Assembly: GCA_020725335.1 (NCBI GenBank)
Contig: DYFF01000007.1
Coordinates: 124,001 to 188,000, forward strand
DNA: 64,000 nucleotides
Source of the DNA: Thermodesulfovibrio sp.
GTDB taxonomy: Bacteria; Nitrospirota; Thermodesulfovibrionia; Thermodesulfovibrionales; Thermodesulfovibrionaceae
Direction of reading: 5' to 3'
The notes beneath the pieces are model-generated. The model saw nothing but the letters and a program-made list of their open reading frames with translations. It was not told the DNA's origin and did no database searches. Position 1 is the stretch's first letter; each line of letters begins with the position of its first letter. Shown piece after piece: positions 1 through 64,000 of this stretch. A program made the translations under genes and the position numbers.

Positions 1-404
1 TTCGCAAGAGATGATTCAGACATTTGAAGATTTACATCTTCCATTAAAGCATATTGAAAATTACATGCCGTAAGTTTTGCATTAAGAAGATTTACATTAT
101 TCATTTTTGCATTACTAAGGTCTGCACCTGGAAGAAAAGAAAAATTAAAATCTGTGTCTGTAAGAATAGCACTTTTGAATGAAGCTCCTGTAAGATTAGC
201 ACTGTCTATTTTACATCCTGTAAGATCTGCTTCATCAAATATACATAAAGCTAAGTTAGACTTACTAAGATCAGCATTTTTTAATATGCATCTACTAAAA
301 TTTACTCCAACAAGGTCAAGCTCAGAAAGCCTTATACCTGTTAAGTCTAAACCTGATAAATCTGGATTTTTTTCAATTCTTATTAATAACTCATTTTTTG
401 TCAC
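1..404 (-). CDS. Pentapeptide-repeat protein, C-terminus cut off by the window edge
   Basis: Reading leftward from a GTG at 404, the frame stays open to the window edge (134 codons). From about residue 15 it shows five-residue repeats with the A(D/N)Lxx pattern, such as NADLS, EADLT, SANLT, GADLS and NVNLL, the signature of a right-handed quadrilateral beta-helix. GGAGAG lies about 7 bases before the GTG. The start overlaps the end of fdhD by 14 bases, so the two are probably translationally coupled. Pentapeptide-repeat proteins have varied roles, including DNA mimicry and scaffolding, and nothing here fixes one. No signal peptide is seen, so it is probably cytoplasmic. The family is clear; the function is unknown. 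Confidence 0.85.
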   Translation of the reverse strand, partial: MTKNELLIRIEKNPDLSGLDLTGIRLSELDLVGVNFSRCILKNADLSKSNLALCIFDEADLTGCKIDSANLTGASFKSAILTDTDFNFSFLPGADLSNAKMNNVNLLNAKLTACNFQYALMEDVNLQMSESSLA

Positions 405-1158
405 TTATTCTCTCTCCATGACAATATATGTTACATCTATTGCCTCTTAAAAAACCAATTATTGTTAATCCAACTTCTTCTCCGATATCAATGGCAAGAG
501 AAGTTGGTGCTGTTCTACTCACAATAATTGGAATTCTCCACTTAGCGGTTTTTAGAACCATTTCTGAAGAAATTCTTCCACTTACAAACATTATTTTACC
601 CTGGAATGGAATTTTATTCATTAATGCCCAACCAATAACTTTATCAACTGCATTATGTCTGCCTATATCTTCACCTATAAACAATATTTTTTTCTCATCT
701 GCTATAGCTGCAGCATGGATACAACCAGTTATTTTATATAAGTTAGATTTTAATTGAAACTCTTTAAAAAGATTAAATAAAGTATTCATATCCAACGATA
801 TATCATCTTTAATTTTCGTTTTTAAATCTTTTATAAAACTAAAAGAAGCCATACAACCAGAGGTAATTGTTTTCCCTTCAAGAGACACAAAACCTTCAAG
901 TATAACTTTAGCATTTATTTCTTTCTCATTGTCATATATAAATATTTTTTCAGGACACCATTCACCCTTTAAAATGCCTTCTGTCATTAAAAATCCAACT
1001 ATGAGTTCTTTAATATATATGGGAGATGCAGATAGTGACACAATTTCTTCATTATTTACATAAATTTTAATTTTTTTCTCTATGGCGATTACATCTTCGA
1101 TCTGTTCGAATATGTCAGATTGGTATTTAATTATTTTTTTATTTATAAGAGGATTCAT
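391..1158 (-). CDS. fdhD: FdhD, sulfurtransferase for formate dehydrogenase maturation
   Basis: FdhD carries sulfur from a cysteine desulfurase to the molybdenum or tungsten bis-MGD cofactor of formate dehydrogenase in the cytoplasm. At 255 aa it has family length and shows TGCIHAAA (about residues 144-151), GEDIGRHNAVDK (162-173) and the C-terminal SRTAPTSLAIDIGEEVGLT block. The sulfur-carrying cysteine is Cys102 in SGCMAS. The second cysteine of the CxxC pair found in the E. coli protein is Ser here, as in other single-cysteine homologues. No formate dehydrogenase gene is in the window. There is no clear ribosome site, and a TAAAAT hexamer lies 8 bases before the ATG, so the message may be leaderless. 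Confidence 0.95.
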   Translation of the reverse strand: MNPLINKKIIKYQSDIFEQIEDVIAIEKKIKIYVNNEEIVSLSASPIYIKELIVGFLMTEGILKGEWCPEKIFIYDNEKEINAKVILEGFVSLEGKTITSGCMASFSFIKDLKTKIKDDISLDMNTLFNLFKEFQLKSNLYKITGCIHAAAIADEKKILFIGEDIGRHNAVDKVIGWALMNKIPFQGKIMFVSGRISSEMVLKTAKWRIPIIVSRTAPTSLAIDIGEEVGLTIIGFLRGNRCNIYCHGERISDKK

Positions 1159-1166
1159 TAGGATGT

Positions 1167-1220
1167 ATTTTAATCTTTATAATTTTTTTCTTGCAAATTA
1201 TTTTAAAAAACTGCTATTCT
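1167..1220. promoter_or_regulatory. Divergent promoters sharing one palindromic TTGCAA -35
   Basis: TTGCAA at 1191-1196 is its own reverse complement. On the + strand it lies 18 bases before TATTCT (1215-1220), upstream of the HesB-like gene. On the - strand it lies 18 bases before TAAAAT (1172-1167), 8 bases before the fdhD ATG. One hexamer could therefore serve two divergent promoters. This is a pattern reading only. Confidence 0.45.
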
Positions 1221-1250
1221 GAAAGTAGAATAAATTTTTAGGAGGTAGAT

Positions 1251-1571
1251 GTGTTTAGTGTTAGTGAAAAGGCAGCCGAGAAGGCAAAATTAATCCTCAA
1301 GAACGAGGGGAAAGAAGGGTGGGGCTTGAGAATATTCTCAGCAGAAGGATATTGCAGTCCCTCTTTTGGTCTTGATATTGATGAAAATCCACAGGAAGGC
1401 GATGAGGTTATTGAAAAGGATGGATTAAGAGTCTTTTTAGATAAACAAACCTTTGACCTTCTAAATGAAATCGAACTTGACTATTATGAAGATGAAGAAC
1501 AAGAAGGGTTCATCCTTAAAGGACCAATGCCCTCTTGCGGACCTGGTTGTGGGGGTTCCTGCGGCGTATAA
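1251..1571 (+). CDS. IscA/HesB-like iron-sulfur protein
   Basis: A 106-aa protein resembling the A-type Fe-S carrier fold (HesB/IscA). Cys35 sits in the position of the first family cysteine, and a glycine/cysteine-rich tail carries Cys96, Cys100 and Cys104. In canonical IscA the tail is CGCG. Here it is longer and has C-x3-C-x3-C spacing, so cluster binding may differ. The start is GTG, chosen because GGAGGT (1241-1246) precedes it at good spacing. It is followed after 3 bases by hemB and then uvrB, so it probably leads that operon. A role in Fe-S carriage or storage is inferred from the family; its partner is unknown. Confidence 0.75.
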   Translation: MFSVSEKAAEKAKLILKNEGKEGWGLRIFSAEGYCSPSFGLDIDENPQEGDEVIEKDGLRVFLDKQTFDLLNEIELDYYEDEEQEGFILKGPMPSCGPGCGGSCGV

Positions 1572-1574
1572 GCG

Positions 1575-2546
1575 ATGTTTCCAGTTCATCGCCCAAGAAG
1601 ATTAAGAAAAACAGAAATCCTGAGGAAAATGGTGAGAGAGACAATCCTCACTCCTCAGGATTTTATTTATCCTATGTTTGTTGTGCCTGGAAAGAAAGTC
1701 AAAAATCCCATATCATCCATGCCAGATTGTTTTCAAGAAAGCGTAGATGAAGCTGTAAAAACAGCAAAACAAGCATTTTCACTTGGAATACCTGCAATAA
1801 TTCTCTTTGGAATCCCTGAGCATAAAGATGAAAAAGCCTCTTCTGCCCATGATGAAAAAGGCGTTGTTCAACGAGCTGTAAAAGCAATAAAAGATGTTTT
1901 ACCAGATTTGATTGTTATAACGGATGTATGTCTCTGTGAATATACTTCCCACGGTCACTGCGGAATTATTAAAAACGGCAAAGTAGACAATGATTCAACT
2001 CTTGAAATTTTAGCCCTTGAAGCTCTTTCTCATGCTAAAGCAGGTGCTGATATAGTTGCTCCATCGGATATGATGGATGGAAGAGTTGGAAGAATACGAA
2101 AAGTGCTTGATGAGGAAGGATTTACTGATGTAATAATTTTATCCTATGCAGCAAAATATTCCTCTGCTTTTTATGGACCTTTCAGAGAGGCGGCTCAATC
2201 TGCTCCAGCTTTTGGTGATAGACGCTCCTATCAGATGGATCCTGCAAATCGTAGAGAGGCATTAAAAGAAGTTGCTCTTGACATAGAGGAAGGTGCAGAT
2301 ATAGTCATGGTCAAACCTGCTTTGGCATATCTTGACATAATCTCTGACGTAAAGAAAAACTTTAATGTACTCGTGGCAGCATATAATGTAAGTGGTGAAT
2401 ACTCAATGGTAAAAGCAGCTTCTCAACTTGGCTGGCTAAATGAAGATGCGGTTATGATGGAAATACTTACCTCAATAAAGAGAGCAGGAGCAGACTTAAT
2501 ACTTACCTATTTTGCCAAAAAAGCAGCAAAATTACTTCAAAATTAG
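1575..2546 (+). CDS. hemB: Porphobilinogen synthase (delta-aminolevulinate dehydratase)
   Basis: HemB condenses two 5-aminolevulinate molecules to porphobilinogen, the second shared step towards heme, siroheme and cobalamin. The 323-aa protein has the usual length. The two Schiff-base lysines are visible: Lys194 in [15 protein letters not shown] and Lys247 in [10 protein letters not shown]. The zinc triad Cys119/Cys121/Cys129 in [14 protein letters not shown] marks a Zn-dependent enzyme. The ATG lies 3 bases after the HesB-like gene and uvrB follows 6 bases on, so the three are probably co-transcribed. The tetrapyrrole theme returns in the chelatase cluster from 8.6 to 20.5 kb. Confidence 0.98.
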
Positions 2547-2552
2547 TACTTA

Positions 2553-4565
2553 ATGAACAAATTTAAAATTTATACTTCCTTTAAACCAAAGGGAGACCAG
2601 CCTAAAGCTATAAAGCAACTTGTTGAAGGAATTAAAAAGGGCTATAAACATCAGGTTTTACTTGGTGTAACTGGTTCAGGTAAGACATTCACTATTGCCA
2701 ATGTAATTGAAAAAGTAAAAAAGCCTACCCTTGTAATTGCCCATAATAAAACCCTTGCTGCTCAACTGTATGGAGAACTTAAGGAACTTTTTCCCTATAA
2801 TGCAGTGGAATATTATGTTAGTTACTATGATTACTACCAGCCTGAAGCCTATATTCCTGAAACAGATACCTACATTGAAAAAGATGCTTTAATTAATGAT
2901 GATATTGATAGAATGAGGCATTCTGCAACACTTTCAGTGCTTACAAGGCAGGATGTAATTGTAGTTGCCTCTGTGTCCTGCATTTATGGAATTGGCTCTC
3001 CTGATGATTATCTATCAATGCATGTCACCCTTGAAGAAGGCATGAAAACAGAAAGAGACGCCATGCTAAGAAAGCTTGTTGAAATACTTTACACAAGAGC
3101 AGAAGATGAATTTAGAAGAGGAACTTTTAGAGTTAGAGGAGATGTGGTTGATATATTCGCTTCTCACTGTCTTGACAAAGCATATAGAGTAGAGTTTTTT
3201 GATGATGAGATTGATACCATATATGAAATTGACCCTCTTACTGGAATTAGAATAAAAAGGCTTCAAAGAATATTTATTCCTCCGAACAGTCACTGGGTAA
3301 CTCCTGAGCCAAGACTAAAAAAAGCTCTTGAGACTATCGAGGAGGAACTGCAAGATAGAATTAAATATTTCAAAGAAAGAGGCGAAGACCTCTTTGCAGA
3401 AAGAATTGAAAAAAGAACACGATTTGACATGGAGCTTTTAAGCCAGTTTGGACATTGTCACGGAATTGAAAATTACTCAAGACACCTTAGTGGCAGGCTT
3501 CCTGGAGAACCTCCCTTTACACTTATAGATTATATTTATGCAGGACCATCAAAGGGAGACTTTCTTATAGTTATTGATGAAAGCCATGTTACTGTCCCTC
3601 AGATTGGAGGAATGTATGAAGGAGACCGTTCCCGTAAACAAACACTTGTTGAATATGGATTTCGTCTTCCCTCTGCTCTTGATAACAGACCTTTAACCTT
3701 TAAAGAGTTTGAGCACAGAATGAACCATGTGATTTATGTCTCCGCAACCCCAGGTGACTATGAGATAGAGAAATCAGAGGGAAGAATTGTTGAGCAAATA
3801 ATAAGACCCACCGGACTGGTAGACCCTAAGATTGAGGTTCGTCTTGCTTCTAATCAGGTAGAAGACCTTCTGGATGAAATTCATAAGAGAGTTAACAGAG
3901 GTGAAAGGGTGCTTGTTACAACCCTTACGAAAAAGATGGCAGAGGATTTAACAGACTACTATACAGGACTTGGCATAAAAGCTAAATATTTACACTCTGA
4001 TATTGATACCCTTGAAAGAGTAGAAATATTAAGAGATCTAAGACTTGGAAAGTTTGATGTTCTTATAGGTGTAAATCTTCTCAGAGAAGGGCTTGACCTT
4101 CCTGAAGTATCCCTTGTAGCAATATTTGATGCTGATAAAGAGGGATTTCTTCGTTCAGAAAGGTCTCTTATTCAGACAGCAGGTAGAGCTTCAAGAAACA
4201 TAAATGGCACAGTGATTTTTTATGCAGATAAAATAACAGACTCAATGAAAAAGGCAATTGAGGAAACTGAAAGAAGGCGTAAAATTCAACTTGACTATAA
4301 TAGAAAAAACGGCATTTCACCAGAAACAGTTAAAAGCAAGATAAAGGATATACTTGCTTCCATTTATGAAAGAGATTATGTGCATTTGGATTCAGTTAGA
4401 GAAGAGGTTGAGGATTATGAGATTACAGAGGAAAATATTAAAAAACTTGAAGCTGAGATGAAAAGAGCGGCGGAAAATCTTGAATTTGAAAGAGCTGCCG
4501 ATATAAGAAATAGAATAACGGCAATTAAAGAAAAAATTTTGCAAATAGGATTGAGAAAAAATTAA
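2553..4565 (+). CDS. uvrB: UvrB, excinuclease ABC subunit B
   Basis: UvrB is the damage-verifying helicase-like subunit of nucleotide excision repair. The 670-aa protein carries Walker A GVTGSGKT (residues 38-45), the Tyr-rich beta-hairpin [12 protein letters not shown] (about 92-103) that clamps [17 protein letters not shown], the [10 protein letters not shown] motif, the domain-4 helicase region with [12 protein letters not shown] and QTAGRASRN, and a C-terminal coiled UVR domain (about 630-665) that contacts UvrC. No residue looks missing. The ATG is 6 bases after hemB; no strong ribosome site is visible, so coupling to hemB is likely. The downstream gap holds the first attenuator-like leader. 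Confidence 0.99.
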
Positions 4566-4629
4566 AATTCTAAAGTTTTATTTTTCAATAGAAATTATCT
4601 TCAAATAAAGTCAGGAAAGATCATTTCAG

Positions 4630-4658
4630 TTGACATAACAATTTTTTTTGTGTTTTAA
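4630..4658 (+). promoter_or_regulatory. Sigma70-type promoter of TonB receptor unit 1
   Basis: TTGACA (4630-4635), a 17-base spacer and TTTTAA (4653-4658). The same hexamers with the same spacing stand before receptor unit 2 (8386-8414), although the spacer sequence differs. Conserved hexamers in an unconserved spacer support a real promoter. The start of transcription would fall near 4665, at the edge of the conserved leader. Confidence 0.65.
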
Positions 4659-4664
4659 TTTCTT

Positions 4665-4773
4665 AACCCACGAAGGGTAAACCTGGTCATGAAGGCCGTG
4701 GAAGGTATGAATCCTACCCACGGCTTTTTTTATGAATCGGACTCATGAAGAGTTCCAGTCTCTCTGAAGGGAG
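4665..4773 (+). promoter_or_regulatory. Attenuator-like leader RNA, copy 1
   Basis: A strong terminator hairpin, GCCGTGG (4695-4701) with CCACGGC (4718-4724), is followed by seven Ts (4725-4731). An upstream CCACG (4668-4672) can instead pair with CGTGG (4697-4701), the 5' arm of the terminator, which would break it: the logic of a riboswitch or attenuator. Two more hairpins follow, at 4739-4756 (ATGAA loop, one bulged T) and 4760-4773 (CTCTC/GGGAG, TGAA loop). The element recurs almost unchanged at 8421-8530 before the second TonB receptor. I do not recognise the class. From 4774 to the receptor's ribosome site I see only a TTTCTTAAGAAA palindrome. Confidence 0.65.
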
Positions 4774-4871
4774 CAAAAAATTCAGTAAAACAGGGAGGTG
4801 AGAGGGTATTTCTTAAGAAATTCTTGTTGAATAATCAGAAATTTTATTAAATTCCTTCAGGGAGGTGTTAG

Positions 4872-6881
4872 ATGGTCATGATCATTTTTGCCGTCATTCT
4901 AAGTTTATTTTTAATTGACAATGTCTATTCAGAGACTAAAAAAGAAGACTTCAGATTTCAGGAAATAACTGTTACAGAGTCAAAAATAGAGCAGACTCCT
5001 CAGGAGCAGACACATAAGGTGGATGTGGTGGATAAAAAGGAAATTGAAAACTTAAATCTTCCAAACAGAAATCTATCAGAATTAATTAAATACCTTCCTG
5101 GCAATTTTGTCAATCCACTATCCCGTAATGATGCTAATTGGGGCTCTTATGGAGGTCTGGGTCCTAAATACAATAGCTGGCTTCTTGATGGACTTCCTGT
5201 TGACTCATTTGTTGATCCAATGAGTCTTGATTTTGTATATCTTGACAGAATTGAAGTTCATAGAGGACCAGCCTCAGTTCTCTATCCAAATTATATGACC
5301 ATGGATTTTGCAGGAAATGAGACTCCCTTAGCTGGAATAACTAATTTGATAACAAAGGACAAAATTGAAAGACCATACACAAATATATCTCTTGGTTACG
5401 GAACATGGAATACAATAAATGCAAGGGTCTATCATGAGGGAAATGCTGGTCCCTTCAACTTTTTCCTTGGTGCAAACTATGAACAGTCTGACTATACAAA
5501 TTATGGAACAAAGCCTTCATGGCTTAATATGATAGATGACCCAGAATATAAAAAACTGAAGGGGTATTTAAAGACAACCTATTTCTTTACACCGGATTCA
5601 AAAATTTCTCTCTTCGTTCACCACACCAAACATGATGGAGATGCAGGAAGACCTCACAGAGGCTATGACCATCAGTATGATGTGGTAAATCTTAATTTCT
5701 CTACTCCACTTTTTAAAGACTTAATCTTAAGTGCAAAGGCAGGTTACAGATATTACCATCGCTCGTGGGAAGAGGATAACTACCCAGCAAATTTAAGCTT
5801 GCGCGAAGAAGATGGAGTAAAGCAAAATATCTATCCTTTTGATTTATCTATCAATTACAAACATCTTGGAAAAAGCGTTTTAACAGCAGGAGTTGATGCT
5901 CAGTTTTCTACCTATAAGACTTATGCTAAAGTGGGTGGTGATACAAGTACAGGGAATGATGTTAAAGCAAAGAGCTTTGGTGTTTATGCACAGGAAAAAC
6001 TTGTAATTGACAAATGGGTTTTAAGGGCTGGATTGAGATACAGTTACACAAAGCATGATTATGAAAGGCTTGGTGGGGTTGAGCCAGGTGTTTCATCAAA
6101 ATCCTGGGACCAATTAATATGGAGTGCTGGTGTGAGATATAACTTTACAGATAACTTTGGAGTATTCCTTAATGCAGGCTCAAGTTATCTTGTTCCTTCT
6201 GCAAAATCTGTGGGTGGAACACTTAAGGAATCAGATAGAGGAGTTCCGGGAAGAAATGGTCAACTTCCTAATCCTAACCTAAAACCAGAGAAAGGTTATA
6301 GTTTTGACATAGGTGCAGACATCTGGGCATTGAATAATTTATATTTTGGTATTAGAGGATTTTATCATATAACAAAAGACACCATAGTTGAAAATGTTGT
6401 CTTTACAACTCCTTCACAGAGCCAGTCAGTAAATGCAGGAAAGGCTTACACAAAGGGAGCTGAGTTTGAAGTTCAGCATTTTATCAGTGATAAATTTAAA
6501 TGCTTTGCAAACTTTACAGTAACTGACACAGAGGTTAAAAACTCCTTAGATAAGAATCAAGATGGCAGTGACATTCCTTTTGTTCCAGAGTTTATAGCAA
6601 ATGCAGGATTTACAGCAAATCTTCCTTATGGATTTACAGTGTCTCCTTATGTTCAATATGTAGGAAAATATTATGATAGCACTGATAAGACAAGTCGTAG
6701 GGATTTTGGAGAATATGCTACTGTGAATTTTAATGTAAAGAAAGAACTTTTTAGAACGGAAAAATATTACTCCAATTTGATTCTTGAGGTTAATAATCTC
6801 TTTGATAAAAAATATGTGATGCCATGGCAGTTTCAGGACCCTGGCTTCAATGCAATGCTGAGATGGGAACTAAACTTTTAA
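4872..6881 (+). CDS. TonB-dependent outer-membrane receptor, unit 1
   Basis: A 669-aa TonB-dependent receptor for energised uptake of a scarce ligand. A signal peptide (about 1-20) is followed by the TonB box EITVTES (31-37), a plug domain (about 45-165, with LLDGLPVD and IEVHRGPASVLYP) and a beta-barrel ending in aromatic F. A His-rich stretch (HHTKHDGDAGRPHRGYDH) lies in an early barrel segment, probably a loop, and might contact metal or ring ligands. NPNLKPE is present, but the FRAP box and the histidine typical of heme receptors between the boxes are not, so a heme ligand is not indicated. The ATG is set by GGAGGT (4861-4866). It is preceded by the attenuator-like leader and followed by a binding protein. 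Ligand unknown; a corrinoid, tetrapyrrole or metal chelate is inferred from context. Confidence 0.93.
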   Translation: MVMIIFAVILSLFLIDNVYSETKKEDFRFQEITVTESKIEQTPQEQTHKVDVVDKKEIENLNLPNRNLSELIKYLPGNFVNPLSRNDANWGSYGGLGPKYNSWLLDGLPVDSFVDPMSLDFVYLDRIEVHRGPASVLYPNYMTMDFAGNETPLAGITNLITKDKIERPYTNISLGYGTWNTINARVYHEGNAGPFNFFLGANYEQSDYTNYGTKPSWLNMIDDPEYKKLKGYLKTTYFFTPDSKISLFVHHTKHDGDAGRPHRGYDHQYDVVNLNFSTPLFKDLILSAKAGYRYYHRSWEEDNYPANLSLREEDGVKQNIYPFDLSINYKHLGKSVLTAGVDAQFSTYKTYAKVGGDTSTGNDVKAKSFGVYAQEKLVIDKWVLRAGLRYSYTKHDYERLGGVEPGVSSKSWDQLIWSAGVRYNFTDNFGVFLNAGSSYLVPSAKSVGGTLKESDRGVPGRNGQLPNPNLKPEKGYSFDIGADIWALNNLYFGIRGFYHITKDTIVENVVFTTPSQSQSVNAGKAYTKGAEFEVQHFISDKFKCFANFTVTDTEVKNSLDKNQDGSDIPFVPEFIANAGFTANLPYGFTVSPYVQYVGKYYDSTDKTSRRDFGEYATVNFNVKKELFRTEKYYSNLILEVNNLFDKKYVMPWQFQDPGFNAMLRWELNF

Positions 6882-7915
6882 AAAGAGTAGGGGACAGAGG
6901 AATCTGTCCCCTGTTTATTAAAATAAAAACTATAATTTTTTTATTTTTAACACTATATTTTATACTTATCTGCGAAACTTACGCTGAAATCAAAGTTGAA
7001 GATTTTAGAGGAAAAACTATTAAGTTGAGTAAACCAGCAGAAAGAGTTGTATGTCTTATTGAAAGCGCTCTTACTGGAATTTATATGTTAAAACAAGGGG
7101 ATAAAGTTATAGGTATCTCAACAAATGTTTACAGTGAAGGCTATTATTATAGTGATACTTTCAGATACTATGCTGCCTTAGATGAAAGAATAAAGTCAAA
7201 AAAAATTCCAGCAGTAGGTAACTGGGAGTCAGTAAATATAGAGAAAATTCTTTCCCTGAAGCCAGATTTAATAATAATATGGGCAAGTCAGAAAGATGCA
7301 ATTCAAACATTTGAAAAATTAGGGATTCCTGTTTATGGAGTTTTCATTACAAAGGTTGATGATGTTTTCAAGGAAATAAAAGACTTTGGCTTAATGCTTG
7401 ATGCCAGGGAGCGAGCACAAGAATTGATAGGATATGTAAAAAAGGAAATCAAGGAAATTGAAAATATTGCAAAAAAAATCAAAAATCATAAAAAAGTCTT
7501 TTTCAGTTGGGCACAGCATAGTTTCCTTCAGACATCCTGCAAGGGTAGTATTATTGATGAAATAATAAGCAAAGTTGGCGGAATAAACATATGTGGAAAT
7601 ATCGAGGCAGAGTCACAGAGTTTAACAATGGAAAAATTACTCAAACTTAATCCTGATGTGATAATAATGTGGTATGCTAAGGCATTGAGTCCTGAGGATA
7701 TAAAGAGAAACAATCAGTATAGAGCAATTAATGCAGTTAAATCGGGTTCAATTTATCAATTTGATGATACCTTTTTCTTTGATTTATGGACATTAAAATT
7801 CATCTACTCAATGAAATTCATTGCAAAGGCGGTTTATCCAGAGTTTTATAAGTTTGAACTCGATAAAGAAAAGAAGAAAACAATGCAATTTCTCTATGGA
7901 AAGCCTTTGATTTAG
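6863..7915 (+). CDS. Periplasmic ABC binding protein, BtuF/FecB type, unit 1
   Basis: About 350 aa in the helical-backbone metal-receptor fold that passes metal chelates or corrinoids to FecCD-type permeases. The hydrophobic signal segment is followed by KVEDFRGKTIKLSKPAERVVCL, the usual first strand of these proteins, and by paired motifs LSLKPDLIIIW and LKLNPDVIIMW. No ATG lies just before the signal peptide. The closest in-frame ATG is 6863, inside the receptor gene and upstream of a 9-bp perfect hairpin (6890-6911) that would be translated as part of the n-region; a CTG at 6911 is another option. No permease or ATPase accompanies it, so it probably shares those of unit 2. Confidence 0.85.
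   Translation: MGTKLLKRVGDRGICPLFIKIKTIIFLFLTLYFILICETYAEIKVEDFRGKTIKLSKPAERVVCLIESALTGIYMLKQGDKVIGISTNVYSEGYYYSDTFRYYAALDERIKSKKIPAVGNWESVNIEKILSLKPDLIIIWASQKDAIQTFEKLGIPVYGVFITKVDDVFKEIKDFGLMLDARERAQELIGYVKKEIKEIENIAKKIKNHKKVFFSWAQHSFLQTSCKGSIIDEIISKVGGINICGNIEAESQSLTMEKLLKLNPDVIIMWYAKALSPEDIKRNNQYRAINAVKSGSIYQFDDTFFFDLWTLKFIYSMKFIAKAVYPEFYKFELDKEKKKTMQFLYGKPLI
6890..6911. repeat. Perfect palindrome at the start of the unit 1 binding-protein gene
   Basis: GGGGACAGA (6890-6898), GGAA loop, TCTGTCCCC (6903-6911): a perfect 9-bp stem 8 bases after the receptor stop codon. It resembles REP-type palindromes scattered in bacterial genomes. No long T run follows, so it is a poor terminator, but it could stabilise the receptor message or limit translation of the next gene. 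Confidence 0.7.
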
Positions 7916-7924
7916 TTAAAAAAC

Positions 7925-8347
7925 ATGTTACAGAATAAAGTTGTGCAAGAGTATAGATTTAAACAAATTGGGTATATAAGAACAAATGCTGAAAAAATAC
8001 CAAGACATTGGAGTGTTTCTGATGTGGAAGGTGAGATTGTTATTGAGCCTGAGTATAAGCTTGGCTTAAGGGATATTAAGGCAGGTGACAGAATTGTGGT
8101 GCTTTTTGTTTTCCATAAGTCTTCTGTTTTTGGCCCTGAAAAACTCATTCAAAAACCACCTCATCTAAATGAAACAAAAGGTGTTTTTAGCACCTGTTCA
8201 CCCAATAGACCAAATCCTATAGGACTTTCAGTGCTTGAAGTATTAAATGTAGATGATAATGTAATCAAAGTTAAAGGAGTTGATATGTATGATGGAACAC
8301 CTATTCTTGATATAAAACCATATGTTGAGTATAAGAATGATAAATAA
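7925..8347 (+). CDS. TrmO/TsaA-like tRNA methyltransferase
   Basis: A 140-aa protein of the TsaA/YaeB/TrmO family, which N6-methylates threonylcarbamoyladenosine at position 37 of tRNA using S-adenosylmethionine. It matches across its length: IGYIRTNAEKIPRHW at the start, FSTCSPNRPNPIGLS (usually FATRSPxRPNPIGLS) in the core and MYDGTPILDIKPY near the end. It is shorter than E. coli TrmO (about 235 aa) and is essentially the core beta-barrel domain. It follows the binding-protein gene by 9 bases, so it sits in the unit 1 uptake operon. Short TsaA proteins beside metal-transport genes may have another substrate. Family certain, substrate not. Confidence 0.85.
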   Translation: MLQNKVVQEYRFKQIGYIRTNAEKIPRHWSVSDVEGEIVIEPEYKLGLRDIKAGDRIVVLFVFHKSSVFGPEKLIQKPPHLNETKGVFSTCSPNRPNPIGLSVLEVLNVDDNVIKVKGVDMYDGTPILDIKPYVEYKNDK

Positions 8348-8385
8348 AAGGTATGTTTTGGCTTAGTTTAACGACATTATATTAG

Positions 8386-8414
8386 TTGACAAAATAAATT
8401 TTATTATGTTTTAA
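8386..8414 (+). promoter_or_regulatory. Sigma70-type promoter of TonB receptor unit 2
   Basis: TTGACA (8386-8391), 17-base spacer, TTTTAA (8409-8414): the same hexamers and spacing as the unit 1 promoter. Transcription would begin near 8421, at the first base of the conserved leader. Confidence 0.65.
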
Positions 8415-8420
8415 TTTTTT

Positions 8421-8530
8421 AACCCACGAAGGGCAAACCTGGTCATGAAGGCCGTGGAAGGGATGAATCCCAACCACGGCTTTTTTTATGAATGTGACTC
8501 ATGAAGAGTCTCAAACCTCTCTGAAGGGAG
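8421..8530 (+). promoter_or_regulatory. Attenuator-like leader RNA, copy 2
   Basis: Second copy of the 4665-4773 element. The terminator stem is GCCGTGG (8451-8457) with CCACGGC (8474-8480), then seven Ts (8481-8487). The competing CCACG is at 8424-8428. Inside the terminator GGGA and TCCC extend the fold around a TGAA loop. Downstream hairpins are GACTC/GAGTC (8496-8510, ATGAA loop) and CTCTC/GGGAG (8517-8530, TGAA loop). Differences from copy 1 fall mainly in the inner terminator arm, loops and linkers, while the competing arms are identical. A palindromic repeat (8537-8616) follows, and then the receptor gene. Confidence 0.65.
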
Positions 8531-8536
8531 TAGAAG

Positions 8537-8616
8537 CTGTCATCCTGAAGGACATTGTCCCGAAGGATCTTCTCCGCAAAATGAGGAGATTCCTTGCCTT
8601 CGGCTCGGAATGACAG
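8537..8616. repeat. Imperfect palindromic repeat of the GTCATTCCGA family, copy A
   Basis: Outer arms CTGTCATCCTGA (8537-8548) and TCGGAATGACAG (8605-8616) pair with two mismatches. Inner arms around AAGGATCT and AGATTCCTT pair imperfectly. The same outer motif recurs at 12857-12923 and 12933-13024. It has no coding capacity and looks like a dispersed REP or miniature palindromic element. Confidence 0.65.
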
Positions 8617-8654
8617 GATGAAATTTATGAAAACAGAGATATGGAGGGTTTGAG

Positions 8655-10853
8655 ATGGTTTGCTTGACTGTTTTTGTTATTGCTTTAATTTTATGCTGTT
8701 TTAATCCTGCTTGGGCAGAGCTAAAGGAAGAGGCAAAGCTTGAAGAGATTGTGGTGACAGCAACGAGAACAGAAACTCCTGTTGAGTCAGCACCTGGAAG
8801 TGTGAGCGTTGTTTCTAGAGAAAAAATTGAACTCAAATCTCCAAAGACAATTGATCAGACATTGAATGATGTTTCAGGCGTCTTTGTAAGAAGAAGTAAA
8901 GGCTTTATGGATACCCTATCATTTATAACTTTAAGAGGTGTACCAGAACAAAAAAGAACACTAATTCTTATGGATGGAGTAGTTTTAAATAATCCATATA
9001 CTGGGAATGTAAGAATGGGTGGGTACTATCCGGAAGACCTTGAAAGGGTCGAGGTTGTAAAAGGTCCTTTTTCCTCTCTTTATGGCGGGTATGCAATGGG
9101 TGGCGTAGTGAACTTTATTACTAAAATGCCTGAAAAAAGAGAGTTTACTCTTAAAACAGGATATGGCTCAAGTTGGGAGCGTGGCGAGGCAATGGATGAT
9201 ACAAGGAGGATTTATATATCATATGGAGATAAACTCTGGGATAAACTGAGCATGTTCCTCAGTTATGGCTGGCAGGGAACAAATGGTTATTCAACTGATT
9301 TGAATGTTCGTTCAAGCTGTCCCGCTGGTTATTCAGGCTGTGAAAAGACAAAGACAAGAGAGGGCAATACTGCTTATATTGTGGGTGACAAAGGAGACAA
9401 TCGCTGGTGGGATGATGGGATAAATATTAAAACACAGTATGAGTTTACAAAGGATACAAAAATAAATTTTTCATTTATGAGAAATCGTTATGAATATAAT
9501 TATGATGAACCACATACCCACTTAAAAGATGCTTTAGGGAATCTATATTATTTAGGCACAAGCGAATACACATTTTTTCCCGGCGCGGGTGGAAGAATTC
9601 AGAACAACTATGCCTTAGGTTTTGAGACAAAGCTTTACAGAGACATAAAAATTAAATTAAATCTATCTTACCTTGATACAGAAAAAGATTGGTATGTAAC
9701 AACTTCCTCACAGGCAACAAGATTTGGCTGTGGTTCAGATCCAACTAAATGTGGCTATGTATCAAATACACCAGCAAAAGCATATATGGCTGATTTGCAG
9801 TTTACCCTGCCAATTTTTAATAATCAGATTCTTACCTTTGGTGGCTCCTTCAGAAAGGGATACGCTAATACAGAGGAAGAATACTTAAAGGATTGGAGAG
9901 ATGAGACATCTACAACCACCTTGAAATATGAATCAAAAGGAAAGGACAGAACATATGCTATTTTCATCCAGGATGAGATAATGCTTCTTAATAATTTCAC
10001 TGCGTACATTGGTTTCAGACAGGATTGGTGGAAGACTTATGATGGATTCGCAAACGATGTTGGAAAGACTGGTTATCCAAAGGATTATCCTTCAAAAACA
10101 GCATCATCTTTTAGTCCAAAATTTGCTCTTGTCTATAAACCCTTTGAGATGACCACTTTGCGTGGTTCTATAGGAAAAGCCTTCAGACCGCCTACAGTTT
10201 ATGAGCTATATAGAACTTGGACCTCTTCTACTGGAACTACTTATGCGGGGAACCCTGCTCTTGAGCCAGAGAAGGTTATATCATGGGATATAGGGATAGA
10301 ACAAAAACTCTGGAAAGGTGCTAAGGTGTCTTTGACATACTTTGAAAACTATATTAAAGATTTAATTTATCGTAAAAGAGTTACATCCACCTATCAGGAG
10401 CTTGTGAATGTTGGAAAGGCAGAATCAAGAGGCATTGAGTTAGAGATTGAGCAGAGATTTGAAAAATGGTTGAGACTCTTTGGAAATATTACCTATACGG
10501 ATTCAGAGATAAAGGAAAATGAAGTAAAACCCGAGACTGTTGGATATAGACTCACCTATACTCCGCTCTGGAGAGCAAACATTGGTGCTGAATTTGAAAA
10601 ATCGGGTTTCTCCGCAATAATTGTTGGAAGATATGTTGGTAAATGGTATTCAACTGATGACAACTCCGACTATGTTAAAAATGTATACGGCTCCTATGAC
10701 CCCTATTTTGTTGTAGATGGTAAAATTGCCTATCAATTTACAAAATTTGCAAAACTTAGCTTTTCAGTTGACAATATATTTGACAGAAAATACTATCAAT
10801 ACTACAGAGCACCAGGTAGGTCATGGTTTACAGAGCTTACATTAAAGTTTTAG
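8655..10853 (+). CDS. TonB-dependent outer-membrane receptor, unit 2
   Basis: A 732-aa TonB-dependent receptor with a signal peptide ending near residue 21, TonB box EIVVTAT (31-37), a plug (about 40-165; LILMDGVVLNNPY, VEVVKGPFSSLYGGYAMGG) and a barrel ending in LKF. Two cysteine pairs, in SSCPAGYSGCEK and FGCGSDPTKCG, probably form disulfides in extracellular loops. FRPP and NPALEPE boxes are present, but no histidine lies between them, unlike heme receptors. GGAGGG (8643-8648) sets the ATG. The last 31 bases overlap the binding-protein gene, so uptake genes are coupled. Ligand inferred to be a corrinoid, tetrapyrrole or metal chelate because CobN/ChlI/ChlD follow. Confidence 0.95.
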   Translation: MVCLTVFVIALILCCFNPAWAELKEEAKLEEIVVTATRTETPVESAPGSVSVVSREKIELKSPKTIDQTLNDVSGVFVRRSKGFMDTLSFITLRGVPEQKRTLILMDGVVLNNPYTGNVRMGGYYPEDLERVEVVKGPFSSLYGGYAMGGVVNFITKMPEKREFTLKTGYGSSWERGEAMDDTRRIYISYGDKLWDKLSMFLSYGWQGTNGYSTDLNVRSSCPAGYSGCEKTKTREGNTAYIVGDKGDNRWWDDGINIKTQYEFTKDTKINFSFMRNRYEYNYDEPHTHLKDALGNLYYLGTSEYTFFPGAGGRIQNNYALGFETKLYRDIKIKLNLSYLDTEKDWYVTTSSQATRFGCGSDPTKCGYVSNTPAKAYMADLQFTLPIFNNQILTFGGSFRKGYANTEEEYLKDWRDETSTTTLKYESKGKDRTYAIFIQDEIMLLNNFTAYIGFRQDWWKTYDGFANDVGKTGYPKDYPSKTASSFSPKFALVYKPFEMTTLRGSIGKAFRPPTVYELYRTWTSSTGTTYAGNPALEPEKVISWDIGIEQKLWKGAKVSLTYFENYIKDLIYRKRVTSTYQELVNVGKAESRGIELEIEQRFEKWLRLFGNITYTDSEIKENEVKPETVGYRLTYTPLWRANIGAEFEKSGFSAIIVGRYVGKWYSTDDNSDYVKNVYGSYDPYFVVDGKIAYQFTKFAKLSFSVDNIFDRKYYQYYRAPGRSWFTELTLKF

Positions 10854-11818
10854 TATTATTAATAACTTTAGTAGTGGTAGGGGTAGCTTCTGCCTCTACC
10901 ATTACTGTAACTGACAAACTCGGAAGGAAAGTGTCTCTCAATGTGCCTGTTAAAAGAGCTGTTGTTGTCATTTCCTATGAGCTAATACCTGCATTAAATT
11001 TATGGAGTCAGGTTTCAGGAGTTTCCCGGTGGGCTGAGGAAAATTGTGGACTTTATAAGGCAATTGTTACTGAGAATCCTTCACTTAAAAGATCGATAGT
11101 TGGTGCAGGAAGCGATTTAAATGTTGAAGGTGTGCTTAAGCTCAATCCAGATTTGGTCATAACATGGACATACAATCCTGATACAATAAAATTTCTTGAA
11201 GAAAGAGGAATAAAAGTAATTGGAATGTATCCAGAAAGTCTTTCGGAGTTATATAAAGACATGAGAATGCATGGAAAGCTTTTTGGAAAAGAAAAAAAAG
11301 TGGAAGAAGTAATCAAAGAGATGGAAAAAATATTTAAACTCGTAAGTGAAAGAGTCAGCAAAATACCTTCTCAAAAAAGAAAAAAGGTCATTCATCTTGG
11401 TGGAGCACCAACAAGGGTCTCAGGAGCACTGGGAGTTACAAATGATATAATAAAAATCGCAGGTGCCATTAATCCTGCTGGAACAATTATGCAAAGGCAT
11501 ATTGATGTATCTGTGGAAAAAATAATTCAGTGGAATCCGGATATTATATTTATCTGGGGCTCTGCAGGATATGATGAATTATGGCTGTATAACAATTCCC
11601 AGTGGAGATTTATTAATGCAGTTAAGGAACAAAGAGTATATAAACTGCCAAGGTGGTCTACATGGTCACCAAGACTTGCTATAATTTTACTTTACATGGC
11701 AATGAAGATTTACCCTGAGACATTTACTGATATTAAATTTGAAAGCATAGCTGATGATTTCTATAAAAAAGTATTCGGAATATCCTATTATAAAGTGAGA
11801 CAGTATGAAGGGTTTTAA
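10823..11818 (+). CDS. Periplasmic ABC binding protein, BtuF/FecB type, unit 2
   Basis: 331 aa. A signal peptide (about 8-25, ending VASAS) leads into ITVTDKLGRKVSLNVPVKRAVVV, the standard opening of FecB/BtuF-type proteins, with LKLNPDLVITW and IQWNPDIIFIW as the paired strand motifs of the two lobes. It binds a metal chelate or corrinoid in the periplasm and docks on the permease encoded next. It overlaps the receptor gene by 31 bases and the permease gene by 14. It is only distantly alike to the unit 1 binding protein, so the two may bind different ligands for the same transporter. Confidence 0.92.
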   Translation: MVYRAYIKVLVLLITLVVVGVASASTITVTDKLGRKVSLNVPVKRAVVVISYELIPALNLWSQVSGVSRWAEENCGLYKAIVTENPSLKRSIVGAGSDLNVEGVLKLNPDLVITWTYNPDTIKFLEERGIKVIGMYPESLSELYKDMRMHGKLFGKEKKVEEVIKEMEKIFKLVSERVSKIPSQKRKKVIHLGGAPTRVSGALGVTNDIIKIAGAINPAGTIMQRHIDVSVEKIIQWNPDIIFIWGSAGYDELWLYNNSQWRFINAVKEQRVYKLPRWSTWSPRLAIILLYMAMKIYPETFTDIKFESIADDFYKKVFGISYYKVRQYEGF

Positions 11819-12806
11819 AAAACTCTTAATTTTTCTATCTCCTTTCATTGTTGCGTGGCTATCTCTTTTTCTCGGCGCATACGGAGTAACACCCTTGTTG
11901 GTTATAAAAATACTTTTAAACGAGACATTTCACATTTTTGATATAGGGGATATTCCAGAAAAAGCAATCGTTATTGACATAAGGCTTCCAAGAGTAATCC
12001 TTGCAGGGCTTGTTGGTGCTGCTCTTTCCTGTTCAGGAGTCACTTTACAAGGAATTTTCCGAAATCCCCTTGTTGACCCCTTTATACTTGGTATTTCAGC
12101 TGGTGCAGCCTTTGGATGTGCTATAACAATTGGATTTTTGAGCTTTCTTCCACTTCAACTTACGGCTTTCATTTTTGCCATAGCAGCAGTTATGGTTGCT
12201 TATGGAGTTGCAAGGACTCAGGGAGAGGTTTCAAGACTTCCCCTTATTCTTTCAGGAGTGATCGTTTCAGCCTTTTTTACTGCTATGGTTTCAATAGTAA
12301 AATTTCTTGTTGATCCCCACAAACTTCAAAGTATTGTTTACTGGCTCATGGGAAGTTTTAGTCTTGCAGACTGGAGGTCAGTAAGAGTAGCATTATTAGG
12401 AGTATTAGGTGGAATACTTCCAATTTTTCTTATGCGATGGAGACTTAATGTTATGAGCATGGGAGAGGAGGAAGCGAAGGCTTTAGGTGTAAATATAAAA
12501 AGAGAGAGATTACTTTTTATAGGATTTTCAACCCTTGCTGTGGCAGTGGCTACTTCTCTTTGTGGGATAATTGGTTGGGTGGGACTTATGGTACCACATC
12601 TTGTAAGGATGCTTACAGGACCGGACCATAAAACGCTTGTTCCTCTGAGCATAGCTGCTGGTGCAGCCTTTATGATTGCTGCAGACACTGTTTCAAGAAC
12701 ACTTACAAGTTTTGACATTCCTGTTGGAATAATCACTGCACTTACAGGAGCGCCATTTTTCATATATCTTATGAAACGCGGCGGGAAAGAGGCATGGGGG
12801 AAATAA
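11805..12806 (+). CDS. FecCD/BtuC-type ABC permease
   Basis: A 333-aa inner-membrane permease with about ten transmembrane segments. Family motifs are RLPRVILAGLVGAALSCSG and NPLVDPFILGISAGA in the first half and GWVGLMVPHLVRMLTGPDH near the cytoplasmic coupling helices that meet the ATPase. Only one permease gene is present, so it should work as a homodimer, as BtuC does. The ATG overlaps the binding-protein gene by 14 bases. The ATPase gene is separated by about 240 bases holding two palindromic repeats. Confidence 0.95.
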   Translation: MKGFKKLLIFLSPFIVAWLSLFLGAYGVTPLLVIKILLNETFHIFDIGDIPEKAIVIDIRLPRVILAGLVGAALSCSGVTLQGIFRNPLVDPFILGISAGAAFGCAITIGFLSFLPLQLTAFIFAIAAVMVAYGVARTQGEVSRLPLILSGVIVSAFFTAMVSIVKFLVDPHKLQSIVYWLMGSFSLADWRSVRVALLGVLGGILPIFLMRWRLNVMSMGEEEAKALGVNIKRERLLFIGFSTLAVAVATSLCGIIGWVGLMVPHLVRMLTGPDHKTLVPLSIAAGAAFMIAADTVSRTLTSFDIPVGIITALTGAPFFIYLMKRGGKEAWGK

Positions 12807-12856
12807 TAGATATTTTCAAAGAAAAGGTTTTTTCATGTTATTCCGAAAATTTTATT

Positions 12857-12923
12857 TGTCATTCCGAAAGAAGTGAGGAATCTAATCATGAGGAGACCCT
12901 TTGGCTTTGCCTCAGGGTGACAG
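12857..12923. repeat. Imperfect palindromic repeat of the GTCATTCCGA family, copy B1
   Basis: Left arm TGTCATTCCGA (12857-12867) and right arm TCAGGGTGACA, ending at 12922, pair imperfectly; a GAGGAATCT core lies inside. It is the first of two tandem copies between permease and ATPase genes. Confidence 0.6.
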
Positions 12924-12932
12924 TGAAGGATG

Positions 12933-13024
12933 CTGTCATTCCGAGGAACATAAGCGACGAGGAATCTACTCCTCTGTTAATCAACTCAGAGATTCCTCCG
13001 GAGCTTGACTTCATCGGCATGACA
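12933..13024. repeat. Imperfect palindromic repeat of the GTCATTCCGA family, copy B2
   Basis: Outer arms CTGTCATTCCG (from 12933) and CGGCATGACA (13015-13024) pair with one mismatch over about 10 bases. Inner arms GAGGAATCT (12959-12967) and AGATTCCTC (12990-12998) pair perfectly over 9. With B1 it fills almost the whole gap before the ATPase gene and ends about 20 bases before its ATG. Confidence 0.65.
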
Positions 13025-13043
13025 ATTGGTAACAGAGCAAACA

Positions 13044-13814
13044 ATGCTTAGCATAAAAAACATATATTTCAGACACAGGGAAAAAGGAGAAGATAATCTT
13101 AAAAGCATAAGTTTTAATGCAGAGAGGGGAGCTCTCACCACAATACTTGGTCCCAATGGTTCAGGTAAAACAACGCTTTTTAAATGCATTTCTGGCCTAT
13201 GGAAGTATTACCGAGGTGAGATTTTTTTTGATGGAAAGCCCATTGATAAACTGTCATTCAGAAAGAGGGCAAGAATATTTTCTGTAGTCCCGCAGGAGCA
13301 TGAACCACCTTTTCCATACTCTGTCTTTGATGTTGTATTAATGGGAAGGGCAAGCTATGTAAGTGTTTTTTCCTCACCAGGGAAAAGGGATTATGAAATG
13401 ACTGAAAATGCTTTAAAAACAGTAGGAATTGAACAACTAAAAGATAAACCTTATACAAAAATTAGTGGTGGAGAGCGTCAACTCACTTTGATTGCGAGAG
13501 CACTTGCACAGGATACCCCTGTAATACTCCTTGATGAACCTACGAGTCATCTTGATTTTAGAAATCAGATAAATGTGCTTAAAAAAATCAGAGAGATTGC
13601 GAGAGATAAAGCTTTAGTGGTAATTATGACCCTTCATGATCCAAATCTTGCCGGGCTTTTTTCTGATAAGGTGGTGGTTATTAATTCTGGAACAAAGATA
13701 GCAGAGGGTAAGCCAGATGAGATTATTACAGATAAGCTGATAAAAAATGTTTATGACGTAGAAGTAAGAAAAAGCAATATTAATGGACAGAGTATAATTT
13801 GTCCAGTGCTATAG
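13044..13814 (+). CDS. ABC transporter ATPase, FecE/BtuD type
   Basis: About 256 aa. It shows Walker A GPNGSGKTT, a Q-loop (VVPQEHE), signature ISGGERQLTLIARALA, Walker B VILLDEPTSHLD and switch His in TLHDPN. Together with the preceding permease it forms the single complete importer of the cluster. I chose ATG 13044, which gives the usual MLSIKNIYF start, over a TTG 18 bases upstream that runs into the palindromic repeat. CobN part A follows after 10 bases, with AGGAGG between. Confidence 0.95.
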   Translation: MLSIKNIYFRHREKGEDNLKSISFNAERGALTTILGPNGSGKTTLFKCISGLWKYYRGEIFFDGKPIDKLSFRKRARIFSVVPQEHEPPFPYSVFDVVLMGRASYVSVFSSPGKRDYEMTENALKTVGIEQLKDKPYTKISGGERQLTLIARALAQDTPVILLDEPTSHLDFRNQINVLKKIREIARDKALVVIMTLHDPNLAGLFSDKVVVINSGTKIAEGKPDEIITDKLIKNVYDVEVRKSNINGQSIICPVL

Positions 13815-13824
13815 GAGGTATCGT

Positions 13825-16212
13825 ATGCTCAAGATTTTAGCCATTGTATGGCAGAGTTATTACAATATTATTCTTCGGACATCAAAAAATATAAAAGACT
13901 TATCTCTGAAAGTATACTCAGCAAGAGTTCTTGATTCTGAACCTCAAAGGCTTGAAGAAGTTTTCAAAGAAATAGAGGAGGCTCAGATTATCTTTCTTTA
14001 TCGCTCAAATGAAACTGTTTGGGAGGAGATTGAGAAAAGAATAAAAAGCGAACAAACAAAGGCAAAAGTTGTCTGTCTCGGACATGATCCATCATACTGG
14101 ATGCTTTCAAATGTAGAGCCTGAACTTCTGAGTAAGGCATACAGCTATCTTGTTATAAATGGTGAAAAAAACGTTACCAACATGTTCAGATTTATTGTAA
14201 ATAAGCTGTTAGATAATGATATTTCCTACGAAGAGCCTGAGCAAATTCCCTGGGAGGGGCTTTATCATCCTGAAGCGGATAGAATTATTACCGATATTGA
14301 TGATTATTTTAATTGGTATAAAATGAAAGATGCTCCAACACTGGGCATTCTCTTTTCCAGACATCACTGGATAAATGGAAATACAGAGGTTGAAGATTTA
14401 TTGATTAAAAAGCTTGAGGAAAGGGGATTCAATGTAATTTCAGCATTTGCTTATTCTGTAAAAGACCGTGCTCTTGGCACAAAGGGAAGCGGAGAAGTTG
14501 TGCTTGAGTGGTTTATTGACGGAGAGGGAAAGCCAAGAATAGAAGGATTTATTAAGCTAAGTTCGTTTTTTCTCGGAACAAGCAGAGAGAAAAGAATGGA
14601 TAATACTGATGTAGCCTCTGATGGAGTTGAGATTCTTAAGAGGCTTAATGTGCCTGTTTTTTGTCCTGTAAGTTCCTACTATAAAACCGTTGATGAGTGG
14701 GAAAAAGAGGAACTTAATCTTGATATAGGCTGGAGCATTGCTTTGCCAGAGTTTGAGGGAGTTATTGAGCCAGTAATAATTTCAGCACAGGTTGAAGGAG
14801 AAGAGTCTGAAAGAAGAAAGATGCCTATTAGGGAAAGAGTAAACAAATTTGTTGATAGAATCTGCAGATGGATTGAACTTAAAAGGACTCCGGTTAATGA
14901 AAGAAGGATTGCTTTTGTCCTCCATAACAATCCCTGTGCTTCTGTTGAGGCAACAGTTGGCTCCGCAGCTCATCTTGACAGCCTTGAAAGCGTTGTTGAA
15001 ATTATGAAGAGAATGAAAGAGGCCGGATATACAGTAAATCCTCCGGAAAGCGGAAAGGCACTGATTGATGAGATAATGAGCAAAAAGGCAATATCAGAGT
15101 TCAGATGGACCACAGTGGAAGAAATAGTTGAAAAAGGCGGTGCCATTGCTTTTGTAGATAAAGAAAAATACAAGGAGTGGTTTAACGAGATTCCTGAAAA
15201 AACCCGTTTGCGTATGATTGATTCATGGGGTGAACCACCCGGGGAGCATAAAAACGGAATACCTCCTGCAATGGTTTATAATGGCCAGATTGTAATAACT
15301 GGGTTAAGATTCGGAAATGTGCTCATAATGGTTCAGCCAAAGCGTGGCTGTGCAGGAGCAAAATGCGATGGTCAGGTTTGTAGAATTCTCCATGACCCTG
15401 ACACTCCTCCGCCACATCAGTATATTGCAACATACAAGTGGCTCAGTCATGAGTTTAAAGCCCATGCAGTTGTGCATGTGGGAACTCATGGAAACTTAGA
15501 ATTCTTGCCGGGGAAAGGTGTTGGTTTAAGTTCAGCCTGCTTCCCCGATATATCTATTGATACTTTGCCTCATCTTTATATCTACAATGCTGACAATCCT
15601 CCAGAAGGCACTATTGCAAAGAGGCGTAGCTATGCAGTACTTGTTAATCACTTGCAGACAGTGCTTACCGAAGGTGGGCTTTATGATGAGCTAATGGAAC
15701 TTGACAGACTTCTTGGTGAATATGAGGAGACAAAAAGAAAAGAACCTGCAAGACTTCATACGCTTGAGCATATGATAATCCATGCAATAGCCAAAGCAAA
15801 GCTTGACAAGGAGATAAAAATCCTCTGGCATGGTAGAAAAGTGTGTCTTTCTGAGCTAAGTCATGAGGAATTACATCAGATTCCCTTTGAAAAAATCATT
15901 GAAGAAGCACATGCAAAGCTTTCTCTTATAAGAAATACTCAGATTCAGGATGGAATGCACGTATTTGGAAAACTGCCTGAAGGTGACAGAAGAGTAGATT
16001 TTATATACTCAATAATGCGATATGATGCTGGACAGGAGATTTCCCTTAGAAAGGAGATAGCAAAACTGCTTGGATATGATTGGGAAGAAATTTTAAGTAA
16101 TTCTCAAAAAATTGATCCTCTCACCGGTAAAGCCTTTGGAGCCATTTCTGAAGAGATAGATAAAATCGGTAAAGAGCTTGTAAAGAAAGTTTTAATGGAG
16201 GTCTCAGTATGA
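13825..16212 (+). CDS. CobN-type chelatase, N-terminal and central part (split gene, part A)
   Basis: 795 aa matching the first two thirds of CobN/BchH large chelatase subunits, which hold the tetrapyrrole while ATPase partners drive metal insertion. The core block VQPKRG...HDPDTPPPHQY (about 503-533) leads into VVHVGTHGNLEFLPGK (549-564), the active-site motif with His551, His555 and Glu559. A C-x4-C-x4-C cluster (Cys509, Cys514, Cys519) is inserted just before it. Part B overlaps by ATGA and supplies the rest; together they total 1284 aa, about one full CobN. Metal and ring are unknown: cobalt insertion into hydrogenobyrinate is the family archetype, while related HmuS proteins act in heme uptake loci. 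AGGAGG before the ATG. Confidence 0.9.
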   Translation: MLKILAIVWQSYYNIILRTSKNIKDLSLKVYSARVLDSEPQRLEEVFKEIEEAQIIFLYRSNETVWEEIEKRIKSEQTKAKVVCLGHDPSYWMLSNVEPELLSKAYSYLVINGEKNVTNMFRFIVNKLLDNDISYEEPEQIPWEGLYHPEADRIITDIDDYFNWYKMKDAPTLGILFSRHHWINGNTEVEDLLIKKLEERGFNVISAFAYSVKDRALGTKGSGEVVLEWFIDGEGKPRIEGFIKLSSFFLGTSREKRMDNTDVASDGVEILKRLNVPVFCPVSSYYKTVDEWEKEELNLDIGWSIALPEFEGVIEPVIISAQVEGEESERRKMPIRERVNKFVDRICRWIELKRTPVNERRIAFVLHNNPCASVEATVGSAAHLDSLESVVEIMKRMKEAGYTVNPPESGKALIDEIMSKKAISEFRWTTVEEIVEKGGAIAFVDKEKYKEWFNEIPEKTRLRMIDSWGEPPGEHKNGIPPAMVYNGQIVITGLRFGNVLIMVQPKRGCAGAKCDGQVCRILHDPDTPPPHQYIATYKWLSHEFKAHAVVHVGTHGNLEFLPGKGVGLSSACFPDISIDTLPHLYIYNADNPPEGTIAKRRSYAVLVNHLQTVLTEGGLYDELMELDRLLGEYEETKRKEPARLHTLEHMIIHAIAKAKLDKEIKILWHGRKVCLSELSHEELHQIPFEKIIEEAHAKLSLIRNTQIQDGMHVFGKLPEGDRRVDFIYSIMRYDAGQEISLRKEIAKLLGYDWEEILSNSQKIDPLTGKAFGAISEEIDKIGKELVKKVLMEVSV

Positions 16213-17678
16213 AAATTCTTGACAGAATAAACTGGCAGGACCCAAAATGGAAATCAATAAAAGAAAAAATTCTTGAACTTAACAGAAAGATTGAGCAATC
16301 AAAGGAGATTGAATCGCTTCTTAGCGGTTTTGATGGTAGTTACATTCCCCCAGGTCCATCAGGACTTATAACAAGAGGAAGAGATGATGTTTTGCCTACA
16401 GGAAGGAATTTTTACAGTCTTGATCCCCATAGAGTTCCTACACGAATTGCCTTTGAGATAGGGAAAAGGCTTGCTCAGAAACTAATTGAAAAGCATCTTG
16501 CTGAAGAGGGTAGATACCCTGAAAATGTGGCAGTATACTGGCAGTCTACAGACATAATGTGGGCAGATGGAGAAGGAATGGGTCAAATTATGTATCTTCT
16601 TGGTGTAAAACCCAAATGGCTTTCAAATGGAAGGTTGAAGGGCTTTGAGATAATTCCACTTAGTGAACTTGGAAGACCTCGTATTGATGTAACAATAAGG
16701 GTTTCTGGTATTACAAGAGATAATTTTCCTATGTGTATTGAGCTTATTGATGAAGCAGTGCAGCAAGTAGCTGCTCTTGATGAGCCAGAGGAGATGAACT
16801 TTGTGCGAAAACATATCTTAGAGCAAATGGCTCAGAACGGTGTGGATATGCGGTCTGCCACATTGAGAATATTTTGCTCTATGCCTGGAACATATCAGGC
16901 TGGAACTCAGCTTGCAGTCTATGCTTCTGCCTGGAAGGAAGAAAAAGACCTTGCAGAGGTTTTTCTTTATTGGAACGGTTATGCTTACGGAAAAGGCATA
17001 TGGGGCGAAAGCAAACACAGGGAGTTCGCAAGCATTCTTAAAAGTGTTGACATCACCTATAACAAAGTTGTCTCCGATGAATACGACCTTTTTGGATGCT
17101 GCTGCTCCTTTGGCACATACGGAGGAATGACTGCTGCTGCAAGGCATTTAAGCGGTAAGGAAGTTAAAACCTACTATGGAGACACCCGCAATCCCGACAA
17201 TGTTGAAGTAAGGGACCTTGCTGACGAAATAAGAAGGGTGGTCAGAACAAAGCTTCTCAATCCAAAATGGATTGAGGGAATGAAAAGACATGGATACAAA
17301 GGGGCTGGAGATATCTCAAAAAGAATTGGTAGAGTCTACGGATGGGAGGCAACAACAAAAGAGGTTGATGACTGGATTTTTGATGACATAGCAAGAACAT
17401 TCATGATGAATGAGGAAAACAGAAAATTCTTTGAAGAGCATAATCCATGGGCAATGGAGGAAATTGCCCGTAGACTTATTGAGGCAATGGAAAGAGGACT
17501 GTGGAATCCAGCAGAGGATGTAAAAGAGGCATTGAAAGCAATTTATCTTGAGATTGAAGGCTGGATTGAGGAGAAAATGGGAGAGACAAGGGGAAGTTTT
17601 CAAGGAGGCTCAATTGATATAGTAACAGCAGAGGAAGTTCAGTACTGGAGAGACAAGATGAAGGAGGTAATTAAATGA
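16209..17678 (+). CDS. CobN-type chelatase, C-terminal part (split gene, part B)
   Basis: 489 aa equal to the C-terminal third of CobN. It contains [19 protein letters not shown] (39-57), [13 protein letters not shown] (61-73), [15 protein letters not shown] and the [13 protein letters not shown] / TYYGDTRNP block, with [13 protein letters not shown] further on. Three adjacent cysteines (297-299) precede YGGM. The start ATG overlaps the stop of part A (ATGA), so the two parts should be made in equal amounts and assemble. Nothing suggests decay: both halves are intact and meet at a plausible domain border, so this is a clean split and not a frameshifted pseudogene. chlI begins 4 bases before its stop codon ends. 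Confidence 0.9.
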
Positions 17679-18685
17679 TTTTTCCTTTTACTGCTGTTGT
17701 TGACCAAGAGGAGATGAAACTTGCTCTTATCTTGAATGTTATTGACCCAAGCATTGGTGGTGTTTTGATAATGGGGGAGAAGGGCACGGCTAAATCAACA
17801 ACTGTTCGTGCTCTTGCTGATTTACTTCCTGAGATAGAGGTTATTAAAGGATGTAGATTCAGTTGCTCACCTCAAGGTCCTTTTTGTAGTGATTGTTTGG
17901 AAAAGATTGAAAACGAAGAAGCCTTAGAAACCGAAAAGAAAAAAATGCGGGTTGTAGAGCTTCCTTTAGGGGTTACAGAAGACAGAGTCGTAGGCAGTCT
18001 TGATATTGAGCATGCAATAAAAAGAGGAGAGAAACGATTTGAGCCGGGAATTCTTGCTGATGCAAACAGAAACTTTCTTTATGTTGATGAGGTAAATTTG
18101 CTTGAAGACCATATTGTTGACCTTTTGCTTGACTCTGCTGCTATGGGAATAAATACAGTGGAAAGAGAAGGTGTTTCCTTTGTTCATCCTGCAAGATTTA
18201 TTCTTGTAGGCACTATGAATCCTGAGGAAGGAGAACTTAGACCTCAGCTTCTTGATAGATTTGGGCTATGTGTGCAGGTTAATTCAATAAGGGATAAAGC
18301 ACTAAGAGTTGAAATTTTAAAGAGAAAAGCAGAGTTTGATGATGACCAAAAGGGTTTTTATAAAAAATGGCGAAGTGCTCAAAAAGAGCTTGCAAAAAGA
18401 ATTATTAATGCAAAAAAAAGACTCAAAAATGTAGTAATCACTGAAAATTCAGTATCAGCAGTTGTTGACATTACAGCAGAGCTTAGTCTTGATGGACATA
18501 GAGCAGATATAGTTATGCTTAAAGCAGCAAGAGCTTTTGCAGCATTCAGTGGAAGAGCCGAAATAACCCATGAAGATATAAAAAAGATTGCTCCGCTTGC
18601 CCTGAGACATAGACTTAAAAGGCTTCCCTTTGAGGATATCTCACAAGAGGCAGATAAACTTCATGCAATACTTGAAAGAATATAA
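17675..18685 (+). CDS. ChlI/BchI-type AAA+ chelatase ATPase
   Basis: 336-aa AAA+ motor of Mg- or Co-chelatases. Walker [10 protein letters not shown] (34-42), Walker [10 protein letters not shown] (about 134-142) and the arginine-bearing FDDRFG-like segment [11 protein letters not shown] are present. A four-cysteine group (Cys60, Cys64, Cys71, Cys74) sits after the first lid, in a place where many bacterial homologues have cysteines. ChlI rings bind ChlD rings and hydrolyse ATP to drive the CobN/ChlH subunit. It overlaps CobN part B by 4 bases and chlD by 23. No CobS/CobT genes are present; ChlI/ChlD are expected to replace them. Confidence 0.93.
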
Positions 18686-20501
18686 AATAAACTTTTTCAA
18701 CTTTGTAAATCAGGAAAATGCCAAACTTGCTCTCTTACTTAATTTAATCGAGCCAAAATCTGGCGGAGTTTTACTTGCAGGAAAAAGAGGCACAGGGAAG
18801 TCAACCCTTCTTAAAGCATTTTGTCAGATTTTAAAACAGTTAAGTATTCCTTCTGTCCAACTTCCAATGAATGCAACTGAGGAGGCAGTTTTAGGGGGAA
18901 TTGATATTGAAGAAACAATTAAAACTGGTAAAAGAGTTTTTCAGAAAGGTCTTCTCTCAAGGGCAGATGGAGGGTTTTTGATTATTGAAGATATTAATCT
19001 TTTTCCACAGGATATTCTTTCAATTGTTTTTGAAGTTCAGACAAGAGGAGAAAATATCATTGAAAGAGAGGGAATTACTCTTAGAGAGCCTGCTCAGCTC
19101 CAGATTCTTGCTACAATGAATCCTGAAGAGGCTGACTTTTCAGCACACTTTCTTGACAGATTCGGCATGTGTGTAATAATGGATGAAATAAGGGATAAAG
19201 AGAAGAAAGCAGAGATAATGCAGTTAAATACTTTGGATGAATGCTACTTTACAGAAAAATGGCAATCATTTAAAAAATTCCAAAATTACAGAGAGTTTAC
19301 AAAAAAAGTTAAAGTTTCAGATGAAATAAAAGAATTTATTTCTGAGTTAGTTTTAAAAGAAGCTGTTTCAGGGCATAGAGCAGATATTTATCTTTATTAT
19401 GCATCAAAAGCTTTTGCTGCTTACAGAGAAGAGGATAATGTAACTGAGGAACATATTAAAGCAGTAGCACCTTTTGTTTTAAATCATAGAAGAAGGCTTC
19501 TTGAACAAGAACCAGAGGAAACAGAACAAGAGCAAAAACATAAATCACATGATTCAGAAAGAAGAGAAGAGCAAAAGTACAGAGGACAAAAAAATCCTTT
19601 ATCCAATCCTCAAGAATCGCAGGGTGGAAAATCTCAAAATATTCCATCTATTGAAAAAGAAGAAATTTTTCCAGTTGGTGAAAGTTTTAAAGTCAAAAGA
19701 TTATTTTTCAAAAAAGATAGAATAATTAGGCAAGCAACTGGCAGAAGAACAAAGACAAAGACAAAGACAAAGGGTAGGGGAGGTAGATACATAAGAAGTC
19801 TTCTCAAAGAAAGACCAGATATTGCAATTGATGCAACCTTAAGGGCAGCTGCGCCTTTTCAAAAAAATAGAGGGAGGAAAGATACAGTTGTTATTTTTGA
19901 TGATGATATAAGATACAAAGAAAAAGAAAGAAGAATGAGCCATACTGTAATTTTTGTCGTTGATGGTTCGGGTTCTATGGGTGTAGAGCAGAGAATGAAG
20001 GCTGTAAAAGGAGCAATTCTCTCTTTACTTTTAGATTGTTATCAAAAGAGAGATAGAGTTGCCATGATTGTTTTCAGGAAAGACAGAGCAGAAACAATTC
20101 TTCAACCAACTTCATCTGTAGAACTTGCTCTTAAAAGACTTAAGGAAATTCCAACTGGCGGTAAAACTCCTCTGGGAGCAGGACTTTTAGAAGCATACAG
20201 GCTAACAAGAAGATTGCAACTAAAACAGCCGGAAGCTCGTTTTCTTGTTTTGTTAATTACTGATGGAAAAGCAAATGTATCATTAAGTGGAAAAAATACT
20301 TTTGAAGAACTTAGAGACATTTGCTTTTTGCTAAAGGATATTCCCTCTACTGACTTTATTCTTATTGATACGGAAAAGAAAGATAATCTTATCAAGATGG
20401 ATTTAGCTTTCAGACTGGCACAATGGCTACAGGCAAGATATTTTTTAATAGAAAAACTTAAATCAGAAACTCTATTTCAAATAGCAACTTCATTAAAGTA
20501 A
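18663..20501 (+). CDS. ChlD/BchD-type chelatase subunit (AAA+ plus VWA domain)
   Basis: About 612 aa. An N-terminal AAA+ domain (about 1-260; Walker [10 protein letters not shown]) is followed by a charged, Glu/Gln/Lys-rich linker (about 275-400) and a C-terminal von Willebrand A domain with MIDAS motif DGSGSMG (from Asp434), [10 protein letters not shown] and LITDGKAN. The VWA domain contacts the large chelatase subunit through Mg2+. I take ATG 18663 (GAGG 16 bases upstream) over a TTG at 18630, because [19 protein letters not shown] is the normal start of the fold. It is the last gene of the cluster. Walker A appears intact, so this subunit may itself bind ATP. Confidence 0.92.
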
Positions 20502-20502
20502 G

Positions 20503-20525
20503 ATGATATTTATCATGCTTTTTTT
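20503..20525 (+). terminator. Possible weak terminator after chlD
   Basis: ATGAT (20503-20507), ATTT loop, ATCAT (20512-20516), then GC and seven Ts (20519-20525). The stem is short and AT-only, so it would be weak, but the T run lies right after the cluster's last gene. Confidence 0.35.
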
Positions 20526-20631
20526 ATTAATCCTTTGAATAGAAGCTAATAACGAATTCTTAGAGATTCTTTGTCAATTATGTTGAAATAAAACCTTTTC
20601 AGCGAGATTATTTTTGAGGAAAGGCGAGGGC

Positions 20632-20661
20632 TTGACTTAAATAAACTTTATATTGTTAAAT
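20632..20661 (+). promoter_or_regulatory. ilvE promoter, probably leaderless
   Basis: TTGACT (20632-20637), 18-base spacer and TTAAAT (20656-20661), only 7 bases before the ilvE ATG. There is no Shine-Dalgarno sequence. Transcription would start at or within a base or two of the ATG. Confidence 0.5.
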
Positions 20662-20668
20662 ATATCTC

Positions 20669-21583
20669 ATGGTTCCAAAAACAGAAAAGATATGGATGGA
20701 TGGTAAATTTGTAGACTGGGATAATGCAAAAGTCCATATATTGACCCATTCTCTTCATTATGGTTTGGCTGTTTTTGAGGGAATCAGATGTTATAAAACA
20801 GAAGAAGGTCCTGCTGTATTTCGTCTTAAAGACCACGTAGAGAGACTTTTTAAATCTGCTCACATTTTTACTTTAAAAATTCCCTTTTCTGAAGAGGAGA
20901 TTTTTGAAGCTATTAAAGAAACTATTAGGGTAAATAAAATTGATTCTTGTTACATTAGACCAATAGTTTATGTAGGCTACGGAAACATGGGGCTTTATCC
21001 AAAAAATAATCCAATTCAGGTTGCAATAGCTGTGTGGAGTTGGGGTGCCTACTTAGGAGAGGAAGGACTACAGAGAGGAATTAAGGTAAAAACCTCTTCA
21101 TTTATAAGAAATCATGTAAATTCTAACATGTCAAGAGGCAAGGTGGCAGGTTATTACGTAAACAGTCAGCTTGCAAAGATAGAAGCTATTTCCTGTGGTT
21201 TCGATGAAGCAGTGCTCCTTGATACAGAAGGATATGTCTCTGAAGGAAGTGGAGAGAATATCTTTCTGATAAGAAATGGATATTTAAAAACTACTCCTCT
21301 AACTTCAATCCTTGAAGGAATTACGAGGGATTCGGTAATAACTATTGCCAAAGATTTGGGGATAGATGTAAAGGAGGAGAGGTTTACCCGGGATGAACTT
21401 TATATATCTGATGAAGCATTTTTTACTGGAACTGCTGCAGAGATTACACCAATAAGAGAAGTAGATGGACGTTCAATCGGTCAAGGTAGTCGTGGCCCGA
21501 TAACAGAGAAAATTCAGAGTCTATTTTTTGATATAGTCAAAGGAAAAGCTTCAAAATATAAACACTGGCTTGATTACGTATAA
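20669..21583 (+). CDS. ilvE: Branched-chain amino acid aminotransferase
   Basis: 304-aa fold-type IV PLP enzyme that transfers amino groups between glutamate and the oxo acids of Leu, Ile and Val. It shows [17 protein letters not shown] (26-42), the PLP lysine region [15 protein letters not shown] (Lys158) and the strongly conserved [12 protein letters not shown] block, with length typical of IlvE. D-amino-acid aminotransferase and aminodeoxychorismate lyase share the fold, but FEGIRCY and the arginines after it favour IlvE. The gene stands alone. It converges on the cytochrome gene with 4 bases between stop codons. The ATG has no ribosome site and a -10-like hexamer 7 bases upstream. Confidence 0.93.
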
Positions 21584-21587
21584 AAGT

Positions 21588-21827
21588 TTATTTTAACTTC
21601 AATAAGTTAGAAGCCTCTTCAATCTCCTCATCAGTTAGATTTTTGTGAAGTTTTGACATTTTACCTTTTCTTAATAAATTTAGCAGTTCATCTTTTGACT
21701 TAACTTCACGCTCTTGAATTATTTTCGTTAATGACTTATCATCCTTATGACACTTATTACATTTTAAAGCATGAGCAGTCCCAGAAAAAATTAGCAATAA
21801 AGAAAAGATTAAAATCAAATGTTTCAT
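21588..21827 (-). CDS. Small periplasmic monoheme cytochrome c
   Basis: 79 aa. A signal peptide (about 1-20, cleaved after AHA) is followed by the heme c attachment site CNKCH (Cys23, Cys26, His27). The mature chain is only about 59 residues, and KMSKLHKNLTDEEIEE near the end offers Met57 as the likely sixth ligand, as in small class I cytochromes. It should carry single electrons in the periplasm. It lies 2 bases after gatB on the same strand and may be transcribed with it, although the functions are unrelated. No obvious partner oxidoreductase is nearby. Confidence 0.85.
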   Translation of the reverse strand: MKHLILIFSLLLIFSGTAHALKCNKCHKDDKSLTKIIQEREVKSKDELLNLLRKGKMSKLHKNLTDEEIEEASNLLKLK

Positions 21828-21829
21828 GC

Positions 21830-23260
21830 CTATTGCTCCTTTAAAATTTTTAAAACCAATTCATTAACCAGCTTTGGATTAGCCTTACCCTTTGTAAGTT
21901 TCATTACCTGTCCCACAAAAAATCCTATCAACTTTTCCTCTCCATTTTTAAATCTATCTACTTCCTTAGGATTTTTATCCATAACTTGCTTTATTGCTTC
22001 AATTATAACAGAGTCATCAGAAATTTGAGTAAGTCCTTTTTCCTTAACTATAAATTCGGCGGATTTTCCTGTTTTGTATACCTCTTCAAAAACTTCTTTT
22101 GCAATGTTTCTATTGATTATACCTTTATCTACTAAATTTACAAGTTCTACGAGTTGAGAAGGCTTGAAGTTACACTCTGTTATATCTTTATTTTCTTCAT
22201 TAAGTATTCTTAAAAGCTCTACCATTATCCAGTTAGCTATTTCTTTTGGCTTACCACCAAGTCTTACTGCTTCCTCAAACCATTCGGATAGTGACTTTTC
22301 TTCTGTTAAAATTTCGGCATCATATGCAGGTAGTCCATAATCTTTTATAAATCTTTCAATTTTAGCATCAGGAAGTTCGGGCATATTCTTCTTAATTTTT
22401 TCTATCCAATCTGATGAAACAACAACAGGAGCAAGGTCAGGCTCTGGAAAGTATCTGTAGTCATGGGCTTCTTCTTTAGAACGCATGGATTGAGTAGTTC
22501 CTGTTATAGAATCCCAAAGTCTTGTTTCCTGTATAATTTTCTCCCCGTTATTTATAAGTTTTATTTGTCTTTTAATTTCATATTCAAGTGCTTTTTCAAC
22601 AAATCTAAAGGAGTTAATATTTTTTATCTCTGTTTTAACCCCATATTCTTGAGAACCTACAGGTCTTACTGATACATTGGCATCACAGCGTAGAGAGCCT
22701 TGTTCCAGGTTTCCATCACAGACGCCTAAGTATCTTAAAATAGCTCTTAATTTTTTCATATAGAGGGCTGCTTCTTTTGGAGTTTTGATATCTGGTTCAG
22801 AGACTATTTCCATTAAAGGCACTCCAGTTCTATTAAAATCAACAAAGCTGTAGCCTGACAAATCATGTATATTTTTGCCTGCATCTTCTTCAAGATGAAT
22901 TCTTTTTATTCTAATTTTTCTCCTTTCGCCATCAGTGATAATTTCGAGATAACCATCTTCGCATAAAGGAAGCTCATATTGGCTTATCTGATAGCCCTTA
23001 GGAAGATCAGGATAGAAATAATTCTTCCTTGCAAATCTACTATAAGGGGATATTTTACAGTTCATTGCCAATCCTGTTTTTATTGTATATTCAAGAGCCT
23101 TTCTGTTCAGAACAGGAAGCACTCCGGGCATTCCAAGACATACAGGACATACCTGAGTATTAGGTTCTGCTCCAAACTGAGTTGAACAGCCACAAAATAT
23201 TTTGCTTTCTGTTAAAAGTTGTGCGTGTACTTCCAAGCCAATAACTGCTTCGTATTGCAT
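21830..23260 (-). CDS. gatB: Asp/Glu-tRNA amidotransferase subunit B
   Basis: GatB binds misacylated Glu-tRNA(Gln) or Asp-tRNA(Asn) and, with GatA and GatC, amidates it. The 476-aa protein shows [13 protein letters not shown] at the start, the zinc cysteines in FCGCSTQFG and [26 protein letters not shown], and the C-terminal YqeY-like tail domain with [18 protein letters not shown] start it at ATG 23260, six bases inside a GTG, because AGGAG lies five bases upstream of the ATG and overlaps the GTG. gatA precedes it by 10 bases. gatC is not in the window. Confidence 0.97.
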
Positions 23261-23270
23261 GTTCACTCCT

Positions 23271-24725
23271 TTATAAATTTGGTTTCATTTTATGCCAAGG
23301 CATTGATTGTTCATAGGCATAGGCTAATTGTAGGATGCCTGCTTCATCAAAGGGTTTACCTATAATTTGTAGTCCAATTGGGAGTCCTTTTCCACTAAAT
23401 CCACAGGGAAGGGAGATTGCAGGGACTCCAGCAAGATTTATTGAAATTGTAAAAATATCTGAAAGATACATTTGAAGTGGATCATCTATTTTTTCACCAA
23501 TTTTAAATGCTGGTGATGGTGCGGTTGGAGTTACAATAAAATCGACATTTTCAAAGGCTTTTTCAAAGTCACTTTTTATCAATGTTCTAACCTGCAAAGC
23601 TTTTTTATAATAGGCATCATAATATCCAGCAGAAAGAGAATATGTGCCAAGCATAATTCGTCTTTTTACCTCAGCACCAAATCCTTTAGAACGTGTTTTC
23701 ATATACATATCAAGAAGGTCATTACCTTGTGCCCTTAAACCGTATTTAACTCCATCATATCTTGCAAGGTTTGAAGAAGCTTCTGATGTGGCAACTATAT
23801 AGTATGTTGCTACTGCATATTCTGTATGGGGCAAGGAAATTTCCACAGGTATGCAACCTAATGATTCCAATTGATTAATTGCCTCTTTAATTCTTTCCTC
23901 TACCTCTTTATCCATTCCTTCAATAAAATATTCCTTTGGAATTCCAATTTTTAATCCTTTAACATCATGCCCAAGATATTCTCTGAAATCAGTAGATTCA
24001 ATAGGTGCAGAAGTTGAGTCCATTGGGTCATGTCCTGCTATTACATTCATCATCAGTGCAGAATCTGCCACTGATTTTGTAATCGGACCTATTTGGTCAA
24101 GGGATGAAGCAAAGGCAACAAGACCAAATCTTGAAACTCTTCCATAAGTTGGCTTCAATCCAACTACACCACAAAAAGAGGCAGGTTGTCTTATTGAACC
24201 TCCTGTATCAGAACCAAGAGCTGCAATACATTCGTCAGCTGCAACAGCTGCGGCACTCCCCCCAGAACTTCCTCCGGGTACTCTTTCTAAATCCCATGGA
24301 TTTCTTGTTATATGAAAGCCTGAATTTTCAGTGGAAGAACCCATTGCAAATTCGTCCATATTAGTTTTACCGGTTAAAATATATTTTTGTTTTAAAAGCT
24401 TTGATGTGACTGTGCTTTCATAGGGTGGATAAAAATTATAGAGAATTTTCGATGCGCAGGTAGTCAGTATGCCTTTTGTACAAATATTGTCTTTAATAGC
24501 TATTGGTATTCCTGTAAGAAGATTTCTTTTTCCAGCAAAAATTGCATTTTCCGCATCCCTTGCCATTTCATAGGCTTTATCTGTAGTTAAGGTAATATAT
24601 GCTTTTACTTTTGGTTCTATTTCCTGAACTCTTTTGAATACGTCAATGATAACCTCATGAGGTCTAACTTCTCCACGATTAATCATTTTTGATAGTTCTG
24701 TTAGTGTTAATTTATGCAGTTCCAA
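23271..24725 (-). CDS. gatA: Asp/Glu-tRNA amidotransferase subunit A
   Basis: 484-aa amidase-signature enzyme that frees ammonia from glutamine for GatB. The catalytic Lys78 is in IPIAIKDNI, and the serine pair lies in [13 protein letters not shown] and [16 protein letters not shown], with [14 protein letters not shown] beyond. The start is TTG, well supported by GGAGGG five bases upstream (24731-24736). Length is normal. It is followed by gatB, and preceded after 40 bases by the flavin oxidoreductase gene in the same leftward run. Confidence 0.97.
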
Positions 24726-24765
24726 AATTACCCTCCTTCATTTTTATCAGATAAATTAAAGTAAT

Positions 24766-25866
24766 TTATTTCTTTTTTTCAAGTTGAGTGCATCTAACAT
24801 ATTCTAATTTCATAAATCTCATACATCCATTACAGTATATACAGTCTGCTACGTCTTTGCCTTTGAGCCATTTTTTCGGCAAGTCTGGTTCGCGAATCAA
24901 GGGTCTTGAAAGAGATATTAAATCAGCATCATTTTTTTCCAAAATATCTTCTGCGGTAGTGCGTGAACGAATACCGCCTACAAGCATGATAGGAACCTTA
25001 AGAACTTTCTTAAACTCCTTTGAAAAAGCTCTGAAGTATGCCTCTTTTTCTTTTGAGTCTATTTTTACTCTTACTGGTCTTTCTTCAGCTTTCGACTCTA
25101 CTATTCCACCACTAACTTCAATAGCATCTATTCCAAGATTTTCAAGTCTTTTTGCTATTTTAAGGCTTTCCTCAAGGGTAAGTCCGCCTTTAATGAAATC
25201 ACAGGCATTTAGCTTAATCATTACAGGATAGTCATACCCCACATTATCTCTAATACTATTGTATACTTCCTCAAGAAAATGAAACCTTCTTTCCTCATCA
25301 CCACCCCAGTAGTCATTTCGTCTGTTGGTATAGGGAGATAAGAACTGATTTACAAGATATCCATGTGCTCCATGAATTTGTACTCCATCAAAACCTGCTT
25401 CTTTAGCTCTTCTTGCAGCTTTTCCAAAGGATTCGATTATTTCCCATATTTCTTCCTGTGTAAGTTCCCTTGGCATAACTTTATAGACAGGCTCATAAAC
25501 TGCTGAAGGTGCAACAGGTTTTGCGCCATAAAGGAATATTGATGCACATTGTCTTCCTCCATGACTTAATTGAATTACTATTTTACCATCTGATTCATGG
25601 ACAGCTTGAGTGAGTTTTTTTAAACCTTCAATATAAAAGTCGTTGTGTATACAAAGAATTTTTGGTGCACTTCTTCCAGAAGTATGAACTAAAACATTCC
25701 CTGTAATTATTAATCCCACTCCACCTTTTGCAAGGGTTACATATAAGTTTATAAGTCTATCTGTTATAAAACCATCTTCATCTGCCATTTTTTCATATGT
25801 TGCAGAACGAACTATTCTATTTTTCATCTTAATTGATTTAATCTCAAAAGGTGAAAAAAGTTTCAT
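24766..25866 (-). CDS. Old yellow enzyme-type NADH:flavin oxidoreductase
   Basis: 366-aa FMN-binding TIM barrel of the OYE family. It opens with LFSPFEIKSIKMKNRIVRSATYE, has QLSHGGRQ and the FMN/active-site block GFDGVQIHGAHGYLVNQFLSPYTNRR, and GGIRSRTTAEDIL near the end of the barrel. The C-terminus carries DCIYCNGCMR and a further Cys near the end, the start of the cysteine cluster used by 2,4-dienoyl-CoA reductase-like members for a 4Fe-4S centre, but the NADH-binding domain of those long forms is absent. Substrate unknown. Its ATG overlaps the pdxA stop codon (ATGA). Confidence 0.88.
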   Translation of the reverse strand: MKLFSPFEIKSIKMKNRIVRSATYEKMADEDGFITDRLINLYVTLAKGGVGLIITGNVLVHTSGRSAPKILCIHNDFYIEGLKKLTQAVHESDGKIVIQLSHGGRQCASIFLYGAKPVAPSAVYEPVYKVMPRELTQEEIWEIIESFGKAARRAKEAGFDGVQIHGAHGYLVNQFLSPYTNRRNDYWGGDEERRFHFLEEVYNSIRDNVGYDYPVMIKLNACDFIKGGLTLEESLKIAKRLENLGIDAIEVSGGIVESKAEERPVRVKIDSKEKEAYFRAFSKEFKKVLKVPIMLVGGIRSRTTAEDILEKNDADLISLSRPLIREPDLPKKWLKGKDVADCIYCNGCMRFMKLEYVRCTQLEKKK

Positions 25867-26816
25867 AAATTTACCATCCTTGCAGCAAGCTTTATAGCCT
25901 CAATAAGGCTACGTGGATTTGCTTTACCCTGCCATGCGATATCGTAAGCTGTTCCATGATCGGGAGATGTTCTTATGAAGGGAAGGCCTACAGTGAAATT
26001 AACTCCGCTGTCAAAAGCAATTAGTTTAAAAGGAGCAAGTGCTTGGTCATGATACATAGCAACAACCATATCAAATTCTCCCCTATAGGCTCTAAAAAAT
26101 ATAGAATCAGCAGGGTAGGGACCCGAAACGTTTATCCCTAAAGCTTTTGCCTCGTTAACTGCTGGAGCTATTTCTTCTATATCTTCTCTCCCTATAATTC
26201 CATTTTCTCCTGCATGGGGATTTAAGCCGCATACTGCTATACGAGGAGTCTCTATTTGAAGCATATCGCAAGCTTTTTTTGCAAAAAATATTGCATTGAT
26301 AACTTTTTCCTTTTTTATTAGGTATGGAACATCCTTTAAGGGGATATGTATTGTTGCAAGAATTACCTTTAAGGATTCGCTATAAAATGCCATAGCATAA
26401 CTTTCTGTTTCTGTTAATTCAGCGAGCATATCTGTATGTCCGCTCCAAGGAAATCCCGCCATTCTTAAAGCAGTTTTTGATATAGGGCATGTAACTATTG
26501 CCTCTATTATACCGAGCCTATAAAGTTCAACCGATTGTCTTATGTATGAAAAGGATGCTCTCCCGCTGTCTTCAGAGGGATGTCCTTTTGCAAGCTTAGA
26601 GGGATTTTTTATTTCATTTAGATTAAGAACTTCTATATTATCAGAATCAAAGTCTATGCCTATGACTTTGATTACTTCTTTTATAATTGCTTTATCCCCA
26701 ATAACAATTGGATTGCATATTTTATAAATATCCTCCTCTGCAAATGCTTTTACTATTATTTCAGGACCTATACCAGCTGGATCTCCCATTGTAATAGCAA
26801 TTCTTTTTTTAGCCAT
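25863..26816 (-). CDS. pdxA: 4-hydroxythreonine-4-phosphate dehydrogenase
   Basis: PdxA oxidises 4-phosphohydroxy-L-threonine in the DXP-dependent route to pyridoxal 5'-phosphate. The 317-aa protein has family length and begins with ITMGDPAGIGPEI. It shows the metal-binding HTDMLAELT, CGLNPHAGENGIIGREDIEEI and MYHDQALAPFKLIAFDSGVNFTVGLP blocks. GGAGGG (26821-26826 on the reverse strand) precedes the ATG. The end overlaps the OYE gene by 4 bases. lolA lies just upstream in the same run. No pdxJ is in the window. Confidence 0.97.
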   Translation of the reverse strand: MAKKRIAITMGDPAGIGPEIIVKAFAEEDIYKICNPIVIGDKAIIKEVIKVIGIDFDSDNIEVLNLNEIKNPSKLAKGHPSEDSGRASFSYIRQSVELYRLGIIEAIVTCPISKTALRMAGFPWSGHTDMLAELTETESYAMAFYSESLKVILATIHIPLKDVPYLIKKEKVINAIFFAKKACDMLQIETPRIAVCGLNPHAGENGIIGREDIEEIAPAVNEAKALGINVSGPYPADSIFFRAYRGEFDMVVAMYHDQALAPFKLIAFDSGVNFTVGLPFIRTSPDHGTAYDIAWQGKANPRSLIEAIKLAARMVNL

Positions 26817-26845
26817 GCTACCCTCCTATTTTATGCATGAAGATT

Positions 26846-27484
26846 TTAATATGTCAGAACAGTATCATCTTTTTTTGGTATAAATTTGAAAAGAGAATCT
26901 TTTAGATTTGAATTTATTTTTATTGAGTTAAAATCTATCTTTATAATATTTCCATTACTGTCTGTGATTTTCATTGTTTTGATAGGAAAAGTTTCTTCAT
27001 GAATTATTAATTCAATCCTTTTTACATTACCCATCTTTTCTTTTGGGATTAGTATTAGATTGTTTTCAGTTTTTTGAGTTATTTCAAAATCTCTTTCAAT
27101 CACAGCCATTCTTGATATTAAGGCAAGTGGGAGTTGACCATATTTTTCTGGGCTAAAATTACTCTTTATTGCCTGTTTTCTTTTTTTATCATATACTATG
27201 AGATTTTCTTTATTTATGTATATAACTTGAGAAAATTCCCCTAAATACTGCCATCTAAGGTTATCTCCTTTTATAAAAAATCTTCCATTAAATTTTTGTG
27301 TTTTATCTAAATCTTTTATATAACTAATCTGTACAAAATTACCTGATGCATCTTTAATATTTTTATAGGCATTTTCAAGTTTTGAAATAATATTATCCTC
27401 TGCTTGAGCGGGATTAATAGTGAATAAAATACAAAACATAATAATAAAATTACATAGATAAAGTAATATTTTTTTTCTTTCCAT
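26846..27484 (-). CDS. lolA: Outer-membrane lipoprotein carrier LolA
   Basis: 212 aa. A signal peptide (about 8-28, ending AQA) precedes the LolA beta-sheet fold, with KDASGNFVQISYIKDL, GRFFIKGDNLRWQY and YINKENLIVYDKKRKQ in the usual order. LolA shuttles lipoproteins through the periplasm from LolCDE to LolB, which confirms a diderm envelope. It lies 4 bases after an oligopeptide-binding lipoprotein gene, which may itself be LolA cargo. Sequence identity is modest, as is normal for LolA outside proteobacteria, but the pattern is clear. Confidence 0.88.
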   Translation of the reverse strand: MERKKILLYLCNFIIMFCILFTINPAQAEDNIISKLENAYKNIKDASGNFVQISYIKDLDKTQKFNGRFFIKGDNLRWQYLGEFSQVIYINKENLIVYDKKRKQAIKSNFSPEKYGQLPLALISRMAVIERDFEITQKTENNLILIPKEKMGNVKRIELIIHEETFPIKTMKITDSNGNIIKIDFNSIKINSNLKDSLFKFIPKKDDTVLTY

Positions 27485-27488
27485 ATTT

Positions 27489-29075
27489 TTAATTATACCA
27501 GTCTATTCTATTTTTTGGCACATACCAATGTATATAGTTATGCCATATTCCAACTGGAGCAGGTTCTATGCCTTTTATTCTTTTGTTAACCGCGATTATT
27601 GTGTCAGGTACATAAAGAAATGTATACGGCTGGTCTTCAGCAATTATTTCATGAACTTTCCAGTATAGTTTTTTTCTTTGTTCTCTGTTAAGAATTTCTC
27701 TTGCCTTCTCAATAAGATTATCTACTTCATGATTACTATAACTTACAAAGTTAAATTCTCCTGGTCGCGTTTTTGATGAATGAAAAATATCAAATAAGTC
27801 AGGATCACGAGATAAAGACCAACCAAGTAAAACTGCTTGAAACTGTCTTTTAGTAACAAGTTCAAGAAAGCTTTGCCATTCAAGCACTCTTATATTGAGC
27901 TCAATACCGATTTTCTTCAATTGTTCTTTTATAATTTGAGCTGTTTTGAGCCTTGCCTCATTACCTTGATTTAGAAGTAGAATGAAAGAAAAAATTTTTC
28001 CATCTTTAGTTAAAATTCCCCTATCATTTTCCTTCCAGCCAAGTTCTGAAAGAATTTTTTTTGCCTTTTCAGGAGAATATTCAAAATCTTTTACTTCAGG
28101 ATTAAAAGCCCATGAAGAAGGAGGGAAGGGACCTGTACATGGGGTTCCATATCCGAGCAGAACACCTTCGATTATTTCTTTTTTATTTATTGCATGAGCA
28201 ATTGCCTGTCGTACTCTTTTGTCGGAGAAAAGAGGGTTTTTTAAATTATAGCCTATGTAGGTATAACCGAAGGATGGATATCTGTAAACATTAAAATATT
28301 TTTTGAAATCTGACTTTTGTCCGTAATATTTAAATTGAGCAGGAGCAAGTCCCATAAAATCTATTCCACCAAATCTTAATTCAAGAAACATTGTTGAGGG
28401 GTCAGGGATAATTCGGGAGATGAATTTCTCAAAAAAAGGTATTCCTTCAAAATAGGCTTCATTTCTGTTGAGAATTATCCGCTGGCCTGTGACCCATTCT
28501 TTTAATTTGAAAGGACCGGTGCCAATAGGGTTTCTGTTAAGTGGAGAGTTAAATAGTTCTTTTCCTTCAAGAAGATGCTTTGGTAATATTCCCATTCCCC
28601 ATGATTCTAAAGCAGGAGCAAAGGGCTTTTCATATATTACTTTGATAGTATATCTGTCAAGAGCTCTTACTTCTTTAACAGGACCATAATTACTGCTGTA
28701 GGGTGTAGGATTTTTAGGGTCAGTGAGTACTGTATAAGTAAATATCACATCATCAGCTGTAAATTCTATTCCATCATGCCATTTTACACCTTTTCTCAAA
28801 TAAAAGATAATTTCTTTACCATCTTTTGATATACTCCAATTCTCTGCTAAGTCACCAATGATGTTCAAATTTTTATCATACTTTGTAAGTCCATTAAAAA
28901 TTCTACCACTGATATCTGCACTTGCGCTGTCCGATGCAAAAAGGGGAAGAAGTCTTTTTGCATCAGCAGAAGAAGCACCTGTAAGGGAAAAAGGTTCTTT
29001 TATATCTGGTGCTTTCTGGCAGGAGGTAATGAGTAAAACAATAAACAGAAGTAATCTGCCATATTTTTTTAACAT
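27489..29075 (-). CDS. Oligopeptide-type ABC substrate-binding lipoprotein (SBP family 5)
   Basis: 528 aa. The lipobox LITSCQK puts the lipidated cysteine at about residue 19. The body is an SBP_bac_5 fold with ISGRIFNGLTKYD, WSISKDGKEIIFYLRKGVKWHDG, FTADDVIFTY, RNPIGTGPFKL and KRVRQAIAHAINKKEI in family order. Such proteins bring peptides, nickel or other small solutes to an ABC importer. No matching permease or ATPase gene is in the window, so it works with proteins encoded elsewhere. The ATG abuts the secG stop codon with no gap, which implies co-transcription. Confidence 0.92.
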   Translation of the reverse strand: MLKKYGRLLLFIVLLITSCQKAPDIKEPFSLTGASSADAKRLLPLFASDSASADISGRIFNGLTKYDKNLNIIGDLAENWSISKDGKEIIFYLRKGVKWHDGIEFTADDVIFTYTVLTDPKNPTPYSSNYGPVKEVRALDRYTIKVIYEKPFAPALESWGMGILPKHLLEGKELFNSPLNRNPIGTGPFKLKEWVTGQRIILNRNEAYFEGIPFFEKFISRIIPDPSTMFLELRFGGIDFMGLAPAQFKYYGQKSDFKKYFNVYRYPSFGYTYIGYNLKNPLFSDKRVRQAIAHAINKKEIIEGVLLGYGTPCTGPFPPSSWAFNPEVKDFEYSPEKAKKILSELGWKENDRGILTKDGKIFSFILLLNQGNEARLKTAQIIKEQLKKIGIELNIRVLEWQSFLELVTKRQFQAVLLGWSLSRDPDLFDIFHSSKTRPGEFNFVSYSNHEVDNLIEKAREILNREQRKKLYWKVHEIIAEDQPYTFLYVPDTIIAVNKRIKGIEPAPVGIWHNYIHWYVPKNRIDWYN

Positions 29076-29390
29076 TTATTTTTGCTGAGGTTGTTCTCCT
29101 GCTGGAGGTTGAACTGGTTGAGTTTGAACAGGAACATTTACATCTGATACAACTGATTTACTTCTTGTAGTTATATATGTCAAAAAGAATGAGGAAAGCA
29201 TAAATAAAACCGCCACAATTGTTGCTACTTTATTAAGAAAAGTAGCTGCTCCTCTTGGTCCGAAGAGAGTTTGTGAGGAACCACCTCCAAAAGCAGCTCC
29301 AAGCTCTGCTCCTTTACCTCTGTGTAACAATACAACAGCAATCATTACAAAACAAAGAATTATGTGAAATACTAAAAGTAAAGTTTTCAT
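29076..29390 (-). CDS. secG: Protein translocase subunit SecG
   Basis: 104-aa auxiliary subunit of the SecYEG channel. Two transmembrane helices (about 2-22 and 49-71) flank the conserved cytoplasmic loop HRGKGAELGAAFGGGSSQTLFG. The tail is proline/glutamine-rich. Linkage tpiA-secG, common in bacteria, is kept: tpiA ends 21 bases upstream. A GGAGG site lies before the ATG. Confidence 0.97.
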   Translation of the reverse strand: MKTLLLVFHIILCFVMIAVVLLHRGKGAELGAAFGGGSSQTLFGPRGAATFLNKVATIVAVLFMLSSFFLTYITTRSKSVVSDVNVPVQTQPVQPPAGEQPQQK

Positions 29391-29411
29391 TATTTCCTCC
29401 TTACTATATGT

Positions 29412-30158
29412 TTATTCATCATATTTTACAATTTTTGCAAACTTTACAGGGTCTAAGCTTGCCCCACCGACGAGAACTCCGTCAACATTTTCAATTTCAA
29501 TAATTGACTTGATGTTTTCAGGAGTAACACTTCCACCGTAGAGTATTCTAATTTCATTAGCTATTTCCCCATAGATTTTTATAAGCTGATCCCTTATGAA
29601 CAAATGTGATTCTCTAATTTGATCTTCAGAGGCTACAACTCCTGTTCCAATTGCCCAGACAGGCTCATAGGCAACAGTTAATGCCTCGGGAGAATATACG
29701 TTTTCTAAACCCTTTATTAGTTGGGTATTTAAAATTGTCGTTGTTTTGTTATTCTGTCTTTCTTCTAATGTCTCACCAATACAGAATATAACTTTTAATT
29801 CTTCTTTAACGCAGGCACGAATTTTTTTATTCACAATTTCATCGGTTTCATAGAAATACTTTCTTCTTTCAGAATGCCCGATTATTACATATTCAACTCC
29901 TGCATCTTTAAGCATGGCCGGAGATACTTCACCTGTGTATGCTCCTTTATTTTCATAGAACGCATTCTGTGCACAGAGTTTTATGTTAGTGTCTATAAGG
30001 AATTTTCTAAGATTTTCGAGGCATATAAATGTTGGAGCAATTCCAATCTCTCTTTCTCTTGTTTTATGAATAAGAGGGATAAATTTATCAATGAAAGCAA
30101 GAGCTTCCTTCAATGTTTTATGCATTTTCCAGTTGGCGACTATAAATTTCTTTTGCAT
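29412..30158 (-). CDS. tpiA: Triosephosphate isomerase
   Basis: 248-aa TIM barrel interconverting dihydroxyacetone phosphate and glyceraldehyde 3-phosphate. VANWKMHKT holds the catalytic Lys, YVIIGHSERR the electrophilic His, and VAYEPVWAIGTG the catalytic Glu and the flexible loop; ILYGGSVTPEN binds phosphate. It is the first gene of a leftward run through secG, the binding lipoprotein, lolA, pdxA, the OYE gene, gatA and gatB. No ribosome site precedes the ATG, and a TAAACT hexamer lies 8 bases upstream. Confidence 0.99.
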   Translation of the reverse strand: MQKKFIVANWKMHKTLKEALAFIDKFIPLIHKTREREIGIAPTFICLENLRKFLIDTNIKLCAQNAFYENKGAYTGEVSPAMLKDAGVEYVIIGHSERRKYFYETDEIVNKKIRACVKEELKVIFCIGETLEERQNNKTTTILNTQLIKGLENVYSPEALTVAYEPVWAIGTGVVASEDQIRESHLFIRDQLIKIYGEIANEIRILYGGSVTPENIKSIIEIENVDGVLVGGASLDPVKFAKIVKYDE

Positions 30159-30166
30159 AATTAAAC

Positions 30167-30196
30167 AGTTTAATTAAAAAAAGAACTTTTAGTCAA
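30167..30196 (-). promoter_or_regulatory. tpiA promoter, probably leaderless
   Basis: On the minus strand TTGACT (30196-30191), an 18-base spacer and TAAACT (30172-30167), then 8 bases to the tpiA ATG. There is no Shine-Dalgarno sequence between. Confidence 0.5.
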
Positions 30197-30328
30197 ATTT
30201 AGAATTATTAAGTTTCAAAAAATCCTTTTATCTATAAATATTTATTTGATTACAACTTTATACATAAGTAATGTTAAATGAAGTTCATCAAATCTAAAAA
30301 GCCGTTTCCAAAACGTAAAATAATTTAT

Positions 30329-30337
30329 TGTTATAAT
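30329..30337 (+). promoter_or_regulatory. miaB extended -10, probably leaderless
   Basis: TGTTATAAT (30329-30337) is a perfect extended -10 (TG, one base, TATAAT). Only 7 bases separate it from the miaB ATG at 30345, so transcription should begin at or next to the start codon. No good -35 is seen, as is usual with extended -10 promoters. Confidence 0.6.
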
Positions 30338-30344
30338 AAAGTAT

Positions 30345-31634
30345 ATGCAGGGTAGAGGAGTTTACATAAAAACTTTTGGCTGTCAGATGAATGAACATGA
30401 TTCTGAAAAGATGTTAGGTATTTTATCTTCAAAGGGTTTTATAGAAGTAGACGAACCCAAAAAGGCTGATATTATAATTTTCAATACCTGTGCGATAAGA
30501 GAAAAGGCAGAACAAAAGTTTTTAAGTAGTTTAGGAAAAATCAAATATTTAAAAAAGAAAAAACCAAAACTTAAAGTTATAGTTGCAGGATGTTCTGCTC
30601 AAATTCAGGGACAAGCTTTGCTAAACAGAATACACTTTATAGATTATATAATTGGGCCAGATAATATAGATAAAATTGAAACAATAGTTGACAATACCGA
30701 TGAAACAAAACAGATTATTTTAGATGAAAATCCTTTTATTCATTTGATAGATTTCCCAGCCTTAAGACAAAATAAAGTTAAGGCATGGGTCAATATAATT
30801 TATGGTTGTGATAATTTCTGTACCTACTGTATTGTTCCCTTCTCAAGAGGTAAAGAAAGAAGCAGACCTGCAGAAAATATTTTGAAAGAAATAAAAATGT
30901 TAGGGGAAATGGGATATAAAGAAGTTACTCTCCTTGGACAAAATGTTAATTCTTATAGAGATCAAGATACTGATTTCCCTAAATTACTTGAAAGAATTAA
31001 CAAAATTAAGGGCATTGAAAGAATTAGATTTGTTACTTCCCATCCTAAGGATTTATCTGAAAGATTAATAAATGTGATGAGGAATTGTGATAAAGTTTGT
31101 GAACATATTCATCTTCCTCTGCAAGCTGGGTCAGATAAAATTTTGAAATTGATGAATCGAAAATATACATTTGATGAATATTTAGATAAAATTTACCTTC
31201 TGAGGGAAAAAATACCTAATATCTCAATAACAACAGACATTATTGTTGGATTTCCTCAAGAAGAAGATGAAGATTTTGAAAAAACCGTTTATGCATTAAA
31301 TAAAATTCAATTTGATGGAATTTTTGCATTTAAATTTTCTCCGAGGCCAAAATCGCCAGCTTTGAAACTTAAAGGACATGTCTCTGATGCTGTTAAATCT
31401 GAAAGGTTAACAAAAATATTAAAAATTCAAGATGAAATTACAGAGACAAAAAATAAAGATTATGAAGAAACTATTCAAGAAGTGTTAATTGAAGATAAAA
31501 ACGAAGAAGGTGTTATTGGGAGGACAAGAACAAACAAAATTGTAAAAATATGTTCAAACATACCTATAGGAGAAAGTGTCAAGGTAAAAATCTTAAAGGC
31601 ATTTAGACACTCTTTAAGTGGAGAAATATTATAA
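30345..31634 (+). CDS. miaB: tRNA-2-methylthio-N6-dimethylallyladenosine synthase
   Basis: Radical-SAM methylthiotransferase that adds a 2-methylthio group to i6A37 of tRNA. The N-terminal UPF0004 domain has cluster cysteines in FGCQMNEHDS, NTCAIREKA and AGCSAQ. The radical-SAM cluster is CDNFCTYCIVPFSRG, and a TRAM domain ends the 429-aa chain. GCQMNEHDSE is diagnostic of MiaB over MtaB and RimO. mtaB follows 2 bases on, so two position-37 tRNA modifiers share an operon. Its start has no ribosome site, and an extended -10 lies 7 bases upstream. Confidence 0.97.
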   Translation: MQGRGVYIKTFGCQMNEHDSEKMLGILSSKGFIEVDEPKKADIIIFNTCAIREKAEQKFLSSLGKIKYLKKKKPKLKVIVAGCSAQIQGQALLNRIHFIDYIIGPDNIDKIETIVDNTDETKQIILDENPFIHLIDFPALRQNKVKAWVNIIYGCDNFCTYCIVPFSRGKERSRPAENILKEIKMLGEMGYKEVTLLGQNVNSYRDQDTDFPKLLERINKIKGIERIRFVTSHPKDLSERLINVMRNCDKVCEHIHLPLQAGSDKILKLMNRKYTFDEYLDKIYLLREKIPNISITTDIIVGFPQEEDEDFEKTVYALNKIQFDGIFAFKFSPRPKSPALKLKGHVSDAVKSERLTKILKIQDEITETKNKDYEETIQEVLIEDKNEEGVIGRTRTNKIVKICSNIPIGESVKVKILKAFRHSLSGEIL

Positions 31635-31636
31635 TA

Positions 31637-32854
31637 ATGACAATTTGTTTTATTACCTATGGCTGTAGAGTCAACCAGGCAGAAGCTCAAAAGTGGGAAT
31701 TAATTCTAAGATCCTATGGTTATAAAGTTACCGATAAAAAAGAGGATGCTGATATATGGATAATAAATACCTGTGCAGTTACTAAAAAAGCTGAAGTTCA
31801 ATCAAAAAGAATAATTAAGAAAGCTGAAGAATTAGGAATTAAAGCTATAGTTACCGGATGTTATGTCACTCTTGTAAATGTTGATGACGATAATAAAATA
31901 AAAATCTTTCCAAATATTAATAAAGACAATATTATCAAAGAGTTTAACCCAATTAATAGAAGTAATAATTTAAAAATCTCAAGACATAGAGCAATCATTA
32001 AAATACAAGATGGTTGTGACCATTTCTGCTCTTATTGCATCGTTCCCTATTTAAGAGGTAAACCTCATAGTATCTCACTAGATGAAATTATTAAAGAAAT
32101 AAATCAATATGAAGAAATGGGTATAAAAGAAATAGTTTTAAGTGGAATTAATTTAGGGCTTTACGGAAAAGATTTAAATTGTCAATTGAATATAAATATT
32201 TTACTTAGGGAAATATTAGAAAAAACCATTATTTCAAAAATAAGGTTAAGTTCAATTGAAATATATCATATAGATGAAGAATTTTTAGAAATAATAGGAG
32301 ACCAAAGAATATGTAAACATCTTCATATACCTCTTCAACATGGTAGTGATAGAGTATTAAAATTTATGAATAGGCATTATGATACAAGGACTTATAAAAC
32401 AATTTTTAATAAAATAGTTGATAAATATCCAAATATTTCAATAGGAACGGACATTATTGTAGGATATCCTATGGAAACAGAAAGAGATTTTGAGCAAACC
32501 CTAAAATTCATTGAAGAGTTAGAATTTTCATATTTACATGTTTTTAGTTATTCATCAAGACCTTTAACAGAAGCCTCTAAATGTAAAGAACAAGTCTCAG
32601 AAAATGTAAAAAGATTAAGATCGGAAATTTTAATAGATATAGGGAAAAAATTAAAAGAAAAATATATTAAAAGATTTATTGGCTCAAAGCTTGATATGGT
32701 TGTGGAAAGCAAAAAGTTAGGTTATCTTGCTGGAACTTCAGATAATTATATTAAATGCATTGTAAAAGATGACAAAATACAACCAGGTTCTTTAATAAAA
32801 ATCATTATTAATAACATTGAGGGGTTAACTGCTTTTGGAAGTGTAGTTAATTAA
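31637..32854 (+). CDS. mtaB: tRNA t6A37 methylthiotransferase
   Basis: 405-aa radical-SAM methylthiotransferase. CRVNQAEAQKWE, NTCAVTKKAEVQSKR and TGCYV mark the first cluster domain and CDHFCSYCIVPYLRG the radical-SAM cluster. CRxNQAE and CAVTxxAExxSR are typical of MtaB (YqeV), which makes ms2t6A at tRNA position 37, and not of RimO or MiaB. It follows miaB directly. A TrmO-family protein at 7.9 kb may act on the same t6A37 nucleoside. Confidence 0.92.
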   Translation: MTICFITYGCRVNQAEAQKWELILRSYGYKVTDKKEDADIWIINTCAVTKKAEVQSKRIIKKAEELGIKAIVTGCYVTLVNVDDDNKIKIFPNINKDNIIKEFNPINRSNNLKISRHRAIIKIQDGCDHFCSYCIVPYLRGKPHSISLDEIIKEINQYEEMGIKEIVLSGINLGLYGKDLNCQLNINILLREILEKTIISKIRLSSIEIYHIDEEFLEIIGDQRICKHLHIPLQHGSDRVLKFMNRHYDTRTYKTIFNKIVDKYPNISIGTDIIVGYPMETERDFEQTLKFIEELEFSYLHVFSYSSRPLTEASKCKEQVSENVKRLRSEILIDIGKKLKEKYIKRFIGSKLDMVVESKKLGYLAGTSDNYIKCIVKDDKIQPGSLIKIIINNIEGLTAFGSVVN

Positions 32855-33088
32855 TTAAAAACCTCAGAAAACATTTAAAGATATATCTTGCCTATTTATA
32901 AGTCAATATAAAAATTGTCTATAAATCTTAAGGAGTTTAAATTAATCTAAACATCACATTAAACATTTTTTCAACATTTTATAATGAACATCATAATGTC
33001 TGATAATGTATATTATGTTAAATTTTATAATATATTTATTCTAATTATTCTCTTCTGATGTTAATATGATATACTTAATTTATTATAT

Positions 33089-33198
33089 GGGCTGTTGAGT
33101 TAAGATGCTTATGAGAAATTTTTGTACGAGTGTAAGTGCTGAAAATAACAGATTACAGATGATTGATTGTCAAGAATCTGTAAATTTTTGAACAGTCT
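33089..33198 (+). promoter_or_regulatory. Possible structured leader before proS
   Basis: The 369-base gap between mtaB and proS is very AT-rich. Its last third can close a long-range helix, GGGCTGTT (33089-33096) with AACAGTCT (33191-33198; two G-U pairs), around a hairpin ACAGATT (33148-33154) / AATCTGT (33175-33181). AAGGAGGT follows before the proS ATG. I recognise no known class, including T-boxes (no T-box sequence is seen). Further upstream, ATAATGTATATTAT near 33015 is a small near-palindrome; otherwise I see nothing. Confidence 0.35.
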
Positions 33199-33223
33199 TA
33201 TATTATATTAAGGAGGTTTGTAG

Positions 33224-34936
33224 ATGAGATATACCAATCTTTTTATACCTACTCTTAGAGAAACACCTTCTGGAGTTAATGCAATATCCCATATTTTAAT
33301 GCTTAAGGCAGGTTATGTAAGACAATTAGCTGCTGGTTTGTTTATTTTTCTTCCTCTCGGATGGAGAGTTCTTAATAAAATAAATAATATATTAAAAGAG
33401 GAAATGGAGAAAATCGGTGCTCAAGAAATTTCAATGCCCATACTCCACCCTGCTGACATATGGCAACAGACGGGAAGATGGTACACCATAAAAGAAGAGA
33501 TGTTCAGATTAAAAGACCGAACAGGAAGAGATATGTGTCTTGGAATGACCCATGAAGAAATAATGGCATGGATAGCTTCCAAAGAAATAAAATCATATAG
33601 ACAATTACCGCAGGTATGGTATCAAATTCAGACAAAACTAAGAGACGAAGCAAGACCCAGAGGCGGAATTTTAAGAACTCGTGAATTCATCATGAAAGAC
33701 AGTTATAGTTTCGATGCAGATGAAGAAGGACTTAATAAAAATTATAAACTTCATGAACAAGCCTATCATAAAATTTTTTCAAGATGCGGGCTAAAATATT
33801 ATCAAGTTGAATCTGATCCTGGCATTATGGGTGACATGGAATCTCATGAATTTATGGCTCCTACTTCAGCTGGTGAAGATGATATTGTACTTTGTGATAA
33901 TTGTGGTTATGCTGCCAATATTGAAGTTGCGAAAAGTATTATAAAATCACCAGATTTAATTGAAATGAAATTCAACGAAATATATACCCCTGGGAAAAAA
34001 ACGATTAAAGAAGTTTCTGAATTTATTGGCTTTGATGAGAGATATTTCATTAAAAGCTTACTTGTTATCACGGAAAAAGAACCAGTCTTAGTTTTAATCA
34101 GGGGAGATCAAGAGATTAATGAAAAGAAATTAGAGAGATTAATTGGAGATTTTACTTTTGCAACCCTTGAAGAAGCCTTGAAAATTACAGGTACAGAAAT
34201 AGGCTTTATAGGACCTGTTGGTCAAAAAATAAAAATCATCGCAGATTTATCAATTGACAAAAATTTATTTTATATATCTGGTGCAAATAAAGTAGACTAT
34301 CACATTCAGGGTATTCAACCCTCAAAACATTTCAAGGCTCAATGGGCTGATATAAGAAAAGTCAAAGAAAATGAGTACTGTCCAAAATGTGAAGGCATTC
34401 TTAAAATTGAAAAAGCTATCGAAGTGGGCAATATTTTTAAATTAGGAACAAAATATACTATACCCTTAAATGCAATATTTTTAGATAAAAATGGAAAAGA
34501 AAAACCTATTATAATGGGTAGTTATGGAATAGGCCCTGCAAGAGTAGCGGCCGCTGCTATTGAACAAAATTATGATGAAAATGGAATCATATGGCCTAAA
34601 AGTATTGCTCCTTTCGATATTGAAATTATTCCATTAAATGTTACAGATCAAAAAACTTTAAAAATTGCTGAAGATTTATATCAAAAGATATCTGAAATTT
34701 ATAATAGTTTTGCCGATAGACACATGGAGGTTTTGTTAGACGATAGGCAGGAAAGGCCAGGCGTTAAATTTAAGGATGCGGATTTGATAGGAATACCGAT
34801 CCAGGTCATAATAGGCGAAAAAAACTTGAAAAATAATAAAGTAGAAATTAAAAAAAGAAGAACTAAAGAGAGTAAGATTGTATCTATAAATAAAGCTATT
34901 GTAGAAATTATAAATTCTTATTATGAAACCTACTGA
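33224..34936 (+). CDS. proS: Prolyl-tRNA synthetase, bacterial type
   Basis: 570-aa class II aminoacyl-tRNA synthetase. Motif 1 lies around LPLGWRVLNKI, motif 2 at QVWYQIQTKLRDEARPRGGILRTREF and motif 3 at GSYGIGPARVAAAAIEQ. A long insertion (about 225-405) between motifs 2 and 3 is the Ala-tRNA(Pro) editing domain of bacterial-type enzymes, and the anticodon-binding domain ends the chain. AAGGAGG precedes the ATG. The end overlaps the Ppx-like gene by 14 bases, so the operon continues. Confidence 0.98.
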   Translation: MRYTNLFIPTLRETPSGVNAISHILMLKAGYVRQLAAGLFIFLPLGWRVLNKINNILKEEMEKIGAQEISMPILHPADIWQQTGRWYTIKEEMFRLKDRTGRDMCLGMTHEEIMAWIASKEIKSYRQLPQVWYQIQTKLRDEARPRGGILRTREFIMKDSYSFDADEEGLNKNYKLHEQAYHKIFSRCGLKYYQVESDPGIMGDMESHEFMAPTSAGEDDIVLCDNCGYAANIEVAKSIIKSPDLIEMKFNEIYTPGKKTIKEVSEFIGFDERYFIKSLLVITEKEPVLVLIRGDQEINEKKLERLIGDFTFATLEEALKITGTEIGFIGPVGQKIKIIADLSIDKNLFYISGANKVDYHIQGIQPSKHFKAQWADIRKVKENEYCPKCEGILKIEKAIEVGNIFKLGTKYTIPLNAIFLDKNGKEKPIIMGSYGIGPARVAAAAIEQNYDENGIIWPKSIAPFDIEIIPLNVTDQKTLKIAEDLYQKISEIYNSFADRHMEVLLDDRQERPGVKFKDADLIGIPIQVIIGEKNLKNNKVEIKKRRTKESKIVSINKAIVEIINSYYETY

Positions 34937-35840
34937 AAATATCTCAGTAATTGAAATAGGAAGTAACACAATAAGACTTTTAATTGGCAATTTAAAATAC
35001 GGTAAAGTTAATAGACTTTATTCTGATCGAGTAGTCACAAGACTCGGCAATAATTTGATAAATACAAAACGATTAAATTCAGAATCTATAAATAAATCAA
35101 TAGAAACAATTTATAAATTTAAAGTATTATCTGAAAATTATCAATCTGATATTTTAATCCCTGTCGGAACAAGTGTTTTAAGAGAAGCAAAAGATAGCCT
35201 TTTTTTTTGTAAGGAAGTATTCAGGCTAACAGGTTTAAAAATTAAGATATTAACTGGCAATGAAGAAGCATTTTATACGTTAGAAGGGATTCGGGCAGGA
35301 TTACCAGAATATTATGACTTTATTGCAATAGATATAGGCGGCGGTAGCACAGAATGGGTATATGAAAAAAATAATACTATTTTTAAAGGAAGCATAAATA
35401 TTGGCATATTAAAATTGAGATTTAAGTTAAACACAACTCGTTTATTAGATAATAATATTAAAAATTATTTAGATGAAATTATATCCCATAACATTCCAAA
35501 GGTAAATTTTAAATATATTATTGCTACAGGAGGCATTTCAGTTACTATCGGCATGATTCATCTAAAATCAGACAATTATATCCCTGAAATAATTCACGGT
35601 CAGAGAATTTCAAGAAATAAACTTAAACAAATAGTTAAGAAAATATTGGAAACACCTTATGAAAAAATAAAAAATATTCGAGGAATTCCTTCAGATAGAA
35701 TTGACCTAATAATTCCAGGAGCTATTATTCTTGAGTCATTATTAGAACATTTTAATTCGGATTATATAGTGATTAGTGATTATGGTTTTATAGAAGGAAT
35801 AATGAAAAATTATAAAAATTTTGTTATAATGAATGATTAA
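34923..35840 (+). CDS. Ppx/GppA-type exopolyphosphatase
   Basis: 305 aa with the actin/Hsp70-like nucleotide-binding fold. SVIEIGSNTIRLLIG (about 8-22) binds phosphate, FIAIDIGGGSTEWVY the second phosphate loop, and IIATGGISVTIGMI the adenosine motif. This is the short form (about 300 aa) lacking the HD-like C-terminal domain of E. coli Ppx. It should hydrolyse polyphosphate or pppGpp; which one cannot be told. It overlaps proS by 14 bases and the next gene by 8, so it is embedded in the operon. Confidence 0.9.
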   Translation: MKPTENISVIEIGSNTIRLLIGNLKYGKVNRLYSDRVVTRLGNNLINTKRLNSESINKSIETIYKFKVLSENYQSDILIPVGTSVLREAKDSLFFCKEVFRLTGLKIKILTGNEEAFYTLEGIRAGLPEYYDFIAIDIGGGSTEWVYEKNNTIFKGSINIGILKLRFKLNTTRLLDNNIKNYLDEIISHNIPKVNFKYIIATGGISVTIGMIHLKSDNYIPEIIHGQRISRNKLKQIVKKILETPYEKIKNIRGIPSDRIDLIIPGAIILESLLEHFNSDYIVISDYGFIEGIMKNYKNFVIMND

Positions 35841-36591
35841 GAACATGAAAAAAGTATTTTCAAAACCTCAATCATTAAAAAAAGTACCCTTTAGATATTG
35901 TCCTGGATGCGGGCATAGTATTGCCCACCGCTTAATTTGTGAAGTTATAGATCACCTTGGAATAAAAAGTAAAACAATAGGAATTGCTCCTGTTGGTTGC
36001 GCTGTCTTTGCATATGATTATTTTGATTTAGATATATTAGAAATTCCTCATGGAAGACCACCAGCAGCAGCAACTGGTATGAAAAGAGCTTGCCCAGACA
36101 AAATAATCTTTACTTATCAAGGAGATGGAGACCTTGCGGCAATTGGAACAGCTGAAATAATTCATGCAGCTAATAGAGGAGAAAATATTTCTATATTTTT
36201 TATAAACAATGCAAATTACGGAATGACAGGTGGACAGATGGCACCTACAACTTTAATTGGTCAGAAGACATCAACAACACCATCTGGAAGAACAATAGAA
36301 AATGCTGGGTATCCAATGCGCGTTTCAGAATTACTTGCTTCTTTGGATGGTACTTCATTTATTGCCAGAGGGTCTCTTGATAGTTATAAAAATATCATGA
36401 TAACTAAAAAATATATTGAAAAAGCATTTAAATACCAAATTGAAAATAAAGGTTTTACCTTTGTTGAGATGTTATCACCCTGCCCTACTGATTGGGGCAT
36501 GACGCCTGAGGCCTCTTTAAAATGGTTAAGAGAAAACATGATAAAAGAGTTTAAATTAGGAGTGATAAAAGATAAATGGAATACAAAATAA
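35833..36591 (+). CDS. 2-oxoacid:ferredoxin oxidoreductase beta subunit, Vor-like
   Basis: 252-aa TPP-binding beta subunit. FRYCPGCGHSIAHR at the start gives the conserved CPGCGH, and YQGDGDLAAIGTAEIIHAANRGENISIFFINNANYGMTGGQ is cut by the TPP-Mg motif GDGD...N-NYGMTGGQ. The overall pattern and the LEIPHGRPPAAATGMKRA segment are most like 2-oxoisovalerate oxidoreductases, but substrate cannot be fixed from sequence. The gamma subunit follows with a 16-base overlap. No alpha subunit or ferredoxin subunit gene is next to the pair, which is unusual. Confidence 0.88.
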   Translation: MIKNMKKVFSKPQSLKKVPFRYCPGCGHSIAHRLICEVIDHLGIKSKTIGIAPVGCAVFAYDYFDLDILEIPHGRPPAAATGMKRACPDKIIFTYQGDGDLAAIGTAEIIHAANRGENISIFFINNANYGMTGGQMAPTTLIGQKTSTTPSGRTIENAGYPMRVSELLASLDGTSFIARGSLDSYKNIMITKKYIEKAFKYQIENKGFTFVEMLSPCPTDWGMTPEASLKWLRENMIKEFKLGVIKDKWNTK

Positions 36592-37115
36592 TTATAGCAG
36601 GCTCTGGTGGACAGGGGATTCTTTTTTTGGGCAAAATTATAGCCTATTCTGCTATGAAACAAGGTAAGGAAGTGACATGGTTCCCTTCTTATGGTGCAGA
36701 AATGAGAGGCGGAACAGCTAACTGTATGATTGTGATATCTGATGAATTAATCGGTTCACCAATAGTAAAAAATGCTGATTACTTGATTGCCTTAAATGAA
36801 GCCTCATATAAAAAATTCATAAATAGAGTTTTACCTAATGGATGCGTTATTTATGATTCCTCAATAATAAAAAGTTTAAATGACAGTAAAGATATTAACT
36901 TTTATCCAATAGAAGCTTCAAAAGAAGCTTCTTCTATTGCAAATCCAAAATTTGCCAATATGATTTTACTTGGCGCTTTCATCAAAAAAGCCAATATTAT
37001 TTATATTGATAAGGTTTTAGAAACAATTGATGAAATTGTACCAGCAAAGAGAAAAGAGATGATAGAGACTAATAAAAATTTAATAATTAGAGGTTTTTCT
37101 ATACTTGAAAATTAG
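36576..37115 (+). CDS. 2-oxoacid:ferredoxin oxidoreductase gamma subunit, Vor-like
   Basis: 179 aa. GSGGQGILFLGKIIAYSA (about 9-26) and FPSYGAEMRGGTANC (about 41-55) are the hallmarks of OFOR gamma chains, which interact with CoA and the other subunits. It overlaps the beta gene by 16 bases and the acetyltransferase gene by 11. In the Kor enzyme of this window (49.8 kb) the gamma domain is fused to alpha, so this separate gamma belongs to a different enzyme, with an alpha chain encoded elsewhere. Confidence 0.9.
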   Translation: MEYKIIIAGSGGQGILFLGKIIAYSAMKQGKEVTWFPSYGAEMRGGTANCMIVISDELIGSPIVKNADYLIALNEASYKKFINRVLPNGCVIYDSSIIKSLNDSKDINFYPIEASKEASSIANPKFANMILLGAFIKKANIIYIDKVLETIDEIVPAKRKEMIETNKNLIIRGFSILEN

Positions 37116-37563
37116 AAAAGCATTAATATCTGATATTAAACCCATCCATAAATTAATTAATGATTTTGCTAAAAAGGGACAAATGCTTCCACGTTCCTTA
37201 AATGAACTTTATGAAAATATAAGAGATTTTTTTATAGCAGAAGAAAATGATGAAATATGTGGAGTTTGTGCATTGCATATTCTTTGGGAAGATCTTGCAG
37301 AAATTAGGTCACTTATAGTAAAGAGAGAATTTCAAAAAAAAGGAATAGGTAAAAACCTCGTAAAAAAATGTCTTAATGAGGCAAGCAAATTTGGAGTAAA
37401 ACAAGTTTTTGTTTTAACTTACATATCAGACTTTTTCAAAAAAATAGGGTTTAAAGAAATCGATAAATCAAAACTTCCCCAAAAAATATGGGGTGATTGT
37501 ATAAAATGTCCAAAATTTCCAGAATGCGATGAAGTAGCTCTTATTTATCATATCAAGGGATAA
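37105..37563 (+). CDS. GNAT N-acetyltransferase, short ArgA-like
   Basis: 152 aa. The start is TTG (LKIRKA, read as Met), overlapping the previous gene by 11 bases. IRSLIVKREFQKKGIGKNLVKKC is the acetyl-CoA-binding motif A of GNAT enzymes. IWGDCIKCPKFPECDEVALI at the end, with the FFKKIGFKEID segment before it, matches the short stand-alone N-acetylglutamate synthases of anaerobes (the first step of arginine synthesis). No other arg genes are here, so the function is probable but not certain. It overlaps the convergent SurA-like gene by 11 bases. Confidence 0.78.
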   Translation: MKIRKALISDIKPIHKLINDFAKKGQMLPRSLNELYENIRDFFIAEENDEICGVCALHILWEDLAEIRSLIVKREFQKKGIGKNLVKKCLNEASKFGVKQVFVLTYISDFFKKIGFKEIDKSKLPQKIWGDCIKCPKFPECDEVALIYHIKG

Positions 37564-38050
37564 AAACTATTTTTATTTCCGATATAGCCTTTAGTTCTTC
37601 AAGAAGTTCTTTAAGTTTTAAATTTAATTCTTTTTCAAATAAATATTTCTCAATCTGTTCTCTTAGCACAAGGTATGACTCTGTTCCTAAAAATTTTTTG
37701 TTATTTTCATAATAATCCTTAATTTGATTTTCTGTTATGATAATTTTTGATTTTACTTTGAGTTCAATATAGTTATTAATAATATCTTCTTCTTGTCCCT
37801 CAAAAAATAATTCTTTCCCTTTCTTTACTAAAAGTTTTCTATTAATTAAAAGTTCAACAATTTCCTTATTAGTTATTTCTGAGACTTTATTACTTATTTC
37901 ATTTTTAAATTTCAAAAAATCTGTAAGAGTTATTACTTGATCGTCAATATAAGCAACAACTCTATTTATTATTTCACAATTGCCTGCTGACGTAGAAAAT
38001 ATATTAAAAAGCGTGACCAATACTAAAATGTATTTCACCATGAGATTCAT
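37553..38050 (-). CDS. SurA N-domain-like periplasmic chaperone without PPIase domain
   Basis: 165 aa with a signal peptide (about 5-25). INRVVAYIDDQVITLTDFLKFKNE is the characteristic start of SurA-type chaperones, followed by helices and a C-terminal helix like that of SurA. The parvulin prolyl-isomerase domains are missing, as in the minimal chaperone core. Its start overlaps the Omp85 gene by 47 bases and tamB lies upstream, so it is the third gene of an outer-membrane biogenesis operon. It probably guards unfolded outer-membrane proteins on their way to that machinery. Family similarity is weak outside the first 60 residues. Confidence 0.7.
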   Translation of the reverse strand: MNLMVKYILVLVTLFNIFSTSAGNCEIINRVVAYIDDQVITLTDFLKFKNEISNKVSEITNKEIVELLINRKLLVKKGKELFFEGQEEDIINNYIELKVKSKIIITENQIKDYYENNKKFLGTESYLVLREQIEKYLFEKELNLKLKELLEELKAISEIKIVFIP

Positions 38051-40652
38051 CCCTTTCTCTATTTAGTTTATAACCATAATCAATTCTTATAGGTCCAATA
38101 GGAGTTTTGTATCTTAGACCAATTCCAGTAGTATATTTTAAATCGGTAATATGAATATCCCCTATCCTTTTCCATACTTGACCGAAATCAAGAAAATTTA
38201 CTAAGAAGAAATTTTTACCAAGAGAACTTCTTATTTCTATATTCCCCATTAAAAAAGCATTTCCTCCTGTTGGTTGGTTATTATTTTTTGGTCCAAGAGT
38301 ATTTTGAGTATATCCTCTCACTGTTTCTCTTCCTCCAAGAAAAAATCTTTCTGATATGGGCATATCTTTTGTATCTCCATAAAGCCATATCCAGCCTCCT
38401 CTTAATGATGTTGCTAAAACTAAACCATTAAATATTTCATTATATTTATTTATATAAAAAGACGTTTTATTAAAATTAACTTCAGAGCCAATCATGTCTA
38501 TGCTTATTTTAGAGCTTATCCCAGCGAGCAATCCCTTTTTAGGGTCAAAAGGATTATCTCTTGTATCAAATATAATAGAGCCTTTAAAACCACTTATGAA
38601 TAATTTCCCTAAATCTTGATCGGATATTATAATTTCTGGTAATACATCTTTTGTTTTTGTATATGTTCCTTCATACAATAATTCAAACTTAGAGTTTTCA
38701 AATAGTTTCTTCTCAAAACCTACTGAAAAGCCTAATTTTTTAAGTTTATATAATATAACCTTAGTATCAATATTTTTAACTTCTGTATCTTCATAACTAA
38801 CTGCTGATTTAAAAATTAAATTTTTCCACAACCATGGATCAACATAATTTAAATAGGCTCTTTTTTCAAGAGTATTTAGTTCAATTCTTGAAAATATTTG
38901 TTTATTAGTACCAAAGAGGTTAATATACGATAATTCAATAAAACCTTTTACTCTTTCATATTCTCCATATCCTAAACCAAATTCAATAGCTCCGGCAGGA
39001 GTTTCTTCCAAATTATATATTATATCTACTGAGTCTCCAATTCCTTGTTTATTAATATCTACACGAGAGAATAAGCCTGTTTTATAAAGAAGTTGTCTTT
39101 CTTCTTCTAAAATATAAGGATTGTAGCTTTTATTTTCTTTAGCAATTAATCTGTCGTATATGAATTTTGTTTTTGTTTTTTTATTGCCTAAAATAACTGA
39201 TTTGCCGAAATATTTTTTCTGATTCGGCATGATAAATATATAAATATCAACTTCATCATTTTTTAATTCATAATTGGCTTCTATAATAGCATCAATATAT
39301 CCTGATTTTTGATAAGTTTCTAATAATTTTCTTTTTAGTTCAGCAAATATAGAATCGTTAAATATTTTGTCTTTGTAATAATTTATAGTTTCAATTGCAT
39401 CATCATACAATAAGTTATTGTTAACTTTTAAAAAAATATTTTTTATTTTTATTTTTTTACCTTCATTAATTTTAAATGAGACTTCTATCTTTTCATTTTT
39501 TTGCTTAATTTGAGGTGGATAAACTTTTGCTAAATAATATCCTTTTGTTTTTAAATAATCTTCGATCTTTTTTCTATCATCTTCTAAAAGTTCAGGTTTA
39601 AAATTAGAGCCTTCAGAATTTGAAATTATTTTTACTATTTCCTTTGCTTCAGTTTGAAAATTATCTTCTGAGAAAATCAGCCTTATTTCTTCAATAACTT
39701 TTTGTTTACCTTCATTAATTATATAAAAAATCTTAAAAAGAGAAGATGTTTCTTCAATAACAGGATATACTTTAACATCAATAAAACCATTTATTTGATA
39801 AAAATATATTAAACTGTTGATAGAATCTTTTATTACGTTTTCATCAATCCTATCTTGGAAATGAGCTAAAATAATATTTGACAGATCTTTTTTACTTAAT
39901 TCTTCAACTCCTAAAAGTTCTATTTCAAACGATTTCCCTTTAATAATATTAATAACTAACTCATCGTTTTCAAATTTATAAAAAATTTTTGTTCCGATTA
40001 ATTTCTTCTTTTCATAGTAGTTTTTCACTTTATCAATAAACTTATTTATTTTAACTTTATCAAACGGCTCACCAGCCCCTATATTTAAAAAACTGTAAAC
40101 ATATTCATCCACATCTCCTATTATGTTAATTTTTTTTATAAGTTGCGGATTTCCTTCTCTTATTATGAATGTGATATGGCATTTTTGTTCTTTACAGTCT
40201 TTTATATAATTAACTTCTGGATTATTAAAACCTCTTGCAGTAAGATTTTCTTTTATTATATTTATAGATTTTCTTAAATTTAAATCCGTTAGTCTATCTT
40301 TCTCTTTAATCTGGATAATATCTTTATAAAAACCTGTATCGAAATAATTATTTCCTTCTATTTTAATTGATTGCACAACAGGTTTTTCTAAAACTGAAAT
40401 TTTTATTTGGCTATTCTGTCTCTCTATAATAATATCCTCAAATAAGTTTTTTAAAAATAATCGCTTAATACCTTCATTGATTTTTTTTTCATTAATAGAA
40501 ACATTTTCATCTATATCTAAAAGATATAAAAATTCCTCTTTTGTCATAGAATTAAGTCCATTGATTTCAATCAAAGGTTTAGAATTCGCAAAAGATGAAC
40601 TTATGAATAATATAAAGATGCTAATGAAATTCAAAACGAAATTTAACAGCAC
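38004..40652 (-). CDS. Omp85-family outer-membrane assembly protein (BamA/TamA-like)
   Basis: About 882 aa. A signal peptide is followed by a long run of POTRA-like repeats (about 25-540; several beta-alpha-alpha-beta-beta units) and a C-terminal 16-strand barrel. Barrel hallmarks are SIIFDTRDNPFDPKKG, GGRETVRGYTQNTLGP (the VRGY/F loop-6 motif) and a final strand ending HAF. I start it at GTG 40652, because GGAGG lies 8 bases upstream and the signal peptide then begins at once; an ATG 21 bases earlier would add charged residues. It overlaps tamB by 32 bases. Pairing with tamB favours a TamA role, while the many POTRAs resemble BamA. Confidence 0.9.
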   Translation of the reverse strand: MLLNFVLNFISIFILFISSSFANSKPLIEINGLNSMTKEEFLYLLDIDENVSINEKKINEGIKRLFLKNLFEDIIIERQNSQIKISVLEKPVVQSIKIEGNNYFDTGFYKDIIQIKEKDRLTDLNLRKSINIIKENLTARGFNNPEVNYIKDCKEQKCHITFIIREGNPQLIKKINIIGDVDEYVYSFLNIGAGEPFDKVKINKFIDKVKNYYEKKKLIGTKIFYKFENDELVINIIKGKSFEIELLGVEELSKKDLSNIILAHFQDRIDENVIKDSINSLIYFYQINGFIDVKVYPVIEETSSLFKIFYIINEGKQKVIEEIRLIFSEDNFQTEAKEIVKIISNSEGSNFKPELLEDDRKKIEDYLKTKGYYLAKVYPPQIKQKNEKIEVSFKINEGKKIKIKNIFLKVNNNLLYDDAIETINYYKDKIFNDSIFAELKRKLLETYQKSGYIDAIIEANYELKNDEVDIYIFIMPNQKKYFGKSVILGNKKTKTKFIYDRLIAKENKSYNPYILEEERQLLYKTGLFSRVDINKQGIGDSVDIIYNLEETPAGAIEFGLGYGEYERVKGFIELSYINLFGTNKQIFSRIELNTLEKRAYLNYVDPWLWKNLIFKSAVSYEDTEVKNIDTKVILYKLKKLGFSVGFEKKLFENSKFELLYEGTYTKTKDVLPEIIISDQDLGKLFISGFKGSIIFDTRDNPFDPKKGLLAGISSKISIDMIGSEVNFNKTSFYINKYNEIFNGLVLATSLRGGWIWLYGDTKDMPISERFFLGGRETVRGYTQNTLGPKNNNQPTGGNAFLMGNIEIRSSLGKNFFLVNFLDFGQVWKRIGDIHITDLKYTTGIGLRYKTPIGPIRIDYGYKLNRERDESHGEIHFSIGHAF

Positions 40653-43600
40653 CTGAAATACCTCCAATTTCATCTCTTAATCCAACAATTGACATTCCTT
40701 TCCTAATAATATATTCAACTTTAATTACATGTTCTGCTGTTGTCCCAGTTGAGGTAGAATATGTTACATTTAATTTTCCATCCAAAAGTTTTTTACCTAT
40801 TGTCACTCTTGGCACCATTGAGCCTGTAGTTTTTGAAATACCAGGTTCAACTGACATTAAATCAAGTCCTGTTATTCCTTTGATACGCTCCTCAACTAAA
40901 CCTTGAATTTGTCCTGTAACAAATGAAGTTGCCTCTGATGTACCAGGTATTCCCACATTTTTCGTTCCATTTTGTTGTCCTAATACTAATAGATTTATTA
41001 ATTCATTTTCTGAAAGTGGCGGATTTGAGCTTAAAATTAAATTAAATTGGTCAATATAGCCACTTAAATTTAAATTTATGTTATATTGAGAAACAGTTGT
41101 TTTTGCGTAGATATTGAGAAAAGGTCTGATTATTTGTGGATCACTAAATTGAACAGCAAATCTTAGAAGTTGAAACTTATTATTTCTGAAATAGATAAAA
41201 CCTTCTTTAGCACTTATCCATCCAAGTAATGATGGATTAGAAGGAGTTCCTTTTAATAATAAATCTCCATTAAGTTTTAATTCAGCTACATTGTTATTTA
41301 ATATAAAATTATCACCTTGGATTTTTAAATTCAACAACATATTGCTAAACCATTCATCTTTTGAAACTATGGGTTTATCTTTACTCGACTTAAAAGCAAG
41401 TTGTATAAAATCTATTTTTTCTGAATATATACCTCTTGTAACATTTACTGTTCCTAAGAGTTTAGGATTCGTTTTTGTACCATTTAAATATACTTCACCG
41501 TTAATGTATGCCCACGAAAAAGGAGAAAAAATCCATCTGACATTAGAAAAATTAAAAGTTAAACCTATTGTATGTATATCAAATTCTTTCAGATATATGC
41601 TACCACCTATATTGATATTTCCTTCGGCAAATTTACCTTCTGCCTTTTCTACTATGATTCTGTTCTCATTGAATGTCACTGTAGCATTTATATCATTCAT
41701 ATCGGGAATATTTTTTCTTATTGATAATGAGCAATTTTCTAAATTAACCTCCCCAGCGATTTCAGGATTGCTTCTATTCGAATATATATATACTAAAGAA
41801 TTTGCTCTGCCTTTTATATTATCTACATTAAATAAGACTTTAAAAGGTCTTAAATCGGTGAAACCTTCAATGAGAATATCATAATAGTCTGTAATTTTTC
41901 CCTTTATGATAATTTCCGTTGATTGACCAAATAAAGTTATAGGATCAAAATAGACATTATTATCCTTTAAATTTATATTTATGGGAGATTTATTGTTAAG
42001 TCCTATACCATAGATTCTTGTAAAAAATCGATTCAGATTAATGGCAGCATTTATTTTATTATCTATTAAAGAGCTATTAAACTTGCCATCAATTAATAAG
42101 ACAAAATCTTCAGGCAATTTACTGGAAAATAGACTTAAAATAGCATCAATTCTTGTAGAATTAAATGTCCCTTTAATATCCCATTTTTTATTTTCTAATT
42201 CACTTTTAAATTCTAATTTACCAGTTTTTAAAATTGTTGATTTTATTACCAATGTATTTTTTATCAAATCTAAATTTATTTTGCCTTCTATGATTTTATT
42301 AGAATTACTTTTTATAAAAAGTTCACTGTCTAACGATATATCAAGGTTTTTATATAATCCACTTATTTTAAAATTCAAATTTTTTAAACCTGCAGATTGT
42401 ATATTTTTAGCTCCAATTTTATCTGTGTATGTTTTTAGTAGTTTTAAAGTATCAAAATTCTTGGAATATCCACTAATATTGATAGTTCCTTCGAAATCAA
42501 TATCTCCTTGATAATAAATTTTTTGATTATTATATGCTATAACTCCGTCAGTAATTTTTAAAATATTTTTTTGATATTTTAATAATGCATTAACTTTATC
42601 TATTATTTTTTCTTTGCCCCAAAATATATCATCTATCTCTATCTTACTTTCTATTATGCCTATGCCTTTAATATGTCCGGATAAATTAATTTTGCCTCTG
42701 ATAAAATTATTAAATTTTTCTATATATAGATTTTGAGTAAATAGCTCTTTTATATTAAATGTAATATTATAATCAGGCAATGAAAAATCAAATAGATTTT
42801 TTGCTTTTGGGAAATTGATATTACCACTTATTGAGATATTTTCAGAATTATAAAAACTCATTACAAGATGATTTTTCTTGTATTTCATATATCCTTTTAG
42901 ATTTTTAATAAACAATGATTGCTTGTTTAACAAGTTAGTAAAATAATTTAAATCTATTTTCAAAGTATTTGATAAATAGTTTAAGTCTATTTCAGGGTCT
43001 TCTACTTTTCCGTAAAGCAAACCGTTAAAATAAGCATCGCCGCTAAATGCATTTTGATAGGGCGACAATATTTCATTTATATTTTTTGTTTCTCCTTGAA
43101 ATTTGAAGTTCAACAACATTTTTTTTGTATCTAATACTCCATTAGCAATCAAATTGGTGTCATTCAGCTGAAAATTTAATGAACTAAATTTATAAATTTC
43201 ACCATCTGATTCAAATTCACCTTTTATGAATTTTATTCTACCTCTAACATCTATTGGTTCTTTTCCTTGATTAAAATAAATAAAAGATCCCTTAGGCGTA
43301 AAAACATTACCATGGGATAATAGCCAACCATCTACAGCACCTTCGGCAATTCCAGGATTCCATTTTATTAATTCAAAAATCCCGGAGCTTGATATTTTTT
43401 TAATTTCAACAAATACATAATGTTCAATTACTTTTGGAACAGTGATCCATACGTATGCTTTTGCCTTTCCTCCGTATAGAGTTAAATCTCCATTTTTAAA
43501 TTCTAAAATACCATTACTATATAAAATCTCTGTAGATATAGTCTGATTTTTAATTCCTAATATGTTTCCTTCTTTTTGTTTAGCCTGTGCTGTTATTTTT

Positions 43601-44553
43601 ATATCAGATAAATAACCTTTAAGTTTACCATTAAATATCTCAGTATAACCCTCTAATTTTTCTGATACTTTTAAAATTTTCATAAGCTCTTGAAGAAAAA
43701 ATTTAGCATTAAAATCTATATCAAAATAGATTTTATCTACTAATTTTCGAGCATTTTTAAAAAAGATTTTACCGTCTAAATTGATTTCACCTGAAAAATT
43801 ATCTCTAATTCCTAAAAAGTTCTTTAGAGAATTTAAAAATATTTTACCAGTTACAAAAAATTCTCCTAAAAAATTACTAAAATTTAAATTTCCTTCAGTT
43901 TTCATTAAAGAGTATATGTCAAAAATTTTTAATTCATTTAGAATTATCCTATCATCTTTAATTTTGAAATCTGCTTTGATATTGGTATCAATATTAGGAT
44001 ACTCAGGAGATTTAATTTTAAGATTTGATATGATCTTAAAAACAGGGTCTGGTTTTAGAATCGAACGTGCTTTTAAATTATCTAATGTCAACTGTAAATT
44101 ATCTTTATATATAGTACTACTAAAATTGTCTATTTCAACCGAATTAATTTTAACCTTAAAAGGTATTGGTGAAGGTTTACTTAAGTAGTTTTCTATGTTA
44201 TTTATACACGTTTTTAAAAATTCATAATTTAAAGAAATATTTGAATTTGTAATGGAAACTCTTTTGATATTTATCTCTTTTTTAAAAATTTCATAGATTG
44301 ATAAATATAACTTTGCTTTTTTTATGCTAAAATTATCTCTATTATTTTCATTTGATAGAAATTCTAAGTTTTCAATCTCTATATGTAGAGGTACTATCCG
44401 CAAATATATTTTTTTTATAGAGATATCTAAACCTGTTATTTCTTTTAATTCCTTTTTGAGTGGAAAGATTACCAAGGAAGTTACATCTATTTTTATTAAT
44501 AAAAACAAACAAATTAAGATTATAAATATCGATATAAAAAAAATTTTTTTCAA
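40621..44553 (-). CDS. TamB-like envelope-spanning protein
   Basis: 1310 aa. An N-terminal signal anchor (about 3-25) is followed by an AsmA-like region and a very long stretch of repeated beta-strands, the hydrophobic groove thought to carry lipid or protein between membranes. The C-terminal DUF490/TamB domain is clear, with SNPPLSENELINLLVLG, ATSFVTGQ, ITGLDLMSVEP and VTIGKKLLDGKLNVTYS. The start is TTG with GAGG upstream. It leads a three-gene operon with an Omp85 protein and a SurA-like chaperone. Base composition is visibly AT-rich, with many AAA, ATA and TTA codons. Confidence 0.9.
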   Translation of the reverse strand: MKKIFFISIFIILICLFLLIKIDVTSLVIFPLKKELKEITGLDISIKKIYLRIVPLHIEIENLEFLSNENNRDNFSIKKAKLYLSIYEIFKKEINIKRVSITNSNISLNYEFLKTCINNIENYLSKPSPIPFKVKINSVEIDNFSSTIYKDNLQLTLDNLKARSILKPDPVFKIISNLKIKSPEYPNIDTNIKADFKIKDDRIILNELKIFDIYSLMKTEGNLNFSNFLGEFFVTGKIFLNSLKNFLGIRDNFSGEINLDGKIFFKNARKLVDKIYFDIDFNAKFFLQELMKILKVSEKLEGYTEIFNGKLKGYLSDIKITAQAKQKEGNILGIKNQTISTEILYSNGILEFKNGDLTLYGGKAKAYVWITVPKVIEHYVFVEIKKISSSGIFELIKWNPGIAEGAVDGWLLSHGNVFTPKGSFIYFNQGKEPIDVRGRIKFIKGEFESDGEIYKFSSLNFQLNDTNLIANGVLDTKKMLLNFKFQGETKNINEILSPYQNAFSGDAYFNGLLYGKVEDPEIDLNYLSNTLKIDLNYFTNLLNKQSLFIKNLKGYMKYKKNHLVMSFYNSENISISGNINFPKAKNLFDFSLPDYNITFNIKELFTQNLYIEKFNNFIRGKINLSGHIKGIGIIESKIEIDDIFWGKEKIIDKVNALLKYQKNILKITDGVIAYNNQKIYYQGDIDFEGTINISGYSKNFDTLKLLKTYTDKIGAKNIQSAGLKNLNFKISGLYKNLDISLDSELFIKSNSNKIIEGKINLDLIKNTLVIKSTILKTGKLEFKSELENKKWDIKGTFNSTRIDAILSLFSSKLPEDFVLLIDGKFNSSLIDNKINAAINLNRFFTRIYGIGLNNKSPININLKDNNVYFDPITLFGQSTEIIIKGKITDYYDILIEGFTDLRPFKVLFNVDNIKGRANSLVYIYSNRSNPEIAGEVNLENCSLSIRKNIPDMNDINATVTFNENRIIVEKAEGKFAEGNINIGGSIYLKEFDIHTIGLTFNFSNVRWIFSPFSWAYINGEVYLNGTKTNPKLLGTVNVTRGIYSEKIDFIQLAFKSSKDKPIVSKDEWFSNMLLNLKIQGDNFILNNNVAELKLNGDLLLKGTPSNPSLLGWISAKEGFIYFRNNKFQLLRFAVQFSDPQIIRPFLNIYAKTTVSQYNINLNLSGYIDQFNLILSSNPPLSENELINLLVLGQQNGTKNVGIPGTSEATSFVTGQIQGLVEERIKGITGLDLMSVEPGISKTTGSMVPRVTIGKKLLDGKLNVTYSTSTGTTAEHVIKVEYIIRKGMSIVGLRDEIGGISGAVKFRFEFH

Positions 44554-44635
44554 TTAAGAACCTCAGAAGTATTTATGAAAATTTTATATTTGCCATAAAG
44601 ATATAGTCAATTTTAAAATTTTTTATAATTAAAAC

Positions 44636-47600
44636 TTATTGTTTTTTCTTAATAATCCAGTTTTGGAATTTATCCATGTAAATATAAAATACAGGAGTTA
44701 CAAAGAGCGTAAGCATTTGAGAGAAAAGTAATCCTCCAACTACTGCCATACCCAAGGGTTGACGGACTTCACCACCAGCACCAAAACCTAAAGCAATTGG
44801 AAGAGCCCCAAAAAGTGCTGCCATTGTTGTCATCATAATAGGTCTAAATCTGATCAGACAGGCACTATAAATAGCTTCCTCTGAAGATTTTTTCTCTCTT
44901 CTTTGAGCATCTAAGGCAAAATCAATCATCATGATACCATTCTTTTTAACAAGTCCAATCAACATTATCACTCCTACAAATGAATAAACATTCAGTTCCA
45001 TACCAAAAAGCATTAATGTAATTAATGCTCCAAATCCTGCGAAAGGCAAAGCAGTCAGAATTGTAAGAGGATGTATAAAGCTTTCATAAAGTATGCCGAG
45101 AACTATATAAACAACAAAAGTAGCTACTATAAGTAAAAACCATAGTCCCTGAAAGGATTCTTGAAATGCTTGAGCAGAACCCTGAAAACTTGTCATTATT
45201 GTTTGTGGTAAAATTGAACGAGCAAGTTTTTGTATCTCTGCTATAGCCTCACCTAATGAAACTTCAGGTTTTAAATTAAAAGAGATTGTAACAGAAGGAA
45301 GCTGTCCTGTATGATTAACAGTTAAAGGACCTAATCCCTGAGAAATGCTTACAACTGAGTTAAGTGGTACAAGTTTTCCCTGAAAAGAACGTACATAAAG
45401 CATTGATAAAGCAGAAGGATCTCTTTGATGTTCTGGACCTACTTCAAGGATAACTTGATACTGATTATTAGTTGCATAAATCGTAGAAACCCATTTATTA
45501 CCAAATGCATTCCAAAGAGCATTTTCAATCTGTTCTGCTGTTACTCCCATAGATTCTGCTTTATCTCTATCAATGTTTATATTCAGTTGGGGATTTTTTA
45601 GTTGTAAATTACTTGATACATCTTGTAAAATAGGCATTTCTCGCATTTTAGCTTCTAATGTTTGAGCATTATAATAAAGTTCATCTATGTCTGAACTTGA
45701 TAGAGTGAACTGATATAAACTTTTTGTAAGCGTTCCTCCTATACGAACTGTGGGAGGATTTTGAGGGAAAGCTTTTATCCCCGGGACAGACATTAGTTTA
45801 GGCCTTAATTGTTCAATAAGTTTATCAACGTGTTCTCTTTCAGAACGAGGTTGAAGATTCAACATCATTCTTCCAGTATTAGAGGCGGGAGAAGTTGGCC
45901 CAGGGCCAACAGAGGTCATAAATGCTCTTACATAAGGCTCTTTTAAAATAATATTGGAAAGTTCAAGTTGATGTCTTACCATTTCATCAAAAGAAACATC
46001 TTCTGCACCTTCTGTAACAACAAAAATTTGTCCCTTATCTTCACTTGGAAGAAAACCTGTTGGTATCTTTATAAAAAGGAATATAGTTAAAATCAGGATT
46101 ATACCAGAAACTATCATTATTATTTTGCCATGTTTTAGTGACCAGCTTAAACTTACTTTATATATATCAAGCATGTATTGAAAAAATTTTTCTAACAGAT
46201 TATATATTTTGTCATTTTTTTGATTTTCTAATTTGAGGAATCTGCTACACATCATGGGTGTAAGAGTTAGAGATACCAACCCAGATATTAAAATAGCAAC
46301 AGATATTGTTATAGCAAATTCCTTAAAAAGTCTTCCAACAATTCCTCCCATAAATAAAACAGGAATAAAAACAGCAACTAATGAAAGAGTCATTGATAAA
46401 ATTGTAAAACCTATCTCTTTTGAGCCTTTTAAAGCTGCCTGGAAAGGTTTTTCACCTTTCTCTATATGACGAACTATATTCTCGAGCATAACAATTGCAT
46501 CATCTACTAAAAAACCAATGGAAAGAGTTAACGCCATCAGAGAGATGTTATCAAGACTATAGTCCAGTAAATACATAACAGCAAAAGTTCCAATTATTGA
46601 AATCGGCAAGGCAATTGAAGGAATAATTGTAGCTGAAAGTTTTTTTAGAAAAATAAATATTACAAGTACTACAAGAAATACAGTAAAAAGTAAGGTAAAC
46701 TGTACATCTCTAACGGACTCTCTTATAGAAATAGAACGGTCATATAGAAAATTTAATGAAACTCCAGGAGGAATCTGTTTACTAAGTTCTTCAATTCTCT
46801 TTTTTACATTATCAGCAACTTCTACTGTATTTGTACCTGGTTGACGATATATGGCAAGAACCATCGATCTTTGAAGTTTACCCTCACTACCAAACCATGC
46901 AGCAACTTTATCATTTTCAACACTATCAATCGCTTTACCTATATCTTTAATTCTTACAATAGAGTCTCCTCTTTCAACAACTATTAAATTATTAAAATTT
47001 TCTGCATTAAATAATTGACCTGTAGATTCAATAGTAAAAGCCTGATAATCTCCGTACAAAGTTCCAGTAGGAAGCTTAACATTCCCTTTTTTAATTGCCT
47101 GTTCTAGTTCATCTATACCAATGCCTCTACTGGCTATTAATTGAGGATCAAATCTTACTCGTACGGCATATTTTTGTGCACCAAATATTTGAACTTGGGC
47201 TACACCCAGCACCATGGAAATATTTTGAGCCAAAAGAGTATCTGCATATTCATGGAGACTATAAAGAGGCAAAGTTGAAGAGGTAATTGCAAAATATAGG
47301 ATAGGCATATCAGCTGGATTTACCTTCCTATAAGTTGGAGGCGTAGGCATATTTGATGGAAGATTCCTTAAGGCAGTGGATATTGCTGTCTGAACATCTT
47401 GGGCTGCTGTATCTATATCTTTATTTAAATCAAACTCAAGGGTTATCTGAGTCTGTCCCCTTGCATTAACAGAATTCATGGATTTTAAACCTGAAATTGT
47501 TGAAAATTGTCTTTCAAGTGGTGTTGCTATTGCTGAAGCCATTGTTTCTGGAGAAGCACCTGGCAGTGAAGCAGAGACAAGAATTGTTGGGAAATCTACA

Positions 47601-47716
47601 TTTGGCAACTCAGCTATAGGCAGATAACGATATCCTACAAGACCAAATACAATAATGCTGAGCATAAGAAGAGTTGTCATTACAGGACGTCGGATGAAAA
47701 TTTCAGAAAAATTCAT
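44636..47716 (-). CDS. RND multidrug efflux pump, HAE1/MdtBC type
   Basis: 1026-aa inner-membrane proton-driven pump of twelve transmembrane helices with two large periplasmic loops. It opens with FSEIFIRRPVMTTLL and has YLPIAELPNVDFPTI, the TM4 proton-relay pair in GFLVDDAIVMLENIVRH, and VKKNGIMMIDFALDA. The HAE1 family exports drugs, bile acids or detergents through an adaptor and a TolC channel. The adaptor gene overlaps its start (ATGA). No TolC gene is in the window, so an outer-membrane channel must be encoded elsewhere. Confidence 0.96.
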   Translation of the reverse strand: MNFSEIFIRRPVMTTLLMLSIIVFGLVGYRYLPIAELPNVDFPTILVSASLPGASPETMASAIATPLERQFSTISGLKSMNSVNARGQTQITLEFDLNKDIDTAAQDVQTAISTALRNLPSNMPTPPTYRKVNPADMPILYFAITSSTLPLYSLHEYADTLLAQNISMVLGVAQVQIFGAQKYAVRVRFDPQLIASRGIGIDELEQAIKKGNVKLPTGTLYGDYQAFTIESTGQLFNAENFNNLIVVERGDSIVRIKDIGKAIDSVENDKVAAWFGSEGKLQRSMVLAIYRQPGTNTVEVADNVKKRIEELSKQIPPGVSLNFLYDRSISIRESVRDVQFTLLFTVFLVVLVIFIFLKKLSATIIPSIALPISIIGTFAVMYLLDYSLDNISLMALTLSIGFLVDDAIVMLENIVRHIEKGEKPFQAALKGSKEIGFTILSMTLSLVAVFIPVLFMGGIVGRLFKEFAITISVAILISGLVSLTLTPMMCSRFLKLENQKNDKIYNLLEKFFQYMLDIYKVSLSWSLKHGKIIMIVSGIILILTIFLFIKIPTGFLPSEDKGQIFVVTEGAEDVSFDEMVRHQLELSNIILKEPYVRAFMTSVGPGPTSPASNTGRMMLNLQPRSEREHVDKLIEQLRPKLMSVPGIKAFPQNPPTVRIGGTLTKSLYQFTLSSSDIDELYYNAQTLEAKMREMPILQDVSSNLQLKNPQLNINIDRDKAESMGVTAEQIENALWNAFGNKWVSTIYATNNQYQVILEVGPEHQRDPSALSMLYVRSFQGKLVPLNSVVSISQGLGPLTVNHTGQLPSVTISFNLKPEVSLGEAIAEIQKLARSILPQTIMTSFQGSAQAFQESFQGLWFLLIVATFVVYIVLGILYESFIHPLTILTALPFAGFGALITLMLFGMELNVYSFVGVIMLIGLVKKNGIMMIDFALDAQRREKKSSEEAIYSACLIRFRPIMMTTMAALFGALPIALGFGAGGEVRQPLGMAVVGGLLFSQMLTLFVTPVFYIYMDKFQNWIIKKKQ

Positions 47717-48813
47717 TTATTTTTTATCTCAACCTTTGCCCCAGGTGTAAGTCTTAATTGTCCATCAATCACAACAATTTCTCCACCATTCAAACCTTTT
47801 TCGATAACCACATCATCCCCTACTCTGAATCCAACAGTAACTTCTCTTAGCTCCGCAGTATTATCTTTCGTTATAACAAAGACGTACTGCCCTTGTTGTC
47901 CTGTCTGTAAAGCTCTGTGAGGAATAACTACAGCATCTTTTTTTATTCCAAGAGTAATAACCACATTTACAAATTGACCAGGCCATAGCAACTTATCCTT
48001 GTTGTCAAACTCTGCTTTAAGTTTAATCGTGCCTGTTGCAGGATCGATAGCATTATCAATAAAAACGACTTTACCTATAGTAGTATAGGTTTTATCTACT
48101 GCCTTGATAATAACCTCAGTTTTAAGTTTATTTTGGGTCATAGCTTTTTTAATTCTTATGAGTTCTTGTTCAGGCAATGAAAAACGAACATAAATTGGCA
48201 TTATTTGATTAATAGTTGCAATTTGAGTATCATTTGCTTTTATCATATTGCCAGGATGCACTAAAAGAGACCCTATTTTACCGCTAATCGGTGAATGTAT
48301 ATAGCAATAGTTTAGATTCAATCTTGCGTTTTTAAGAATCGCTTCATCAGCCTTAACTACAGACTTTAGAGATTCATAGTTTGTTCGAATTTTTTCAAAT
48401 TGCTGTTTAGATATCAATTGTTCTTTAAAAAGTTCTTCATATCTTTCTAAATCAGCCTTTGCAAAATCAAGCTGTGCTTTATCTCTTAGAAGATTTGCTT
48501 CTGCTTGTTTGATAACCTCTTCATGAGGTCTTGGATCAATTATAAATAAAAGTTGACCCTTTTTTATTTCATCACCCTCTTTAACATTAGCTACTAATAA
48601 TTGTCCTTCAATTCTTGATTTTATTGTTACAGAATGGTAAGCTTCTACATTACCTATACTTTTAATTTGAACAGGCACATCTTTTTTTATAGATTGAGTA
48701 GTAACAACAGGAATTAATGGTTTAGATTTTTTAGACGATGACTGAGAACATGAAAATAAAAAAAATCCGCAAATTATAAAAATAAATATGTAATTTTTAA
48801 ATAATGTAAGCAC
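47713..48813 (-). CDS. RND efflux membrane-fusion (adaptor) lipoprotein
   Basis: 366 aa. Lipobox FLFSC at about residues 18-22 gives lipid anchoring, followed by the lipoyl half (VEAYHSVTIKSRIEGQL), a helical hairpin (about 100-170), the second lipoyl half (YIHSPISGKIGSLLVHPGN) and beta-barrel/MP domains ending GQLRLTPGAKVEIKNK. It bridges the pump and TolC. The start is GTG with no ribosome site, 5 bases after a TATTTT hexamer. An inverted repeat GTAAG/CTTAC overlaps the start codon and could be an operator. Confidence 0.93.
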   Translation of the reverse strand: MLTLFKNYIFIFIICGFFLFSCSQSSSKKSKPLIPVVTTQSIKKDVPVQIKSIGNVEAYHSVTIKSRIEGQLLVANVKEGDEIKKGQLLFIIDPRPHEEVIKQAEANLLRDKAQLDFAKADLERYEELFKEQLISKQQFEKIRTNYESLKSVVKADEAILKNARLNLNYCYIHSPISGKIGSLLVHPGNMIKANDTQIATINQIMPIYVRFSLPEQELIRIKKAMTQNKLKTEVIIKAVDKTYTTIGKVVFIDNAIDPATGTIKLKAEFDNKDKLLWPGQFVNVVITLGIKKDAVVIPHRALQTGQQGQYVFVITKDNTAELREVTVGFRVGDDVVIEKGLNGGEIVVIDGQLRLTPGAKVEIKNK

Positions 48814-48818
48814 TTACT

Positions 48819-48848
48819 AAAATAAAAAAATTTTTTAACCTTTGTCAA
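48819..48848 (-). promoter_or_regulatory. Efflux operon promoter, probably leaderless
   Basis: On the minus strand TTGACA (48848-48843), an 18-base spacer and TATTTT (48824-48819), then 5 bases to the GTG start of the adaptor gene. The rest of the 360-base gap up to 49100 holds only a CTTAAAATTTTAAG palindrome near 48998-49011, and otherwise I see nothing in it. Confidence 0.5.
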
Positions 48849-49099
48849 TAAATTGTTTAACTTATAGCATAGGGAACAAAGCATGAAGACTACTTTAAGT
48901 TGATAGTCACCCTATTAGTTAAATTGAAAGCATACCAGACTTAAAAGAACAATTTACAGAGTATTTCATTACAAGTTATTTCTAATATTTTGTATATCTT
49001 AAAATTTTAAGGGATACTCTCTTATCTCATTTGTATTGACATTTTTATGTTTAAACCTCTTTACAAACAATTAATTTAAACTACCTAAAACATCAACCA

Positions 49100-49128
49100 T
49101 TGACAATTAAAAATTTATTTGTTAATAT
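49100..49128 (+). promoter_or_regulatory. Sigma70 promoter of the DsrC-like/kor operon
   Basis: A near-consensus promoter: TTGACA (49100-49105), 17-base spacer, TAATAT (49123-49128). The leader is about 40 bases and holds a GGGGGG ribosome site 5 to 10 bases before the ATG at 49174. Likely strongly expressed. Confidence 0.75.
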
Positions 49129-49173
49129 TGATTATAAAAATATTAATTTAGAGGAAACATTAGGGGGGTATTT

Positions 49174-49797
49174 ATGGCTTACACAATTGATGATTTAAAA
49201 GCAAAAATTATGGAAATGTATCCAGAGGTAAAGGAACACGGGTTCAACGTTAATATTTACTACAGTGAAGAGAAACAGTCTTACATAATCAGATTCCAAA
49301 AAGGCATATCTGAACTCCTAACCCATCTTGACAAACAGGATGCAGATGATTGTATGAACAATGTAAAGTGCGTTTATCTTGGCATTCAGATAGGGCAGTT
49401 CATTAAGAATTTTATTGACAAAGAAAGATTTGAAAGGGAAAAGCCTGAAGAAATCTCTGAGTATAAAGCTGTTGAAAAATCTGTTGCCTTTGATGAAGAA
49501 GGCTACCTGAAAAATATAAATGATTGGAATGAAAAAGTTGCTCAAGCAATTGCAATCAAAGAAGGTTTAGGAATACTCTCAAAGGATCAGCTTGAAATAG
49601 CAAAATTTATAAATGAATACTATAAAAAGTATAGCTATTTCCCCGTATTAAACTTTGTATGTAAGAACATAAATCAGCCAAAGGAATGTGTGGCTGAAAA
49701 ATTAATAGACCCTCTCGTTGCATGGAAAATTGCCGGACTTCCAAAACCTGATGACACTTTAATTAATATTGTAAAATATGGTGTTACTCCTACCTAA
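49174..49797 (+). CDS. DsrC/TusE-family domain protein with novel N-terminal half, lacking both DsrC cysteines
   Basis: 207 aa. Residues about 103-192 align with DsrC/TusE: DEEGYLKNINDWNEKVA, an ILSKDQLEIAKFINEYYKKY helix pair, and the diagnostic WKIAGLPKP near the end. DsrC carries sulfur on two C-terminal cysteines; here the first position is Trp184, and Thr195 stands where the last would be, so it cannot act as a normal sulfur carrier. The chain runs on about 15 residues past the usual end. Residues 1-95 are an extra domain I do not recognise. Cys60, Cys66, Cys163 and Cys172 remain. It is the first gene before korA (TAATG overlap), suggesting a role tied to that enzyme or its regulation. 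Confidence 0.75.
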   Translation: MAYTIDDLKAKIMEMYPEVKEHGFNVNIYYSEEKQSYIIRFQKGISELLTHLDKQDADDCMNNVKCVYLGIQIGQFIKNFIDKERFEREKPEEISEYKAVEKSVAFDEEGYLKNINDWNEKVAQAIAIKEGLGILSKDQLEIAKFINEYYKKYSYFPVLNFVCKNINQPKECVAEKLIDPLVAWKIAGLPKPDDTLINIVKYGVTPT

Positions 49798-51515
49798 TGG
49801 ATTATTCAATAAAAATAGGGGGTGAAGCTGGGCAGGGTATCCAAACAGTTGGAGATATCCTGTCCCGCATTTTTGCAAAGGCAGGATATTATATTTTCAC
49901 TCATCAGGACTATGAATCTCGAATAAGAGGTGGACATAATTTTTATCAAATAAGAATTTCAGACAAACCTGTAACTGCCTCCCGTAGCAAAATTGACATA
50001 ATTGTTGCTCTTGATAAGGAAAGTATTATTCAGCACGAAAATGAACTAAGCCCCCAGGGTCATGTTCTTTATGATTCTTCCTTTCTTAAACAGAATTTTG
50101 AGAAACCAAAATTCCTTGATGTACCTCTTTTTGAAATTGCAGTTTCTCATGGTGGGAATAAGTTAATGGCAAACACTGTTGCCATAGGTGCTGTTATTGG
50201 TATGCTCGGAATGAATCCTGAAGTTATGTATGAGATTATTACGAAAACATTTAAGAAAAAAGGAGAAGAAACAGTAAAGGCAAATTTACGCTCTGCTGAG
50301 GGAGGGTACACATATGCCAGGGAGAAATGCCTTACTTGCTCTTTCATGGTTTCAGGATTTAATTCCCAAAAAATGTTAATTACAGGAAATGAAGCAATAG
50401 GTTTTGGAGCAATTGCCTCGGGACTTAAATTTTACTCTGCCTATCCAATGACCCCTTCTACTGGCATATTAAACTTTGTTGCTGAGAAGTCCCAGGAGTT
50501 TGAGATAGTTGTTGAACAGGCTGAAGATGAAATTGCAGCTATAAATATGGCTTTGGGTGCATCCTTTGCTGGTGTTAGAGCAATGACTGGAACTTCAGGG
50601 GGAGGCTTTGCTCTCATGGTAGAAGGATTATCTCTTGCTGCCATGACTGAGACGCCTCTTGTAATTGCTCTTGCTCAAAGACCCGGACCTGCTACAGGGC
50701 TACCCACGAGAACTGAACAAGCAGATTTACTTTTTGCCCTCTATGCAGGACATGGAGAGTTTCCAAAAGTGATATTCGCACCAGGTACACCTGAACAGGC
50801 ATTGTATCTTACAAACAAAGCCTTTGACCTTGCTGAAAAATATCAGATTACTTCTATAATCCTTACAGACCAGTATCTTGCTGATTCCCAGTGGAGTTAT
50901 GAGAGGTTTGACCTTACAAATATCAAATATAAAGACTATAGACTAAGAAAAGAAAATTTTCAAAATCTAAATGAGTACAAAAGACATGCTTTTACAGAAA
51001 CAGGAGTATCGCCATTAGGGATTCCTGGAGATGCAACTCATCTTGTTATTACAGACAGTGATGAACATGATGAAGAAGGACACATAATTGAGAATAGTGA
51101 TACAAGAATTAAGATGGTTGAGAAAAGACTTCTCAGAAAAATGACACTTATTAAGAGAGAAATTGAGCCACCTAAACTTTATGGAGAACAATCTCCAGAT
51201 ATTGTGCTTCTTTGCTGGGGTTCTATGTATGGCATTGTAAAAGAGGTGGTTGATGAGCTTTCTGATAAATTTAAGATTGCTATGCTTCATTTCAGTGAGC
51301 TATATCCATTCTCTGACCAACAGAACTGGATAAATGCCCTAAAAAATTCAAAGTTATCTATAAACATAGAGCAAAATGCTACAAGTCAGTTTTCAAAGCT
51401 ACTTAAAATGGAAACAGGACTTCACTTTGAGAATCATATAAATCGTTTCGATGGGCGACCCTTTACAGTAGATGAATTAAAGGAGAAAGTTTATGCCTAC
51501 CTTAGAAAACTATAA
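49797..51515 (+). CDS. korA: 2-oxoglutarate:ferredoxin oxidoreductase alpha subunit (gamma-alpha fusion)
   Basis: 572 aa. The first 190 or so residues are the gamma domain (GGEAGQGIQTVGDILSRI; YESRIRGGHNFYQIRIS), the rest the alpha chain with YPMTPSTGILNFVAEK, VEQAEDEIAAINMALGASFAG and GTSGGGFALMVE, then ALAQRPGPATGLPTRTEQADL. This fused form with a separate beta is typical of KorAB-type enzymes that interconvert 2-oxoglutarate and succinyl-CoA with ferredoxin, in the oxidative or reductive TCA cycle. Substrate is inferred from the family. It overlaps the DsrC-like gene by 1 base and korB by 23. Confidence 0.9.
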   Translation: MDYSIKIGGEAGQGIQTVGDILSRIFAKAGYYIFTHQDYESRIRGGHNFYQIRISDKPVTASRSKIDIIVALDKESIIQHENELSPQGHVLYDSSFLKQNFEKPKFLDVPLFEIAVSHGGNKLMANTVAIGAVIGMLGMNPEVMYEIITKTFKKKGEETVKANLRSAEGGYTYAREKCLTCSFMVSGFNSQKMLITGNEAIGFGAIASGLKFYSAYPMTPSTGILNFVAEKSQEFEIVVEQAEDEIAAINMALGASFAGVRAMTGTSGGGFALMVEGLSLAAMTETPLVIALAQRPGPATGLPTRTEQADLLFALYAGHGEFPKVIFAPGTPEQALYLTNKAFDLAEKYQITSIILTDQYLADSQWSYERFDLTNIKYKDYRLRKENFQNLNEYKRHAFTETGVSPLGIPGDATHLVITDSDEHDEEGHIIENSDTRIKMVEKRLLRKMTLIKREIEPPKLYGEQSPDIVLLCWGSMYGIVKEVVDELSDKFKIAMLHFSELYPFSDQQNWINALKNSKLSINIEQNATSQFSKLLKMETGLHFENHINRFDGRPFTVDELKEKVYAYLRKL

Positions 51516-52344
51516 GGGAAGACAACCAGCTTGGTGTCCAGGCTGTGGAAATTTTTCCATACTGAAAGCTTTTAATGAAGCAATGGTTGAGCTTAGACTT
51601 GAGCCCCATATGTTTGTCATAGTCTCCGGAATAGGTCAAGCTGGAAAATTTCCTCACTATACAAGATGCAACACATTCAATGGGCTTCATGGTAGAACCC
51701 TACCTGTTGCAACAGGAATAAAACTTGCCAATCATGAACTTAAGGTATTTGCTGTAGCTGGTGACGGAGATTGTTATGGTGAGGGGGGAAATCATCTTCT
51801 TCATGCTATAAGACACAATATAGATATAAAACTTTTTGTTCATGACAATCAAATTTATGGCCTTACAAAGGGACAAGCATCACCAACTACAATGAAGGGA
51901 GTAATAACAAAGACTCAGCCCTTTGGAGTATTCTCTGAGCAATTCAATCCTCTTGCTATGGCAATAGCTCTCAACTGTAGCTTTGTTGCAAGAGCCTTTG
52001 CTGGAGACATAGAACATCTGAAAGATATTATAAAAGAAGCAATAAATCACAGAGGGTTCGCTCTTGTTGATATACTTCAACCCTGTGTAAGCTTCAATAA
52101 AATTAATACTTTTGAATGGTATAAGCAAAGAGTATACCGACTTTCCTCAGATTATGACTCAACTGATAGAATTAAAGCCTTTGAAAAATCTCTTGAATGG
52201 GGGGATCGTATCCCTATAGGAGTTATTTATAAATCAGAAAGGTCTACCTTTGAAGAACAGATTCCTATAATCAAGCACAAACCACTAATCCATCAAAATC
52301 CTCAGCTTGGCAAGATCGAAGAATTATTAATGAAATTTTATTAG
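51493..52344 (+). CDS. korB: 2-oxoglutarate:ferredoxin oxidoreductase beta subunit
   Basis: 283-aa TPP-binding subunit. WCPGCGNFSILKAF gives the cluster/TPP CPGCG, and the GDGDCYGEGGNHLLHAIRHN...DNQIYGLTKGQASPT stretch, split across two strands, is the TPP-Mg site. LYGLTKGQ is typical of KorB/PorB. It carries CysPGCGxxxx, a fourth cysteine further on (LNCSF) and Cys in LQPCVSFN, as in KorB with one 4Fe-4S cluster. AGGAG (51481-51485) sets the ATG inside korA. Confidence 0.92.
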   Translation: MPTLENYKGRQPAWCPGCGNFSILKAFNEAMVELRLEPHMFVIVSGIGQAGKFPHYTRCNTFNGLHGRTLPVATGIKLANHELKVFAVAGDGDCYGEGGNHLLHAIRHNIDIKLFVHDNQIYGLTKGQASPTTMKGVITKTQPFGVFSEQFNPLAMAIALNCSFVARAFAGDIEHLKDIIKEAINHRGFALVDILQPCVSFNKINTFEWYKQRVYRLSSDYDSTDRIKAFEKSLEWGDRIPIGVIYKSERSTFEEQIPIIKHKPLIHQNPQLGKIEELLMKFY

Positions 52345-52474
52345 AAATTAACCCACAGAACTTTTAATATTAAATTCTCATTTTTTCTATTATTTATCAA
52401 AGATTTATCTAAAAGTAATTCAAAACATTCACAAAGTCTTGCACATAAGGTTATAATATTTATTCATGTAGAAT

Positions 52475-52502
52475 TTGACTATTTAAGGCTTTTTTTGATA
52501 AT
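52475..52502 (+). promoter_or_regulatory. Putative dksA-like gene promoter
   Basis: TTGACT (52475-52480), 16-base spacer, GATAAT (52497-52502); TAATCT (52499-52504) with an 18-base spacer is an alternative. GGGAG follows about 8 bases before the ATG at 52527. Confidence 0.5.
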
Positions 52503-52526
52503 CTAAAAAAACTCAGGGAGAAAATT

Positions 52527-52898
52527 ATGAAGAATAAAGAAAGACAGATAAAAATAGAAGAAATAAAAAAAAGTCTTATAAAACAAAAAGAACAAATCCT
52601 AATGGATGCAGGAATAATGTTATCTAATCTCCCGGCAGAAGGGAATTTATCCGAAATTGGTGACTTAGCATCACAGGAAATTGACAGAAGTTTTCTACTA
52701 AGATTAAGGGATAGAGAGAGAAAATTGCTCAAAAAAATTGAAAAAACACTTGAAAAAATTGAAAATGGTACATATGGTATATGTGAATCCTGTGGTGTTG
52801 AAATTCCTATTGGAAGACTTGAGGCAAGGCCAGTAACTGACCTATGTATTGAGTGTAAAACTGAACAGGAAGAATCTGAAAAATTAAAAGAAAGTTAA
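52527..52898 (+). CDS. DksA/TraR-family zinc-finger protein
   Basis: 123 aa. A long charged coiled coil (about 5-80) ends in a C4 zinc finger, GICESCGVEIPIGRLEA ... LCIECK. DksA proteins insert the coiled coil into the RNA polymerase secondary channel to help ppGpp control rRNA and amino-acid promoters. The acidic tip expected for DksA is represented by GDLASQEIDRS (D-x-x-D/E pattern), but it is not a perfect DksADxxDxA. It could be DksA itself or a relative. Its stop shares TTAA with the convergent NagA-like gene. Confidence 0.9.
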   Translation: MKNKERQIKIEEIKKSLIKQKEQILMDAGIMLSNLPAEGNLSEIGDLASQEIDRSFLLRLRDRERKLLKKIEKTLEKIENGTYGICESCGVEIPIGRLEARPVTDLCIECKTEQEESEKLKES

Positions 52899-53713
52899 AT
52901 TTTTAATAATCTTTTTGGATTATCATAAGTTGCCAAACTAATTTTCTCATAATCAACATCCATTTTTAAGAGTCTCTCTTTAGCCTCCTTCAAACTCATA
53001 GCACCACCCTTAATTAAAGTTCCTTCTCTTATGTCCTTTACCATATCTGATATAAGAATTATCCTCTCTGGATTTTTAACTTTAAATAGCCATTTTAAGA
53101 GCTCATCATTTATGTGTCTGCCATCAGCGATGATTTCAATATAAATTTCTTCATTAATAATTCCAAATCCAGCAAGACCTGGCTCTCTATGATGAATTCC
53201 TCTCATTGCATTAAATATATGGGTTATAAGTTTCGCACCTGCATTAAACCCATCTTGAGCTTCCTTAAAAGTAGCATCAGAATGACCTAAACTAACAACT
53301 ACACCTAAATTACTACATAATTCGATCAATTCATGAGATGAAGGTAATTCTGGAGCTATAGTGATGACCTTTATTATTTCCTCAAATCCTTCCATGAGTT
53401 TTCTGAGTTTATGGATATCAGGCTTTAAAAATTTACTACTATCAAGTGCACCCGCATGTGAAGGATTAATAAAAGGACCTTCAAGATAAGCGCCATAAAT
53501 TTTTGCGCCCTCACTTTGTTCATGAATGGCTTTATCAATGATTGTAAGTTTTTGTCTCATTTTATGTAGATCATCAGGATATAGAGTAAATAAAAAACCC
53601 TCTATACCTTTATCTCCATATTCTCTGGCAATTGATAGAAGTTGTTCCGAACTCTCTGCGTCTCTTATATCTAAATTATTTGTGCCATGAAAGTGGATAT
53701 CAATAACAGACAT
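52895..53713 (-). CDS. NagA-like amidohydrolase, minimal barrel only
   Basis: 272 aa related to N-acetylglucosamine-6-phosphate deacetylase (usually about 380). His7 and His9 of DIHFHG, Glu79 of EGPF, His144 of LGHSDAT, His165 of THIFNAM and Asp223 of ISDM are all kept, so the metal site is complete. The N- and C-terminal beta-sandwich strands of NagA are missing, and the chain begins directly at the barrel. Phosphate-binding HHREPGLAG and HIND segments suggest a sugar-phosphate substrate. No sugar transport or kinase genes adjoin it. A DUF1460 gene is divergent, 15 bases away. Confidence 0.8.
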   Translation of the reverse strand: MSVIDIHFHGTNNLDIRDAESSEQLLSIAREYGDKGIEGFLFTLYPDDLHKMRQKLTIIDKAIHEQSEGAKIYGAYLEGPFINPSHAGALDSSKFLKPDIHKLRKLMEGFEEIIKVITIAPELPSSHELIELCSNLGVVVSLGHSDATFKEAQDGFNAGAKLITHIFNAMRGIHHREPGLAGFGIINEEIYIEIIADGRHINDELLKWLFKVKNPERIILISDMVKDIREGTLIKGGAMSLKEAKERLLKMDVDYEKISLATYDNPKRLLKI

Positions 53714-53717
53714 GTTT

Positions 53718-53724
53718 TATCATA
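53718..53724. promoter_or_regulatory. Overlapping divergent -10 elements between NagA-like and DUF1460 genes
   Basis: The 15 bases between the two start codons contain TATCAT (+, 53718-53723) and TATGAT (-, 53724-53719), overlapping on both strands. Each is 5 bases from its own ATG. The layout fits a bidirectional promoter giving leaderless messages both ways. No clear -35 is seen for either. Confidence 0.45.
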
Positions 53725-53728
53725 CCAT

Positions 53729-54430
53729 ATGATATTAAAAGAAGGGAAAATTAAAATTAGTGAGTTATTTAGAGAAATTACAAACTTAAGAGGAAAAGAT
53801 AAACTTATTAGAATTTCAGAATTTTTTATGGATATCCCCTATAGCAAAGGTTCTATTTCAGAAGTTGCTGAAAAAGAGCAAAAATTAACAATTGACTTTG
53901 AAGGAGTTGATTGTATGACCTTTCTTGAATATTTGGAAGCATTGAGGCTTTCTTATGATTACGAGTCGTTTGTAAATAATCTGAAATGGATAAGATATTT
54001 CAATGGTATTGTTAACTTTAAAAACCGTAGACATTTTTTCTCTGATTGGGATACTATTGCTACTTTAGAAAATGTTACAACAGAAATTGGTGAACACTTC
54101 CATAAAACAACATTAAAAGAATTAAATAAAATTAGTGAGAGAAAAAAATTAATAAAGGCATTACCAATTAAAATAAAAAGAATTAACTACATACCAACTA
54201 CTGATATTGATAAAATATTAGATAAATTTACATCTGTTTACTATTGTGGTTTTTATACTTCAAAAAAAGGTCTTGATGTGACACATGTAGGTTTGCTTAT
54301 CAGAGATAATCAGAATCTTACTCTAAGACATGCTTCAAGTATCAAAGGGAAAGTTGTAGATGAATCTTTTACTGACTATACATTAAATAAAGAAGGAATA
54401 ATACTTTTTAACCCCCTTTTTTCTGAATGA
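53729..54430 (+). CDS. DUF1460 family protein (NlpC/P60-like amidase)
   Basis: About 233 aa. DFEGVDCMTFLEYLEAL holds the catalytic Cys of DUF1460, WIRYFNGIVNFKNRRHFFSDWD gives the RYxxG...R-x-H...DW pattern, and DVTHVGLLIRD supplies the active-site His. Members are N-acetylmuramoyl-L-alanine amidase-like cysteine hydrolases of the cell wall. No signal peptide is seen, so it may act on imported wall fragments in the cytoplasm. I take ATG 53729, because an upstream ATG (53687) would add 14 residues encoded over the NagA-like start. It is coupled to the CDF gene by 4 bases. Confidence 0.83.
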   Translation: MILKEGKIKISELFREITNLRGKDKLIRISEFFMDIPYSKGSISEVAEKEQKLTIDFEGVDCMTFLEYLEALRLSYDYESFVNNLKWIRYFNGIVNFKNRRHFFSDWDTIATLENVTTEIGEHFHKTTLKELNKISERKKLIKALPIKIKRINYIPTTDIDKILDKFTSVYYCGFYTSKKGLDVTHVGLLIRDNQNLTLRHASSIKGKVVDESFTDYTLNKEGIILFNPLFSE

Positions 54431-55290
54431 AAAGAACAAAAGAAATAAGAAAAGTTTTACTAATAACTCTTTGCCTAAATTTACTGGTATCCTCTGCAAA
54501 AATAATTTATGGACTGAAAGTTAATTCTCTCGCCATTTATTCAGATGGATTTCACTCACTCTTCGATGCTGTTAGCAATATAGGTGGATTCATTGGTATA
54601 TATCTTGCCAGTCGTCCTCCAGATAGGGAACATCCCTACGGACATAGAAAATATGAAACTATTTTTGCTGTATTCATAGGAATTCTAATGGGTCTAACCT
54701 CTCTTGAAATTTTAAAGGGAGCCTATGAATCTCTGCTAAACACTAAAAAACCTCAATTAGATGAAAGAGCTTTCTTAATTCTTCTTTTTACCATAGGAAT
54801 AAATATATTTGTTTTTCTCTATGAAAGAAAAAAGGGAAGACAACTGAAAAGTGAGTTTTTAATTGCCGATTCTTCCCATACAAAAACTGACATATTCATA
54901 ACCTCAGGAATAATTTTAGCTATAATCTTTATTAAATCAGGTTTTTATATCCTCGACTCTCTTGCTGGACTTTGTATAGGAGCATTGGTAGCAAGAGAAG
55001 CTTTTAAAATACTTAAGGAATCTACAGATTTGCTTATCGATAAGGCTTTAATTGATAATTCAGAAATTGAGAAATTAGTAAATTCCTGCATTGATGTAGA
55101 AGCCTGCAAGGATATAAGAACAAGAGGAACAACAAGTCAAATATTTGTAGATTTAAAAATTCTTGTTAATGCTTCAATGTCTGTAAAGGATGGACACGAG
55201 ATAGCTGAAAAAGTTGAAGAATTAATTAAAAAAGAATTTCCCGATGTAGTTGATGTGGTTGTTCATGTGGAACCTTCTAAAAAAAACTAA
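54427..55290 (+). CDS. Cation diffusion facilitator transporter
   Basis: 287 aa with six transmembrane segments and a C-terminal ferredoxin-like cytoplasmic domain. SDGFHSLFDAVSNIGGF (TM2; Asp/His metal ligands), HPYGHRKYET (the loop before TM3) and the TM5 segment with DSSHTKTDIFITSG are the family hallmarks. The first SDxxHSxxD site has H-D-D character, more typical of Mn/Fe/Zn exporters; specificity is unknown. It overlaps the DUF1460 gene by 4 bases and ends tail to tail with the HNH gene. Confidence 0.94.
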   Translation: MKRTKEIRKVLLITLCLNLLVSSAKIIYGLKVNSLAIYSDGFHSLFDAVSNIGGFIGIYLASRPPDREHPYGHRKYETIFAVFIGILMGLTSLEILKGAYESLLNTKKPQLDERAFLILLFTIGINIFVFLYERKKGRQLKSEFLIADSSHTKTDIFITSGIILAIIFIKSGFYILDSLAGLCIGALVAREAFKILKESTDLLIDKALIDNSEIEKLVNSCIDVEACKDIRTRGTTSQIFVDLKILVNASMSVKDGHEIAEKVEELIKKEFPDVVDVVVHVEPSKKN

Positions 55291-55601
55291 AGAATGTTTT
55301 CAGGGTCTAATGAGTCAAATCCTTTCAAATATTCTTCCCATTCAATAGGAAGTAGATACTTTTTTTTATTGTTACACTCTTTACAACAGGGTACAATATT
55401 ACTCTTTGTTGACTTACCACCTCTTATTAATGGTACTAAATGGTCCATTGTTAATTCATTAGGTAAAGTGGGTCTACCGCAATAATAACATCTACCTTTT
55501 GAAATTTTATTTCGCCACCAAGCTGATTTTCTTAAAACTCTTGCCTTTTGTTTCTCTATCTTAATTTCGCTTTGTGAAGCGTTAGGGATAAAATCTTTCA
55601 T
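55287..55601 (-). CDS. HNH endonuclease
   Basis: 104 aa. CYYCGRPTLPNELTMDHLVPL (39-59) and CCKECNNKKK hold the zinc-binding CxxC pairs and the HNH catalytic His in DHLVPLIRGG. Stand-alone HNH proteins of this size are common; they may be homing-like nucleases or repair nucleases, and none of the neighbours decides it. Its start abuts the DUF507 stop in the rpsF-ssb-rpsR run, so it is co-transcribed with replication and translation genes. There is no sign of an intron or intein. Confidence 0.88.
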   Translation of the reverse strand: MKDFIPNASQSEIKIEKQKARVLRKSAWWRNKISKGRCYYCGRPTLPNELTMDHLVPLIRGGKSTKSNIVPCCKECNNKKKYLLPIEWEEYLKGFDSLDPENIL

Positions 55602-55879
55602 TAACGACCAAATCTCTTCTTTTCTTCTTCTTCAAAAAATTTCTTATAAAGTATATTCCATTCAGGACTGCCTTCAACAATTTTTTTTGAAAACGACTGA
55701 AGTTTCCTTCTTACTATCTCGTCAATTGATTCTCCAATTTTTAATGCCTGTATAAAACTTCTTTTAATTTCTCTTCTTATTTCCTGTTCATCAGCTTTTA
55801 ATGTTATCAACCCTTTACTTATTAAACCATTAAATAGTATATGCGAAGTGTGAGAAATTTTTTCATCGGATAACATCAT
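55601..55879 (-). CDS. DUF507 family protein, copy 2
   Basis: 92 aa, helical and charged, of the DUF507 family. MLSDEKISHTSHILFNGLISKGLI matches the usual opening; the rest is three predicted helices ending in EEEEKKRF. It is one of two tandem paralogues (the other at 55876-56157) that overlap by 4 bases. Function unknown. DUF507 genes are often paired, suggesting a heterodimer. The pair lies between rpsR and an HNH gene in this operon. Confidence 0.8.
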   Translation of the reverse strand: MMLSDEKISHTSHILFNGLISKGLITLKADEQEIRREIKRSFIQALKIGESIDEIVRRKLQSFSKKIVEGSPEWNILYKKFFEEEEKKRFGR

Positions 55880-56157
55880 AATACCAAGTTCCTCTGCTTT
55901 ACAAGTTTTTGTTTTGTCATTTCAAAAAGTTTTCTATAGTCTAACTTACTCTTCTCAATCTCAGGTTCATATTTTTTAAGAAGTTCTCTTACCTCTTCAT
56001 TCAGTCGATCTTCAACCATTAATTCATCAAGTATTAATTTTTCTGCTTCTTCAAGTAGTTGTTCTTTAGATACATTAGATTCAATAAGGTCCTTTTTGAG
56101 TAAATTTTCAATTATGTTGTTAGCAATGTAAGGTACCCAGTTTTTAGGAATCCTCAT
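55876..56157 (-). CDS. DUF507 family protein, copy 1
   Basis: 93 aa, the first of two adjacent DUF507 proteins. It opens with MRIPKNWVPYIANNIIENLLKKDLI, split here as IPKNWVPYIANNI and ENLLKKDLIE, and continues as charged helices. Both paralogues share an N-terminal helix, a hydrophobic hairpin and a highly charged tail. The short overlap with copy 2 (ATGA-type) implies equal synthesis. It starts 5 bases after rpsR. Function unknown. Confidence 0.8.
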   Translation of the reverse strand: MRIPKNWVPYIANNIIENLLKKDLIESNVSKEQLLEEAEKLILDELMVEDRLNEEVRELLKKYEPEIEKSKLDYRKLFEMTKQKLVKQRNLVL

Positions 56158-56162
56158 TTTTA

Positions 56163-56396
56163 TTAAAGCTCAATATATGGTAATAATGCTATTGATCTTG
56201 CTCTCTTTATAGCTTTTGTTAGTTGCCTCTGATGTCTTGAGCAGGTACCAGTCATTTTTCTTGATAGAATCTTACCTCTTTCAGTCATGAAACTTCTTAG
56301 TAACTTTGAATTTTTGTAATCAATAAATTCTACCTTATCAGCACAAAAGCGGCAATATTTTTTTCTAAAAAATCTCCTTTGTGATTGCTGTTGCAT
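56163..56396 (-). CDS. rpsR: Ribosomal protein bS18
   Basis: 77-aa small-subunit protein. [50 protein letters not shown] and LLPY are family hallmarks; I show them in shorter pieces here: [34 protein letters not shown]. The Cys pairs (CRFC, and TGTCSRH) may hold zinc. It pairs with S6 on the ribosome platform. It lies in the classical rpsF-ssb-rpsR order; rplI does not follow. Confidence 0.98.
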
Positions 56397-56408
56397 ATAT
56401 TTCCTCCC

Positions 56409-56795
56409 TTAAAATGGTTCTAAATCTGTGTATTCTTCTGGTGGAAGTTGTTCTGTATCTTGACTTTCTACAGATTCCTTCCTTGATAAAAATCTTATGC
56501 TGTTAGCTATAACCTCAAATTTGTTCTTCTTTTGTCCCTCATACTCCCATCTTCTCTCTCTAAGTCTTCCCTCTACTAAAACCATTCTTCCTTTATTTAA
56601 ATATTGGGTGCAGGATTCTGCTTGTTTACCAAAGACGACAGCGTCAATAAATAATGTTTCTTCTCTCATTTCATTACCCTGTCTATATCTTGAATTTACA
56701 GCAATTGGAACAGTTGCGACTGCTACACCAGAGGGTGTATATCTAATTTCAGGGTCTCTTGTCAAATTTCCAATTAAAATAATTCTATTAAACAT
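56409..56795 (-). CDS. ssb: Single-stranded DNA-binding protein
   Basis: 128-aa OB-fold protein. MFNRIILIGNLTRDPEIRYT, split as FNRIILIGNLTRDPE and RYTPSGVAVATVPIAVN, opens it; YLNKGRMVLVEGRLRERRWE is the strand pair that grips ssDNA. The acidic C-terminal tip DLEPF (usually DDDIPF) is shortened but keeps the final Phe that recruits partner proteins. It stands in the rpsF-ssb-rpsR operon. Confidence 0.98.
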   Translation of the reverse strand: MFNRIILIGNLTRDPEIRYTPSGVAVATVPIAVNSRYRQGNEMREETLFIDAVVFGKQAESCTQYLNKGRMVLVEGRLRERRWEYEGQKKNKFEVIANSIRFLSRKESVESQDTEQLPPEEYTDLEPF

Positions 56796-56796
56796 T

Positions 56797-57162
56797 TTAT
56801 CCTTTTGCAGAGATTTCTTTTGGTTCTATAGGAATACCTTTTATTTCTGCTGGAAGCGTAGCAATTTGTTCTTTACTCATTTTAATAACCATATATTTAA
56901 ATACAGGATCATAAACTTTATAAAAATCCTCAATTAACTTGATTGTCTTTGAAGGTGCTTTAAAGATAAATAATACATAATATCCCATAGTTTGTTTATT
57001 AAGCTTATAGGATAATTTTTTCTTGCCCCAATTTTCGATTTTTAAAACTTCTCCACCGTTATCTGTAATTATGGAAGAAATTTTGTTAATTGCTTCTTTT
57101 ACCTCTTCTTCAGAGAGTGTTGGGACAAGTAATACCATTTTTTCATAAAAATTATCTAACAT
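56797..57162 (-). CDS. rpsF: Ribosomal protein bS6
   Basis: 121 aa. YEKMVLLVPTLSEEEVKE, NWGKKKLSYKLNKQTMGYYVLFIF, in shorter pieces GKKKLSYKLNKQTMG and YYVLFIFKAP, and the RNP-like fold fit S6, which binds S18 and 16S rRNA. It leads the operon rpsF-ssb-rpsR-DUF507-DUF507-HNH. A GTGGAGG ribosome site lies upstream; the 94-base gap above it holds no other clear feature apart from an AGGAGGAGGGC stretch. Confidence 0.97.
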   Translation of the reverse strand: MLDNFYEKMVLLVPTLSEEEVKEAINKISSIITDNGGEVLKIENWGKKKLSYKLNKQTMGYYVLFIFKAPSKTIKLIEDFYKVYDPVFKYMVIKMSKEQIATLPAEIKGIPIEPKEISAKG

Positions 57163-57256
57163 AAAATTACCTCCACATGGATTTTAAGCCCTCCTCCTCA
57201 AGGTGAGAGCATGGAGTTATAAAGTCACAATTTTTTTTATAACATATTTAAACTTT

Positions 57257-58147
57257 TTAAATCAAATTATAATTTTTAAGTTTTTTACTAAGTGTATTTC
57301 TATTTATTCCTAAAATTTTTGCTGCCTTTAGCTGATTATTTCCAGTTTCACTTAATACTAAACTGAAAAGAGCCTTTTCTACTTCTTGAATAATGGTATC
57401 ATAAAGATTAGAATTCTCTATTCTGCAAAAGTCACTCAAAAAATTACCTATTTTGGAATCAAGAAAATTTTTAATAGAAAATTTATCATTGAACTCTCCA
57501 AATAAATCTTTTGTACTTAATTTTTTATGCTTTGAACTAAGACAAGATTTGGTTAAACATTGTTTTAATTGATAAAAATTCTCGGGCCAAGAATATTCTG
57601 TTATAGCTTCTTTAGCATCTTTAGATAACTCTCTCAATGGAATGTTTAGAAATGCTGATATTTCCTGTAATAGCATATTCGCAATAGGAACAATATCTTG
57701 TTTTCTTGCACTAAGAGGAGGAATATAAATTTTATGTGCTTTTTTTAAAAAGTTATACTTATCTATATCAATTTTCCCCTGACTAAAAAGAATATCATAA
57801 TCTAAATTCTCTAAAAAAATTATGCAATTAATCGTCTTTTCATTGTGTTGCAAAATTGAAAATTCTAAATTTTCAATATCATCTATTAAAAAAACTACAT
57901 TTTCTTTTTTTAAAAATTTTCTATTTAAATCATCCGGAATTGTTATTAAATTATGATTTGGCATTCGGGATAATATTATTTTCAATATGTAATTTTTCTC
58001 TGTTCCCTTTTCACCATAAATATAAAAGATAGAATTTTCCAGAGGAATATTTCTTATTCTTTCTAAAACCTCTTTCATCGGTTGACTCTTATAAACATTT
58101 AACAGGAATAAAGGTGATATATCAAAATCTAATAGATTGCTATTCAT
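57257..58147 (-). CDS. Degenerate AAA+ regulator with Fis-type DNA-binding tail
   Basis: 296 aa, built like the AAA+ and Fis domains of NtrC-type activators but eroded. Walker A reads GEKGTEKN (45-52), where GExGTGKE is expected; Walker B is VVFLIDDIENL (84-94). The GAFTGA loop that touches sigma54 is absent and the arginine of the usual WPGNVREL is lost (WPENFYQLKQ). The C-terminal Fis helix-turn-helix (about 255-294; GNNQLKAAKILGINRNTLSKKL) is intact. So it can probably bind DNA but not activate sigma54. It follows nadD after 2 bases. Partner or target genes unknown. Confidence 0.8.
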   Translation of the reverse strand: MNSNLLDFDISPLFLLNVYKSQPMKEVLERIRNIPLENSIFYIYGEKGTEKNYILKIILSRMPNHNLITIPDDLNRKFLKKENVVFLIDDIENLEFSILQHNEKTINCIIFLENLDYDILFSQGKIDIDKYNFLKKAHKIYIPPLSARKQDIVPIANMLLQEISAFLNIPLRELSKDAKEAITEYSWPENFYQLKQCLTKSCLSSKHKKLSTKDLFGEFNDKFSIKNFLDSKIGNFLSDFCRIENSNLYDTIIQEVEKALFSLVLSETGNNQLKAAKILGINRNTLSKKLKNYNLI

Positions 58148-58149
58148 AT

Positions 58150-58785
58150 CTAAATGCTCCTGTACAAATTATTCTTTTTAATATAATCTATGACTTGTTC
58201 TGGTAATAAATAACGAATGCTTTCATTGTTTTTTATTTTTTCTCTTAACATGGTCGAAGAAATACATAAAGGTGTAATTCTTATATAATAAACTTTCTTT
58301 TCAGAATTTTTTATGTTAAATATATCTTCTGATTGCTTATTTTCTATAAATTCACAATTTTCCAATTTATATTCAACTTTATCACTATCGGGTCTTGACA
58401 TAACTATAAAATCAATCATCCTTAAAAGTTCCTGGGGCTTATGCCATCTTGGTAATTCTAAAAAAGAATCCACACCAATTATAAACCAAAGAGCATGACC
58501 TTCGTAAAGCTTTTTAAAATAATTTATTGTATTTACTGTATATGAAGGCTCTTGAAGTTGTATCTCATAATCAGAAACTTCAAAATAAGGATTATCCTTT
58601 ATAGCTAATGCAGTCATTTTTAATCTATGATATCCTTCAATTGCATTAGAACCTTTAAGGGGCGGAATTCCTGCTGGAATAAAAATAATCTTATCAAAAT
58701 AAAAATACTCTCGCACTTCTTCCGCGCCCCTTAAATGTCCATAGTGAATTGGATTAAAAGTACCACCAAAAAGTCCTATTTTCAT
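58150..58785 (-). CDS. nadD: Nicotinate-nucleotide adenylyltransferase
   Basis: 211 aa. GLFGGTFNPIHYGHLRGAEE holds the HxGH nucleotidyltransferase motif (FNPIHYGH), FIPAGIPPLK binds substrate, and ISSTMLREKIKNNESI is the ISSTxxR motif. It adenylates nicotinate mononucleotide in NAD synthesis. It lies between proA and the AAA+/Fis gene, with 7 bases from proA. Confidence 0.96.
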   Translation of the reverse strand: MKIGLFGGTFNPIHYGHLRGAEEVREYFYFDKIIFIPAGIPPLKGSNAIEGYHRLKMTALAIKDNPYFEVSDYEIQLQEPSYTVNTINYFKKLYEGHALWFIIGVDSFLELPRWHKPQELLRMIDFIVMSRPDSDKVEYKLENCEFIENKQSEDIFNIKNSEKKVYYIRITPLCISSTMLREKIKNNESIRYLLPEQVIDYIKKNNLYRSI

Positions 58786-58792
58786 AGTAAAC

Positions 58793-60043
58793 CTATTGTC
58801 TTAATTGTCCATTTCCAAATACTATGAATTTTGTACATGTGAGTTCTTCCAAGCCCATAGGACCGCGAGCATGGATTTTATCTGTAGAAATCCCAATTTC
58901 TGCTCCTAATCCAAACTGATAGCCATCATTAAGCCTTGTTGATGCATTAACAAATACTGCTGAGGAGTCAACTTCTCTTAAAAATCTCATTGCCTTATGG
59001 TAATTCTCAGTTACAATTGCATCTGAGTGAGCAGATCCGTATTTTGCTATATGATTCATTGCATCATCCATATCCTTTACAATTTTAACATTTAAGATTA
59101 AGTCAAGATATTCTTTATAAAAATCTTCTTCTGTTACATCTTTAACTTTTTGATAGATTGCTTTTGTCTTTTTACATCCTCTAATTTCAACTCCTGCTTC
59201 TTCAAATCTTTTAAGCATCTTTGGTAAAAACTTCTTAGCAATCACTTCATCAACAAGCATTGTTTCCATTGCATTACATGTAGCAGGTCTCTGTACCTTA
59301 GCATTGAAACATATCTCCTCTGCCATCTTTAGGTCAGCCTCTCGATCCACAAAAACATGACAAACACCTTTATAGTGTTTTAACACAGGAATTCTTGAGT
59401 TTTCCGTTACTGTTCTTATTAAACCTTCTCCTCCTCGAGGTATAATCAGGTCAATTATTTCTTCAAGCTTTATCATCTCAAGAACAGCCTCTCTATGAGG
59501 AACATCTATATAAGTTACTACCCCTTCATGCATGCCTTCGTCTTTAAGTGCCGATTTTAGGATTTTTACAAGTGATATATTAGAATTTATTGCTTCTGAT
59601 CCGCCTCTAAGTACTACAGAATTACCAGCTTTAAGGCATAATCCTGTTACATCAACAGTAACATTAGGTCTTGCTTCATATATTACTCCTATAACTCCAA
59701 TTGGTACTCTCATTCTACCTACTTGCATTCCATTTGGTCTTAACCACATCTTTGTGATTTCTCCCACAGGATCAGGAAGAGCCACAACCTCCTCGAGTCC
59801 CTTTACCATCTCTGAAATTCTCTTTTCATTAAGAGTAAGCCTATCAATAAGAGCCTTTGATAGTCCCTTCTTTTCAGCATTGGAAATGTCCACTTTGTTT
59901 GCCTCAATCAGTTCATCCTTTTTTCTTTTAATGTAATCTGCCATGCGTAGAATTATTTTGTTTTTTAAGTCAGTAGAAGCCTTAGCAATAAAAGGAGATG
60001 CTTCTTTAGCTTCTTTAGCTTTAGCCAAAATCTTTTCTTTCAT
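58793..60043 (-). CDS. proA: Gamma-glutamyl phosphate reductase
   Basis: 416-aa NADPH enzyme making glutamate 5-semialdehyde for proline. EARPNVTVDVTGLCLKAGNSVVLRGGSEA, in part EARPNVTVDVTGLCLKAGN, and QRPATCNAMETMLVD with the catalytic Cys of ATCNAMET, are the family blocks; NASTRLNDGYQFGLGAEIGISTDK, in part TRLNDGYQFGLGAEIGIS, lies near the end. It is followed by nadD and the AAA+/Fis gene. GAGGGGG precedes the ATG. proB is not in the window. Confidence 0.98.
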   Translation of the reverse strand: MKEKILAKAKEAKEASPFIAKASTDLKNKIILRMADYIKRKKDELIEANKVDISNAEKKGLSKALIDRLTLNEKRISEMVKGLEEVVALPDPVGEITKMWLRPNGMQVGRMRVPIGVIGVIYEARPNVTVDVTGLCLKAGNSVVLRGGSEAINSNISLVKILKSALKDEGMHEGVVTYIDVPHREAVLEMIKLEEIIDLIIPRGGEGLIRTVTENSRIPVLKHYKGVCHVFVDREADLKMAEEICFNAKVQRPATCNAMETMLVDEVIAKKFLPKMLKRFEEAGVEIRGCKKTKAIYQKVKDVTEEDFYKEYLDLILNVKIVKDMDDAMNHIAKYGSAHSDAIVTENYHKAMRFLREVDSSAVFVNASTRLNDGYQFGLGAEIGISTDKIHARGPMGLEELTCTKFIVFGNGQLRQ

Positions 60044-60139
60044 AAAGACTTACCCCCTCTCAATAAAATTTTAATTGCATATTTTAACTTTTTTTGTTAT
60101 ATTTTATAAAAATAAAATAAAAAAAAGGAGGTATTTATT

Positions 60140-60322
60140 ATGGCAACACCTGTAGTGGATTATGACCTTTGCGTAGGCTGTGGTAGCTGTGCAGAAGTAT
60201 GTCCTGAAGTCTTTGAGATGAGAGATGACAAAGCATGGGTAATTGGTGCTGATAAGTGTAATACTTGTGACTGTCAGCAAGCTGCAGACCTTTGTCCATC
60301 TCAGGCAATTACATTTGAGTAG
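60140..60322 (+). CDS. Small ferredoxin with eight cysteines
   Basis: 60 aa. CVGCGSCAEVCP gives Cys11, 14, 17 and 21; Cys52 (CPSQAI) is the distant ligand of a single-cluster fold like that of Thermotoga ferredoxin, where Cys21 and Cys45 would form the disulfide. Cys40 and Cys43 are extra, within KCNTCDC. The acidic chain suits low-potential electron transfer, for example to or from the Kor, Vor or Ior enzymes. GGAGG precedes the ATG, and a strong terminator follows. Confidence 0.93.
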   Translation: MATPVVDYDLCVGCGSCAEVCPEVFEMRDDKAWVIGADKCNTCDCQQAADLCPSQAITFE

Positions 60323-60330
60323 TGGATTGA

Positions 60331-60361
60331 GAGGGTAGAGTTTTTACTCTGCCCTCTTTTT
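60331..60361. terminator. Strong bidirectional terminator after the ferredoxin gene
   Basis: GAGGGTAGAG (60331-60340), TTTTTA loop, CTCTGCCCTC (60347-60356): a 10-bp stem with one G-U pair, followed by five Ts (60357-60361). It lies between the convergent ferredoxin and Nudix genes, whose stop codon falls in the T run, and serves the + strand best. Confidence 0.85.
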
Positions 60362-60917
60362 AAATATACTTCCTTGCAAGTTCAATAAAACCGTATATTT
60401 TAAGATCGATAAAATCTCCATTTAATCTCTGTTTTTCTAAAAAATCAAAGGCTTTTATATGAGGAATTTTTAAAACTTCTATTTTTTCTGTATCATCAGG
60501 AGGATATCTTCTCTTTAAGTCCTCTGATGCTTCCTTGACATTTTTAGCAATATAAACGGTTATAACCTCTGTAGAAAGTCCTGATGATACAGGACCTTCT
60601 GCAAGAAAAATTATTTCATCTGATAAAAATCCTGTTTCTTCAATAAGTTCTCTTCGGGCAACATCAATTAAGGCTTCTTTTTTATCATTTAATCCTGCGG
60701 GAAACTCTATGACAAATCCACCAAATGCGGGCCTAAACTGTCTTATAAAAACAAACTCTCCCTCTGGAGTAATAGGAATTACAATTACAATTCCTTTACT
60801 ATTTATTCTCTCTACAGCTTCCCATTTTCTAATATTACCATCCTTATCTACAAATGAAATTAGAACAATTCTTAAAAATCTACCTTGCCAGAGAACTTCC
60901 TTATTTATGATTTTCAT
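60360..60917 (-). CDS. Nudix hydrolase, ADP-ribose pyrophosphatase-like
   Basis: 185 aa. The Nudix box GLNDKKEALIDVARRELIEE, continuing TGF, matches Gx5Ex7REUxEExGU. FIRQFRPAFGGFVIEFPAG, in part RQFRPAFGGFVIEFPAG, is typical of the ADP-ribose/NADH pyrophosphatase subgroup (NudF-like). It cleaves nucleoside-diphosphate-linked compounds with Mg2+. It is last in the leftward run cimA-hisI-HIT-nudix and ends at the terminator. Confidence 0.93.
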   Translation of the reverse strand: MKIINKEVLWQGRFLRIVLISFVDKDGNIRKWEAVERINSKGIVIVIPITPEGEFVFIRQFRPAFGGFVIEFPAGLNDKKEALIDVARRELIEETGFLSDEIIFLAEGPVSSGLSTEVITVYIAKNVKEASEDLKRRYPPDDTEKIEVLKIPHIKAFDFLEKQRLNGDFIDLKIYGFIELARKYI

Positions 60918-60920
60918 TTT

Positions 60921-61262
60921 CTATCCAGGGGGCCAATGCATCATTCTACCAGCAAGAAGATGAAAATGCAGATGAAAAACTGTCTGGCCTCCATCTCTGT
61001 TACAGTTTACTACTATCCTAAATCCCTTTTCATTGAATCCCATATCTTTTGCAATTTTATTAGCTATAAAAAAAATATGACCTATTAATTCCTTATCATC
61101 ATTTTCAATTTCAAGTATAGTAGAATAGTGTTTTTTAGGAATAATAAGAATATGCACAGGAGCTTGAGGTGCTATATCATGAAAAGCATATATTAGATCA
61201 TCTTCATAAACCTTTTTTGAGGGAATTTGGCCTTTTGCAATTTTGCAAAAAATACAATCCAT
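60921..61262 (-). CDS. HIT-family nucleotide-binding protein
   Basis: 113 aa. The histidine triad is FHLHFHLLAG (HxHxH), with CIFCKIAKGQIPSKKVYEDD opening, in part IFCKIAKGQIPS, and HILIIPKKH. Such proteins hydrolyse AMP-linked phosphoramidates such as aminoacyl-AMP. It is common beside hisI or other housekeeping genes, with 3 bases before the Nudix gene and 1 after hisI. Confidence 0.95.
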   Translation of the reverse strand: MDCIFCKIAKGQIPSKKVYEDDLIYAFHDIAPQAPVHILIIPKKHYSTILEIENDDKELIGHIFFIANKIAKDMGFNEKGFRIVVNCNRDGGQTVFHLHFHLLAGRMMHWPPG

Positions 61263-61263
61263 A

Positions 61264-61596
61264 TCAATCCTCTTTTATTGGAATTGTTCTATAAAAACAG
61301 GTTCTATTTCCTGTATGACAGGCTCCGTTACCACATTGTTTTACCATTAAAAGAAGACAATCGGCATCACAGTCATAATAAATAGCCTTTACTTCTTGAA
61401 CATTTCCTGAGGTTTCACCTTTTTTCCAATACGTTTGCCTTGAACGAGACCAGAAATGGGTATATCCTGTTTCTATAGTCAACCTTAAAGCTTCTTTATC
61501 CATATAGGCAACCATTAATACTTCTTTTGTATTTATTTCTTGTATGACTGCTGGAATTAAACCTTTATCATCGAACTTTAATTTCTCAAAAATCAT
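61264..61596 (-). CDS. hisI: Phosphoribosyl-AMP cyclohydrolase
   Basis: 110 aa. The third step of histidine synthesis. [20 protein letters not shown], in part [30 protein letters not shown] and the metal site YDCDADCLL with [17 protein letters not shown], in part [15 protein letters not shown], are the HisI hallmarks. There is no HisE domain fused. Its start overlaps cimA by 4 bases. Other his genes are not in the window. Confidence 0.97.
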
Positions 61597-63179
61597 ATTT
61601 CTTCTCTTTTCAACTTTTCCTTATAAAGCTTATACTCTATTCCATCAACTATTGCCTGCCATGAGGCTTCAATTATGTTTTCTGAAACTCCAACAGTACT
61701 CCAGATTTTTTCATCATCTCCTAACTCAATTAAAACCCTTACCTTAGAAGCAGTGCCTCTTCCTGAATTGACAACTCTTACCTTATAATCTTTTAATTTT
61801 ACTCTTTTAAGTTCAGGATAGAATCGCTCAAGTGCTTTTCTTAGAGCATTATCAAGAGCATTTACAGGACCATTGCCTGTCGCAGCAGTATGCTCAATAT
61901 TTTTACCAACCTTAACCATTATTGTTGCCTCGCTTAAAGTGGGTTCGTCCCATTTTCTCTTTTCGTCAATAACTCGAAAACCTATTAAATCGAAAAACTT
62001 TCTCTTTAATCCCAAAGTCTTTTTGAATAAAAGTTCAAGTGATGCATCAGCTCCTTCAAACTGAAAGCCTTCATTTTCTAAATTTTTTACTGCATCAACT
62101 ACTGCTTGTACATCCGGTGAATTTGGATCAAGAGATATTCCAAATTCTTCAGCTTTTTTAAGAATATTGCTTTTACCTGCTAAATCTGAAACTAATACTC
62201 TCTGTCTATTGCCTATAAGTTCTGGTTTAATATGCTCATAGGTCTCTGGTCTCTTTCTTATGGCGCTAACATGAACTCCACCTTTGTGAGCAAAAGCACT
62301 CTCTCCTACAAAGGGCTGTCTTTTGAAAGGAGTTAAATTAGCTATCTCATATACAAATTTTGATATATCTGTTAATTTTTTTAATTGGTCGTTATTGATA
62401 CATTCAAATCCCATTTTAATTTGAAGATTTGGAATAACTGAACAAAGATTTGCATTTCCGCATCTCTCACCAAATCCATTCATAGTTCCTTGAACCTGTA
62501 CTGCACCATTTAAAACAGCAACAATGCTGTTTGCAACAGCGCAATCAGAGTCATTATGAGCATGAATTCCTAATGGACTTTTTATCTTATTTTTTATATC
62601 TTTCATAATTTTTTCTACTTCCTGAGGAAGAGTTCCTCCATTAGTATCGCAAAGCACGAGACAGTCTGCTCCTGCCTGTTCTGCAGATTTTAAACATTTA
62701 ATTGCATAATCAGGATTGTCCTTGAACCCATCAAAAAAATGCTCTGCATCAAAAAAAACTTTATCTGTATATTTTTTCAGATAAGTTATAGTGTTATAGA
62801 TTAAATCAAGATTCTCTTCAAGTGTAATTCTAAGAGCTTCTGTTACATGAAAATCCCAACTTTTACCAAAAATAGTTATTATCTCAGTTTCTGATAATAT
62901 CAGTGTCCTTATATTTGGATCATTTTCTACTTTGAATTTTGGTCTATGAGTGCTTCCAAATGCAACTACTTTTGCTGTGTTAAGTTTTAATTTTTTTACT
63001 TTCTTAAAATATTCGGCATCCTTCGGATTAGAACCAGGCCATCCTCCCTCAATATAATGGAAACCTAACTCGTCTAATTTTTCTGTAATTTTTAGCTTAT
63101 CGTCAACAGAAAAAGATATTTCCTCAGCTTGAGAACCGTCTCTTAATGTTGTATCATATATTTCTATATTTTTCTGCAT
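61593..63179 (-). CDS. cimA: (R)-citramalate synthase
   Basis: 528-aa DRE-TIM metallolyase. [22 protein letters not shown], in part [14 protein letters not shown], and [14 protein letters not shown] plus [15 protein letters not shown] carry the metal His and active-site residues. The ERCGNANL pattern and the C-terminal regulatory domain (about 400-528) favour CimA over LeuA. CimA condenses pyruvate and acetyl-CoA, giving threonine-independent isoleucine synthesis. It leads the cimA-hisI-HIT-nudix run. No ribosome site is seen; a TATATT hexamer lies 5 bases before the ATG. Confidence 0.93.
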
Positions 63180-63184
63180 AGGTT

Positions 63185-63214
63185 AATATATTACATTTTT
63201 AAAATATAAGGCAA
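63185..63214 (-). promoter_or_regulatory. cimA promoter, probably leaderless
   Basis: On the minus strand TTGCCT (63214-63209), an 18-base spacer, TATATT (63190-63185) and 5 bases to the ATG (63179). There is no Shine-Dalgarno sequence between. Confidence 0.45.
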
Positions 63215-63262
63215 GATATGCTATATTAAATACTATCAAAACTTTAATTGAAGGAGATTTTT

Positions 63263-64000
63263 ATGGGGAAAAAATTGATGCTCGGAACATCAGCAATCGC
63301 TCAGGGGGCGATAGAAGCAGGGATATCTTATGCAGCTTCCTATCCTGGTACACCCGCTACGCAGATACTCGAACATTTAGCTCAAAATTCCTCTGTAAAA
63401 TGTGAATGGTCTATAAATGAAAAGGTTGCCTATGAAGTTGCTTATGGTGTATCCCTCACAGGTAGAAGAGCTCTATGCTCAATGAAACATGTAGGATTAA
63501 ATGTTGCCTCAGACCCCTTTATGACCTCTGCTTATCTTGGTGTAAGAGGAGGCTTTGTTTTAGCTATTGGTGATGACCCAGGAGCTTATTCATCCCAGAA
63601 TGAACAAGATAGCAGATTCTATGCTTCATTTGCTAAAATTCCCTGTTTAGAACCATCAGATGGTCAAGAAGCTAAAGATATGACTAAATTAGCATTTGAT
63701 ATATCTGAAGAACTAAACTTACCTGTTATGATTAGAAGTATCACAAGACTGCTTCACTGCTATAGTCCTGTGGAAATAGGTAAAAAAAGAAAAGAAAATA
63801 CCGTTAGTATTGAGAAAAATCCTGAACACATGATTGCCATTCCAAAACATGTAATAAATCTTCACAAGACACTAAATGCAAAGCAAACGCTTATACTTGA
63901 AGTAATTAAAAAGCATAAACTAAATAAAATATTCACTGCTAAATCTAAAAAGGGAATAATCGCATGTGGCATAACCTTTCAGTATGCAATGGAACTTAAA
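63263..64000 (+). CDS. iorA: Indolepyruvate:ferredoxin oxidoreductase alpha subunit, N-terminal part (cut by the window edge)
   Basis: 246 codons are visible, open to the right edge. LMLGTSAIAQGAIEAGISYA and YPGTPATQILEHLA give the pyrimidine-binding alpha motifs, WSINEKVAYEVAYGVSLTGRR and MKHVGLNVASDPFMTSAYLG the conserved core, and GDDPGAYSSQNEQDSR is diagnostic for IorA. IorA oxidises aryl pyruvates from Trp, Phe and Tyr, or makes them in reverse, with ferredoxin. AAGGAG precedes the ATG. iorB would be expected to follow beyond the edge. The gene is divergent from cimA. Confidence 0.93.
   Translation, partial: MGKKLMLGTSAIAQGAIEAGISYAASYPGTPATQILEHLAQNSSVKCEWSINEKVAYEVAYGVSLTGRRALCSMKHVGLNVASDPFMTSAYLGVRGGFVLAIGDDPGAYSSQNEQDSRFYASFAKIPCLEPSDGQEAKDMTKLAFDISEELNLPVMIRSITRLLHCYSPVEIGKKRKENTVSIEKNPEHMIAIPKHVINLHKTLNAKQTLILEVIKKHKLNKIFTAKSKKGIIACGITFQYAMELK

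Follow-up and report, generated by a model that had tools for sequence, protein, structure and literature searches.

Tandem-hairpin leader RNAs before nickel/cobalt uptake genes of Thermodesulfovibrio and other bacteria: a candidate two-stage switch operated by a protein, possibly CooT

Among riboswitches, the guanidine-II (mini-ykkC) RNA has tandem hairpins that repeat one loop: its two small hairpins have ACGR loops and can act at the Shine-Dalgarno (SD) sequence. RNA control is tied to nickel and cobalt in the NiCo (czcD) riboswitch, a large four-way-junction aptamer before efflux genes, and nickel ABC and ECF importers and TonB receptors are targets of NikR, a DNA-binding repressor. CsrA/RsmE, a dimeric beta protein of about 60 amino acids, reads ANGGA in hairpin loops, often in several hairpins. 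Target RNAs of ANTAR proteins (eut, nasF, amiE; TwoAYGGAY-like RNAs) consist of two tandem short-stem hairpins with free stems and a short linker; their conserved hexanucleotide loops have A at position 1 and G at position 4, and the second hairpin overlaps an intrinsic terminator (PMC3369931).

The window analyzed here is a 64,000-nucleotide stretch of a Thermodesulfovibrio genome (contig DYFF01000007.1), for which a preliminary description had proposed a duplicated leader with a shared promoter, acting as a terminator/antiterminator switch before two TonB-receptor units and perhaps responding to a metal. Alignment confirmed that positions 4630-4773 and 8386-8530 are true duplicates with 88-89% identity, including a promoter-like TTGACA...TTTAAT (4630..4659 and 8386..8415; all features given here lie on the + strand), which is kept in the genus alignment, the one of copy 1 being absent from the consensus-scan list. 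Each copy contains GCCGTGG...CCACGGC followed by seven Ts, a strong intrinsic terminator (4695..4731 and 8451..8487) that folds better than its dinucleotide shuffles (z -2.8 and -3.2; whole leader, z -2.4 and -3.9). The two copies differ in the inner terminator arm, the linkers and the spacer, again as described.

An alignment of 19-24 homologues resolved four small hairpins with look-alike loops in each leader, so that the conserved block reaches further than first described, into H3 and H4. The hairpins form two pairs, H1-H2 and H3-H4, with [A]NGAA loops and variable stems; their consensus is ACCC-A[CA]GAA-GGGT (H1), GGTC-A[TC]GAA-GGCC (H2), GACTC-A[TC]GAA-GAGTC (H3) and CTCTC-[TA]GAA-GGGAG (H4, with an AAGAA loop in some). 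In the window, H1 reads ACCC-ACGAA-GGGT in copy 1 (4666..4678) and CCC-ACGAA-GGG in copy 2 (8423..8433); relatives have the stems TAACC/GGTTA, AATCC/GGATT or AAGCC/GGCTT, and the loop is still ANGAA. H2 is GGTC-ATGAA-GGCC in both copies (4685..4697 and 8441..8453), H3 is GGACTC-ATGAA-GAGTTC (4739..4755) or GACTC-ATGAA-GAGTC (8496..8510), and H4 is CTCTC-TGAA-GGGAG in both (4760..4773 and 8517..8530). The GGCC that forms the 3' arm of H2 doubles as the start of the terminator 5' arm, so H2, the proposed antiterminator, and the terminator are mutually exclusive, and both are conserved, as in an attenuator built on an intrinsic terminator.

Pfam confirmed the TonB-dependent receptors behind both leaders. 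The first (4872..6881; PF00593, 1.5e-43, and PF07715) is followed by a periplasmic binding protein of the BtuF/IsdE/FecB type (6824..7915; PF01497). The second (8655..10853; PF00593, 3.4e-59) leads into genes for a FecB/BtuF-type binding protein, a FecCD permease and an ABC ATPase (10823..13814; Pfam) and for a CobN-type chelatase in two frames (795 + 489 aa) with ChlI/ChlD-like ATPases (13825..20501). The two chelatase frames (13825-16212 and 16209-17678) overlap, and each half of the CobN profile is matched by a different one of them; the split may reflect either two natural subunits or a frameshift. A trmO-like gene (7925-8347) lies between the two receptor units, and another adjoins a relic leader (L050, near 4653) in the genome G013.

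The preliminary description had assigned the antiterminator to a CCACG/CGTGG pairing. This pairing does form in both window copies (-8.9 kcal/mol), but it is not conserved: where the H1 loop of a homologue is AAGAA, the terminator arm stays CCGTG, and without compensation the pairing drops from -8.9 to -3.1/-1.5 kcal/mol. The conserved competitor of the terminator is H2 and not the CCACG pairing. A leader peptide (MKAVEGMNP.HGFFYE.DS) could likewise be encoded across the terminator in both window copies, but in most homologues its frame is broken or runs into an early stop. Attenuation through either this peptide or the CCACG/CGTGG antiterminator therefore has next to no likelihood.

The second hairpin pair has an alternative partner of its own. 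The 5' strand of H4 (e.g. CTCAAACCTCTC) can instead base-pair with the SD region immediately 5' of the receptor start codon (GGAGGGTTTGAG), so H3-H4 and the SD helix are alternatives in the way that H1-H2 and the terminator are. In copy 1, the anti-SD strand (4756..4772) and the SD region of the first receptor (4852..4867) form a 16-bp helix in the minimum free energy (MFE) structure, with a duplex energy of -21.7 kcal/mol; in copy 2, the anti-SD strand (8511..8523) pairs with the SD region of the second receptor (8634..8653, GGAGGGTTTGAG), as seen in the MFE helix and the covariation test. Across homologues the two partners change together (CTATACC/GGTATAG in L047, CTTAAGCC/GGCTTAG in L041, CTCAATCC/GGTTGAG in L036). 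Pairing energy was -19.2 kcal/mol for native partners, -16.3 kcal/mol when partners were swapped between leaders and -8.6 kcal/mol when shuffled; native pairs beat swapped ones with a permutation p of 5e-5 (n=18), a value that ignores kinship among leaders. A single leader is predicted from these pairings to combine two switches, one acting on transcription and the other on translation, that share their recognition signal. Copy 2 has a repeat-like insert (TGTCATCCTGAAGG...GGAATGACAGGATGA; 8536-8630) between H4 and the SD region, seen also in L033, L037 and L039, which leaves the SD-sequestering pairing intact.

Our sample comprised 16 Thermodesulfovibrio genomes, and all 11 near-complete ones searched carry one to three copies before TonB receptors. 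The terminator, H3 and H4 covary in the genus alignment, and single leaders show compensatory changes in H1 and H3: L048 has the stems ATCC/GGAT and GACTT/AAGTC, and L051, a remote paralogue with an unrelated terminator stem, has AACC/GGTT and GGCC/GGCC with the same loops. In 25 tandem units from four kinds of leader, A-N-G-A-A is essentially invariant, eight of the nine stem pairs vary on both sides, and the linker between the hairpins is short and constant. Two-sided stem changes occupied 58 cells against 19.7 in shuffled units, and the covariation score was 0.80, reached by none of 500 shuffles, against 0.27; the covarying homologues that the preliminary description wanted sought by model thus exist. 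We also considered AGCC-N5-GGCT as a DNA operator and rejected this reading because the spacer, i.e. the loop, is conserved while the half-sites vary. Two degenerate copies (L050, G013:C7:45203; L049, G003:C1:1674815) have no intact TonB gene behind them, and in G013 cooT is found within 1 kb of the degenerate copy.

Scanned with Rfam 15 at gathering score, neither the window nor any of 15 related loci matched a family other than a tRNA, with cobalamin, GEMM, NiCo, guanidine-II and Moco among those unmatched, in line with the earlier view that the leader stands outside known classes, and a permissive scan of 4500-4900 gave chance-level matches only. A literature search, mostly without subscription journals and preprints, found no description of the element; the family is apparently widespread and undescribed. 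With the ANTAR targets it shares all the features of layout listed above, including the overlap of the second hairpin with the terminator, but its loops are pentaloops (ANGAA) or tetraloops (NGAA) rather than A1/G4 hexaloops, its hairpins also serve at the SD region and its regulon concerns nickel and cobalt. A search of the source genome for the ANTAR domain (PF03861) gave no match, as did the search control in every genome. The layout favors control by an ANTAR-type antiterminator protein and the loops speak against it; we consider it very improbable. Guanidine-II RNAs resemble the leader in their two small hairpins and like loops, but in H1-H3 the second loop position is A, C or T, followed by G-A-A, and the genes differ. 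Loop shape and the number of hairpins recall CsrA/RsmE sites, with GGA there and GAA here. The NiCo riboswitch shares the metals, and NikR the kinds of target gene.

Further copies were sought with two models, R1 for the full-length leader and R2 for one 35-nt tandem unit. R2 detected more copies before TonB-system and transport genes, also outside the family. The source genome itself has the signal at three further genes, encoding a SAM methyltransferase (C7 near 18999, L083), a conserved 19-aa Cys-rich peptide preceded by three ATGAA hairpins of which the third abuts the SD sequence (C6:106222, L098), and an OprB-like porin (C18:195181). In other families of the order, the element precedes TonB (G134, G361), a porin-CbiMNQ operon (G055, G199, G172), a UreH-like transporter (G212), a TonB receptor (G079) and a peptide resembling the 19-aa one (G399); transporter names in these leaders were read from sequence, and the Pfam check covers the 97-gene set described below. 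The G079 leader has an SD-sequestering pair of its own (CTCCTAAG/CTTAGGAG). Weak R2 matches in G245, G291, G064, G155 and G182 were set aside as apparently lying inside coding sequence, about four chance matches being expected (E 0.01, 396 genomes), and reverse-strand R1 matches reflect the terminator palindrome.

A SAM-dependent methyltransferase with the signature FWN..AKWYKLW.EH recurs behind the element, at L083, L089, L090, L225, L232 and L234. The 19-aa peptide (MIKKVSGKAMPTCKCK[GSN]SC) is conserved in G000 (C6:106222, L098), 14 other genus genomes and G399 (L175), with codon changes that are mostly synonymous (687 vs 175 pairwise differences); two peptides of this kind had no Pfam match, and the peptide is possibly metal-binding. 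TonB and the UreH-like transporter both bear the element in some species (L087, L230, L172), which suggests a single regulon spanning the entire import path.

Many of these further leaders differ from those in the window in which hairpin competes with the terminator. In the window's type I leaders, H2 shares a strand with the terminator; in type II, H1 (AAGCC-A[CT]GAA-GGCTT) does, and it is H1 to which the 3' arm of the terminator is complementary. A pattern scan of 84,980 species genomes returned at least 116 stretches with H1 and a complementary terminator arm. They come from Nitrospirota, Desulfobacterota, Firmicutes and Spirochaetes and represent more than 100 genomes, these counts being lower bounds. 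Pfam assignments of the next gene for the 97 type II leaders listed were CbiM (22), TonB receptor (17), PDGLE (12), methyltransferase (9), DUF4198 (5), SBP_bac_5 (5), FmdE (3), TonB (2), CobN (1) and FecCD (1). Among these, the element thus precedes nickel/cobalt importers in distant lineages, the copies before TonB and CobN genes that had been looked for are present, and the wider context of uptake genes supports the early guess of a metal signal. By this context, the genes behind type II leaders form a nickel/cobalt uptake regulon, NikA-like proteins included. As the pattern fixed H1 and left the inner hairpin free, conservation of H1 in this set is not independent evidence, whereas gene context is. 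AGAA, AGCA and ATGAA, closed by a C-G pair, are the inner loops seen most often; many Desulfobacterota leaders have other loops than [A]NGAA there, and the tandem character is weaker in them.

Clustering of the neighbors of the 116 listed type II loci identified CooT (PF10133, 62-69 aa) in seven loci, about 0.3 being the estimated chance expectation for this amount of DNA, and DUF3842 in nine. At L268 the leader stands directly before cooT, at L225 and L199 cooT lies inside the leader-headed stretch, and at L257, L285 and L295 it is just upstream of the leader; in G012, a few hundred bases separate the leader from the start of a DUF3842-cooT pair. This gene pair is conserved across Nitrospirota, including the source genome. 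CooT is reported to be a dimer that binds one Ni with a Kd of 9 nM and whose function has been called unclear; Rhodospirillum rubrum without CooT needs added nickel (PMC6006190). Of the 49 genomes with a leader, 44 encode CooT, against 182 of 396 (46%) in Nitrospirota and 93 of 299 (31%) in the phylum of Sporomusa; the five in which it was not found are four MAGs and one Phascolarctobacterium. Within the order of Thermodesulfovibrio CooT is near-universal, so co-occurrence there says little. No NikR was detected in any of the 11 genus members searched (187/392 in the overall Nitrospirota sample), nor in ten other leader-bearing Nitrospirota, a few of which may fall outside because this sample is four genomes smaller. 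Common descent and a nickel-using, anaerobic way of life confound the comparisons for CooT and for NikR alike. A structure search with a CooT model was confident only for CooT structures (Z 12.3, 9.2), with RimM and Hfq weak (Z 4.7, 3.0); CsrA was absent from the matches, which excludes nothing. We infer from the gene neighborhoods and the co-occurrence that CooT is the best candidate sensor for these leaders.

The energies suggest how such a leader could work. Terminator stems reach -16/-21 kcal/mol and the SD duplex about -19 to -22 kcal/mol, compared with -2.4/-4.1 for H1, -3.1 for H2 and -2 to -6 kcal/mol for the leader hairpins overall. Since both alternatives are far more stable than hairpins of 3-5 bp, the default state would be OFF, with the terminator formed and the SD sequestered, and a loop-binding factor would be needed for ON. 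By gripping the loops of a hairpin pair, this factor would keep the hairpins shut, preventing termination and freeing the SD. Because the genes import metal, it should act at metal scarcity. We therefore regard the leader as probably an RNA switch for nickel/cobalt uptake that a protein operates at two stages, with CooT, possibly together with DUF3842, as the best candidate. CooT is a dimer of about 63 aa that holds a single Ni at its subunit interface; in the apo form it would bind the RNA, and Ni binding would break this contact. More tentatively, the apo-CooT dimer may clamp the tandem ANGAA hairpins, antiterminating and freeing the ribosome-binding site, as a widespread RNA-level replacement of NikR. 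At the peptide leader, where the third hairpin abuts the SD, binding would speculatively have the opposite sign and repress the Cys-rich peptide at low metal.

Two other ways of reading the loops have to be weighed against this. Another protein, e.g. DUF3842 alone or a general RNA-binding protein, could operate the hairpins in nickel/cobalt uptake; DUF3842 is the conserved neighbor of cooT and the more frequent of the two at the listed loci, and RNA binding by CooT is itself a prediction, but of this pair it is CooT for which nickel binding and dimerization are known. We give this reading perhaps one chance in a handful or slightly better. Direct binding of Ni2+/Co2+ or a related ligand by the paired loops, after the manner of guanidine-II, fits the wide phylogenetic spread, the small conserved loops, the nickel/cobalt genes and the mini-ykkC precedent, but it is unlikely on several grounds. 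If metal stabilized the hairpins, uptake would be ON when metal is plentiful, the reverse of what import genes need unless the ligand is another; each hairpin conserves only some 5 nt, the second of which is free, and this offers little for a selective metal pocket; and the linkage to CooT would be left unexplained. Low-metal activity is what import genes require, which an apo-protein fits better than a metal-binding RNA, and identical loops repeated in tandem hairpins are more suggestive of binding sites for a protein than of a ligand pocket.

A published survey detected NikR in fewer than half of the bacteria that carry NikABCDE (PMC2667541). The leader may explain nickel-uptake control in many NikR-less bacteria, and with more than 100 genomes in at least four phyla and a candidate nickel-binding partner next door, this control becomes directly testable. 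The reading put forward here would give CooT and the uncharacterized DUF3842 a function, and the same hairpin-pair signal at the terminator and the SD of one leader would be an unusual two-lock design.
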